From Gammaproteobacteria bacterium (GTDB lineage: Bacteria; Pseudomonadota; Gammaproteobacteria; Steroidobacterales; JABDKV01), in the NCBI GenBank assembly GCA_013003425.1, contig JABDJB010000051.1, positions 1-41,987 of the forward strand: a DNA stretch of 41,987 nucleotides, written 5' to 3'. The first letter of the stretch is position 1. Each line of letters starts with the position of its first letter. The translations under genes were made by a program, and so were the position numbers. Of the stretch, positions 1-41,987 are shown piece by piece. The notes beneath the pieces were generated by a model. The model saw nothing but the letters and a program-made list of their open reading frames with translations, did not search any database and had not been told where the DNA came from.

Positions 1-523
1 TGTATTTGGCCAGGACGATGGTATCGATACCGGCGTCAGCGAGTAGCGCCAGTTGCTGCTTTTCAACCTGCGGTTTGCTATCTGCGCTCAGCGCAAAGTG
101 ATGAAACGGGATACCGAAGCGTTGTGCTACTGGCTCGAGCGTAATGTGGTTGGAGACAATCAGCGGTATTTCCACCCGCGGCAGCTCGCCGGCCTCGTGG
201 CGTGCCAGCAGGTCGTACAGGCAATGGTTCTGCTTCGACACAAAGAGCGCCATACGGACCGGCGCATCGGAAAAATACAGCTCTGCGTGCATGCCCAGCG
301 GGTCGGTCAGCCTGGCAACAGCACCGGGTAACGCGTCGCGCGGAATGACAAAATCCTGCAGCGCCCACTCCACCCGCATGAAGAACACATCGTCGTCCGT
401 ATCCACATGCTGGTCGAGATGAACGATATTGCCGCCATTGCCATGGATGAATGCGGTCAGTTGCGCTACCAGGCCGGGCTGATCCGGACAGGACACCAGC
501 AGTGTTGCGTTTCCTTCAGACAT
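1..523 (-). CDS. purU: Formyltetrahydrofolate deformylase PurU (3' end outside the window)
   Basis: Reading the minus strand from ATG at 523 gives about 174 codons with no stop before the left edge, so the gene is cut at its 3' end. Residues 1-80 form an ACT domain beginning SEGNATLLVSCPDQPG, which is typical of PurU. From about residue 87 the formyltransferase fold starts with VRMALFVSKQNHCLYDLL, where PurU proteins have a similar VSK..HCL..LL segment. PurU hydrolyses 10-formyl-tetrahydrofolate to formate and tetrahydrofolate, supplying formate to purine synthesis and balancing one-carbon pools in the cytoplasm. An in-frame stop lies a few codons upstream of the ATG, which fixes the start, although no strong Shine-Dalgarno is visible. 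Full-length family members have about 280 residues, so roughly the last third is missing. The catalytic region lies in that unseen part. Confidence 0.9.
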   Translation of the reverse strand, partial: MSEGNATLLVSCPDQPGLVAQLTAFIHGNGGNIVHLDQHVDTDDDVFFMRVEWALQDFVIPRDALPGAVARLTDPLGMHAELYFSDAPVRMALFVSKQNHCLYDLLARHEAGELPRVEIPLIVSNHITLEPVAQRFGIPFHHFALSADSKPQVEKQQLALLADAGIDTIVLAKY

Positions 524-660
524 GGCGTGAATGTAACGGTGTTATGCGGGTTTGTCATGAACGCCTTTCTCAGTCCAGGTTGCCTGCTGCGTCGGCAAGG
601 CTGCCGATGCAGCCGCTTGGCCTGCGGGAATTCCGTACAGCGGCCGCGCTTTCCGCCGCC

Positions 661-666
661 TATACT
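661..666 (+). promoter_or_regulatory. Possible -10 element upstream of the giant repeat-protein gene
   Basis: TATACT matches the sigma-70 -10 consensus at five of six bases and lies about 90 bases before the ATG at 759. No convincing -35 box is present at 16-18 bases upstream, so this is only a weak suggestion. The start itself is supported by GAGGGA a few bases before the ATG. Confidence 0.2.
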
Positions 667-758
667 CATGATGTGCGTGGACAATTCGCGGCCCGCGCAC
701 ACCGGAAAAGTGCGAAATAACAATCGCTTCCACATGACGAGCGATAAAGAGGGACCCG

Positions 759-3700
759 ATGAGCACGCCATTCAGCGTCACCCGCCTGCTGGGTGTCCTG
801 ATACTTGGCCTGGGCGCCACGCAGGCGCTGGCTGACCAGGACGCCGACGGCATACCCGACCGGCAGGACAACTGCCTGCTGCAATCCAACGCCAGCCAGC
901 TCGACAGCAATGGCGACGGTTACGGCAATGCCTGTGACCCGGATATCAATAATGACGGCATTGTCGATCTGCTCGACCTGGCCTTGTTTCGTGAGGTTTT
1001 CCTGACCTCGGCCGGTAACCCCGGCTACGACATCGATGCCGACCTCAACGGCGACAACTCCATAGACCTGCAGGACCTGGCCCTGGTGAGGGTCGGGTTC
1101 CTGGCACCACCGGGACCGGTCGGCCAGGTTCGCTGGGTCAACCCGGAAAGCGGCGACTGGAACGTTGCGGAGAACTGGTTCCCCAACAAACCGATCGCGC
1201 CCAACTTCGCCCTGATCGACACGCCGGGCATCGTGGTTACCCACGACACCGGCAGCAATGAATGCGCCGGTGTGCTGAGCGATGCAGACATCGAGCTTTC
1301 CGGTGGCACCCTGACCGTAAACGGCGACCTGGATATGCAGGGAACGCTCAATATGACCGGCTCGACCAACACGCGGCTGCGCAACGCCCGTGTCCTGCGC
1401 GGTGTAGCAACCAAAGGGCCCGGTGCCCCGCTGGTGCTGACCAGCAACGTCGTGCTCGACAATGTAACGCTGGCTTTCGACCTGACGATCGACAACGGAC
1501 TGACAATCAATTTTGACAACAACCTGACGCTGGATAACAGCGACCTCACGCTGGCAAGTAACGGCTCAGTCACCCAGGGCGTATTTCGCGGCTCTCAGAC
1601 GCTTGGCGGTACCGGCACCATCTTCTATTCCGGCTCGACTACCAACCCGTCCAGAAACCGGCTCGTTCCGCAGAATGCGGGTGACGTACTTACTGTCGAG
1701 CCCGGTATTACGCTCCGATCGAGCCCGGCCGGTGGCTGGCTGGGTACGACCAGCGCCGGGCGCGGTGTAAATATGGCTGGCACGGTCATCGCCGATGTTG
1801 CCGCTGCCCAGCTTGCCGTGCAGGGTGATCCACTGAGCATTACCGGGGGATTGCTCAGCGCCACAGGCGGCGCCAAAGTTACCGTTGCCGGTAACTGGAC
1901 GGCGACCGCGGCGGCGCTAATGTCGGCGGACGGTGGCTCGGAGCTGGAGCTGTTTGGCAGCTGGGTGAGTCAGGCGACTGTCAACGTCAACAATGGCCTG
2001 CTCGACATAGGCAACAACAACAGCACGGACTTCTGGGACAATCAGGGCACTATCACGCTGACAGGTTCTGACGCCGAGCTGGGCGGGGTTTTTGGTCCCG
2101 CCGATATAGGCAACCTGACCAGCAGCGGTACTACTACGCTGAATGGCAGGTTGGTACTGACCGGCCTGACGTTTGATCTGGACACTGCTCCCGGCAACTG
2201 GCAGCTGGCAACCGGCGGCATTATCCAGGACGGCACTGTCACCGGCACGTTGTTGCCGATAGTCAGTAGCGCCGGACTTGATGGCACCATTCTTGCTGTT
2301 GATGCGGAACAGGCCAACGGCACTGTCGTCGAGGTATTCAACGGTCTGACGCTCAACTCGATTTATTCCGTCATCAGCAATGGCTCAGTGACACAGCTGA
2401 TATTCCGGGGCAACCAGACCCTGGACGGCACAGGCACCCTGCTCTACAGCGGTAGCACCACCAATAACAGCCGTAACCGGGTACTGGCGTCAACCGCTGG
2501 TGAAGTGCTGACAATCGAGTCTGGAATTACGGTGCAGACCGGAACGACCGGCGGCTGGATAGGCGCTACGGCCGCGGATCGCGGACTCATTTTTCGCGGC
2601 ACGGCCGATGCGAACGCAATTGACGCCGAACTTCTGATTCAGGGTGATCCTCTGACAGTTAACGCTGAGCTCACCGCGAGCAATGGGGCAATACTTGAGG
2701 TTGATGGCGACTGGACAGCGCCAGATACCACAACAATGACCACGACAACTGGCGCGGAACTGGAATTGCACGGCAACTGGAGCAGCGAAGCCGTCGTGAG
2801 TGTCACAGATGGACTGCTGGACATTGGCGACAATAACGATGCTGACACGTGGACCAACCTGGGTACGATAACCCTGGTCAGTTCCAACGCAGAGCTTGGC
2901 GGCGTCTTTGTACCCGCTGATATTGGCAATATGTCCGTTGATGGCCTCAGTACTCTCAACGGCCGCCTGATTCTCACCGGTCTCACTTTCAACGTCGATA
3001 ACGAACCGGGCACCTGGCAGCTCGGTACCAGCGGCATTATTCAGGATGGCACCGTCACTGGCAGCGGTCTTACCATAGTGGGAAACGGCGACCTGGATGG
3101 CACCATACTGAGTCTTCCGGTTGAGCAGAACACCGGGCTGATCGTAGACGTATTCAACGGCCTGACGCTGGATGGCTCGACCTATACACTGATCAGCAAT
3201 GGTTCAGTGACGCAAATGATCTTCCAGGGCACGCAATTACTGGATGGGACAGGCACCATACTGTTCAGTGGTTCCACAGCCAACAACTCTCGCAACCGTG
3301 TTTTTGCGGGAAACAACGGCGACTCACTCACCGTTGATGCTGGCATTACGGTTCGCACTGGCACGACCGGCGGCTGGGTGGGCACGACGTCAGCAGGTCG
3401 CGGTCTCACCTTCATGGGCAGTGCAATCGCCGACGTGAGCGGCGCGGTGCTGACCCTCCAGGGCGATCCGCTTGCTATTGACGGATCACTCAGTGGCAGC
3501 GCCGGGGCAAGCTTGGTTGTAGATGGCGACTGGATGGCCTCCGGTGCAACCACCATGACGATGGCCGGTGGTGGCACGCTGGAACTCAACGGCACCTGGA
3601 CCAGCAGTGCAAACATCACCGTAACCGACAGTTTCCTGGATATCGGTAACGATCCCGCCGAGCCCTGGACTAACCTGGGCAGCATCAGCCTGGTCGATTC

Positions 3701-5444
3701 TGATGTCTCGCTGGGCGGTTCGTTCCAGCAGTCTGACATCGGCACGTTCAGTTCGAACGGTACAGTGACTATCGACGGCTTTCTCGATAACACCGGGCAG
3801 ACACTCAATATCGACACCCTCCCGGGTGACTGGAAGTTTGGCAGCGGCACTGTCTCCGGCGGCACGATAAGCGGCACGCTGCTGGAGGTAACCGGCTCCA
3901 ATGGCGCACTCGACAATGTCACTCTCGATGCCAACATGGACCTGCTGAATGGACAAATCCTCAACCTGCGCAATGGACTGACTTTGAGTGGTTCCACAAT
4001 CACACTGAAGAGCGATGGCTCCGTCACTCAATTGATTGCCGATGGAACGCAGACAGTGGATGGCAGCGGGCTGATTCTCTTCGGTGGCAATACAGCCAAT
4101 GAATCCCGCAATCGTTTCTCTGCAGGCAGCAGCGGCGACACATTGACGGTCGGGCCAGCAATTACAGTGGCAGTAGATACAGTAGGTGGCTGGCTTGGCA
4201 CAACAACTGCAAATCGCGGCCTGACGGTTAACGGAACCGTCAGCTCGGCTGTCTCCGGCAAGAAGATCTCGATCTTTGGAGACCCAATGTCGATTACCGG
4301 CAACGTGGCTGCAACGCTGGGCGGCAATATCGAGATTAGTGGTGACTGGAGTGCCAGCGCGGCGGCGGATATCTCCATCAGCGGTGGCGGCGAGCTGGCA
4401 CTGTTCGGGCAGTGGGTCAACGACGGTCCGATTACGGTTTCAAACAGCCTGCTGGACATCGGCAACAACACCACCAGCGATATCTGGACAAACACGGGAG
4501 CAATCGATCTGGTTGACTCTGATGCCGAACTTGGCGGGCTGTTCTCGTTCGCTGACCTGGGAATTTTCACCAGCACTGGTACTGGCGTGATGACAGTGAA
4601 CGGCATACTCGACAACGCCGGCCTCACGCTTGACCTGGACACCGTACCAGGCACGTGGGAGCTGGGCACCAGTGGCGAAATCACCGGCGGCACCGTAACC
4701 GGTACCACTTTCCTGATCAGCGGCAACGGTGGCCTGAATGGTGTGACGCTTGATGTCGATACCACCCTTGGTGACGGGGTTACCAGCACCGTAACCAACG
4801 GCTTAACGCTGAATAACATGTTGACGCTTGCGAGCACGGGATCCGTGACATCCCTGCTGTTCGACGGAAACCAGACCCTCGATGGTACGGGAGAAGTGCT
4901 GTTTGGCGGCACCACTGCCAACGACACACGCGACCGTATTTCCGTTGGCGGCTCGACGAACCTCACCATAGGCTCCGGTATCACTGTCAGGCCATTGACT
5001 GTAGGTGGGTTGATTGGATCAACCAGTAGCGGTCGCCAGGTTACGCTGCAGGGAACCATCAGGGCCAACCAGCCTGAGGTGATTACGCTGAACGGCAGGC
5101 CCTTTACCAATAACGGCTCGATCGAGATCGACGCCGGCGCGAGCATTGCGGGTACCTCTGACTATGTACAGGGCGCGGGTGGCAGTCTTGCTGTCGAAAT
5201 CAGCGGGACAGGCCTTGCCGACTTCGGCCGGATCGACATGACCGGCAGCTCGACGCTGTCACTGAATGGCACGCTTGATATCTCGGTAGCAGGCTTCGCG
5301 CCAGCGCCTGGAAATATGTTCGAAATACTCGGCGCTGGTTCACGCAGCGGAACGTTCTCGACGGTCAACGGTACCAATGCAGGCGGCGGCCTGACGTTCG
5401 TGCCGATTTACAACGCGGACAACGTTACGCTCGACGTTCAATAA
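759..5444 (+). CDS. Giant exported protein: TSP3/dockerin-like module plus 273-residue tandem repeats
   Basis: This 1,561-residue protein starts with a signal peptide (cleavage likely after ATQALA, residue 25). Residues 26-115 carry an Asp-rich thrombospondin type 3 repeat (DQDADGIPDRQDNC) and two EF-hand-like loops (DINNDGIVDLLDLALFR and DADLNGDNSIDLQDLALVR), ending in PGPVG. This resembles a dockerin-type calcium module. A GDW..AENW segment near residue 125 is typical of the N-terminus of beta-helical exoproteins. From residue 269 there are four complete repeats of 272-274 residues and a shortened fifth, each with SVTQ, SRNR, GGW.G, GDP and LLDIG landmarks. The last 90 residues have the GNMFEILGAGSRSGTF and YNADNVTLDV motifs that close many large repetitive exoproteins. 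I see no autotransporter barrel, LPXTG or PEP-CTERM signal. A role in adhesion or as a surface structure is inferred. The start is supported by GAGGGA upstream. Confidence 0.85.
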   Translation: MSTPFSVTRLLGVLILGLGATQALADQDADGIPDRQDNCLLQSNASQLDSNGDGYGNACDPDINNDGIVDLLDLALFREVFLTSAGNPGYDIDADLNGDNSIDLQDLALVRVGFLAPPGPVGQVRWVNPESGDWNVAENWFPNKPIAPNFALIDTPGIVVTHDTGSNECAGVLSDADIELSGGTLTVNGDLDMQGTLNMTGSTNTRLRNARVLRGVATKGPGAPLVLTSNVVLDNVTLAFDLTIDNGLTINFDNNLTLDNSDLTLASNGSVTQGVFRGSQTLGGTGTIFYSGSTTNPSRNRLVPQNAGDVLTVEPGITLRSSPAGGWLGTTSAGRGVNMAGTVIADVAAAQLAVQGDPLSITGGLLSATGGAKVTVAGNWTATAAALMSADGGSELELFGSWVSQATVNVNNGLLDIGNNNSTDFWDNQGTITLTGSDAELGGVFGPADIGNLTSSGTTTLNGRLVLTGLTFDLDTAPGNWQLATGGIIQDGTVTGTLLPIVSSAGLDGTILAVDAEQANGTVVEVFNGLTLNSIYSVISNGSVTQLIFRGNQTLDGTGTLLYSGSTTNNSRNRVLASTAGEVLTIESGITVQTGTTGGWIGATAADRGLIFRGTADANAIDAELLIQGDPLTVNAELTASNGAILEVDGDWTAPDTTTMTTTTGAELELHGNWSSEAVVSVTDGLLDIGDNNDADTWTNLGTITLVSSNAELGGVFVPADIGNMSVDGLSTLNGRLILTGLTFNVDNEPGTWQLGTSGIIQDGTVTGSGLTIVGNGDLDGTILSLPVEQNTGLIVDVFNGLTLDGSTYTLISNGSVTQMIFQGTQLLDGTGTILFSGSTANNSRNRVFAGNNGDSLTVDAGITVRTGTTGGWVGTTSAGRGLTFMGSAIADVSGAVLTLQGDPLAIDGSLSGSAGASLVVDGDWMASGATTMTMAGGGTLELNGTWTSSANITVTDSFLDIGNDPAEPWTNLGSISLVDSDVSLGGSFQQSDIGTFSSNGTVTIDGFLDNTGQTLNIDTLPGDWKFGSGTVSGGTISGTLLEVTGSNGALDNVTLDANMDLLNGQILNLRNGLTLSGSTITLKSDGSVTQLIADGTQTVDGSGLILFGGNTANESRNRFSAGSSGDTLTVGPAITVAVDTVGGWLGTTTANRGLTVNGTVSSAVSGKKISIFGDPMSITGNVAATLGGNIEISGDWSASAAADISISGGGELALFGQWVNDGPITVSNSLLDIGNNTTSDIWTNTGAIDLVDSDAELGGLFSFADLGIFTSTGTGVMTVNGILDNAGLTLDLDTVPGTWELGTSGEITGGTVTGTTFLISGNGGLNGVTLDVDTTLGDGVTSTVTNGLTLNNMLTLASTGSVTSLLFDGNQTLDGTGEVLFGGTTANDTRDRISVGGSTNLTIGSGITVRPLTVGGLIGSTSSGRQVTLQGTIRANQPEVITLNGRPFTNNGSIEIDAGASIAGTSDYVQGAGGSLAVEISGTGLADFGRIDMTGSSTLSLNGTLDISVAGFAPAPGNMFEILGAGSRSGTFSTVNGTNAGGGLTFVPIYNADNVTLDVQ
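1563..5100 (+). repeat. In-frame tandem repeats of about 819 bp (four full, one partial)
   Basis: The codons for the GS(V)T landmark recur at 1563, 2382, 3201, 4017 and 4839, giving spacings of 819, 819, 816 and 822 bp (273, 273, 272 and 274 residues). Each unit contains SRNR, GGW(L/I/V)G, GDP(L/M) and an (L)LDIG landmark in the same order. The fifth copy is degenerate, with NDTRDR, GGLIGS and GRPF at the corresponding places, and runs into the C-terminal module. The spacing is exactly counted. The degree of DNA identity between copies was judged only by eye. Confidence 0.9.
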
Positions 5445-5471
5445 AAAATTGTCCCGGGCCGGCAGCCCGTG

Positions 5472-5518
5472 TCAGGGACAGTTCACTATTACCATAGTAA
5501 TAAGTGAACTGTCCCTGA
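5472..5518. repeat. Long imperfect inverted repeat (REP-like palindrome, possible terminator)
   Basis: The left arm at 5472-5492 and the right arm at 5497-5518 are reverse complements with one extra base in the right arm, separated by a 4-base CATA loop. The arms begin and end with TCAGGGACAG and CTGTCCCTGA. It lies 27 bases after the giant gene and 25 bases before the end of the convergent lipoprotein gene, so it could end transcription from both sides. GGGACAG palindromes of this type resemble REP elements mobilised by RAYT (IS200-like) transposases, but no transposase gene is present in the window. Confidence 0.7.
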
Positions 5519-5543
5519 ATTAGCCGGATTTATAAACTGTCCG

Positions 5544-6227
5544 CTATTTCACTGGTTCGGCATAGCGCGGATCGATGAGCGCCAGCTCTGCGTGGCCGCG
5601 CTCGATAACTGCAGCCGATAGTTTGTCGTATACCTCGCTGACCGGGCCGCCGTCGGGAAAATCTGCAATAGTGTGACCATTTGTCGCAAGCGTCTCGGTG
5701 TAGAACACGATGACTTCGGCCCGCTGATCCTCACCCACTGCGCGCACGTAGCGTGACATGATGCGCCCGCCGCCCATTACCAGGTCGTGCTGCGTCAGCA
5801 GCAGCGCGGTACGCTCAGCCTCCTTGCCAGGGTTCTCCGCGGCACTCTGGTCAGCATCAAAAGCCCACGTGTTGTGCACCCATTCATGGCCCCACAGCTG
5901 CACCGGTTCAGCACTAAAGCGGTAGTTGCTGCCGCCGAGGTATTTTTCCGGCGGTATGTTGAATTCGTACTGTCCCTCGACCCCATCGAGGATGCGTTCA
6001 TGCTGGATCGTGATCATTGATGTCACACGCCGGCCATCGTGGCGCGCCCAGTGATATCGCTTTGCCTCGTGCGTGCCCTTGATCAGGAAAGTATCGCTGC
6101 CGAGGTACTGCGGACCTGCATTGGCTGCCGCTGCGGCGCCTGGACCTGTCGACACCAGAGTGCTGCAGCTCGCCAGCACCAATGCCGCAAATACCGTGAA
6201 CGCAGCCTTGCCGGACATCCTGATCAT
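5544..6227 (-). CDS. Lipoprotein of unknown function
   Basis: From ATG at 6227 the product has 227 residues, starting MIRMSGKAAFTVFAALVLASC, a signal peptide with the lipobox LASC. It should therefore be a lipid-anchored envelope protein. The mature part has no family I can name. Visible landmarks are a Trp/His-rich centre (LWGHEWVHNTWAF) and an Asp/Pro-rich end. A GTG at 6245 would add six residues and overlap the ilvE stop by a few bases, and an ATG at 6218 is also possible. AGGA stands three bases before the chosen ATG. The gene follows ilvE with almost no gap, so the two probably share a transcript, although no functional link is evident. Confidence 0.75.
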   Translation of the reverse strand: MIRMSGKAAFTVFAALVLASCSTLVSTGPGAAAAANAGPQYLGSDTFLIKGTHEAKRYHWARHDGRRVTSMITIQHERILDGVEGQYEFNIPPEKYLGGSNYRFSAEPVQLWGHEWVHNTWAFDADQSAAENPGKEAERTALLLTQHDLVMGGGRIMSRYVRAVGEDQRAEVIVFYTETLATNGHTIADFPDGGPVSEVYDKLSAAVIERGHAELALIDPRYAEPVK

Positions 6228-6237
6228 CGGTCCTGTG

Positions 6238-7233
6238 TCAGACACGCGTCAGCCAGCCGTGCGTATCGGCAGCGCGACCACCATGGATAGCCATGAGTAC
6301 CTCGCACAAGCGTTGCGTGTTGCGGCCCGCCTGCCCATCACCGACCGGGTGTTCCCTGCCGTCATGTACCAGGGCACCGACCGGCGTCAGTACCGCAGCC
6401 GTACCGGACAGCGCCGCCTCGCCTGTTTTTACCCATTCCAGCATCTCGGCGACTTCGATATCACGCTCCTCCACCTGGTAACCGGCCTGCCCCGCCAGCT
6501 TGAGCACCGACGCGCGCGTGATGCCTGGCAAAATCGAACCATCGAGGCGCTTGGTGACCACTTTTTTGTCATTCAACAGCAGGAAATTGGCCGCCGCGGT
6601 TTCCTGCACGTCACCACCAGGACAAAACAGTACCTGGTCGACACCGTGTGCGGCCCTGGCATCGACGACCCGCCGCAGCCCAGCTGCATAATTGCCGCCA
6701 GTCTTGACTTCGCCAAATTCCGGCGTGGTGCGCATGTGTTCGGTTTCCACCAGCAGGCGCAGCGTGCTGGCGCCCTTTGCGAAATAGCTTCCGACCGGCG
6801 AAGCCAGCACATAGAGCAATGCATCTCTGGTCGGATGCGCCGCGCTGCCGATGTTCGGGTCGACGCCGACCAGCACCGGTCGCAGGTAAAGGGCGGACGG
6901 GTAATCAGGAACTTCGTCGCGCACCTTGTCAACCAGGCCGGCGATCATACTGGCCAGGTGGTCGGCCGGCGGTACCGGCAGGCACAGCAATTCCGCGCTG
7001 CGCTGCATGCGGGCGACGTGCCGGTCGAGACGGAACAAATGTACGCTGCCATCAGCGTGCCGGTAGGCCTTAAGCCCTTCAAAGCAGGTGCTGGCGTAAT
7101 GCAGCACATGTGCAGCCGGGTGCAGGCTCAGTGTGGCAACCGGCTCGATTTGTGCTGGCAGCCAGCTGCCGTCAGCGTAGCTGCTGTGTGCAAACCGGGC
7201 GGCGAACTGCGATCCGAATTTACTGGCGGCCAT
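6238..7233 (-). CDS. ilvE: Branched-chain amino acid aminotransferase
   Basis: The 331-residue product is a fold-type IV PLP aminotransferase of the longer BCAT type. It carries HYASTCFEGLKAYR at 45-58 and the Schiff-base lysine at 177 in EVKTGGNYAAGL. The PLP-site glutamate is in VQETAAANFLLL near 211, and the C-terminal segment is GEAALSGTAAVLTPVG. The enzyme transfers amino groups between glutamate and the keto acids of leucine, isoleucine and valine in the cytoplasm, serving both synthesis and breakdown. Length and order of motifs match the family. D-amino-acid transaminase and aminodeoxychorismate lyase share the fold, but the FEGLKAYR and GGNYAAG motifs favour BCAT. The lipoprotein gene follows immediately, and an hsp20 gene lies upstream behind a terminator. 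Confidence 0.92.
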   Translation of the reverse strand: MAASKFGSQFAARFAHSSYADGSWLPAQIEPVATLSLHPAAHVLHYASTCFEGLKAYRHADGSVHLFRLDRHVARMQRSAELLCLPVPPADHLASMIAGLVDKVRDEVPDYPSALYLRPVLVGVDPNIGSAAHPTRDALLYVLASPVGSYFAKGASTLRLLVETEHMRTTPEFGEVKTGGNYAAGLRRVVDARAAHGVDQVLFCPGGDVQETAAANFLLLNDKKVVTKRLDGSILPGITRASVLKLAGQAGYQVEERDIEVAEMLEWVKTGEAALSGTAAVLTPVGALVHDGREHPVGDGQAGRNTQRLCEVLMAIHGGRAADTHGWLTRV

Positions 7234-7308
7234 TCAGGCTCCTCGCTAATCGGCACGCAAATCATAGCCTGCTGCCGCGATGAATTCGAACTCTCGGGGC
7301 GAAATCAC

Positions 7309-7341
7309 AAAACCCGCCAGGACGGTTGCCGCCCCGGCGGG
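7309..7341 (-). terminator. Rho-independent terminator after hsp20
   Basis: On the minus strand CCCGCC (7341-7336) pairs with GGCGGG (7318-7313), followed directly by TTTT. It begins 12 bases after the hsp20 stop and lies upstream of ilvE, separating the two transcripts. Confidence 0.65.
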
Positions 7342-7353
7342 CATCGAAAGCCG

Positions 7354-7857
7354 CTAGGCAACTTTCACGACGTGACGTTTTTCCGGTTTTGCTTTCGGCA
7401 GTTCAATCTCGAGGATGCCGTCCTTCAATACGGCCATCACCTTTTCGGGCTCAACCTCGACCGGCAGCAGAATGGTGCGAATCAGCTTGCCCGTGCCGAG
7501 CTCGCTGCGGAAATAGTTTTCTACTTCTTCTTCCTTGAACACTCTCTCTGCTTCAACAGTCAGGTAGTCACCCGCGATGGAGATATTGATGTCTTCTTTT
7601 TTTACTCCGGGGAGTTCTACGCGAATAGCCAGGTCATGGTCACGATCAAGTATATCGAACCGCATGTCAGTGCGATCCAACATTCCCTCAAACTCGGCCC
7701 ATGGCCGTTTTCCGATGAATGGATCCATACCGCCCATCCAGCGCCGCGGCAGGAAGTTCTCGAACAGATCTTCCATGCTGTGTGCGAATGGGGTTAGTGC
7801 CCGTTTCACGCCGATCTCTTTTCCCATTCTGGGTGTAATTTTATGTACCTTCGACAT
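7354..7857 (-). CDS. Small heat-shock protein, Hsp20/alpha-crystallin family
   Basis: From ATG at 7857 the product has 167 residues. The alpha-crystallin domain runs from about residue 62 (DMRFDILDRDHDLAIRVELP) to 163 and includes GVKKEDINISI, LTVEAER and the closing AVLKDGILEIELPK, which are standard Hsp20 landmarks. Hsp20 proteins form oligomers that hold unfolding proteins in the cytoplasm during heat or other stress, passing them to DnaK/ClpB. GAGG lies eight bases before this ATG, while 16 additional upstream codons lack a comparable ribosome site. I found no clear sigma-32 promoter. The leader has a short GGGGA-ATGG-TCCCC hairpin. The C-terminal extension (KAKPEKRHVVKVA) is short and lacks a clear IXI motif. 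The gene has its own terminator. Confidence 0.92.
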   Translation of the reverse strand: MSKVHKITPRMGKEIGVKRALTPFAHSMEDLFENFLPRRWMGGMDPFIGKRPWAEFEGMLDRTDMRFDILDRDHDLAIRVELPGVKKEDINISIAGDYLTVEAERVFKEEEVENYFRSELGTGKLIRTILLPVEVEPEKVMAVLKDGILEIELPKAKPEKRHVVKVA

Positions 7858-8026
7858 AGTACTAACCTCACTATAAGGCCGCGGGGACCATTCCCCGGGG
7901 GCCACTCCTGATAGTTGGCCCGGCCGCTGCCCTGCGCAATTCGAACTTGTACCTACGCCGGGAAGCCTCTGGTAAGCCGCATTTCGAATGACCTGTGAAC
8001 GCTGGGTGAGCTCAGCGCCGGCGGTC

Positions 8027-8059
8027 GGAGGCCGCGCTGCACGAGCTGGCGCGGCCTCC
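8027..8059. terminator. Perfect 11-bp hairpin downstream of the 8078-9085 lipoprotein gene
   Basis: GGAGGCCGCGC at 8027-8037 and GCGCGGCCTCC at 8049-8059 are perfect reverse complements around an 11-base loop. The T-rich side is on the plus strand (TTTCATTTATTGTTG), but the gene it would terminate lies on the minus strand, where no U-tract follows. It may work as a transcript-end stabiliser or a Rho-assisted terminator. Confidence 0.55.
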
Positions 8060-8077
8060 TTTCATTTATTGTTGTTT

Positions 8078-9085
8078 TCAGTCGAGGTCCAAATCTTCCC
8101 ATGTGATATTGAAGGTCGATTCTCGCACTCCATCGTTGTCGGTATCGACACTCAATTCGAGACTGATGTTGTCGATAACACTGACCAGGACGCTCGAGTC
8201 AGCCGCCGTAATAAGCAGTTGGCCAGCTGACGGCTCGCCCTCGCCGATGATGACGAAGCTTTCCATCGTTTCGAATGTGACTGTTTCGCCTGCCACTGTG
8301 CTGTCCAACGATCCAACTGCATCGAGCGTTGCTGTCATGGTGTTGAAATCAAAAATCTCATCCACCACAAAATCTATCAACGTGTCAGTATCGCCACTGC
8401 GAATCCAGCTGACCGAGTCACCAGTCAGTGACAGCTCAATAATGAGCCCATTCTGGGTTTCTGCCGCCAGGGAGAATCCGCCGGACATGGTGGCTTCAAA
8501 CTGGTCGACATCGGTACCACTCAGCGCCTCACAATCGATCGTGAAGGCCAGCGTCCAGGGCGGAATCTCACCCAGCACATCACCGGTAATTTCAATGCCG
8601 GTTATTGCTGCATCACCAACCAGTGTGATACCTGGATCTGACCAGAAGCACCCGTCGAATACCAGATCGAAGGTATCGCCGGTCGTGATCTGGAAATTGA
8701 GGTCCATGTCCATCCACGTGCTGGTATATGTACCGGCATCACAATCTCCGGTATCAACAATCGGTCCACCGACACGCGGTACAGCAGGCTTGAAGCCATA
8801 CAGCCTGGCAAACGGAGTATCACCGGCTACTGCGAAATCGCTGGCCGCTGCAAACGCTCCAGGCAATGGCAGACCGATGACATTGATCATCTCGGTTGCG
8901 TCGAAAAGCGACGTGACGCCCTCCAGCACATCCTGAGTCAGGTCCTGCGCGTTGTCAGTAGTAATAGCCCCCTGCGCAGGCGGTTGCGGCGTAGGGGCTA
9001 CCGTGAAGTCGTTACCATCGCTGCCACATGCGGATAAGGTGACGACTGCTAATGCCAACATCAGTTTTATAAGAATGTTTGACAT
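8078..9085 (-). CDS. Large acidic lipoprotein of unknown function
   Basis: The 335-residue product begins MSNILIKLMLALAVVTLSACGSDG, a signal peptide with the lipobox LSAC, followed by a Pro/Thr/Gln linker. The mature part is strongly acidic with very few lysines, and looks rich in beta strands (many alternating Thr/Asp/Val segments such as FEATMSGGFSLAAE). It has Cys pairs around CDAG, DGCFW and IDCEA that could form disulfides. The end DTDNDGVRESTFNITWEDLD contains an Asp-rich, calcium-loop-like stretch. A strong Shine-Dalgarno, GGAGGTGCG, precedes the ATG, so it is probably well expressed. I recognise no family and assign no function. It stands alone between hsp20 and the oppositely oriented hpt. 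Confidence 0.8.
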   Translation of the reverse strand: MSNILIKLMLALAVVTLSACGSDGNDFTVAPTPQPPAQGAITTDNAQDLTQDVLEGVTSLFDATEMINVIGLPLPGAFAAASDFAVAGDTPFARLYGFKPAVPRVGGPIVDTGDCDAGTYTSTWMDMDLNFQITTGDTFDLVFDGCFWSDPGITLVGDAAITGIEITGDVLGEIPPWTLAFTIDCEALSGTDVDQFEATMSGGFSLAAETQNGLIIELSLTGDSVSWIRSGDTDTLIDFVVDEIFDFNTMTATLDAVGSLDSTVAGETVTFETMESFVIIGEGEPSAGQLLITAADSSVLVSVIDNISLELSVDTDNDGVRESTFNITWEDLDLD

Positions 9086-9403
9086 TGCGCACCTCCGGGC
9101 CTGTTTCAGGCCGGTTGCGGTTGCAGCGGAGCGGAGTCAAAAGTAGCTTTGAAACCCGCCACCGCCTTACCTTATTACACGGTAACGAGCCAAAATCTTT
9201 AGCCATATCGGGAGTACTACCTAGAGGGTATGATCAGGACTTCCACAAAAAAATGTCGCAGGAAAACAGGCACAACGCTAAACTGCCCTTGAATTATTGT
9301 CGAAAGACGCAATTGCTATAGGCAGGCAGGTTCTTTGTCAGGGAATAGTGCGGTTACGCAAATTGCCTGGTGCTGGAACTGCTCGTATTGCACGGAGTTA
9401 CCG
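9086..9403. other. Divergent intergenic region between the lipoprotein gene and hpt
   Basis: These 318 bases must hold promoters for both neighbours. I see an AT-rich centre around 9180-9310 and TTGAAT near 9290, but no -35/-10 pair with correct spacing. The pyrimidine-rich stretch and GTACTACC segment near 9213 have no assignment. I see no small gene. The upstream extension of the hpt frame (from 9335) lacks a ribosome site. Confidence 0.4.
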
Positions 9404-9937
9404 ATGAGTGAACTCAACGCCAGCATCCTTATCAGTCAGAAAGAGATTCAGCGCAGGGTCGACGAGCTGGCGGCAGAAATATCAGCTGACTATGCTGACA
9501 AGGGGCCGCTGGTAATTGTTGGCATTCTGAAGGGTGCGTTCATGTTCCTGGCCGACCTGTCCCGCTGCCTGACGGTTCCTCGGGTCATTGAGTTTATCGC
9601 TGTATCCAGCTATGACGACGGCAGCACTTCCGGTGGCGTGCGGCTGATAATGGACCTGCGTGACAGCATCGCAGGCAAACACGTGCTCATCGTCGAAGAC
9701 ATTGTCGACTCCGGCAACACGCTTAACTACCTGATAGAAATGCTCGAGACCCGCAATCCCGCATCAATACGCACCTGTGCGCTGCTGCAAAAACCCGGCC
9801 GCACGCAGGTCGAAGTGAAAGTGGACTATTCCGGTTTCAATATACCCGACGAATGGGTGGTCGGTTATGGACTCGACTACGCCGAGAAAGATCGCACTCT
9901 GCCCTATATCGGCATCATCAACATCGACGGTTCGTAG
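9404..9937 (+). CDS. hpt: Hypoxanthine phosphoribosyltransferase
   Basis: From ATG at 9404 the protein has 177 residues, the usual length. The PRPP-binding motif VLIVEDIVDSGNT is at 94-106, preceded by the VGILKGAFMF loop at 39-48 and followed by the purine-binding segment IPDEWVVGYGLDYAEKDR near the C-terminus. It converts hypoxanthine (and often guanine) plus PRPP to IMP (GMP) in purine salvage. GGAG lies six to seven bases before the chosen ATG. An alternative start 23 codons earlier gives a Cys/Trp-rich leader not seen in the family. The gene is followed by a REP-like hairpin and a terminator, so it appears monocistronic. Xanthine-guanine enzymes share the fold, but the motif set fits the Hpt branch. 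Confidence 0.93.
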   Translation: MSELNASILISQKEIQRRVDELAAEISADYADKGPLVIVGILKGAFMFLADLSRCLTVPRVIEFIAVSSYDDGSTSGGVRLIMDLRDSIAGKHVLIVEDIVDSGNTLNYLIEMLETRNPASIRTCALLQKPGRTQVEVKVDYSGFNIPDEWVVGYGLDYAEKDRTLPYIGIINIDGS

Positions 9938-9970
9938 CGACGGCCGAACCTGTGTTGTGAGATTCGGGCA

Positions 9971-10004
9971 TTCGGGGATTCGCGGCTGAAGCCGCTCCTG
10001 CAAG
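9971..10004. repeat. REP-like palindromic motif (GCGGC-TGAA-GCCGC core)
   Basis: The core GCGGCTGAAGCCGC at 9982-9995, flanked by GGGGATTC on one side and TCCTGCAAG on the other, resembles a short palindromic repeat common between genes in pseudomonads and xanthomonads. Similar TTCGCGGCTGG strings occur at about 27344 and 30114 in this window, in other intergenic gaps. Confidence 0.5.
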
Positions 10005-10012
10005 CGCCTAAT

Positions 10013-10046
10013 ATGCCGAGCCTCGTCCCTGGCCGGGCATTTTGTT
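10013..10046 (+). terminator. Rho-independent terminator downstream of hpt
   Basis: ATGCCGAGCC (10013-10022) pairs with GGCCGGGCAT (10031-10040) apart from two central mismatches, around an 8-base loop, and is followed by TTTGTTG. Position and T-rich tail fit termination of hpt before the next gene's promoter. Confidence 0.6.
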
Positions 10047-10070
10047 GATAGCAGGCCACTGACCTATAGT
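10042..10070 (+). promoter_or_regulatory. Possible sigma-70 promoter for the YdeI-like gene
   Basis: TTGTTG (10042-10047), a 17-base spacer and TATAGT (10065-10070; five of six consensus bases) precede the GTG start at 10100. The -35 element matches only at its first three bases. Confidence 0.35.
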
Positions 10071-10099
10071 CGTTTTATTGGCATACGCGGAGCGAGCTC

Positions 10100-10693
10100 G
10101 TGCAGCGTGGCAAAACAGTCGACGATTACATCCAGAGCGCCAGCCGGGGGCAGGAAGAGCTGATACGGTTGCGAAAGATACTGCTCGATGCCGGCCTCGA
10201 TGAGACCATCAAATGGGGTGGCCCGTGTTACATGCACGCCGGCAAGAACGTCGTCGGCCTCGGCGCCTTCAAGTCCTATGTAGGTCTGTGGTTTTTCCAG
10301 GGTGCGCTGTTGCGCGACCGCAGCCGGGTGCTGGTTAATGCCCAGTCAGGCAAGACCCGGGCGATGCGTCAATGGCGCTTCAAGTCGGCGAATGAAATCA
10401 AGGTACGGCTGATCAGCGCATACCTGAAAGAAGCCATGGAGCTGGCCGCCACCGGCAAAGAGATCAGGGCCGAACGCGGGAAACCGGTCGTGTTACCGCC
10501 GGAGCTGAAACGCACGCTGGCCCGGAGCAGGACGGCGCGGGAGGCTTTCGACCTGCTGACCCCGGGGCGGCAGCGTGAGTATGCCGACTACATTGCCGAC
10601 GCAAAGAAAGCCGAAACGAAAACCCGCCGGCTGAAAAAAATCCTGCCGATGATCGTCGCCGGCAAAGGCCTTAACGACAAGTACAAAAAATAG
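10100..10693 (+). CDS. YdeI/OmpD-associated family protein with DUF1801 (YdhG-like) domain
   Basis: The 197-residue product has an N-terminal DUF1801/YdhG-like domain (about 1-115) with ETIKWGGPCYMHAGKNVVGLGAFKS, in which a Trp-Gly followed by Pro-x-(Tyr/Phe) is characteristic. The C-terminal segment (about 130-197) with ALLTPGRQREYADYI-like sequence, here FDLLTPGRQREYADYIADAK, matches the bacteriocin-protection (YdeI/OmpD-associated) tail. Proteins of this type are small and cytoplasmic with an unclear biochemical role. Some are linked to peptide or stress resistance. The start is GTG with GGAG eight bases upstream. A -10-like TATAGT stands about 30 bases before it. The gene ends 18 bases from the convergent propeller lipoprotein gene. 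Function beyond family membership is not assigned. Confidence 0.85.
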   Translation: MQRGKTVDDYIQSASRGQEELIRLRKILLDAGLDETIKWGGPCYMHAGKNVVGLGAFKSYVGLWFFQGALLRDRSRVLVNAQSGKTRAMRQWRFKSANEIKVRLISAYLKEAMELAATGKEIRAERGKPVVLPPELKRTLARSRTAREAFDLLTPGRQREYADYIADAKKAETKTRRLKKILPMIVAGKGLNDKYKK

Positions 10694-10711
10694 CGTAAGA
10701 CCCGTGTAGTC

Positions 10712-11725
10712 TCAGTTCAGCCGCACGCGGCCAATGAAGTTGGAATCCTCACCAAACCAGATCTCACGCGACGGTGCATGAAAATACATGTGCCGTACCG
10801 AACCCTGAGCATTTGGCAACTCGACAACGTCCGTAAAATCCTCGGCCACAGGATCAAAGCGCACCAGCCGGTTGGGTGAACTACCCTCTGCCAGCCAGAT
10901 AGCGCCGTTGTCATCCAGCGCTGTACCGTATGGCCGCGCCCTGCTGCCACCCGGCATTAACCACTCCCTGACGGAACCGGTTTCCGGGTCGAACCGGCCC
11001 AGCCGACCCGTCGCGTAATCGCCATACCAGATCGCACCATCCGCCGTGATCTCGAGCCGCCGCGGACGGATTTCTTCACGCGGAAGGTCGATCACTTCCA
11101 GCTGCATCGTTGCGGGATCCACTGTTGCCAGCTTGTTGCTGCCAAACAGCACTACCCAGGGTCTGTCGCCGGCATCGACCCTGATTCCGTACGGCCGCGA
11201 CGACGGCACTGGTACGGCAAATGCCCTTACCTCGCCGGTTGCGACCAGCAGCTTGCCGATGTAGTTCGAGCGTTGCGCGGTAAACCAGATATCACCGGCT
11301 GAATCGAACACCAGCGTGTGCGGGTCACGAATCGCATCCGGCATTGGGAATTTCTCAACCTCCCCGCTGGCGGGATCGAGCCGGCCGATGTATGGCAGCG
11401 TGTTAGCTGCAAACCAGACCTGGTCGTCGCTATCAACAATGAGGTTATGCGGCCCGGCGCCGTCGGCCAGGTCATACTTGTGAAACGTCCCTGTACCCGG
11501 CTCGAGGTACGCAAGGTAGGCGCCAGCCTGGCCACAGAACCACGCACGCCCGGTCGAGTCGACAAAAGGGTCGCGCGGCCGGCTTTTTTCGTACGGCACC
11601 TGCCACTCATCGACAATGTACTTGTCGTCACCGGCTGCAGCGGCGACAGCCTGGTCAGGCACACTGTCCGCAGCACACCCTGCGACTGCTGCCAGCAACA
11701 TTGCAAATAAACTGATACGTTTCAT
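10712..11725 (-). CDS. Vgb-like (virginiamycin B lyase-like) beta-propeller lipoprotein
   Basis: The 337-residue product starts MKRISLFAMLLAAVAGCAAD, a signal peptide with the lipobox VAGC, so it is envelope-anchored. The rest is about seven propeller blades with recurring WF/IW...IGRLDP motifs, for example VWFAANTLPYIGRLDPASG, IWFTAQRSNYIGKLL and IWYGDYATGRLGRFDP. This is the Vgb/SMP-30-like propeller pattern. Characterised streptogramin lyases are cytoplasmic and use a specific Glu/His pair in the last blades. I do not find that pair here (the corresponding segment reads IWFGEDSNFIG), so a lyase activity should not be assumed. A binding role or another hydrolytic or isomerising activity is possible. 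It ends 18 bases from the convergent YdeI-like gene. Confidence 0.8.
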   Translation of the reverse strand: MKRISLFAMLLAAVAGCAADSVPDQAVAAAAGDDKYIVDEWQVPYEKSRPRDPFVDSTGRAWFCGQAGAYLAYLEPGTGTFHKYDLADGAGPHNLIVDSDDQVWFAANTLPYIGRLDPASGEVEKFPMPDAIRDPHTLVFDSAGDIWFTAQRSNYIGKLLVATGEVRAFAVPVPSSRPYGIRVDAGDRPWVVLFGSNKLATVDPATMQLEVIDLPREEIRPRRLEITADGAIWYGDYATGRLGRFDPETGSVREWLMPGGSRARPYGTALDDNGAIWLAEGSSPNRLVRFDPVAEDFTDVVELPNAQGSVRHMYFHAPSREIWFGEDSNFIGRVRLN

Positions 11726-11962
11726 GGTGCTCGTTCCTGCTTACCCAATTGTGCTGATTCTAGCTGCATGCCCGCTTCTGCGCCCGCTTTAGCGTCCCGC
11801 CAGTCGGCGGCGGCGCATCTGATTTCCTCGAGTACCGGAACCGTTGCGCCGCGGGCGGGTCTTAAGGCCTGTGATACCAAACTCCGGCGACACCAGGCGA
11901 AAGGCACGCCAGACAATTCAGGCTGATGGACAGCCGGCAGCAGGGTCAGTAACAATCTACGT

Positions 11963-12337
11963 ATGAAAATTCTAATCGCTATTGTTGCGCTGGGCCTGGC
12001 AGCCGGCGCGGCAGCAGAAGAGGTGCTGGTTGAATTTTCCGGCTCCGGCAACAAGCTCACTGAGGAATTCGAGGTGACCGGCCCCTGGCTGCTCGACTGG
12101 AGTATTACCACCGATTACGCCAGCGAAGCCGGCATCGAGATAAACCTGCTCGACGCTGTCTTTCTTGGCCACCAGGGCATGGTATTGCGCACGCGCTACG
12201 CCGGCGCCGGCACCAAGCTGTTCCGTGAAACCGGCCGCATGCGTTTCCGGGTGATCTCCACTGCAGTAAACTGGCGCCTCAAAGTTTCGGCAATCACGGA
12301 TGAAGAAGCCGATGCAATGATCCCGGTCGAGCGCTGA
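11963..12337 (+). CDS. Small exported protein of unknown function
   Basis: The 124-residue product has a signal peptide (MKILIAIVALGLAAGAAA, cleavage before EEVLVEF). The mature domain of about 105 residues contains TEEFEVTGPWLLDWSITTD, FLGHQGMVLRTRYAG and FRVISTAVNWRLKV, and looks like a compact beta fold. The TGPW.L.W pattern resembles small periplasmic beta-sandwich proteins, but I cannot name a family. There is no strong ribosome site. It ends 28 bases before an exported metallo-beta-lactamase-fold hydrolase in the same direction, so the two likely form an operon and may act in the same compartment. Confidence 0.75.
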   Translation: MKILIAIVALGLAAGAAAEEVLVEFSGSGNKLTEEFEVTGPWLLDWSITTDYASEAGIEINLLDAVFLGHQGMVLRTRYAGAGTKLFRETGRMRFRVISTAVNWRLKVSAITDEEADAMIPVER

Positions 12338-12365
12338 CAACCGAGTAAACACAGGAAATACCACC

Positions 12366-13265
12366 ATGCGACTATGTACCCTCATACTTTGCTGCAGCCT
12401 TTGCGCCAGCGCGCAGGCTCAGGGAGACATCCGCTTTGAGTCGACGGAAGTCGCGCCCGGCATTCACATGCTGCAGGGCGTTGGCGGCTTTGCCGGCGGC
12501 AACCTTGGACTGCTGACCGGTGATGACGGGGCGATACTCATCGACGATGGCATGCTGCCGCTGTTCGACAAGACGTATGCTGCCATCGGCAAACAGGTGG
12601 GCGGCAAAGTTGATTTTGTAGTCAACACTCATGCCCATGGCGATCACGTTGGTGGCAACAAGGGGCTGAGCGAAGCCGGCGCCACCATCATTGCACATGA
12701 CCGGCTGCGACAGCGGCTGGTGGAAGAAGGCGTCACCGGACCTGATGGCCAGATGCCGGCCACCGCACACTGGCTGCCCGAAATCACTTTCAATGACGCG
12801 GTAACCCTGCACCTCAACGGCCAGCGCGTGCATGTCTTCCATGTCGCCAATGCCCACACCGACGGCGATTCCATCGTGCACTTTCCCGACGCAGATGTAA
12901 TTCACGCTGGCGACGTGCTGTTCAATGGCCTGTTTCCGTATATCGATCTCGATTCAGGCGGCAGCGTCGATGGCTACGTTGCGGCACAGCGCAAAATTAT
13001 TGCGTTGGCAGGTGATGACACGAAGATAATTTCCGGCCACGGCCCGCTGGCTACCAGGAAAGACGTTCAGGCCGCCAACGATATGCTGGTTGATTCCTGT
13101 GAGCGAGTGAAGAAGCTGCTCGACGCCGGCCATTCGGCGGACGAAATCTTAAAGATGAACCCGCTGGCCGACTACGATGCTGACTGGTCCTGGGGCTTTA
13201 TCACCACCGAACGCCTCACCCGTACCCTGGTGCGCGATCTGCAGCGAGGCCACGCGAAAGACTAG
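12366..13265 (+). CDS. Exported metallo-beta-lactamase-fold hydrolase
   Basis: The 299-residue product has a signal peptide (MRLCTLILCCSLCASAQAQG). The zinc-binding motif HAHGDH is at 89-94, with further ligands expected at His164 (NAHTDGDS), Asp183 (IHAGD) and the late SGHG histidine. The Asp in HTDGD and the periplasmic location resemble the QuiP/subclass-B-like 'MBL fold metallo-hydrolase' group rather than glyoxalase II. The substrate cannot be read from sequence: relatives include lactonases, sulfatases and beta-lactamase-like enzymes. AGGAAATACCACC before the ATG is an adequate ribosome site. It shares a transcript with the small exported protein upstream and ends 9 bases from the convergent yciA-like gene. 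Confidence 0.88.
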   Translation: MRLCTLILCCSLCASAQAQGDIRFESTEVAPGIHMLQGVGGFAGGNLGLLTGDDGAILIDDGMLPLFDKTYAAIGKQVGGKVDFVVNTHAHGDHVGGNKGLSEAGATIIAHDRLRQRLVEEGVTGPDGQMPATAHWLPEITFNDAVTLHLNGQRVHVFHVANAHTDGDSIVHFPDADVIHAGDVLFNGLFPYIDLDSGGSVDGYVAAQRKIIALAGDDTKIISGHGPLATRKDVQAANDMLVDSCERVKKLLDAGHSADEILKMNPLADYDADWSWGFITTERLTRTLVRDLQRGHAKD

Positions 13266-13274
13266 CCGACGCGG

Positions 13275-13697
13275 TCAATCGAGGCGCGAAAGCGAACGCG
13301 CATAGTCCGGCAGGCTGGTTTCCGGCGGTACAGGCGTTGGTACGCCATTTTCGTCAATGGCGACGAACTTGAAGTCGCCACTGGTGACTTTTTCCCGATT
13401 GCCAATGCGATCGCGGCGCACCCATGCTTCAACGTGGACCGTCACGGACGTGCGCCCTACTTTGGTGACGTCGGTGTAAACACACAGAATATCGCCGACC
13501 TTGACCGGCCGGATGAAACTCATGCTCTCCAAGGCCACGGTCACCACGCGCACCTGGGCGCGCTGGCCCGAGCAGATCGCCGCTGCTATATCCATCTGCG
13601 ACAGCACCCAGCCGCCAAAGATATCGCCGGACGGATTGGTATCGGCCGGCATGGCCATGGTGCGGGTGGTCAGCATGCCACGTGGGTTGTCGCTCAT
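13275..13697 (-). CDS. yciA: Acyl-CoA thioesterase, YciA family (hot-dog fold)
   Basis: From ATG at 13697 the protein has 140 residues, the family length. PADTNPSGDIFGGWVLSQMD at 17-36 is the hallmark YciA segment, with Asn21 and Asp36 spaced as the catalytic Asn/Asp pair of characterised members. MSFIRPVKVGDILCVY and VHVEAWVRR complete the hot-dog domain. These enzymes hydrolyse short- to long-chain acyl-CoAs to free CoA in the cytoplasm. GAGG about ten bases upstream supports this start. A longer frame reaching 13922 runs into the divergent ROK gene and is not credible. It shares an intergenic region of about 110 bp with the ROK gene. Confidence 0.9.
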   Translation of the reverse strand: MSDNPRGMLTTRTMAMPADTNPSGDIFGGWVLSQMDIAAAICSGQRAQVRVVTVALESMSFIRPVKVGDILCVYTDVTKVGRTSVTVHVEAWVRRDRIGNREKVTSGDFKFVAIDENGVPTPVPPETSLPDYARSLSRLD

Positions 13698-13808
13698 CAG
13701 TTCCAGTCCTCGCCGCAGCATTAAGTCCAGCGGCAATATTAACAAGAAAGGCGCAAAACGCCGTCGGTCGCAATATAATCCGTCCAGCACCGCACCAGGG
13801 GAGATATC

Positions 13809-14510
13809 GTGGGGCCAAAAACACTGAGCATCGACGTCGGCGGCTCGGGCATCAAGGGCATGGTGCTCGATGCCAAAGGGCAACCGCTGAACGACCGCGA
13901 ACGCATTACCACGCCGAAACACGCTGACGCGAAGGCTGTCCTCAAGGTGATTGGCAAGCTGATTGCACTGCAGCCGGAGTACGACCGTGTATCAGTCGGT
14001 TTTCCCGGTGTAGTCGTTGCCGGCATCACGCACAGTGCGCCAAACCTGGACGGCAACTGGCATGGCGTCCCGCTGGCCGAGCGCGTGGCCGAGTTGGCCG
14101 GCAAGCCGTGCCGCGCGGTCAATGATGCCGACATGCAGGGCTATGGCGCCGTTGAAGGCCACGGTGTCGAAATGATGGTAACGCTCGGCACCGGACTGGG
14201 CTCTGCCATTTTCACCAATGGCCACCTGGTGCCAAACCTGGAACTCGGCCATCACCCGTTCGAAAAAAGAAAAACCTACGAGCAGCGCCTCGGCGACAAG
14301 GAGCGACGCAAGATCGGCAACAAGAAGTGGAGTCAGCGCGTGCTGCGTGCCATCGGGATCATGCTGCCAATCTGGAACCCGCGCGTGCTGTATCTCGGTG
14401 GCGGCAATACAAAAAAACTGACGCTTGAAATGCCGGGCGGCGTACAACCTGTCGACAACATCGCAGGCATCATCGGCGGTGTCCGCCTGTGGGACGACGA
14501 AGAACACTGA
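13809..14510 (+). CDS. ppgK: ROK family kinase, polyphosphate glucokinase-like
   Basis: The 233-residue product begins at GTG (AGGGGAGAT just upstream) and contains phosphate-1 motif SIDVGGSGIKG at 7-17, VNDAD at 104-108 with the likely catalytic Asp106, and phosphate-2 motif TLGTGLGSA at 125-133. The LELGHHPF segment at 144-151 is typical of polyphosphate glucokinases, where other ROK proteins have a Cys-rich zinc loop. The zinc loop is absent. The closing segment holds LYLGGGNTKKL. PpgK phosphorylates glucose using polyphosphate (and sometimes ATP), feeding glycolysis. The length is slightly short of the roughly 250 residues usual for PpgK. Substrate preference cannot be confirmed by reading. 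Confidence 0.85.
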   Translation: MGPKTLSIDVGGSGIKGMVLDAKGQPLNDRERITTPKHADAKAVLKVIGKLIALQPEYDRVSVGFPGVVVAGITHSAPNLDGNWHGVPLAERVAELAGKPCRAVNDADMQGYGAVEGHGVEMMVTLGTGLGSAIFTNGHLVPNLELGHHPFEKRKTYEQRLGDKERRKIGNKKWSQRVLRAIGIMLPIWNPRVLYLGGGNTKKLTLEMPGGVQPVDNIAGIIGGVRLWDDEEH

Positions 14511-14561
14511 GACCCGGGGGAGGCTGCCAACCCTGGACTCCGGATCCATAACCCAGATTTG

Positions 14562-14579
14562 AAAAAGGCCGGCCGGGCC
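14562..14579 (-). terminator. Weak terminator-like hairpin after the small membrane-protein gene
   Basis: On the minus strand GGCC-CGGCC-GGCC is followed by TTTTT (plus-strand AAAAA at 14562-14566). The stem is only four to five base pairs. It lies 48 bases after the stop at 14627. Confidence 0.35.
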
Positions 14580-14626
14580 ATCAGCCGCCCGCGCGGCGGA
14601 AATCAGTGCCCCAGGCAACCGTTGAT

Positions 14627-14929
14627 TTACACACCCGGGACCTTGCTGCGAAACATCAGCCAGCCGCGGATCAGGCCAAACAGCGCTCCCAGCGCGACCG
14701 TTGTTGTAAATACAATCAGGGCCGGCCAGCCGCGATTCAGGCCGTCGGGCGTCAATGCATAGGTGAAATAGGCAAGTACTGAACCGGCAAAAAATCCGGC
14801 CGCTGTCATGGCAAATGCAAATATCAGCGCCAGTAGTGCCCAGACAATCGGGTTCCTGCTATCCGGGTCCACCTGCCGGACGGCGTAGTTGATGGTGTTG
14901 ATTATTTTGCTTCTATCATTCGGTCGCAT
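14627..14929 (-). CDS. Small integral membrane protein of unknown function
   Basis: The 100-residue product has two clear hydrophobic segments, at about 27-58 (PIVWALLALIFAFAMTAAGF and following) and about 68-92 (WPALIVFTTTVALGALFGLI), the first possibly long enough to cross twice. The N-terminus is polar (MRPNDRSKIINTINYAVRQ) and the C-terminus basic. I recognise no family. It lies alone between the ROK kinase and the asparaginase gene. There is no obvious ribosome site, so the start is uncertain. Confidence 0.6.
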   Translation of the reverse strand: MRPNDRSKIINTINYAVRQVDPDSRNPIVWALLALIFAFAMTAAGFFAGSVLAYFTYALTPDGLNRGWPALIVFTTTVALGALFGLIRGWLMFRSKVPGV

Positions 14930-15003
14930 GGGTACCGCAGAACATAGCGGTTATACGGCACCTGACGCGCGGACATGATTCACAGTTCAACCAGCAATTA
15001 ATA

Positions 15004-15486
15004 TCAGATACGCTCGAATCGATTGCATTCGCGATTCTTGCGCACCGTACCAGCGGGAAAGATCTCACCGCTCATCGCAATGTAAACTCCGGGCGTCAAC
15101 ACCTGCAGTGCCGCTATGGCCATGCCGACATTGAACGATGCGTCGGTTGAGCGGAAGCGTGCCGGGCTGAGTGCGCCCGTCAGCACAACAGTCTTGCCGG
15201 CGATACCCTGCAGCACCGCCGCCGTGTCAGTCATGGTATCGGTGCCGTGGGTCACCATGATGCGGTCATCGGCGCAATCGGCCACTGCCTGCCGGATCTT
15301 TGCACGATCGGCATCGTCGAGTTCGAGGCTGTCCTTCTGCATCAGCCCCACCAGCTCATACTCGATCGTCGCCTGCGCCTCACGGAGTATTTCCCCCACG
15401 GTGGTCGCGCCGATTTCATACCGGCTTTTCTCGTCGAAATAAACCTTGTCGATGGTGCCGCCGGTGGTGAATATCGTGATCTTCAT
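15004..15486 (-). CDS. Single-domain asparaginase-like protein
   Basis: From ATG at 15486 the product has 160 residues, equal to only the N-terminal domain of type I/II asparaginases (about 330 residues). The catalytic elements are all present: TTGGTIDK with Thr11, MVTHGTDTM with Thr82-Asp83, and a lysine at about 150 in VRKNRECN at the position of the catalytic Lys of E. coli AnsB. The C-terminal domain that contributes to the neighbouring active site in the tetramer is missing, and the stop appears genuine. Stand-alone N-terminal 'asparaginase domain' proteins of this size do occur, so it need not be a pseudogene. Amide hydrolysis of Asn or another substrate is likely but unproven. An upstream extension of 15 codons is less plausible. 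Confidence 0.82.
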   Translation of the reverse strand: MKITIFTTGGTIDKVYFDEKSRYEIGATTVGEILREAQATIEYELVGLMQKDSLELDDADRAKIRQAVADCADDRIMVTHGTDTMTDTAAVLQGIAGKTVVLTGALSPARFRSTDASFNVGMAIAALQVLTPGVYIAMSGEIFPAGTVRKNRECNRFERI

Positions 15487-15572
15487 CCACCAATCATAAC
15501 GGGCCGGGCCCGGGCATTGCCATTTATGCAATTACCCGGGCCGGTGCCCTTATTACTGGCTCGCGGAACAGC

Positions 15573-18500
15573 TCAGTCGGTGCCGCTCGGGCCCGGTGCG
15601 GTACCAAACAGTTCGCGCATGATTGCCAGGTCGAACGTATTGACGACCTCGTCGCAATCGAGATCGGCGTCATTCTTGCCTTGCTTGCCGAACTCCTCTC
15701 GCATGATGCCCAGGTCAAAGCTGTTGACAATGCCATTGTTGTCCAGGTCAGCATCACAGAGGTTGCCGAACTTGTCGCCGTTGGTGTCGCACTGGTCAGG
15801 GTTGTCGACCTCGATGCAGTTGTCACAGACGTTACCCAGCCCGTCCAGATCCTGATCTTCCTGGCCGGGGTTGGCGGTAAACGGACAGTTGTCCTGTATA
15901 TCGAGGATGCCATCGGAATCGCTGTCGGGCGCAACCAGGCCGCACCGATCGAGCAAAAATGCTGCCATGACCTGGGTCCGGTCGACGAGTCCAAGCGCCT
16001 CGACCGGATAGCCGAAATATGCGCTCTTGATGCCATCAGTCTTGTTAATAGCAGCACCTCCGCCAGGCACACTGGCGTTACCGGTAAACGCAATTTCTGA
16101 GGTTGCTGGTTCTGGAACCAGATCGTCAGAGTAATTGCTGAACGGGTAATCCAATGAGTAGTTACCGAGCGTGCCGAATATCGAACCCGCGCCGCCCACG
16201 GTTACCTGCTCGACATCAGACGTGGCAGTCAGCAAACCAAGATGAGTCGTCATGAACGCCGTGTTGCCACGATCGTAGAAGTAGTCCTGTGAACTCAGCA
16301 ACAGGCACCCGCCGGCGTCCAGATAACTGCCCAGCGCCGACTCTCCTGCAGCACCCGGGCCGGCAAAACCGCCGAATTCATCACCGCTGAACCATACAAC
16401 TGCATTGTAGGCGGACAGCTGAACCGCAGTTGGCTCATTGTCCGAGTTGGCGGTGTCCCACACGTCATGCGGCATGGCCAGGTTTGCAAGTGCAGCCGTA
16501 TAGGCCGCCCGAACGTCAGGGTCATTGTCATCGTCATCGACCAGCAGTACGAAACCAGGCGCACCGGTCGTGAATGACGACTCGGCAAAAGCTGAATCTC
16601 CGCACGAGTTCATCGCGCGCACCCGCCAGTAATAGGTGGCAAACGGATCCAGCGTGAGATCAAAAGTGTGCGACGCCTCGGTCGTCGTTGTCGACGCAAT
16701 CACGCTGGTGTACGCCGCATCGCTTGCGAGAGTGAGTTCGTAGCTGCCGCCCTGACCGCCGTCATCCCAGCGGAATAAAGGAGCCAGCCCGACGCGTTCG
16801 GCACCGTCGACAGGCGCTACAGGCACTGGCTGCCCGGCTGGCGCATTGTAAAGCGCCAGCCCGATATCCTGCGACGCGCGGAAAGTGCCGCCATCGTCAC
16901 CGGTAACAGTCATTGTGAACGTTCCCGGCGTGGCGCCCGGAGTGGCAATGCTCAGCGCGCTGGCTGCCGGTGCGGTGGCAGGGTTAGGTGCAAACGTCGC
17001 TGTTGCTCCGGCCGGCGCACCGCTTAGCGACAGCGTAACCGCCGCCGGTACCGCCGGGGGATTGACTCCAAGATCGACGACGTAATCGGCAGACGCGGGC
17101 GCACACACTGCGAGTTCATCCGGCGTAACGCTCAGGGTGAAGTCGGCCTGACACTCGCGCGGCGGTGAAAAGCCGTTGACAACAACAGTCGTGGCGGGCG
17201 TGCCGGGAACGGCATCGGCGCCCAGGCCGAAGTCGGCGAATGCCTGCCAGATGAGGCAGACATCTTCGCCGCCATAATTATCCACTGCCGCCTGCACGAT
17301 GCCGTCACGCACATCGGCAAAAGTCGGCTGGCAAATGGTGTTCTTCAGACCTTCATTGACATACAGCATGGCGCGCTGGTTACCAGACCCGCCCATCGCA
17401 TCGTAAAGATCCGGCGAAAAGCCGTGCTGATCGACCAGCGCCCAGTAAACTTCCCACGCGGCCTGCGCCCAGACCGAGCCAACGCCGTGTGGCGCCACGC
17501 GCGAACCTATCGATTCGTAGGTGTCAGGATTGACGCTGTTGTCAGTCGAATACGGAAACGGTCGGATGCCGGGTCCGTCAGGTGCCTGGCCAAACAGATA
17601 GGTACCAATACCGCGTACATCCGGGCCGGTATCGCCGACCTCGGCTGTATACACAAGCGCCCACCAGTCAGACAGGCCTTCGCCCGGCTGCTGGTCGCCC
17701 TCGAGGCAGAAGGTGTTGAGCGGGCCGCCAACGAGGCGGTTGGAAATACCGTGGCCGTACTCGTGCACGATCACGCCATTATCGAGGTCACCGTCTCGCT
17801 CGGGGGTGACCAGGTCGCACGTGTACATTTGCATGCGCCCGGTGAAGCCGTCCGGCAACGTGCCGAAGTTGGCGTTGCAGTTGCCACCGTTTGTTGAATT
17901 GTCGTTGGCATCGTCCTGGGCCTCTGCCTCGACCCAGTCCTGGTCGAGAGCAAAATCGCCGCCACGACCATAGTTATTGAGCTGGAAGTTGCCGGCGGCT
18001 TCATCGAACCCGTACTGGTACTGCACGTCATGAATGATGTTGTTCCAGTAGAACAGGTTGATGACAGAGGCCGGGATGTGGTTGACAGGATCTACGGTCA
18101 GGTTGATTGGCGCAGTGCAGTCCAGCGGCGGCCCACAGTTCACTTGTGCAGCCGGCGGGTTATTGTTGCCATCACGGTCCTCGTAGGCCTCGACATTGTT
18201 GCCGCGGGTAATCGTGAAATCGGCACCGGCAAAACCATCCGTGTCGTGCCAGCCGAAGGGTGATGCCGTAGCGTCGGCCGGATCCAACTGAATCGTCCTG
18301 CCATCCGCCGGCGGCAGCGGCGCGGTGTGGTTCGGGCTTTCGACAGGCTGCTCGTAAACTTCGTAGGTCGCCGAGTCGACGGCGTCGAAGCGAGTCCAGG
18401 TTGTGCCGTCGACCGCGTCGATATTGAACTGGTAAATGTGCTGACTGTCGTTTGTGAACACCAGGAAATTCCACGCCAGCCTGGCGTTGCCGGCCGCAAT

Positions 18501-19211
18501 CGGCACCAGCGTGAGCCGCGCCTCGATTGGCTCCTGCGAAAAAGCAGGTGCGGATAGCACCGTGTACTGATCCGTACCACTCGGTGCCTGCTGGACACTC
18601 ACGGCACCGGCGGTAGTGCCAAGGTGTGCGGCTGCAGCTGCCACGGCATCGGCGGCGGTTAATGCGGGCGTTGTGGTGTTTACTGCTCCGGCCAGCTGCG
18701 GCAGGAACCTGTTATTGACGCTGATGATACGACCGTCGCGATTAACATTCACATGAAGCTGGCCGTTATAAAGCGACAACCCGGCCGCTACCTGCTGCCA
18801 GTAGATATGCGTTGCGCCGCTGACGGCTGAATAGACCTTGCTTTCGAGCTCCATATCCGTGAGATCTGCAGCCGACAGGCCGAGCAGCGTTGCATTTGCG
18901 TTGACGAAGGCCAGCGCGATGGCTTCGTGATCGCCGGATTGCGATCCGGTCAGATACCCGGTGTGGTTGGACAGCGTACGCGTAACGCCGCTGGCGTGAT
19001 CTATCGAATAACCCAGTGAAGTTATTGACGCCTCCAGCGCGTCAAGCGCGACCTGTTGCGCCGCCGTTGGCACCACATTCAGCCCTGCATTTAGCGCCGG
19101 TCGAGCATCGTAATCGCGCTTTACAGCGTCGCGGGTTACCGCCTGCGCCGGTGTGGTAAAAAATGACGTGCTGAGGAAAACGACGATAACAAAGCGACTG
19201 AAGCGCAACAT
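15573..19211 (-). CDS. Exported M36 (fungalysin-like) metalloprotease with amidotransferase-like, TSP3 and dockerin-like domains
   Basis: The 1,212-residue product has a signal peptide (about 24 residues, ending TTPAQA) and then a fungalysin/thermolysin-type propeptide region. The M36 catalytic domain has HEYGH at 483-487 and the third zinc ligand probably Glu511 in GEGLSDWW. Next are a Ser/Thr/Ala-rich and Fn3-like region (about 700-880) with YYWRVRAMNSCGDS, and an alpha/beta domain (about 885-1090) starting FVLLVDDDDND with class-I amidotransferase/ThuA-like features. TSP3 repeats (about 1098-1151) and two EF-hand/dockerin-like repeats (1152-1212) ending APGPSGTD close the protein. It is likely a secreted, calcium-stabilised endopeptidase. 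AGGAG about nine bases before the ATG supports the start. The C-terminal module is closely similar to that of the 41404 gene. Confidence 0.92.
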   Translation of the reverse strand: MLRFSRFVIVVFLSTSFFTTPAQAVTRDAVKRDYDARPALNAGLNVVPTAAQQVALDALEASITSLGYSIDHASGVTRTLSNHTGYLTGSQSGDHEAIALAFVNANATLLGLSAADLTDMELESKVYSAVSGATHIYWQQVAAGLSLYNGQLHVNVNRDGRIISVNNRFLPQLAGAVNTTTPALTAADAVAAAAAHLGTTAGAVSVQQAPSGTDQYTVLSAPAFSQEPIEARLTLVPIAAGNARLAWNFLVFTNDSQHIYQFNIDAVDGTTWTRFDAVDSATYEVYEQPVESPNHTAPLPPADGRTIQLDPADATASPFGWHDTDGFAGADFTITRGNNVEAYEDRDGNNNPPAAQVNCGPPLDCTAPINLTVDPVNHIPASVINLFYWNNIIHDVQYQYGFDEAAGNFQLNNYGRGGDFALDQDWVEAEAQDDANDNSTNGGNCNANFGTLPDGFTGRMQMYTCDLVTPERDGDLDNGVIVHEYGHGISNRLVGGPLNTFCLEGDQQPGEGLSDWWALVYTAEVGDTGPDVRGIGTYLFGQAPDGPGIRPFPYSTDNSVNPDTYESIGSRVAPHGVGSVWAQAAWEVYWALVDQHGFSPDLYDAMGGSGNQRAMLYVNEGLKNTICQPTFADVRDGIVQAAVDNYGGEDVCLIWQAFADFGLGADAVPGTPATTVVVNGFSPPRECQADFTLSVTPDELAVCAPASADYVVDLGVNPPAVPAAVTLSLSGAPAGATATFAPNPATAPAASALSIATPGATPGTFTMTVTGDDGGTFRASQDIGLALYNAPAGQPVPVAPVDGAERVGLAPLFRWDDGGQGGSYELTLASDAAYTSVIASTTTTEASHTFDLTLDPFATYYWRVRAMNSCGDSAFAESSFTTGAPGFVLLVDDDDNDPDVRAAYTAALANLAMPHDVWDTANSDNEPTAVQLSAYNAVVWFSGDEFGGFAGPGAAGESALGSYLDAGGCLLLSSQDYFYDRGNTAFMTTHLGLLTATSDVEQVTVGGAGSIFGTLGNYSLDYPFSNYSDDLVPEPATSEIAFTGNASVPGGGAAINKTDGIKSAYFGYPVEALGLVDRTQVMAAFLLDRCGLVAPDSDSDGILDIQDNCPFTANPGQEDQDLDGLGNVCDNCIEVDNPDQCDTNGDKFGNLCDADLDNNGIVNSFDLGIMREEFGKQGKNDADLDCDEVVNTFDLAIMRELFGTAPGPSGTD

Positions 19212-19512
19212 GGCCTGTACTCCTGGTGAGAGGCGCGATGCTTTTCCGGACAGCTGCCCGGCTCGCACTGCAGACAAGAGCTGCAGGCCTTTCGCGACGC
19301 CTCAACGGAATTGTTGAATATGGGACTGAGGGTAGGCGTGTGCCTGTGCACAACCTATCCGGGAAATCCCTCAGCGCCGCAGGAGTAGCCGCCCAGCAGA
19401 GGTACGATGCGAGCGGCTCCCGCCGGCCGCCAACCTTTTGCCCATGCTGTGTAAAAATCTGGCGGCCTCTGTAGACTATTGACCCTGACAGCCAGCTTAT
19501 CGAGAGGCCACG
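19212..19512. other. Divergent intergenic region between the M36 protease and the Ysc84 lipoprotein gene
   Basis: These 301 bases hold both promoters. I see a CTGCAG-acaagag-CTGCAG inverted motif at 19268-19286, an AT-richer patch around 19305-19322 and a TAAAAA near 19450, but no -35/-10 pair that I would defend. I see no small gene. Confidence 0.35.
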
Positions 19513-20076
19513 ATGCGATTAGTCCACGGTTTATTCGCTTTAATCCTGGCGTTGCTGCTTGCGTCCTGTGTCACCAACCGCGGCGCGACGCCGGCGGAAA
19601 AACGCGATGCGATACAGGAAATGAAAAACGACGTGCTGCAGCAGCTTTATCGGCAGAAAAGGAGCGCCCGGGCCGAGGTTGCCGAAGCGCCCGGCTATGC
19701 AGTGTTCAGCAACGCCAATGTCAACCTCATACTGGCCAGTTTTGGCGGTGGGTATGGGGTCGTGCACAACAACGAAACCGGCCGCGATACTTACATGCGC
19801 ATGGGTGAGGTCGGTATCGGCCTGGGTGCCGGCGTAAAAGACTATCGCGTGGTGTTTGTGTTTCACGACAGCGAGACAATGAATGACTTCATCGAGCATG
19901 GATGGGCATTCGGCGGTCAGGCTGATGCGGCTGCGAAGGCTGGTGACAAGGGCGCTGCCGTCGGCGGAGAAGCAATTGTCGACGACGTGTCGATCTACCA
20001 GCTCACCGAAAGCGGTCTGGCGCTGCAGGCCACCGTCAAGGGGACCAAATACTGGCGCGACGGCAAGCTGAACTGA
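19513..20076 (+). CDS. Ysc84/SYLF-domain lipoprotein
   Basis: The 187-residue product starts MRLVHGLFALILALLLASCVTNRG, a signal peptide with the lipobox LASC. The mature part is a Ysc84 (DUF500/SYLF) domain with APGYAVFSN, GGGYGVVHN, YMRMGEVGIGLGAGVKDYRVVFVF and the late SIYQLTESGLALQATVKGTKYW. In eukaryotes the domain binds phosphoinositides and actin. Bacterial members are envelope lipoproteins of undefined role, often stress-linked. GAGAGG six bases upstream supports the start. It stands alone, facing away from the M36 gene and toward the hydrolase/ATP-grasp operon. Confidence 0.87.
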   Translation: MRLVHGLFALILALLLASCVTNRGATPAEKRDAIQEMKNDVLQQLYRQKRSARAEVAEAPGYAVFSNANVNLILASFGGGYGVVHNNETGRDTYMRMGEVGIGLGAGVKDYRVVFVFHDSETMNDFIEHGWAFGGQADAAAKAGDKGAAVGGEAIVDDVSIYQLTESGLALQATVKGTKYWRDGKLN

Positions 20077-20135
20077 TCGGCATCTGGCTCAGCGCAGGTC
20101 ACGCCGGTAAAGAACACGCGGCCTTCGGCAGCGCT

Positions 20136-20864
20136 CTAGGCCAGCTGCGCCAGGTATTGCGGCAGCATTTCCCGCCAGGTTTGCCAGTCGTGAGGCCATT
20201 CAGGCCCCCAGGAGTCGACCCGGTTTGGAATTCCCTTGCTGCCCAGCACATGCGCCATCCGCCAGGACTCGCCGATATCCTCGTGATCACCCTCGCCGCT
20301 CGCCAGGAGTATGAAACGCGTACGAAGCTGGTCGAGCAGCGGGCCTTCCAGCCCTGACAGGAAGTGCAGCGGCGAAGAATAATAGAAATCCTGGTTTATG
20401 CCGTGATTGAGCAGCTTTGACAGGTCATAGGTGCCGCTCATGCCAACGGCCGCACGAAAGGCATCCGGATGGCGGCACACGGTCGCCACTGCATTGAATG
20501 CGCCGATCGAGGCACCGGCTGTAATGATCTCTATGTCACCAGATTTACAGTCATTACGGATAGCCGGCATGACTTCATGATAAATGTAGGCGTCGAACAG
20601 GTTTTGCACCCGCGAGCGATATTCAGTCGAATGCTCACCTGTAACCCAGGTGTGGCCCGCAACGCTGTCTGTCGAGTAAACCTTGATCTTTCCGGCATCG
20701 ATGAGCGGCGCGAGACTGTGGATAAGGTGAAAACGCTCTACCTCCTCGGCGTCCCCGCCTGCCGTGGGAAACAACAGCACCGGCGTACCGTAATGACCCC
20801 AGCGCACCAGCTGAATGTGCTGCTCCAGCCGCTGCGTGTACCAATGCGTAATCTCTTTGTGCAT
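20136..20864 (-). CDS. Alpha/beta hydrolase, putative esterase (operon gene 4)
   Basis: The 242-residue product has a central alpha/beta-hydrolase fold, with strand PVLLFPTAGGDAEEVER near 28-44 and nucleophile elbow GASIGAF with Ser119. An acid residue probably lies in the LLASGEGDHED segment near 190-200, and a late histidine in WPHDWQTW. It belongs to the COG4947-like esterase group near esterase D. No signal peptide is present, so it is cytoplasmic. Its ATG starts one base after the ATP-grasp stop (TGA-T-ATG), a strong sign of translational coupling. It probably cleaves an ester or amide made or used by the ligase in this operon. The actual substrate is unknown. Confidence 0.85.
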   Translation of the reverse strand: MHKEITHWYTQRLEQHIQLVRWGHYGTPVLLFPTAGGDAEEVERFHLIHSLAPLIDAGKIKVYSTDSVAGHTWVTGEHSTEYRSRVQNLFDAYIYHEVMPAIRNDCKSGDIEIITAGASIGAFNAVATVCRHPDAFRAAVGMSGTYDLSKLLNHGINQDFYYSSPLHFLSGLEGPLLDQLRTRFILLASGEGDHEDIGESWRMAHVLGSKGIPNRVDSWGPEWPHDWQTWREMLPQYLAQLA

Positions 20865-20865
20865 A

Positions 20866-22101
20866 TCAGGCCGCGCTGTCCTGTTGCCGCCACTGCTGAA
20901 TGCGATCCCAGAACAGCTGAGTAAATTCCTCTACTTCATGCTCCGGGTACAGCGCCTCCACCTTTTGTCGTACGGCATCGTAGGCTGCGTCGGAACCGAA
21001 AAACTCCAGTGCAACCTCATCGAGATCGCCCAGGTGCTTTTCGCAAAACTCGCCAAAGCGATCGTACTCGAAATGGGCCATCGCGAGCCGGGAATAGTCG
21101 GCCAGCTTGTCCTCAAAGGGCTTGTCTTCAGCGGCAATCGCGAAGTATTGCTGCCAGTTGAGCGTCGGCATGATGCGATCGGTTGCTGCACAAAAGACTG
21201 ACCAGCGCAGGTTGGCCTTTATCAGCCACGGGAAATGAAAATGCAGCGAACTTACCTGGGAATCCGGGCACGCATTGGCGAAATCAATCGGCCGCCATAC
21301 GCCTTTGCCCCGCAGCGCTTCGCAGGAATTGAAATCCCAGCCGAAAAACGCATTGATAACCATGGTCATGTCCGCGAGAAGTTTTTCGTCTTCTGCAGAC
21401 AGAAAATGGGTATCCATACGGTAGCGGTCATGTAACGGCGCTGCCGGATCATAATTGACGAAACGCCACTGCGGACCCAACCCCAGGCAGCGCACAAAAG
21501 CGTCGTTCGGCAACACCGCTTCCTGCAGGTGCATTACCCGCGTGCCGCTCTTGTCGTAGGCATCGTGCAGCGCTTCCCGATCGTGAATCGCAGTCACGCC
21601 AACCCATGCGCCACCATCATAGGGCTTCATAAACAGCGGATAGCCAATACGGTCACCAATCTCGCCCAGATCGAACAGGTTTGCGTACTGTTGCAAAGTC
21701 GGCTGCAGATCCGGGGTCTCGGCATACTCCTTTGGCGGCACCAGCCAGGTGTCGGGCACCGGAAAACCCAGCCGCATCATGGCGCAGTAACTCGTGTGTT
21801 TTTCCATTGCCGTCAGTGACCATGGATTGTTGAACACGTACAGGTCGTCGGTAAGTATCGACTTCTTTATCCACTCACGCGAAGTGTGGTACCAGTGTGT
21901 CAGGCGGTCGATCACGACATCGTAACGACACTCCTGGCGCAGGTCGAAAGGTTCAATATGCACGCGCTCCACTTCGAAACGCTGCGTTTCATTCCCGGTC
22001 TTTATTTCGAGGTCGAGTTTCCGCAGCAATCCTTCGTAACAGATTGGCCAGCAGATGTCGGCCCCGAGTGAAAGCCCTATTCGGCGAGTTCGCGTTGCCA
22101 T
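20866..22101 (-). CDS. ATP-grasp ligase of unknown specificity (operon gene 3)
   Basis: The 411-residue product has an N-terminal pre-ATP-grasp region (1-90) and an entry segment NNPWSLTAMEKHTSYCAMMR. These are followed by GFPVPDTWLV and the ATP-binding GYPLFMKPYDGGAWVGV (Lys159, GGAWVGV at 163-169), with a hinge near LQEAV at 192-196. The metal-binding segment PIDFANACPD at 271-280 is the RimK/glutathione-synthase-like D-x-x-N pattern. A helical C-terminal region of about 120 residues is not part of the core fold. ATP-grasp enzymes join a carboxylate to an amine, thiol or hydroxyl through an acyl phosphate. No partner carboxylate or amine can be read off. Two alpha/beta hydrolases and an S51-like protein surround it in one transcript, pointing to synthesis and trimming of a small peptide-like or ester-linked molecule. 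It is 44 bases after the hydrolase stop at 22146. Confidence 0.88.
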   Translation of the reverse strand: MATRTRRIGLSLGADICWPICYEGLLRKLDLEIKTGNETQRFEVERVHIEPFDLRQECRYDVVIDRLTHWYHTSREWIKKSILTDDLYVFNNPWSLTAMEKHTSYCAMMRLGFPVPDTWLVPPKEYAETPDLQPTLQQYANLFDLGEIGDRIGYPLFMKPYDGGAWVGVTAIHDREALHDAYDKSGTRVMHLQEAVLPNDAFVRCLGLGPQWRFVNYDPAAPLHDRYRMDTHFLSAEDEKLLADMTMVINAFFGWDFNSCEALRGKGVWRPIDFANACPDSQVSSLHFHFPWLIKANLRWSVFCAATDRIMPTLNWQQYFAIAAEDKPFEDKLADYSRLAMAHFEYDRFGEFCEKHLGDLDEVALEFFGSDAAYDAVRQKVEALYPEHEVEEFTQLFWDRIQQWRQQDSAA

Positions 22102-22145
22102 TGTCGTGTAAATCCTGTCAAAAGTAGTTCGTGATTAGTACCAGT

Positions 22146-23282
22146 CTATTCGTAAACCAGCCAAAGCGGGCCGGGAAACAGCCACGAAAGCCCGGTGCGC
22201 AGCCGATCCCGCCAGTTTTCCCAGTTGTGGGCGTCACGAGCCTCCTCGAATCGCACTTCGATGCCCTCGGCCTGCAGACGCGGAACGAGTGAGCGGTTTT
22301 CGTAGATCAGCGATTCGTAGATACCACAACTGAGATAGATGCGATTTGCTACCGGGCCGGGACCCTTGCGGAATTCATTCATGAATTGCACCACCGGGTC
22401 GAAAACCGGGCCACGCTGGTGGCGCCCCAGGTCGCTGAACGCAAAGGACCCCGATTGCAGCAACAGCCTGCCAAACAGACCGGGGTTGCGCCAGGCGGTA
22501 TGCAATGCCGCCACCCCGCCAAAGCTGGCGCCCATCAGGCAGCGTGACTGCGGCTCGTCCAGCAGCGGATAGCGGTCTGTCAGCTGTGTCAGCAATTCGT
22601 TGGCGACGAAATCCGCGTGCATATCGTTACCGGAATACTCTATCAACCGGTCCGGCGACTGTATCAGCGCCGCTATCAGTGGCGGTATCTCAAGCGCCTG
22701 GATGAGATTGTCCAGCACCGTCTGCAGCGCAGCAAAATTCAGGTAATCGTTGCCGTCATGCACGACCAGCAGCGGGTAGCGTCGATTCTTGCGAAACCGG
22801 GCCGGCAGATAAATAACAGCTTCGCGCTGCTCGCCAAAAACTGCGCTATCGAAGTGCAATTGCTCCAGTGACCCGGAGCGGACGGAAGGATCATGCTGCG
22901 TCCAGTCGGGCCGCTCATAGCCGTAACCCTGGCATACAGAGTTCGCGCCAAACGGGTCGTGCGCCAGCACGTCATTGAGCGGGTCGAGGATCAGCTCCCG
23001 GTGGCCATTGCTGACAACCTCGAACTTGTACTCGATGCGCGAACCCCTTGGCAGTTCAATCGTTGTCGCCCAAAGGTCGGAATCAGCCAGTTGCTGAAAC
23101 GGCTGTGCCGTATCGAGACCGGCAATCCAGCACCTCAGGAAAACCTCGTCGGCCTGGCCGTGATAGACAAAAGTTACATCGCTGCCGTCAACCAGGGGGA
23201 ATTCCGTCTCTTTGATAAAGACCTCGAGCGCGGCAGGCGCCGGTGACCCCTTGCGGAACAGTTGTCGCAGCTGCGGGTTCAT
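22146..23282 (-). CDS. Esterase-D/enterochelin-esterase-like alpha/beta hydrolase with N-terminal E-set domain (operon gene 2)
   Basis: From ATG at 23282 the product has 378 residues. Residues about 30-110 look like an E-set/CBM48-type domain (DVTFVYHGQADEVFLRCW, LPRGSRIEYKFEVV). The hydrolase domain from about 140 has REAVIYLPARF, the strand LLVVHDGNDY, nucleophile elbow GASFGG with Ser253, SGIYES-like CGIYES and the catalytic-His region DAHNWENWR. Enterochelin esterases (Fes) and related carbohydrate or trehalose esterases share this architecture. No signal peptide is present. Its ATG overlaps the upstream S51-like stop by four bases (ATGA), so the two are translationally coupled. A siderophore role is not supported, because no siderophore synthetase or receptor is nearby. 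Confidence 0.87.
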   Translation of the reverse strand: MNPQLRQLFRKGSPAPAALEVFIKETEFPLVDGSDVTFVYHGQADEVFLRCWIAGLDTAQPFQQLADSDLWATTIELPRGSRIEYKFEVVSNGHRELILDPLNDVLAHDPFGANSVCQGYGYERPDWTQHDPSVRSGSLEQLHFDSAVFGEQREAVIYLPARFRKNRRYPLLVVHDGNDYLNFAALQTVLDNLIQALEIPPLIAALIQSPDRLIEYSGNDMHADFVANELLTQLTDRYPLLDEPQSRCLMGASFGGVAALHTAWRNPGLFGRLLLQSGSFAFSDLGRHQRGPVFDPVVQFMNEFRKGPGPVANRIYLSCGIYESLIYENRSLVPRLQAEGIEVRFEEARDAHNWENWRDRLRTGLSWLFPGPLWLVYE

Positions 23283-24214
23283 GACGTGCGAAAACTCTCT
23301 AAACCGCCATCCTTTGCGATGCGCCGTGCGTTGCTGGCGGAGACAACGGCAGCACCGGAAAAATGCAGGGCGGTGCCATTGTCCATCGCGATGCACTGAT
23401 CGGGAGCAAAGCGCCGCGACAACAGCTCCATTCGTGCACGATCCTTGTCACGTAACCTTGCCGCGGCGTCGGGAAAGAAAATAAAACCGGGCAGCAGCCC
23501 GAAACCTGCACCGAAAATCTCGGGCTCGCGCCGCCCGTGCGGCGCACGATCATGGAACAACACAATACGTTGCGCGAGCGCCATCGCCCCGGCGGACCAG
23601 GCAACCACATGCGTATCTTTGATTAGCTCTTCGACTCCAAACAGGCGCATGCGGTTGAGAATGATGGCCAGGTTGCCGCCGGTGATGACCAGACCGGCCG
23701 ACCGCTGCAACACCTGTCGCACGGCATCGCGGTGACGAGACAAGTGCTCGGAAGGCTTATCCGCCAGCACTTCGTCACACTGCATGTTTATCGCCTGTGT
23801 GCGCTCGAGATGATGACGGTCGAGCGCCCGCAACTGCTCAATCGCATGGCGCTGCTCGACGGCCAGCATTTCTGCATCGCCCTTTGTCTTCAGAAGCTTT
23901 CGCGCCGCAGTCGCCAGTTGCCGCAGGCGCAGGCGGTATAACCGCTGCTGCCCCTTCAGTTGGTCCTGGCGCGCGCGACAGGCGGCAGCAAGCTCCGCAT
24001 CAGTGGCAAAGACCGCTTCGGCACGTTGATACAGGGCGAGATCCTCGAGTGGCCGGCCGAGCGCCTGGCGCACATGATCGATATCTGCCTCGGCCTCCTT
24101 CAGGCCGGCCGATATCACGGCCAGCGTGCCGGAAGGTACGCCGGCTGCATCACAGGCTTCCCCCAGGTTGGGCGTCGGCCGCTGCGGCCCCAGCATCAGC
24201 CTGACCGGGCTCAT
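23279..24214 (-). CDS. S51/class-I amidotransferase-like protein with coiled-coil insertion (operon gene 1)
   Basis: From ATG at 24214 the product has 311 residues. A first strand, VRLMLGPQRPTPNLGEA, and LAVISAG resemble the start of cyanophycinase/dipeptidase-E (S51) proteins. A helical, Arg/Gln/Leu-rich stretch (about 65-165) then interrupts the fold. It resumes with SAGLVITGGNLAIILNRM, the nucleophile elbow VVAWSAGAM with Ser207, LLPGFIFFPDAAARL and CIAMDNGTALHF. S51 enzymes normally have a His shortly after this LPG strand (D-x-H-F). Here the segment reads FIFFPDA, so the catalytic His seems absent or displaced. It may bind or process a modified peptide, or be a catalytically altered relative. 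The TTG at 24229 is a weaker start. It is first in a compact four-gene transcript. Confidence 0.8.
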   Translation of the reverse strand: MSPVRLMLGPQRPTPNLGEACDAAGVPSGTLAVISAGLKEAEADIDHVRQALGRPLEDLALYQRAEAVFATDAELAAACRARQDQLKGQQRLYRLRLRQLATAARKLLKTKGDAEMLAVEQRHAIEQLRALDRHHLERTQAINMQCDEVLADKPSEHLSRHRDAVRQVLQRSAGLVITGGNLAIILNRMRLFGVEELIKDTHVVAWSAGAMALAQRIVLFHDRAPHGRREPEIFGAGFGLLPGFIFFPDAAARLRDKDRARMELLSRRFAPDQCIAMDNGTALHFSGAAVVSASNARRIAKDGGLESFRTS

Positions 24215-24312
24215 AACGGCACCGGGCAAACCGGCCCGATGGAATCGCGAGGCCTGGTTGCTGCTGCAGATACAGGCACTGTAGTAATGACACGCTGGAA
24301 CATGAGACGGCG

Positions 24313-24340
24313 AGTGTACCCGTATTCACCCGGCCGGCAA
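24313..24340 (-). promoter_or_regulatory. Possible sigma-70 promoter of the S51/hydrolase/ATP-grasp operon
   Basis: On the minus strand TTGCCG (24340-24335), a 16-base spacer and TACACT (24318-24313) give a reasonable -35/-10 pair, each four of six consensus bases. Transcription would start near 24305, about 90 bases before the ATG at 24214. It is the only such pair I found upstream of the operon. Confidence 0.45.
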
Positions 24341-24388
24341 GCAATACCGGCGGGCAGCGCCGGGTCGGGCATAACGCGAAAAAGGCCC

Positions 24389-26194
24389 TCAGCCGCCGAC
24401 GTCGGCACCTTGCTGCTGCGCCGCAATCCAGCGGTCAATCTCAGCCTCCAGCATGACCAGCGGCAACGCGCCGTTGCCCAGCAGAGTGTCGTGAAATTCA
24501 CGCAAATCGAATGAGCCGCCCAGGGCCTGCTCGGCGCGGCGTCGCAGCTCCAGTATTTTCAACTCGCCGAGCTTGTACGACAGCGCCTGGCCGGGCCACG
24601 AGATATAGCGGTCGACCTCGGCGCGTACGTTAGCCTGCGACAGCGACGTATTCTGCGCCAGGTAGTCCAGCCCCTGCTGCCGGCTCCAGCCCTGCGAGTG
24701 GATACCGGTATCGATCACCAGCCGGCAGGCGCGCCACATCTCATAGCTGAGACGGCCAAAATGATCATAGGGAGTCTGGTACACGCCCATCTCAATACCC
24801 AGCTTCTCGGCATAAAGCCCCCAACCCTCGCCGAATGCCGACAGGTACAGGTTGCGACGAAACTCGGGGACGTCGTCCAGCTCCTGCGACAACGCACCCT
24901 GGTGATGATGACCCGGTGCTGCCTCATGCAACGTGAGCGCAGTCAGCTCATACAGCGGCCGCTGGTCGAGCCGGTATGTATTGAGCCAGTAGGCACCGCC
25001 ACGCACACCACCCAGGGGCGCCGGATTGTAAGACGCAGTCGTATAGTTCGGCGCGATCTCGTCGGGTACCGGCACGATGCCGTAGGGCAGGCGCGGCAGC
25101 TTGCCAAAAAACCTGGGCATCACGTAATCGATGCGCTTGGCAATCCAGCTAGCCTCTTTCAGCAACTCCTCGGGGGAGCTGGCATAAAACCCAGGGTCGG
25201 TGCGCAGGAACTCGGTGAATTCATCAAAACTTCCGGTGAAGCCCAGCTCATCGATGACCTGCCGCATCTCGTTGCGAATGCGCGCCACTTCGGCCAGGCC
25301 AATACGGTGGATCTCATCCGGGTCCATATCGGCGGTAACGTAACGGCGAATCGCAAAACGATAGTAGTCCGCGCCGCCATTCATAGCGCTGGCGCCTACC
25401 GTTGCGGTAGCCGCCGCAAGATAGTCCTTGCTCATGAACTCATGCAGCCGGGCAAAGGCCGGCATCGCTGCAGTGGCTATCGCCTCTCTGGCTGCACTAC
25501 GCAGCTGCTCCTGCTCGGCGGCGGCAAGCCGCTCACTCATGGTTTCAAACGGCTGGTACAGGCTGCTTTGCGCCGGGTCATCTTTTACCTGTGCCAGGAC
25601 GCCCGGCAATACGCCTTCCACCACGATACGTGGCAGCGTAAACCCGGTTTCAATACCACGCTGCATATTGGTAATGTTTTCATCGAACCAGCGCGGGAAA
25701 TCACGAATCCGGTCTATGTACTGGCGGTACGCCTCAGCGGACTCCATACGCACACCATCGCTGGCACGCAGTGCGCCCATATAAAAACCCCAGAACGTAT
25801 TGAGCGGTATCCGCGCCAGGTCCAGCTCATGTGCTGCCAGCGAGTCGCGCAGCACCCAGTCGAGCAACTCGGCGTTGATCAGGTCTGCATGTTCGAGCTC
25901 ATTACGCGGCAGTTGACCGAGCTGCGCAAGCAACACACTTTCAAACTCCCGCTGTCGCTGCAGCGTTGCGGCGCTCACGCTACCGAGCCTGTCGTTGTAG
26001 TCGGTCATGCCGGCTCGCGTTGCGAGCGTCGGAAATTCACGCAGCTGATACGCGCGATGTTGAGCAATCAGCTCCGCCAGCTCATCTGATGCGCCACTGC
26101 CGGGCGTCGTTGCCGGACTGGTAGCACAACCAGGCAAAGCCAGGGCGTACAGCGCCAATATCGCTACGGGTATGATCGAGGGGATATTCCTCAT
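24389..26194 (-). CDS. DUF885 family zinc-peptidase-like lipoprotein
   Basis: The 601-residue product starts with a signal peptide and lipobox LPGC (MRNIPSIIPVAILALYALALPGCATS). The DUF885 core has HEAAPGHHHQG with His423-Glu424 and His428, a zinc-peptidase-like HE...H arrangement, followed by AFGEGWGLYAEKLG with a likely third ligand glutamate. The segments RYISWPGQALSYKLGELKILELRRRAEQALG and FHDTLLGNGALPLVMLE are also family hallmarks. DUF885 proteins are thought to be exported peptidases or other zinc hydrolases. The substrate is not known. CGGAG upstream supports the start. It is transcribed away from apbE, and the next operon's promoter lies in the 174-base gap after its stop. Confidence 0.88.
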   Translation of the reverse strand: MRNIPSIIPVAILALYALALPGCATSPATTPGSGASDELAELIAQHRAYQLREFPTLATRAGMTDYNDRLGSVSAATLQRQREFESVLLAQLGQLPRNELEHADLINAELLDWVLRDSLAAHELDLARIPLNTFWGFYMGALRASDGVRMESAEAYRQYIDRIRDFPRWFDENITNMQRGIETGFTLPRIVVEGVLPGVLAQVKDDPAQSSLYQPFETMSERLAAAEQEQLRSAAREAIATAAMPAFARLHEFMSKDYLAAATATVGASAMNGGADYYRFAIRRYVTADMDPDEIHRIGLAEVARIRNEMRQVIDELGFTGSFDEFTEFLRTDPGFYASSPEELLKEASWIAKRIDYVMPRFFGKLPRLPYGIVPVPDEIAPNYTTASYNPAPLGGVRGGAYWLNTYRLDQRPLYELTALTLHEAAPGHHHQGALSQELDDVPEFRRNLYLSAFGEGWGLYAEKLGIEMGVYQTPYDHFGRLSYEMWRACRLVIDTGIHSQGWSRQQGLDYLAQNTSLSQANVRAEVDRYISWPGQALSYKLGELKILELRRRAEQALGGSFDLREFHDTLLGNGALPLVMLEAEIDRWIAAQQQGADVGG

Positions 26195-26337
26195 GGCAGA
26201 ATCTCCGGTTGCGGAACGGCAAAGCCTAATCGCTGTTGACCATGCTTAACAACTGCGGGCTGCAGGCACAGCCAGAACCGCATACCGGGCCACCAAACCG
26301 CTCGATCGGGGCGGTTTCTTGTTATATTTCAGCAGCT

Positions 26338-27342
26338 ATGTGGAAAAAATATCTTTGCATCATCGGATTCTGCCTGTCAGCCGCGCCGGCGGTACAGGCA
26401 GAGTGGTACACCGGCACCGCCGCCATACTCGAAGACACCGTGCAGATCGAATTCTGGCACGACAATCCTGACTACGCTGACCGCTGTATTTCCGGCGTGC
26501 AGGACGAGATGCGCCGTATCGACGTGATGATCAGCGCCGACAACCCGAAGTCCGAAATGGCAAAGATCAACCGCAAAGCGGCGCGTCGGCCGGTAACTGT
26601 CAGCACTGAGCTTTATGGCCTGATTGAAAAGGCACTGCGCTTCGGCGCCGTAACTCGCGGCGCTTTTGACATTACTTTTGCCAGCGTCGGGTTTCTGTAC
26701 GATTACGAGAAACGCGTTCGCCCCGACAGCAAGAAAACGAAAAAGGCGCTGCAGGTTGTCGACTACCGGCTGGTACAGACCAACCGGCGCGAACGCACGG
26801 TGCACTTCCTAAAAGACGGCATGCGCATAGATATCAGCGGTATCGGCAAGGGACACGCCGTCGACCGCGCGATAAAAACGCTGGCCGCCTGCGGCGCCAT
26901 GCATGCGCTGGTCAGCGCCGGCGGCGACACCCGGGCGATGAGTGATCGCCGCGGCAAGCCATGGGTGGTAGAGATACGGAATCCTCGCGCCGGTGACCAA
27001 GTTTACCAGGTACGCATCCCGCTCAATGACCAGGCGATTTCGACTTCAGGCGATTACGAACGGGCTTTCGAACAGGACGGCGTGCGTTATCACCAGATCA
27101 TCAACCCGCGCACCGGTAATTCGCCCAGCGATGTACGCAGCGTCAGCGTAGTGGGTCCCGACGGCATCTGGTGTGATGCACTGGCAACCGGGATTTTTGT
27201 CCTTGGCATCACCGAGGGCATGGAGGTTATTGAATCGCTCGATGGCTACGAGGCCTACCTTGTCGATCATAACGGCGGCCATCACCGCACATCCGGGCTG
27301 CAGACCCACTGCGATCACGTCGCCCACCCTGCCCATAATTGA
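26338..27342 (+). CDS. apbE: FAD:protein FMN transferase (ApbE)
   Basis: From ATG at 26338 the product has 334 residues with a signal peptide (MWKKYLCIIGFCLSAAPAVQA) and no lipobox. Family hallmarks are RGAFDITFASVG, the flavin-site segment IDISGIGKGHAVDRA near 160-175 and ALVSAGGDTRA. Later come STSGDYER, HQIINPRTGNSP and CDALATGIFVLG, whose Asp/Thr bind the metal. ApbE attaches FMN covalently to Ser/Thr residues of exported flavoproteins such as NqrB/C, RnfD/G or urocanate/fumarate reductases. No flavoprotein target is encoded in the window. The frame could extend 34 codons upstream but lacks the signal peptide context there. The end faces the rof-like gene. Confidence 0.93.
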   Translation: MWKKYLCIIGFCLSAAPAVQAEWYTGTAAILEDTVQIEFWHDNPDYADRCISGVQDEMRRIDVMISADNPKSEMAKINRKAARRPVTVSTELYGLIEKALRFGAVTRGAFDITFASVGFLYDYEKRVRPDSKKTKKALQVVDYRLVQTNRRERTVHFLKDGMRIDISGIGKGHAVDRAIKTLAACGAMHALVSAGGDTRAMSDRRGKPWVVEIRNPRAGDQVYQVRIPLNDQAISTSGDYERAFEQDGVRYHQIINPRTGNSPSDVRSVSVVGPDGIWCDALATGIFVLGITEGMEVIESLDGYEAYLVDHNGGHHRTSGLQTHCDHVAHPAHN

Positions 27343-27350
27343 GTTTCGCG

Positions 27351-27365
27351 GCTGGCGCGCCCAGC
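27351..27365. terminator. Hairpin between convergent apbE and rof-like genes
   Basis: GCTGG-CGCGC-CCAGC forms a 5-bp stem eight bases past the apbE stop and 45 bases past the rof-like stop. There is no T-tract on either strand, so this is a weak terminator call. Confidence 0.3.
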
Positions 27366-27410
27366 AGCAATCGTCGCAGGTATTTTTCGGCTGGCGCCGC
27401 CGTTACAGTT

Positions 27411-27686
27411 TCAATTGCCGAATTCCAGCACTGAGAACCGTGCGCCGGGGGTAAGCACCTGCAACGACTGCAGCTCATGCAGGGCTACTTCAAATTCGCC
27501 CTTGGCTCCAGCCAGCAGCAGAAATTCTTTGCCCTCACTTGTTTTCGTATCCCTGGCCACGCCGCGACTGCGTGTTCCATCGCGGGTGACCAGTTCTACT
27601 TCATAGCCGTGCAGGCAGACAACTTCAATATGGTCATGAAGACTGCAGTCGATATTGCGTATGTTTGGCCGCTCCGTTGCAGTCAT
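27411..27686 (-). CDS. Rof-like Rho-binding antiterminator
   Basis: The 91-residue product contains an IDCSLHDHIEVVCLHGYEVEL opening, the equivalent of INCDDYDNLELACQH in E. coli Rof, then LVTRDGTRSRGVA and a LQSLQVLTP(G)ARFSVLEFG end. The pattern of short strands and length match Rof. Rof binds the Rho hexamer and inhibits termination, usually under stress, in the cytoplasm. GAGGAG spans the stop of the upstream exported-protein gene and lies just before this ATG, so translation is coupled to it. That is an odd partner for a Rho regulator, and co-transcription may be incidental. Confidence 0.8.
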   Translation of the reverse strand: MTATERPNIRNIDCSLHDHIEVVCLHGYEVELVTRDGTRSRGVARDTKTSEGKEFLLLAGAKGEFEVALHELQSLQVLTPGARFSVLEFGN

Positions 27687-27692
27687 GACTCC

Positions 27693-29141
27693 TCAGTTGT
27701 GCGACATCGTTTGCTGCACCTGCTGCCATGACTCGCCGAAGTCGCGACTGACCAGGTGCACACGGCCGTAGCCACACAGGGCTTCGATCTGCTCTGCTGC
27801 AGGAATCGCGACACGGCAACTATGGAAGCTGAGAATCTCATTTTTCACCCAATCCGTCGCCCCGTTGCGCTGAAAATACAGCGTCGTCGGCGTCGAGAGA
27901 GGCTTCTCTGTCTGGACGAACAAGCCGGCATCGGTTTCAAACGCCGCAACCATGTGCTTCAGGATTTTGGCAGGTGCCGCAAACGGCCTGATCTCGCCCG
28001 TCTTGCGATCAACCACAACCACTCGTGGCTGTTTCATCAGCAGCGCATGGTCACGGCCGATGATATAAACATCATCCCCGGTTATCGAGTGCGAAACCCG
28101 CAGCGCCTGCTTTCTGCCAACATTGTAGTCGCTGGTCTGTTTCCAGCTCTGGCCGGCATCGACTGAAACCAGGAAATTAAACTGGTTATCGACAAGCAGC
28201 AGGCCCTGTTCACCAATTTTAAAGGCATTATTCACAAAGAAGCCACCTGGCAGCGTGGTCACCTGCTGCAGCGAACTACCACTGTTGCGCAGCAGGCCAC
28301 CGGCCTGGCTGTAAAACCACTCTGAACCGGCGACGCTGCCAATGTGAGACAGCCGGTCGACGGCCGGGTTATCAAGAATCAACAAGCGGCCTTCGCGGCT
28401 CCTTGCGACCATCCCGAGGTCGCCCGATGCCCAACCTGATTGTGAAAGCAGAATCGGGTTGCTCGCACCACTCGCGCCAAACCTGCGATCCTGCCGCGCA
28501 AGCTTGATTGCGTCATCAGCATACAATCCAAGAACAATCTCTCGTATCTCGGTCAACCTGTCGTTGACGTAGCTGTACTCCGGGACAATCACATCAGCAG
28601 GCTTGATTGTTTCCGCCAGTTCCGGGTAGTACTTCTGGAAATAGCGCTGCTCGGGCCCCGGGTTCTCAAATGGCAGAATGTACACCTGGCTGCCTTCGCC
28701 ACCGGGCTTGCCCGGCTCCTGGATCAGGTACAGCAGCCCGAGATGGGTAATCTTCCCGGCCTCGATCTGAAACTCCCTGTTAATCGGCAATTTCGCGTAT
28801 GTCGTGGTCGTAATTGTGCCGTTGGCAATGGTGCTGTAAGTGCCACTGCTGCCGAGGACTCGGGTAATTCCTTCCAGCGTGTACTTACCCGGCTTCAGTT
28901 TCTCAACGAAAAAACCGTCATGCGCGCTGCTGTTACGGCCTGGCTTCAGCACCACTGTGGCGTTGTTCCACATATTCGGGCCGAGCTGAAGTACGACGAG
29001 CCCGTGCCTGTCCAGCGAGTTGGGCAGTTTTTTGAGTTTCACTTTCTTGGCATGAGCCGCTGGTGACAGCGCCATCACGGCGGCGAGACCAAGCGCCACA
29101 AGGATGCCGCTTGTTGCACGGACGGATTGATACTGAGCCAT
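27693..29141 (-). CDS. Exported protein with BNR/sortilin-like repeats, unknown function
   Basis: The 482-residue product has a signal peptide ending PAAHA before KKVKLKK. Residues about 50-170 (VVLKPGRNSSAHDGFFVEKL, YTLEGITRVLG, FQIEAGKITHLGLLYL) resemble the small beta domain of DUF2846-like proteins that handle a displayed value. The C-terminal half has BNR/Asp-box-like strings (VSVDAGQSWKQT, VSRDFGESWQQV) and looks like a partial propeller. It should be periplasmic or surface-exposed. I cannot assign a function. It is cotranscribed with the rof-like gene, whose ribosome site overlaps its stop. Confidence 0.78.
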   Translation of the reverse strand: MAQYQSVRATSGILVALGLAAVMALSPAAHAKKVKLKKLPNSLDRHGLVVLQLGPNMWNNATVVLKPGRNSSAHDGFFVEKLKPGKYTLEGITRVLGSSGTYSTIANGTITTTTYAKLPINREFQIEAGKITHLGLLYLIQEPGKPGGEGSQVYILPFENPGPEQRYFQKYYPELAETIKPADVIVPEYSYVNDRLTEIREIVLGLYADDAIKLARQDRRFGASGASNPILLSQSGWASGDLGMVARSREGRLLILDNPAVDRLSHIGSVAGSEWFYSQAGGLLRNSGSSLQQVTTLPGGFFVNNAFKIGEQGLLLVDNQFNFLVSVDAGQSWKQTSDYNVGRKQALRVSHSITGDDVYIIGRDHALLMKQPRVVVVDRKTGEIRPFAAPAKILKHMVAAFETDAGLFVQTEKPLSTPTTLYFQRNGATDWVKNEILSFHSCRVAIPAAEQIEALCGYGRVHLVSRDFGESWQQVQQTMSHN

Positions 29142-29251
29142 GGTTCTGCGCCTGCGTTGATAGGAAACGCGATTGTTGCAACAGCACCGCAGAAAAAACG
29201 TGAGTCAGCGCACAGCCGGCGCTGCAGCTGCTTGTCATAACCCGGGCAGGT

Positions 29252-30064
29252 CTAGCCTGAGGCGGAAATACCCCGGTCAGGTCGGGGATAAACAAGCCCA
29301 CCGGCACACTGCTTGCGATCGAATGGGCGCCAGGCATCCGGGTGCTGGGCGAGCCGATCGAAAATTGCCCACAGCACCGACGGGTTGTGACCGAGCCCGC
29401 AGTGACTGCCATAAACGCGAATATTCTCGGTGTGATCGGCCTCGACTTCCAGCGAGCACTGCCACGGCACGACACCATCGCTACGACTGTATATCGCGGT
29501 ACACGGCACGGGCGGCACGCGATAGCCATGGTCGAGCGCTTCGGGCGCGATCGGATCAATATGATCCATGTGGATTTCGTTGTACAACCAGGTTGCCGCC
29601 GTGTGCTCATGGTGCCGCAAGGGTGCACCGAGAGTAATTACCATGCGCACGTCGTCCGGGGCACGCCACGCAAGCTCGCGGGCATAAACACCACCGAGGC
29701 TCCAGCCAATCAGGCTGACACGGCGATCGTATCGCTGCCGCAGCTCGTGCATACGTGCCAGCACCGCACCATCATCAATAGTCGATGGGCCGAGGTTGCG
29801 ACCCAGTTTCCAGCGATGCCCCATGTAGCCGAGTTTCTTGAGAATGTGTCGCAGCGGAAAAGTGGACCGGCCACTTGCAAGGAAACCCGGCAGCACCAGC
29901 ACGGCATGCCCGTCACCACGTGGCGCCATGCGGAGCAGCGGGTATAGCCAGCCGTATGCCGCAAGCTCGGCAATCGCGCGGGTTTCCATCGCCTGCCGCA
30001 GCAGCGATGGCTTACGGATGTTGCTCGCGTTGTTGTCGGCTTGCGGTTTGATCACTGCAGACAT
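29252..30064 (-). CDS. Alpha/beta hydrolase, lipase/esterase-like
   Basis: The 270-residue product has an alpha/beta-hydrolase fold, with strand AVLVLPGFLASGRSTFPLRH (oxyanion region), nucleophile elbow LIGWSLGG with Ser122, TLGAPLRHHEHTA, an acid residue in YSRSDGVVPW and the final His in GSHCGLGHNP. The LPGF start and the RSDGVVPW-SHCGLGHNP end are like PGAP1/EstA-type and triacylglycerol lipase-like proteins. No signal peptide is evident. It lies next to the WS/DGAT-type acyltransferase genes, so a role in handling neutral lipids is plausible, but this is inferred only from neighbourhood. Confidence 0.85.
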   Translation of the reverse strand: MSAVIKPQADNNASNIRKPSLLRQAMETRAIAELAAYGWLYPLLRMAPRGDGHAVLVLPGFLASGRSTFPLRHILKKLGYMGHRWKLGRNLGPSTIDDGAVLARMHELRQRYDRRVSLIGWSLGGVYARELAWRAPDDVRMVITLGAPLRHHEHTAATWLYNEIHMDHIDPIAPEALDHGYRVPPVPCTAIYSRSDGVVPWQCSLEVEADHTENIRVYGSHCGLGHNPSVLWAIFDRLAQHPDAWRPFDRKQCAGGLVYPRPDRGISASG

Positions 30065-30144
30065 TGGTCACCGATCTTGTTTCTTGCTTCTCACGATACA
30101 CCATTTGCAAATTCGCGGCTGGCCGCTCTCGCGCCCCAATAATC

Positions 30145-30169
30145 GTCGAACCGGCCCGGCTGGTTCGAC
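30145..30169. terminator. Strong hairpin between the WS/DGAT and hydrolase genes
   Basis: GTCGAACC pairs perfectly with GGTTCGAC, extended inward by one G-T and further pairs, giving a stem of about 10 bp. On the plus strand TCCTTTTA follows. The neighbouring genes are on the minus strand, so it may be a bidirectional or Rho-assisted terminator of the acyltransferase transcript. Confidence 0.5.
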
Positions 30170-30230
30170 TCCTTTTACCCCCAATTAACCACCAGCCGCG
30201 ACGCTGATCACAATATCGCATCATCGGAAT

Positions 30231-30395
30231 GCCGGAACCGGCCGAACGGCGAGAGAACTTTTACGGCGTCGTGCCGGCGCAGCGGAGGCAGGACGCCGAA
30301 ACAAGCCGGCCCGATTCGAGCGAGGCAGGATGCCGAGTGAGATTAAGCCGAAAAAGATTCCGCGCCGATTGGCGCATGTCGCGCGCAGTCGCAGC
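30231..30395. ncRNA. Candidate structured non-coding element or dispersed repeat
   Basis: In about 165 bases I find five short inverted repeats: GCCGG-AA-CCGGC at 30231, GGCGTC (30265-30270) with GACGCC (30292-30297), GGCA-GGA-TGCC near 30330, GCGCC-GATT-GGCGC at 30362-30375, and GACTG with CAGTC near 30400. GAGGCAGGA(C/T)GCCGA occurs twice, followed each time by AAGCCG and GATTC. Open frames here are arginine/serine-rich without family resemblance. Whether it is transcribed, and on which strand, is unknown. Confidence 0.3.
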
Positions 30396-31811
30396 TCAAA
30401 CGACTGACGTCGCTGCCGCAGTCGCGGCGTAGGAATCATCGAGACACTGACAATAAAAAGAGGGGTCCGGCATAATTTCGCGGCACGACACTGCACTGAT
30501 CATGACTTTTCCGTTGTAGCTCACCACTGGCTGGAACAACCCGAGGCCATGCGCGACCGGACCCAGACCGTAAATGGCAACCATCCGCGAGCCCATCGAA
30601 TAAAGTGGCTGCTGAGCACCAGGCACATTGGTAATGATCAGGTTATAGAAAAGCGGCAGCCGCCTCGCCAGCCCGCTGCGCCCGTACGCGCGCGCCAGTA
30701 ATCCGGTGGTCATAGAGGGCAGGAATTGCGCCGCATCAGCGGCAAGCGAGGGCCCGATAGTAGCGGTGAGCTTTTTCGCCCGCCTGCTGGCCTCGGTTAC
30801 CGCCGCCAGCCGTTCGAGCGGGGCGGCAAAATCGCTGCCGACCGGCAGACTCATGGTTGTCACCTGGTTGCCTTCAGCACCTCGTTGCGAATCGGGTCGT
30901 GCCGAAACTGGCGCCATCGCAACCAGACTCTCTTCGGGTAACTCATTCTTTTCCAGCAGGTACCTGCGCAATGCGCCACCGCATATACTTACCACGACAT
31001 CGTTTACCGTGGCGCCTGGTACTGCGTTTTTCATTGCGCGAATTTTGTCGAGCGGAAAGCTGCGGCCATCAAAGACGCGATGGGCAGACACGTTATCGTT
31101 GAAACGCGTCCTCGGTACCTTGAGCTGCAGGCCGAAGTCGCCGGTCACCACACCCTTGCCGACACGCGCGGCGGCCGGAATATTGCGCAGGGCAAATTTC
31201 GCCATATCCAGCGGCTGACGGATGCTTCGTACCGCCGAACGCCCGAGCAAGCCCATCCGGGTGGGATGACCCTCCGGCTGCCAGTCAGGCACTGCGTCGC
31301 CGGGCTCCACCTCTGGCGTCAAGCCATGAAAAGCGCTGGCGATTTCAGCAGCCGATACACCATCTACCGCGGCGTGATGGAATTTGCTGACCACCGCAAA
31401 GCTGCCCGGCGGTACTCCGGCGACGTTATCGAGTCCTTCTATCACCCACGCTTCCCACAGTGGCTTGCTGCTGTCGAGCGGACGCGCGTGCAGCCGCGCG
31501 GTCTGGATACATAATTGCCGCCAGTCTCCTGGTTTTGGCAAAGCGATGTGGCGAATGTGGTATTCGAGATTAAATTCCGGATCTTCAATCCAGTAAGGGT
31601 GATCAAACTCCAGCGGCACATGCACGGCACGCCGGCGAAATGCCCGCGCGGTATGCAGCCGTTGCTGGTAGAAGCGCAGGATATCCTTGAATCCGACCTT
31701 TCCGCCCGGCGCCGTCGACTGATCGTAGATCGCCAGGCTGCCGATGTGCATCGGCATCTGCCCGGTCTCCAGGTACAGGAACGCGGCGTCGAGCCCCGAT
31801 AGCTGCTGCAT
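30396..31811 (-). CDS. WS/DGAT family O-acyltransferase (wax ester synthase/diacylglycerol acyltransferase) 1
   Basis: The 471-residue product starts MQQLSGLDAAFLYLET, the standard WS/DGAT opening, and has the catalytic HHAAVDG at 145-151 (HHxxxDG), preceded by PLDSSKPLWE at 111-120. Later motifs are VSICGGALRRYLLE, PVSARPDSQRGAEGNQ and NVPGAQQPLYSMGSRM, closing with LSCREIMPDP-like VSCREIMPDP. The enzyme transfers acyl groups from acyl-CoA to long-chain alcohols or diacylglycerol, making storage wax esters or triacylglycerols at the inner membrane. GGGAG about nine bases before the ATG supports the start. It is divergent from the crotonase and second WS/DGAT genes. Confidence 0.93.
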   Translation of the reverse strand: MQQLSGLDAAFLYLETGQMPMHIGSLAIYDQSTAPGGKVGFKDILRFYQQRLHTARAFRRRAVHVPLEFDHPYWIEDPEFNLEYHIRHIALPKPGDWRQLCIQTARLHARPLDSSKPLWEAWVIEGLDNVAGVPPGSFAVVSKFHHAAVDGVSAAEIASAFHGLTPEVEPGDAVPDWQPEGHPTRMGLLGRSAVRSIRQPLDMAKFALRNIPAAARVGKGVVTGDFGLQLKVPRTRFNDNVSAHRVFDGRSFPLDKIRAMKNAVPGATVNDVVVSICGGALRRYLLEKNELPEESLVAMAPVSARPDSQRGAEGNQVTTMSLPVGSDFAAPLERLAAVTEASRRAKKLTATIGPSLAADAAQFLPSMTTGLLARAYGRSGLARRLPLFYNLIITNVPGAQQPLYSMGSRMVAIYGLGPVAHGLGLFQPVVSYNGKVMISAVSCREIMPDPSFYCQCLDDSYAATAAATSVV

Positions 31812-31900
31812 GCATTATTCTCCCGCCGGCAACGGCAACGCAGTGAGCCGGTCTGGTTGCAGCTTAACGCATGTAGTACTGCCGGGGCAGGACAGGCAGG

Positions 31901-31930
31901 TTCCCACGCAGTGGCCGGGGCGTGTACGAT
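31901..31930 (+). promoter_or_regulatory. Weak promoter-like pair upstream of the crotonase operon
   Basis: TTCCCA (31901-31906) and TACGAT (31925-31930), 18 bases apart, each match four of six sigma-70 consensus bases and precede the ATG at 31960 by 29 bases. They lie in the 148-base gap shared with the divergent acyltransferase gene. Confidence 0.25.
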
Positions 31931-31959
31931 CAGACACGACGCAAGTGAGACTGGCAGCC

Positions 31960-32694
31960 ATGACCACCGATTCCATTCGCTACACCCTGCGCGACCAGGT
32001 CGCAACGATCGAGATTGACGATGGCAAGCGTAATGCGCTATCGCCGCAGCTGCTGCGCGAGATCAACCAGGCATTCGATCGCGCCGAGCAGGACCAGGCA
32101 ATTGTGATACTGACCGGAAGGGAGTCGGTTTTTTCCGCGGGCTTTGATCTCAAGGTAATGAAAGGCGGCGGTAGCAACGCGCTGCGCATGCTTGGTGCAG
32201 GCTACGCCCTGACGGCCCGGATCATGGGCTACCCCTACCCGGTCATTGCCGCATGCAATGGTCATGTGCTGGCGATGGGCGTGTTTATGATGCTGTCGGC
32301 CGATTACGTGATCGGCAGCCGTGGCGATTTCAAAATTGCAGCCAACGAAGTTGCCATCGGCCTGACGATGCCGCGGGTGGCAGCAGCGATGCTGCGTCAC
32401 CGCCTCAAACCGGCTGACTACCAACGCGCTGTAACCCTGTCGCAATATTTTGATGTGGAAACAGCACTGCAAGCCGGGTTTTTTGACGAACTCGTCGAAC
32501 CCGACCGGCTACTGCTGCGAGCCAACGAAATTGCCACCGATGCAAAACAACTCGACCGGCACGCACACAAAGCCTCAAAGCGCAGAATACGTGGCGCATT
32601 AATCCGTAAAATTCGCCTCAGCATCCCACTGGACCTGCTCGATGCCGCATTGCTTGGCTTGCGCCGCGCCCGCGCCCGCGCCCGCGCCCGCTGA
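31960..32694 (+). CDS. Enoyl-CoA hydratase/crotonase-like protein
   Basis: From ATG at 31960 the product has 244 residues. Crotonase landmarks are ATIEIDDGKRNALS, the first oxyanion-hole segment SVFSAGFDLKVM, the second around ACNGHVLAMGVFM, and NEVAIGLTMPRVA. The usual catalytic glutamates of enoyl-CoA hydratases are not obvious apart from the Glu in ANEVAIG, so hydratase activity is uncertain. The family also includes isomerases and hydrolases. The C-terminus ends in alternating Arg-Ala residues encoded by a CGCGCC repeat. The start has only a weak GTGAGA ribosome site. It is 37 bases upstream of the second WS/DGAT gene, and the two probably form an operon with the membrane protein gene. 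Confidence 0.87.
   Translation: MTTDSIRYTLRDQVATIEIDDGKRNALSPQLLREINQAFDRAEQDQAIVILTGRESVFSAGFDLKVMKGGGSNALRMLGAGYALTARIMGYPYPVIAACNGHVLAMGVFMMLSADYVIGSRGDFKIAANEVAIGLTMPRVAAAMLRHRLKPADYQRAVTLSQYFDVETALQAGFFDELVEPDRLLLRANEIATDAKQLDRHAHKASKRRIRGALIRKIRLSIPLDLLDAALLGLRRARARARAR
32665..32688 (+). repeat. CGCGCC hexanucleotide repeat (four perfect units) at the crotonase 3' end
   Basis: Four CGCGCC units in a row (32665-32688) are followed by CGCTGA, so the repeat sits just before the stop and codes for Ala-Arg pairs. Gain or loss of one unit adds or removes two residues without shifting the frame. It is a simple-sequence repeat prone to slippage. Confidence 0.9.
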
Positions 32695-32731
32695 ATTTCT
32701 AAACCCGCCTCAGGTAAACAACCAGTCCACT

Positions 32732-34126
32732 ATGAACACGCTATCCATATTCGACCTGGCCTTTTTCGCCACCGAGAGTGAACAAAGCCCGAAGCATGTC
32801 GCCGGCCTGATTACATTGCGCAAACCCGACGGAGCGCCTGTCGATTACGTCGAACAACTGGCCGCCGAAATACGATCCCACAACAAGCCAACGCCACCAT
32901 ATAACCAGGTTATTGATTTTGTCGGCGGCGGCTTGCCGCGCTGGCGCGAGGCGGAACACTTCGACATTGCAGACCATGTATTGCTGCATCAGCCCGAGCA
33001 GCCGCTGGATATGGCCGCCCTGACCCGCTTTGCTGCCAACCTGCACGGGCCGATGCTGTCGCGCGACCGACCGCTGTGGGAATTCCACTTTATTGATAAT
33101 GTCGATCGCGGGCGTTTTGCGATCTATGCAAAAACGCACCACTCATATGCCGATGGCGTCACGCTCACTGCCTGGATGAACCGCTCTCTTGCCGTCAGGC
33201 CGGGAACCGGTAACTGGGTGCCGGTGTGGGCTCTGGACCATTCAAAGCAGCGCCGTGAGTCAGACCGCGTGCAGCAAAACCTGCTGCAAAAACTGCTGCT
33301 CGGGTCGCGCAAGCAATTTATCAATGTCCTGGGTTTTGCCAAACTGGGCGCGCAGCTGTGGCTGGAGCGCTTCGGCCTGACACGCAACGCCGTCGCGGTA
33401 CCGTTTCGCGCCACCGGCGAAACACCGCTGACCGGCAGCGTCAGTTCGGCGCGGCAGCTTGCCGTAGCGGCTGTCGACATGGAACGCGTGCAGACGATCC
33501 GCTCGCTGACCCGCTCGACCCTCAATCATGTCGCCCTCACCTGCATCGACGGGGCGCTGCATCACTACCTGGAAGATCTCGGCGTACAGCTGGAGCAGCC
33601 GATCACCATCCAGATGCCGGTATCGCTGCGTCGCGAAGGTGACGAAAAGGCAGGCAACCAGATCGGCATCGTGCTTGTTGACCTGGCACAGCGCACCACT
33701 GATCCCTACGTGCGGTTGCGCGAGATCGGTTTCACGCTGCGCAATGTGCGCAGCCAGGTTGACGGTGTGCCGCCGGGTTCAGTAATGCACTACACGCTGG
33801 CACTGGGTGTCTTCGCACAGCTGGCCGAGTTTTTGCGTCTTACCGATGTGTTGCCACCGGTTGGCAACACGCTGGTCTCTAATGTACCCGGGCCGAAAAA
33901 ACCACTCTTCCTTGGCGATGCAGAAGTGGAGACTATCGTGCCGATCAGCACGCTGACCCCGGGCAACCGGCTCAACATCACGCTGTACAGCTACGCCGGT
34001 ACGCTGTATTTCGGACTGGTGGGAACCGAAGAGCTCGGCGACCTGCAGTCACTTGCCGGACACATCGAGCGTGCTTTCGTCGAACTGGAACAGGCAGTGC
34101 AGACGCCGGCATCCGGTGGGCGCTGA
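32732..34126 (+). CDS. WS/DGAT family O-acyltransferase 2 (divergent paralogue)
   Basis: From ATG at 32732 the product has 464 residues. The opening MNTLSIFDLAFFATESEQSP is a variant of the WS/DGAT start, and HHSYADG at 136-142 fits HHxxxDG, preceded by MLSRDRPLWEFHF. The C-terminal half has QMPVSLRREGDEKAGNQIG and LVSNVPGPKKPLFLGDAEVE. It is clearly a different subfamily from the 30396 gene: the acceptor-side segments diverge and PLD(x)PLWE is replaced by LSRDRPLWE. Substrate choice (wax alcohol, diacylglycerol or another alcohol) cannot be read. The crotonase gene ends 37 bases upstream, and a membrane-protein gene starts four bases after its stop. An earlier ATG at 32642 gives a Pro-rich leader overlapping the crotonase. 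Confidence 0.9.
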   Translation: MNTLSIFDLAFFATESEQSPKHVAGLITLRKPDGAPVDYVEQLAAEIRSHNKPTPPYNQVIDFVGGGLPRWREAEHFDIADHVLLHQPEQPLDMAALTRFAANLHGPMLSRDRPLWEFHFIDNVDRGRFAIYAKTHHSYADGVTLTAWMNRSLAVRPGTGNWVPVWALDHSKQRRESDRVQQNLLQKLLLGSRKQFINVLGFAKLGAQLWLERFGLTRNAVAVPFRATGETPLTGSVSSARQLAVAAVDMERVQTIRSLTRSTLNHVALTCIDGALHHYLEDLGVQLEQPITIQMPVSLRREGDEKAGNQIGIVLVDLAQRTTDPYVRLREIGFTLRNVRSQVDGVPPGSVMHYTLALGVFAQLAEFLRLTDVLPPVGNTLVSNVPGPKKPLFLGDAEVETIVPISTLTPGNRLNITLYSYAGTLYFGLVGTEELGDLQSLAGHIERAFVELEQAVQTPASGGR

Positions 34127-34130
34127 GCCA

Positions 34131-34625
34131 ATGCCGCAGATCACGCTGTTGGGATGGCTGCATACCGCTGCAGGCGGCTTTGCCATTATTGTCGGGGTCG
34201 TCGCGCTGATCCGGCACAAACTGCTGGCGAGCACAAACCTCGCCGGGCGTTTGTACCTGGCGGCGACATTGCTTACTGCAGTTACTGCGCTGGGTATATA
34301 CCAGCACGGCGGCTTTGGCGTCGCCCATGCGCTCGCTGTCCTGACTTTGCTTGCCCTGGCAGCCGGATTTACTGCAGAAAGAACCAGCCTGTTTGGCGCT
34401 GCCGGACGCTTCGTGGCGCCGTTAAGCTACCTGGCGACGCTTTTGTTCCATGCCATTCCCGCCGTGACCGATGCGACATTGCGGCTGCCGGTCGGCGACC
34501 CGCTGTTGAACTCAATCGAAGACCCGCGCCTGAAGACTACCTATCTGGCTCTGCTGCTTGCATTCATCGTTGGCGCGATAGCACAGACACGCTGGCTCGC
34601 CCGCCAGGGTCGTGCGGCCCGCTGA
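34131..34625 (+). CDS. Integral membrane protein of unknown function
   Basis: From ATG at 34131 the product has 164 residues with four likely membrane segments, beginning TLLGWLHTAAGGFAIIVGVV, then LYLAATLLTAVTALGIY, HALAVLTLLALAAGF and a last segment near LALLLAFIVGAIAQT. It has His residues in GWLHTAAG, YQHGG, AHAL and FHAIP, and a DPRLKTTY loop before the last segment. The arrangement resembles short DUF2306-like membrane proteins, but I am not certain. It starts four bases after the WS/DGAT stop, so it is translated from the same transcript. Role unknown. Confidence 0.75.
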   Translation: MPQITLLGWLHTAAGGFAIIVGVVALIRHKLLASTNLAGRLYLAATLLTAVTALGIYQHGGFGVAHALAVLTLLALAAGFTAERTSLFGAAGRFVAPLSYLATLLFHAIPAVTDATLRLPVGDPLLNSIEDPRLKTTYLALLLAFIVGAIAQTRWLARQGRAAR

Positions 34626-34637
34626 CGATATCCTGAA

Positions 34638-35111
34638 TCAGTGCTCGACGTGTACGCGCGGATCGACACAACGCGCGTTGCCATCATTAACGAATAAAGT
34701 GTACTCGTAGTCGCCGGCTACGACGTAGTCCGGAACTTCGATACTGATTTCTTCGCGGTCGGAGTTATTGGTGCCGATGAGCCACGTGTTGGAAAGGTCT
34801 TTCGCCACGACCGAGACCGACCCAAATGGCCGCGGATCGCCACCAGGGTTATTCGGTGTTAGCTTGAAAACGAGTGTCGCGTTGCGATTGGCGCACACGT
34901 TTCGCGGCGCTACCGTCATGGCGTTGGGATTCGTATTGAAATTGACGCTGGGTGCGCTCGGCCCGCTCGCACCCGGGTTGCTGCAGTTCGCCGGTACATT
35001 GAGGATGTCGCATGTCGGCGACTGGATTCCGAGCTGGTTCATTTGTGGGCCATAGGTGGCACAACTGGCTAACAATACTGCGCCTGGGAGCCATAATATT
35101 CGCTTGTTCAT
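34638..35111 (-). CDS. Lipoprotein of unknown function
   Basis: From ATG at 35111 the product has 157 residues, starting with a signal peptide and lipobox LASC (MNKRILWLPGAVLLASCATYG). The mature part has a Cys pair (PTCDILNVPANC) and further Cys in NVCANR and ARCVDP. A beta-sandwich-like segment includes ATLVFKLTPNNPGG and VPDYVVAGDYEYTLFVND. AGGAGAAG lies five bases before the ATG. It follows the CadC-like regulator gene with a 49-base gap and may be cotranscribed with it. I recognise no named family. Confidence 0.78.
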   Translation of the reverse strand: MNKRILWLPGAVLLASCATYGPQMNQLGIQSPTCDILNVPANCSNPGASGPSAPSVNFNTNPNAMTVAPRNVCANRNATLVFKLTPNNPGGDPRPFGSVSVVAKDLSNTWLIGTNNSDREEISIEVPDYVVAGDYEYTLFVNDGNARCVDPRVHVEH

Positions 35112-35160
35112 CGATCTTCTCCTGCCGGGACACACCTGTACTGAGCATAGTCGAAAATTT

Positions 35161-37527
35161 CTATTCCGCCAGCGAGACCATTCGCTCAAAGCGCGCGTCG
35201 TGGCGCAAACTCCCGATGTTCGGGTCACCGGCCAGCAGGCGGGTTGAGTAACCCAGGTCAACGGCTGTCGAAAATGCTGCCAGAGCCGCCTTTTCGTCAC
35301 CCAGCCGTGTATGCATCAGTCCGTCGATATAGTGGACATAGGGATCGTCCGCCGCCAGCGCTTTTGACCGCCCGATCAGCTCGGCCGCCCGCTCGTGCTG
35401 CCCCAGCGCGGTGCGGATCCAGGCAAGATCCATGAGAATAAGCGGATCATTGGGGTTAACACGCAATGCACTGTCGGCAAGCTGCGCGGCAATCTCATAC
35501 TGCTGCCGTGCCGGCTGCGGCTGCTCAGCAACCCACAATGCGTCCGCCAGGTTGATGCGAGCAAGGTAATCATTTTCCTGCAGCTCCACAGCACGCTCGT
35601 GGTGCTCGATCGCCGCATCAAAATCACCCAGGTAATATTTCATCAACCCCAGATTACTGTAAGCACCCTTGGTCGGTTCGAGCGCGAGCACCCGTTCGAA
35701 GGCCTCTGCCGACTCAGCAAACCTGCCCTGCAGCATGTACGCGGAAGCGAGATTGCCCAACCCGCGCATGTCGCCGGGATCGAGGGCTACGACGTATTCG
35801 TATTGCCTGGCCGCTTCGGCAAAACGCCCGGTCTGAAAAAGAAAGACACCGAGAGTATTAAATGCATCGGCATTACCAGGATGAATATTTACAGCCTGCC
35901 GCAGGCTGGCTTCCGCATCTTCAGGCCGTTTCATGCGCTGATAGGTTCGACCCAGGCCAATCAGCGCATCGACACTCGATGGATCCTTTCGCAGTGCACG
36001 CTGGTACTGGGCCTCGGCATCGGCGTACTGGCCGGTCGAAACATACAAGTCGCCAAGTGCCGTGTGGACGATATCCAGGTTGGGGTTGAGCGCCAGCGCC
36101 GTGCTGCACGCTGCCTGCGCCTTTTCGATGTAGGACGAGTCGTCGACCTCAGTGTATCCCCTCACGTACGTAGCGCATCTGCCGGCGTGAGCAGCAGCGT
36201 ATTCCGGGTCAACTTCCAGCGCCGCATCGAACCACCCGAGTGCCGCAGTGATACTGCCGATCGATGCCGGTCCTCGCGCCGTGTCGATGCCGCGGCGGTA
36301 AAGCACGTACGCGTCTACAGACGGATCGTCCTCGATATTCAGTGCAGCGGCCTGCACTTCCGGTGGCAGCGCCACCCGGACATTGGCAACCGTCAGGCTG
36401 GTAATTTCGTCGCGTACGTCAAAAAACGCGTCACGCGGCTTTTGGAACTGTCGGCCAAGCACATGAAAACCGGTTTCGGCGTCGATCATCTGCACCGCAA
36501 CCCGCATCTCGTTGCCCGCCACTTCGACGCTGCCTTGCAGGTACAGCTGAACCCGCAGCCGTTCGCGCACCTGTTGAGATGAGCTGTTTGGAGACAACGA
36601 GTGTGAATCGCCACGCGCTGCAACGTGCAAACCGGGTACGCGCGACAGGCGGACAATTACATCTTCGGCAAGCCCGTTGGCGAATATACCGGTCTCTTCG
36701 CTGCCATCGATACTCAGGAAAGGTAAAACCGCGATTGAGTTTTCGACGATTGGTGGTGGCTCATAACTCAGCTTACGAACCTCTGGCACATCGGCACTGG
36801 GCAGCCCGATATTCCGGTCATAGATATACACGGCTACTGCCGCAATTCCCAGAGCAGCCAGCACTGACAGGTAGGTTCTGCCAAAACGCCGGCGACGTGC
36901 ATCCACCGGAGACATCTTGTGCAAAATGGCCCGGCCATCGCGAAATTCCAGGTACCAGGAAAGCACCAGGGCAATCGGAAAACCGGCGATAACCAGCACT
37001 GTGACAAAAGTTGCTGCCCATCCTGGCAACAACAGGCGTTCGAACACGATATCGGCAACCTGTATCAGCAACCAGCCAACAACCATGTAGGCAATGGCCG
37101 TTTCCAGTACGCCGCGGCGCTTCAGGTTTTCCAGCAAGCCGATATCAGAAACCCGGACACCCTTCTCACTGCCGCCGATCACCGACGATGTGCTCTCCGT
37201 GACTGGCTCCGGGTCGACGAGCAAACGGTAGCCCCGCTTTGGCAGGGTCTGGATATAAGTCGGATCGTCGTGATGATCCTTGAGCGCGTGGCGCACATCA
37301 CTGATTGCATGACTGAGCGCTTCATTGCTGCCGCCATCAGCGCCCCAGACCCGGTGCAAAAGAGTCTCGCGCGTCACCAGCTGGCCGGGATCACGCGCCA
37401 GGCAAACCAATACTTCCACTGCTTTTGGTGGCAGGTGCGCCGAGCCGGCGGGACCCGTCACCTGCCCGCGCAGCGGCTCGATCAGTACGTCACCCAGATA
37501 AAAACCACGCAGCAGCTCGGACGTCAC
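35161..37527 (-). CDS. CadC-like membrane-bound regulator with winged helix, TolB-like and TPR regions
   Basis: The 788-residue product starts at GTG. Residues 8-104 are an OmpR/CadC-type winged helix (RGQVTGPAGSAHLPPKAVEVL, SDVRHALKDHHDDPTYIQTLPKRGYRL). A membrane region at about 130-240 includes GVLETAIAYMVVGWLLIQVAD and LLPGWAATFVTVLVIAGFPI. A TolB-like segment (SIAVLPFLSIDGSEETGIFANGLAEDVIVRLS) runs from about 265 to 400. It is followed by roughly ten TPR units from about 410 to the end, for example ADAEAQYQRALRKDPSSVDALIGLGRTYQR. Such proteins are thought to sense an envelope or periplasmic state and bind DNA from the inner membrane. The target genes are not known: neighbours are a lipoprotein and the divergent cadherin-repeat lipoprotein gene. 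Confidence 0.88.
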   Translation of the reverse strand: MTSELLRGFYLGDVLIEPLRGQVTGPAGSAHLPPKAVEVLVCLARDPGQLVTRETLLHRVWGADGGSNEALSHAISDVRHALKDHHDDPTYIQTLPKRGYRLLVDPEPVTESTSSVIGGSEKGVRVSDIGLLENLKRRGVLETAIAYMVVGWLLIQVADIVFERLLLPGWAATFVTVLVIAGFPIALVLSWYLEFRDGRAILHKMSPVDARRRRFGRTYLSVLAALGIAAVAVYIYDRNIGLPSADVPEVRKLSYEPPPIVENSIAVLPFLSIDGSEETGIFANGLAEDVIVRLSRVPGLHVAARGDSHSLSPNSSSQQVRERLRVQLYLQGSVEVAGNEMRVAVQMIDAETGFHVLGRQFQKPRDAFFDVRDEITSLTVANVRVALPPEVQAAALNIEDDPSVDAYVLYRRGIDTARGPASIGSITAALGWFDAALEVDPEYAAAHAGRCATYVRGYTEVDDSSYIEKAQAACSTALALNPNLDIVHTALGDLYVSTGQYADAEAQYQRALRKDPSSVDALIGLGRTYQRMKRPEDAEASLRQAVNIHPGNADAFNTLGVFLFQTGRFAEAARQYEYVVALDPGDMRGLGNLASAYMLQGRFAESAEAFERVLALEPTKGAYSNLGLMKYYLGDFDAAIEHHERAVELQENDYLARINLADALWVAEQPQPARQQYEIAAQLADSALRVNPNDPLILMDLAWIRTALGQHERAAELIGRSKALAADDPYVHYIDGLMHTRLGDEKAALAAFSTAVDLGYSTRLLAGDPNIGSLRHDARFERMVSLAE

Positions 37528-37719
37528 TTATTAATCCCGTTCATGCAATTACATAATATATAGCTCAGTCCGGCAGAAAACCTGATTATTTGGTGAAATC
37601 TCGCCCGGACAGCATTGGCAGCCATTGCGATCCTGCGGCTGATCCCCGGCGCTGATAAAATGCGCGGCCTGATTTTGGGCTCCATGTCCGGTCGATCAAA
37701 GAATAATGAGGTAGTCGAT
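37528..37719. promoter_or_regulatory. Shared promoter region between the CadC-like regulator and the cadherin-repeat lipoprotein
   Basis: Within 192 bases an AT-rich patch on the minus-strand side (TATATATTATG, near 37545-37562) could serve as a -10 region for the regulator, and TAAAAT at about 37656 for the lipoprotein. Neither has a good -35. The region is a natural target for the adjacent winged-helix regulator. Confidence 0.3.
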
Positions 37720-39612
37720 ATGCGGTTTTCAGGCCTGCTGATTGTGCTGTTGTTGATGAGCGGTTGCGGGAGTTCCGGTAGTAACCAGCTGGCTTCGTCG
37801 CAGCCGCCGAGCAATAACGCTCCTGTCGCCAGTGATGTTTCAGTGTCCACCCAGGCGGGAGCTGCTGTCAGCGGCACGCTGGCAGCGAGCGATCTGGACG
37901 GCGACTCACTGACGTTTGTATTAGTCCAAAGCCCGTCGAACGGAACGGTAAATCTAAGCGGTAGCGGTAACCGTGACTTCGAGTACACGCCCGACGGCGG
38001 ATTTACCGGCAACGACTCCTTCACGTATAACGCCAATGATGGCATCGCCAATTCGAACACCGCTACCGTGACGATTACAGTCAACACGCCGCCGAGCGTT
38101 TCCCCGGCAAGCTACAGCACAAGCGATCTGGCAACCGTGACCGCCACCGTGTCTGCCACCGATGTCGACGGTGACACCCTCACTTTTTCCATCAACACTC
38201 AGCCAGCCCAGGGCGCTGTTACCAGCCTTGACGCAGCAACCGGCGACTTTGTCTACACGCCTGATATCGCCGCCGACGGTGCCGACAGTTTTTCAGTTAC
38301 GGCCAGCGACGGATTTGCCACTTCGGCCCCCGGCACCATCAGCATCGAAATTTTCGGCTGGGCTGGCACCCAGCAACTCGGGTCGGCTGCGTATGACGCT
38401 TTTATTACGAAGGGGCTCGTCATAAAGAACGATGGCAGCCAGATTCTGGTCGGCTCTACCAAGGGCCAGGTGGCATCAACCCCAAATGCCGGTGGCGATG
38501 ATTTTTTTGTACGTACCACTGACCGGCGCGGTAATGAGACTTCGATCGCACAGTTTGGGGATGCGGAAGACAACAACCCGCGCGGCTTGCTTGCGCGTCC
38601 GCAGGACGATGGCTATTACATAGTCTCATCGGGCGACGGCGACAACCTGTATCGTTTTGATGAAGGCGGTACAGAAATTTTCAGCGTGCCACTTCCTGTC
38701 GAGGCCGGAACGACGCTGACAATCGCGGCATACTGGGCGGCAACAGATGATGCCGGCGACCTTTATGTGCTTTCCTGGCTGGAATCCAGCAACCCGTCCG
38801 TTCTTCATGCCGGACTGGTTTCCAGGGTCAACGGCACCGATGGCACGCTGGTCTGGCAACGTGAGCTGCTAACCTCCGTTGACGATCCGGTCAATTTCTT
38901 TATCGATAATTCCAATCGCATCGCACCACGCGGAATCGATTTTGACTCATCCGGCAACCTGGTGATAAGCGGCGAGTTCTGGGACACCAGCAGCGTCCGC
39001 CCGTGTGAGCGTTGTGGCTTTATCGCCAAGCTCGATTCCGGCGACGGAACAGATTTGTGGGTGCGCGAACCCGATGCCTTTGCCAACTGTGGCGCTGACG
39101 GCAATGGCCGTTTTTACCGCGTGACTGTTGCGCCGGATGATTCCCTGTACCTGAATGGCCTGACCAACTTCAGCGCGTTCCCCGGCAGCGATGGGCTTTT
39201 TGCAAAGTACAGCGCCGACGGCACTCAGGAACTTTGGCGTTTCTGCGACAACTCCGGTGCCGATACGACCAGCTTCTTCACCGATCCGCTGATTACGGCC
39301 GACGGCGGTATTATCAATTACGGTAGCGTCGGTGATGCCGCGTCGCCGCCGGCAACCAATGGCGGGCCCTCCGAAGCCTACGTCGTGTTACAAAAGTTCG
39401 ATGCTGGCGGATCCATCACATGGACCCGCCAAATTCAGGCCACACGCGGGGACGGGTCAGCGGCCAACATGCTTGCCGGCTCAGTCGCCGAGGACAGCGA
39501 CGGCATCCTTTACATTACCGGCGGCACCGACGGCGAACTGACCGACGCTGCAAACGCCGGAGATTTTGATGCCTTTGTGATTCGTATCGGCCCCGACGGG
39601 ACAGTGCAATAG
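37720..39612 (+). CDS. Large lipoprotein with two cadherin-like domains and a propeller-like region
   Basis: From ATG at 37720 the product has 630 residues and starts with the lipobox MSGC (MRFSGLLIVLLLMSGCGSS). A Ser/Pro/Asn linker follows. Two cadherin-like/Ig-fold repeats (about 33-123 and 124-213) share the pattern ASDLDGDSLTF or ATDVDGDTLTF and F.Y(T)PD. The rest resembles a SBBP/PQQ-type propeller with repeated D-G-x-x-(I/L/V)-(V/I)-x-G strings (NDGSQILVGSTKG, SSGNLVISGEFW, SDGILYITGGTDG) and one CERC pair. It is probably surface-attached and may bind polysaccharide or another ligand. GAGG nine bases upstream supports the start. It ends one base from the convergent di-heme gene. No enzyme activity is suggested. 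Confidence 0.82.
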   Translation: MRFSGLLIVLLLMSGCGSSGSNQLASSQPPSNNAPVASDVSVSTQAGAAVSGTLAASDLDGDSLTFVLVQSPSNGTVNLSGSGNRDFEYTPDGGFTGNDSFTYNANDGIANSNTATVTITVNTPPSVSPASYSTSDLATVTATVSATDVDGDTLTFSINTQPAQGAVTSLDAATGDFVYTPDIAADGADSFSVTASDGFATSAPGTISIEIFGWAGTQQLGSAAYDAFITKGLVIKNDGSQILVGSTKGQVASTPNAGGDDFFVRTTDRRGNETSIAQFGDAEDNNPRGLLARPQDDGYYIVSSGDGDNLYRFDEGGTEIFSVPLPVEAGTTLTIAAYWAATDDAGDLYVLSWLESSNPSVLHAGLVSRVNGTDGTLVWQRELLTSVDDPVNFFIDNSNRIAPRGIDFDSSGNLVISGEFWDTSSVRPCERCGFIAKLDSGDGTDLWVREPDAFANCGADGNGRFYRVTVAPDDSLYLNGLTNFSAFPGSDGLFAKYSADGTQELWRFCDNSGADTTSFFTDPLITADGGIINYGSVGDAASPPATNGGPSEAYVVLQKFDAGGSITWTRQIQATRGDGSAANMLAGSVAEDSDGILYITGGTDGELTDAANAGDFDAFVIRIGPDGTVQ

Positions 39613-39613
39613 G

Positions 39614-40954
39614 CTACTGCGGCCTCTGACGCCAGGGATTGCCGTCGGTTTTCTGCTGCTCATTGAGCGTGCCGAGAAACGCGACGAGCTGGCTCTTTTC
39701 ATCTGCGCTCAATGACAGCGGCTGCAGCTCGGACTGGCCCAGTTCGCCCGGTGGCGCCGCCGCATAATGGTCAATGACCTCTGCCAGGGTCGCTAACCGG
39801 CCGTTGTGCATGTATGGCGCTGTTCGCGACACGTTGCGCAGGCTGGGCGTACGAAAAGCAGACATCAGTTCCGGGCCGGTTGCCTTGATATAGCGCAGCT
39901 CTTCGCAGGCATTCTCACCGGCATCGCTGTAGCCGCTCAGGCAGCTGAATTCACCATGCTGCGCCCGGTGTGCGCCGCGAACACGACCCTCCCCCAGCGT
40001 ATTCTCATCAGCATCGGCGACACCGGTATTGTGGAAGTCGTTGTTGGAAAACAGTGCGCCGTTATGGCAGTGCATACAGTCGGCACGATCGATAAACAGC
40101 TTGAGACCCTGCCGCTCGACTTCAGACATCAGTTCGAATGCACGGCCGTTATCACCCGTGTTCAGGGCATCAACGTAGGCATCGAAGCGGGTCGGTAACG
40201 GCAGGAGACGACGCTGATAGGCCTCTATTGCCTTACCCATATCCGCGAAAACGCGATTTATTGCATCGCGGTCGGCCAGCGTCATCTGTTCCCAGGCCTC
40301 CAGTTCGTCAAGCGAACCCAGCGGGCCGGCCGATGCCGGCAGTTGCTCCAGCCGGTCAAACACTGCCGCTGGCCCGAAGGCTGCCTCGTACTCGTCACTG
40401 TAGTGACGGGCAAGAACCTGCACGTGTTGCGTACGCGTACCGCCATGTTCACGTGCATCTTCAAGTGGACCCAGTGCCTGGCGCCACAGCGAATCGGCGC
40501 GACCGTCCCAGAACAGCCAGGGACTGTATGCCGCACCAATGACGGACATCGTGTTGCGATCAACAACGTCGACCCCGACACCGCGCGGCAGGCCATCGGC
40601 AAAACCGAGCTCTGGCTGGTGACAGCTGGCGCACGACACCTGCCCGTTGCTGCTCAGGCGCTCATCGAAAAACAGGCGTTGCCCCAACCGCGCCGCCTGT
40701 TCGTCCGCAGCGTAGCGGTTGGATTCGGATGGCGGCAGCGGCGGCAGATTGCGTAACGACAGCGAGCGGATCAGGGCCAGTTCCTGCGGCGTCCATCCGT
40801 CAGGGCCGACCGCCTCAATGCCGGATTTTGTTCCCGGCTGGCTGTCGGCTGTCAACGGGTTATCGGGCTGGCCCGGTGCAGCGCAGCCGTGCAGAAAACC
40901 GGTTGCCAGCAAAGCCAGCGCCAGCGCTCTTTGCAGCTGCTGCACCGTGACCAT
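39614..40954 (-). CDS. Di-heme cytochrome c peroxidase/MauG-like lipoprotein
   Basis: The 446-residue product has a signal peptide and lipobox LHGC. Two c-type heme motifs are present: CASCH in the first domain (GQVSCASCHQPELGFADG) and CMHCH in the second (RADCMHCHNGALFSNNDFHNTG). FRTPSLRNVSRTAPYMHNGR is the usual second-domain signature, and WDGRADSLWRQALGPL lies between. Family members reduce hydrogen peroxide or, like MauG/MbnH, oxidise residues of a partner protein, working in the periplasm. The gene starts one base after the stop of a FixH/YtkA-like gene, whose His-containing product could be its partner. Whether it is a peroxidase or a MauG-type enzyme cannot be settled from motifs. Confidence 0.9.
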   Translation of the reverse strand: MVTVQQLQRALALALLATGFLHGCAAPGQPDNPLTADSQPGTKSGIEAVGPDGWTPQELALIRSLSLRNLPPLPPSESNRYAADEQAARLGQRLFFDERLSSNGQVSCASCHQPELGFADGLPRGVGVDVVDRNTMSVIGAAYSPWLFWDGRADSLWRQALGPLEDAREHGGTRTQHVQVLARHYSDEYEAAFGPAAVFDRLEQLPASAGPLGSLDELEAWEQMTLADRDAINRVFADMGKAIEAYQRRLLPLPTRFDAYVDALNTGDNGRAFELMSEVERQGLKLFIDRADCMHCHNGALFSNNDFHNTGVADADENTLGEGRVRGAHRAQHGEFSCLSGYSDAGENACEELRYIKATGPELMSAFRTPSLRNVSRTAPYMHNGRLATLAEVIDHYAAAPPGELGQSELQPLSLSADEKSQLVAFLGTLNEQQKTDGNPWRQRPQ

Positions 40955-40955
40955 C

Positions 40956-41390
40956 TCAGCTGCCCGTCGTGTCGGTCACCATGAATTGCAGGTGCACCTG
41001 GTCATTGCGCTCGCCGTCATCGATTTTCAGCTTCAACTCCCAGGCGCCGCCCATGTTGAAACGCAGGCCGCGCAGCAGGTAAAGGCCAGGCTCATCACCG
41101 GCGATTACACGTGGCACAGTTGGCAAACCGTGCCCATGGCCAGGCATGCCGCCGTCTACGTTAATGCTGGCGCCGTCGACAGCCCTGCCCTTTGCATCGG
41201 TAAGCCGCAGCTTCCAGTAGTGCAACGTGTTCAGACGCATGGGGCTCAGACCCGGCTCGACCATAAGTCGATACTCGCCTCCGGCAGATTGCTGCGGTTC
41301 AATCGCATCATTGATATTTGGCAGCGATACGTCCTGCGCCGCGACCGGCACAGCAAGAGCCATCAACAGTAGCGAGACCAGTTTTTTCAT
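40956..41390 (-). CDS. FixH/YtkA-like exported protein
   Basis: From ATG at 41390 the product has 144 residues with a signal peptide (MKKLVSLLLMALAVPVAAQ). The mature domain contains GGEYRLMVEP, HYWKLRLTDAKGRAV and the His-containing segment GGMPGHGHGLPT, then GLYLLRGLRFNMGGAWELKLKI. This is the FixH/YtkA-like beta-sandwich pattern, where MPGHGHG is typical. Histidines could bind copper or iron. The gene lies 13 bases after the choice-of-anchor-B stop and one base before the di-heme gene start, all on one strand, so the three products probably act together in the periplasm or at the surface. Its biochemical role is unknown. Confidence 0.82.
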   Translation of the reverse strand: MKKLVSLLLMALAVPVAAQDVSLPNINDAIEPQQSAGGEYRLMVEPGLSPMRLNTLHYWKLRLTDAKGRAVDGASINVDGGMPGHGHGLPTVPRVIAGDEPGLYLLRGLRFNMGGAWELKLKIDDGERNDQVHLQFMVTDTTGS

Positions 41391-41403
41391 CAGCCTGCTC
41401 CGC

Positions 41404-41987
41404 TCAGGGCACCAGGGCGCTCGGGCCCGGTGCGCTGCCAAAGTCCTCACGCATGATGGCCAGGTCAAAGGTATTGACGGTGCCGTTGCAGTCGAGGTCT
41501 GCATCGTTGCTGCCGGAAAGACCAAAATCGCTGCGCATTTCGGCCAGGTCAAACGTATTAACGATGTTGTTATTGTCCAGGTCGGCATCACAACGGTTAC
41601 CAAAGCCGTCGCCGTTTGTGTCGCACTGGTCAGGGTTCGCCCGCGCCGTGCAGTTATCACAGGCATCGCCGACGCCGTCGGTATCGGTATCGGTCTGCGT
41701 TGCGTTCTGGGTGTTCAGACAGTTATCGAGTTGGTCCTCGACGCCGTCTGCATCGGAATCCAGATGCGGCATCAGCACAAAGAGCTCGCCCTTGTTGATC
41801 TGGCTAAGAGCCACGGCCCCACTGTTAAAGAAGTAGTACCCGCTCCACACACCGGCAAATCCCGGTGCATCCGTATCCGGCGGATTGGTGTCGAAAAAGG
41901 CGGCCTGCAACAGGTTGCCATTGGCGATATCAAACGCGTCCAGCACACGGTAGCCAGAAGTGTAATTGGCCTGGTGCAGGTAACGGC
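41404..41987 (-). CDS. Choice-of-anchor-B family protein with TSP3 and dockerin-like tail (5' end outside the window)
   Basis: Only the C-terminal part is present: the frame stays open to the right edge, giving about 194 codons. The start of the fragment (NYTSGYRVLDAFDIANGN, AAFFDTNPPDTDAPGF, AGVWSGYYFFNSGAVALS, INKGELFVL) is the end of the choice-of-anchor-B beta-propeller-like domain. TSP3 repeats follow (DSDADGVEDQLDNC, TDTDGVGDACDNC, DTNGDGFGNRCD). Two dockerin-like EF-hands (DADLDNNNIVNTFDLAEMR and DADLDCNGTVNTFDLAIMR) close the protein, ending SAPGPSALVP. The module is strikingly similar to the tail of the M36 protease, including a shared 18-base string (GTCGCACTGGTCAGGGTT on the plus strand). 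It should be exported. It is first in the operon with the FixH-like and di-heme genes. Confidence 0.85.
   Translation of the reverse strand, partial: RYLHQANYTSGYRVLDAFDIANGNLLQAAFFDTNPPDTDAPGFAGVWSGYYFFNSGAVALSQINKGELFVLMPHLDSDADGVEDQLDNCLNTQNATQTDTDTDGVGDACDNCTARANPDQCDTNGDGFGNRCDADLDNNNIVNTFDLAEMRSDFGLSGSNDADLDCNGTVNTFDLAIMREDFGSAPGPSALVP

Follow-up and report, generated by a model that had tools for sequence, protein, structure and literature searches.

The four minus-strand genes at positions 20136–24214 of the 41,987-nt stretch analyzed here (the window) constitute a conserved operon that, in relatives, is coupled to the ADP-glucose-type GlgA of glycogen synthesis and frequently to ATP-grasp proteins resembling amino acid ligases. 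Our favored reading, to which we assign a probability of about 0.42, is that this cassette is horizontally exchanged and works with alpha-glucan (glycogen) synthesis, the glycogen store being linked to a decoration or conjugate of aminoacyl/peptidyl (or acyl) type that can be put on and reversed. Because the operon is shared by several phyla and is often joined to glycogen genes, small acyl or peptide groups would probably be put on and taken off in connection with glycogen. We found no published description of the cassette in the open-licence literature, although an earlier mention is possible, and we regard it as unstudied, uncharacterized and mobile.

Gene 1 encodes an S51-like protein (311 aa, 23279–24214, minus strand; PF03575 at 1.6e-7, above the cut-off) and is followed by EST1, a Fes-like two-domain esterase (gene 2, 378 aa, 22146–23282, minus strand; PF00756 at 1e-23 and an AF2 model), by GRASP, an ATP-grasp enzyme of an uncharacterized family with a RimK-like fold in its AF2 model (gene 3, 411 aa, 20866–22101, minus strand), and by EST2, a second alpha/beta hydrolase (gene 4, 242 aa, 20136–20864, minus strand; PF00756 at 2.7e-6). 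The three junctions are a 4-bp overlap (23279–23282), a 44-bp gap (22102–22145) and a 1-bp gap (20865). Strand, gene order and junctions therefore agree exactly with the earlier sequence-only reading, as does the absence of obvious signal peptides from all four N-termini upon inspection. The -35/-10-like pair that the same reading placed upstream of the quartet was not recovered, since a consensus scan returned no minus-strand promoter and no excess over shuffled sequence. Alignments showed that core motifs are kept in all four protein families. Chance can be ruled out as the origin of the gene order because the same order is found in dozens of distant genomes, and the quartet is almost certainly a real operon.

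We used GRASP to scan GTDB genomes, which returned relatives at 510 places, and kept the best 80; these come from several phyla and share 62–79% identity with the window protein over the aligned part. Within this best-80 set, EST1 lies directly upstream of GRASP in 72 of the 77 loci with enough flank, EST2 lies directly downstream in 66 of 76, and the S51-like gene directly precedes EST1 in 46 of 66, often with a 4-bp overlap. The median S51/EST1, EST1/GRASP and GRASP/EST2 gaps are -4, 56 and -4 bp, with gene starts being approximate because ORFs were called automatically; neighboring ORFs were clustered after codon-scored calling. The locus set is biased toward kin, includes many metagenome contigs and contains some contigs twice, and taxon groups are as named in the sequence records. 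The S51-like gene is present in most gammaproteobacterial, myxobacterial and acidobacterial loci and in half of the planctomycete loci, but was detected in none of 11 alphaproteobacterial loci (three of which carry GCS2), and hence does not belong to the minimal core. The conserved core is EST1-GRASP-EST2. The sequence-only reading had treated the four genes as one system; neighborhood analysis bears out the co-occurrence of the families and their conserved adjacency, with the S51-like gene standing outside the minimal core.

The distribution of GRASP is sparse at the level of the phylum (2 of 398 genomes sampled), and rises to 29 of 196 genomes in the order and four of five in the family. Carriers include cultured marine bacteria. 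One genome (G408) holds two full GRASP copies on separate contigs (C57 and C110), both 71–72% identical to the window protein. Carriage of the cassette by plasmids or phages was considered and rejected, as tblastn gave no match to GRASP in plasmid or phage collections.

The sequence-only reading had assigned the quartet no pathway. This no longer holds, as relatives link it to glycogen synthesis (GlgA, GlgC, GlgB, MalQ and GlgX), and the link is strong. GlgA is encoded within about 8 kb in 22 of the 38 loci whose flanks extend for at least 7 kb both ways, where chance alone would give about 1% for a 4-Mb genome carrying such a gene once or twice (our own estimate, made without matched controls). 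These GlgA-bearing loci belong to Gammaproteobacteria, Planctomycetota, Acidobacteriota, Myxococcota and unplaced genomes. Counting all loci, duplicate contigs included, GlgA (TIGR02095) is a neighbor in 50 of 99. The other recurrent neighbors are GlgC, GlgB, GlgX, a PGM1/BesA-like ligase, GCS2, a GARS-like ligase and, with 140 genes in 71 loci, an ATP-grasp family (AG3) whose closest solved relatives are L-amino acid ligases. The extended clusters of relatives thus carry the amino-acid ligation chemistry known from L-amino acid ligases, PGM1/BesA and YbdK/GCS2 ligases. In two loci (L034 and L043), AG3 ORFs are, at about 800 aa, double the normal size, which suggests a tandem fusion of two ATP-grasp ligases.

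The order GlgA-AG3-S51-EST1-GRASP-EST2 occurs on one strand in three loci (L061, L081 and L060), where the junctions range from -22 to 16 bp save for one of 114 bp in L060, and in some Myxococcota GlgA heads the same operon as the cassette. In a genome of the same genus as the window genome (G001, locus L091), S51, EST1, GRASP, EST2 and GlgA follow one another in the same direction between a GlgC gene and a MalQ-GlgX-GlgB block, all of opposite orientation, and EST2 and GlgA abut (0 bp). Co-directional adjacency to glgA therefore recurs in several lineages, as in a glycogen-associated operon. Compared with the bacterial glycogen locus (glgC-glgA-glgB-glgX-malQ), the cassette lies in or beside that locus in many relatives, whereas none of its four genes belongs to the classical pathway.

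Co-occurrence at the genome level points the same way. Across the order, GlgA (PF08323) is present in 28 of 29 GRASP-bearing genomes versus 96 of 167 others (Fisher 1.4e-5, kinship ignored). In one family (f94), a high-scoring GlgA type is found in all 11 GRASP genomes versus one of 16 other GlgA-bearing genomes (9e-7), a comparison confined to the genomes listed and based on GlgA types that were split after the scores had been seen. Among 36 quartet genomes, picked mostly because the cassette had no GlgA beside it, 34 encode GlgA, although GlgA is itself common (12 of 14 controls).

No glycogen gene adjoins the cassette in the window genome or in alphaproteobacterial loci. The window genome has its own glycogen locus on another contig (C78), encoding Pgi, GlgC, GlgA, MalQ, GlgX and GlgB; this locus is syntenic with that of the same-genus genome G001 but has no quartet separating glgC from glgA. 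The window GRASP falls within a nine-row set (100/99 support) together with Woeseiaceae copies and the copy of another same-genus genome (G002), while the GRASP copies of G001 and of a genome from the same family (G004) fall outside it. The GlgA of the window genome, by contrast, groups with the GlgAs of G001 and G004 (100/99). As the cassette and the glycogen locus lie apart and the two proteins group differently, the simplest reading suggests a horizontal replacement, in which a foreign Woeseiaceae-type cassette took the place of the one located between glgC and glgA in relatives. GCS2 is encoded on another contig than the quartet, and no close AG3 copy was found in the window genome, so that AG3 is not essential.

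GRASP was modeled with a pLDDT of 87.2, and the closest fold is that of RimK (Z = 19.4 over 260 residues, 5–306; 12–15% identity). Lys158, Glu260, Asp272 and Asn275 are invariant among relatives, so that the fold, the ATP-binding lysine and the metal-binding acidic/Asn residues of the ATP-grasp superfamily are all present. The RimK family comprises the ribosomal S6 alpha-L-glutamate ligase and LysX/ArgX. GRASP keeps the core ATP-grasp residues of this family, its nearest in fold, but differs in its genomic context, in the near-invariant motifs DRLTHWY, REWIKK and DFANxCPDSQV, and in an all-helical C-terminal extension (residues 315–411; 20866–21159, minus strand) seen in the secondary structure of the model, where RimK matches end at about residue 306. 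No Pfam family scored above its cut-off (best, Dala_Dala_lig_C at 0.0012). GRASP is thus neither a recognizable D-alanine–D-alanine ligase (PF07478, 18.8 vs 24 bits; NCBIfam models far below their cut-offs) nor a RimK glutamate ligase (TIGR00768, 16 bits vs a cut-off of 143), and the outcome named as refuting the sequence-only reading, a clear grouping of GRASP with a single-purpose enzyme of known type, did not arise.

The model of EST1 (pLDDT 91.4) matches the enterobactin esterase Fes best among solved structures (Z = 33.6 over 349 residues, covering both domains), followed by CBM48-CE1 esterases (Z of about 27–28). The predicted triad, Ser253-Glu323-His352, is invariant in 40 sequences and falls on the corresponding residues of Fes in a profile alignment. 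The E-set N-terminal domain (residues about 29–120; 22923–23198, minus strand), delineated by weak CBM48/CBM20/Enterochelin_N matches and by structural alignment, resembles the Fes N-domain and the CBM48 of CE1 esterases alike, a likeness that does not by itself point to glucan binding. What had been described as an E-set alpha/beta hydrolase does contain the E-set, but the description is better amended to the whole Fes architecture, a two-domain fold with a Ser-Glu/Asp-His triad. EST1 nonetheless lies well outside the Fes equivalog (PRK10439, 99.8 bits vs a cut-off of 222) and, compared with Fes and IroD, shares both domains and the aligned Ser/Glu/His at 22% identity but has different operon partners. 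No siderophore gene was recognized in the window, as had been noted from the sequence, or among the recurrent neighbor clusters of relatives, and a siderophore role of EST1 was accordingly rejected. With the CBM48-CE1 carbohydrate esterases (feruloyl/acetyl xylan), which act on plant polysaccharides, EST1 has in common the combination of an E-set/CBM48 domain and a CE1-type hydrolase; it differs in having no obvious signal peptide and, in relatives, in standing beside glycogen synthesis genes. For EST2, the predicted triad is Ser119-Glu195-His225, and its GASIG, G..E and HDW.TW motifs are conserved in 75 sequences.

The PF03575 match of the S51-like protein scores 31.6 bits against a cut-off of 23.9 but spans only the C-terminal half (residues 159–289). 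In a 27-sequence alignment of relatives, the WSAGAM nucleophile motif and Ser207 are invariant, whereas Asp249 of the window protein aligns with the canonical catalytic His, both of E. coli PepE (His157) and of the genome's own cyanophycinase (DQHF motif), using hhalign. About 13 of the 27 relatives have His in this column, as counted in the printed alignment. The loss of the canonical His is mainly found in the Woeseiaceae-type branch, and His221 is nearly invariant. The loss with retention of His221 may reflect a switch of catalytic residue or a lost peptidase activity, and a peptidase role of the window protein appears doubtful since the canonical His is missing. Compared with the peptidase S51 family (dipeptidase E, cyanophycinase), the protein shares the fold region and the nucleophile-elbow Ser but has Asp in place of His and about 100 extra residues before the Pfam match. 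A region outside that match (residues about 60–155; 23750–24037, minus strand), in which Arg82, Gln90, Arg96, Asp132 and His135 are invariant, could be, as a guess, a helical insert.

The gene is also not the cyanophycinase of this genome, because cphA/cphA-like genes and a canonical cyanophycinase lie together on another contig (C55). There, at 57–5392 (C55:1–12000, locus L111), three genes stand in a row: one resembling cyanophycin synthetase (928 aa), a second of Mur-ligase-like type (556 aa) and the canonical cyanophycinase (DQHF). The observation that no cyanophycin synthetase lies nearby thus stands for the window, though not for the genome, where such a gene is present elsewhere with its own cyanophycinase.

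The chemistry that we infer for the cassette starts with GRASP, which would use ATP to activate a carboxylate (an amino acid, a short peptide or another small acid) and join it to an acceptor bearing an amine or hydroxyl group; this acceptor, or else the eventual carrier, would be an alpha-glucan, a malto-oligosaccharide or a glucose precursor made or extended by GlgA. EST1, with its E-set domain, and EST2 would then either transfer the ester groups so formed or strip them off, and the S51-like protein may cut or recycle the amide part or act as a non-peptidase partner. Gene neighborhood does not separate a glucan acceptor from mere co-regulation, and a distinctly possible, if less probable, alternative is that the cassette makes a small soluble amide or dipeptide, as a nitrogen reserve or compatible solute comparable to NAGGN or cyanophycin dipeptides, with the esterases releasing or trimming the product and the glycogen genes being co-regulated stress or storage neighbors. 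The amino-acid-ligase-like AG3, GCS2 and PGM1/BesA-like neighbors fit such amide or peptide chemistry, in keeping with the small peptide-like or acyl-amide product proposed from the sequence, in which the S51 peptidase role is the doubtful part; many loci, including those of alphaproteobacteria and the window, have no local glycogen genes. However, both the same-genus genome and some Myxococcota have GlgA in the same operon, overlapping or abutting, and a plain dipeptide needs no two Fes/CE1-type esterases.

The ATP-grasp fold by itself does not tell a ligase from a kinase (ITPK1, Z = 17.8, vs RimK, 19.4). ATP-grasp kinases such as ITPK1 and PPIP5K exist, and these two are among the next structural neighbors of GRASP after RimK (Z of about 17–18), so GRASP might instead be a small-molecule or glucan kinase, the cassette phosphorylating a glycogen-related sugar or polyol and the hydrolases acting on by-products. 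The GlgA link would also suit this role; yet we consider it improbable, given that the weak sequence matches of GRASP favor D-Ala-D-Ala/RimK-type ligases, that the partner genes are ligases, and that two esterases and an S51-like protein suit acyl/amide chemistry better. The presence of two hydrolases and a peptidase-like protein per ligase, close to GlgA, GlgC and MalQ, could also indicate repair or detoxification, in which glycogen turnover gives rise to sugars that are damaged or carry wrong acyl groups, or to glycated amino acids, and the cassette breaks these down or recycles them. Such a function seems unlikely, because the extended clusters are dominated by ATP-driven ligases (GRASP, AG3, PGM1 and GCS2), which favors synthesis over repair. 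The least probable is a graspetide/RiPP system in which GRASP cyclizes a ribosomal precursor peptide: the RimK-like GRASP does match the fold of the graspetide ligase PsnB (Z = 16.6), but no conserved small ORF that could serve as precursor was present in the flanks of the examined loci, no transporter or leader peptidase recurs among the neighbor clusters, and the enzymes are very highly conserved across phyla.

In bacteria, glycogen is viewed as an unmodified polymer of glucose. A more specific form of the glycogen-linked reading, which we put forward as a rather speculative proposal, is a covalently decorated glycogen or maltodextrin, of a new kind, to which amino acids or short peptides would be added by ATP-grasp ligases and from which they would be removed by the Fes-like and the second esterase, giving a joint store of carbon and nitrogen or a tunable polymer; such a system would have spread horizontally among phyla. 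A GlgA-coupled ligase/esterase cassette in several phyla would imply an unrecognized step or product in a very common storage pathway, and the compact genes, the kept core motifs and the cultured marine carriers make the question directly testable.

Elsewhere in the window, a large M36-like metallopeptidase (15573–19277) and a 1561-aa repetitive protein (759–5444) both seem to contain dockerin-like calcium repeats (DxNxDGxVDxxDL), which to our knowledge are unusual outside cellulosome bacteria. At 30396–34126, an enoyl-CoA hydratase-like gene has a WS/DGAT-like (wax ester synthase) gene on either side, and an alpha/beta hydrolase gene lies nearby at 29252–30064; this group possibly represents a storage-lipid locus.
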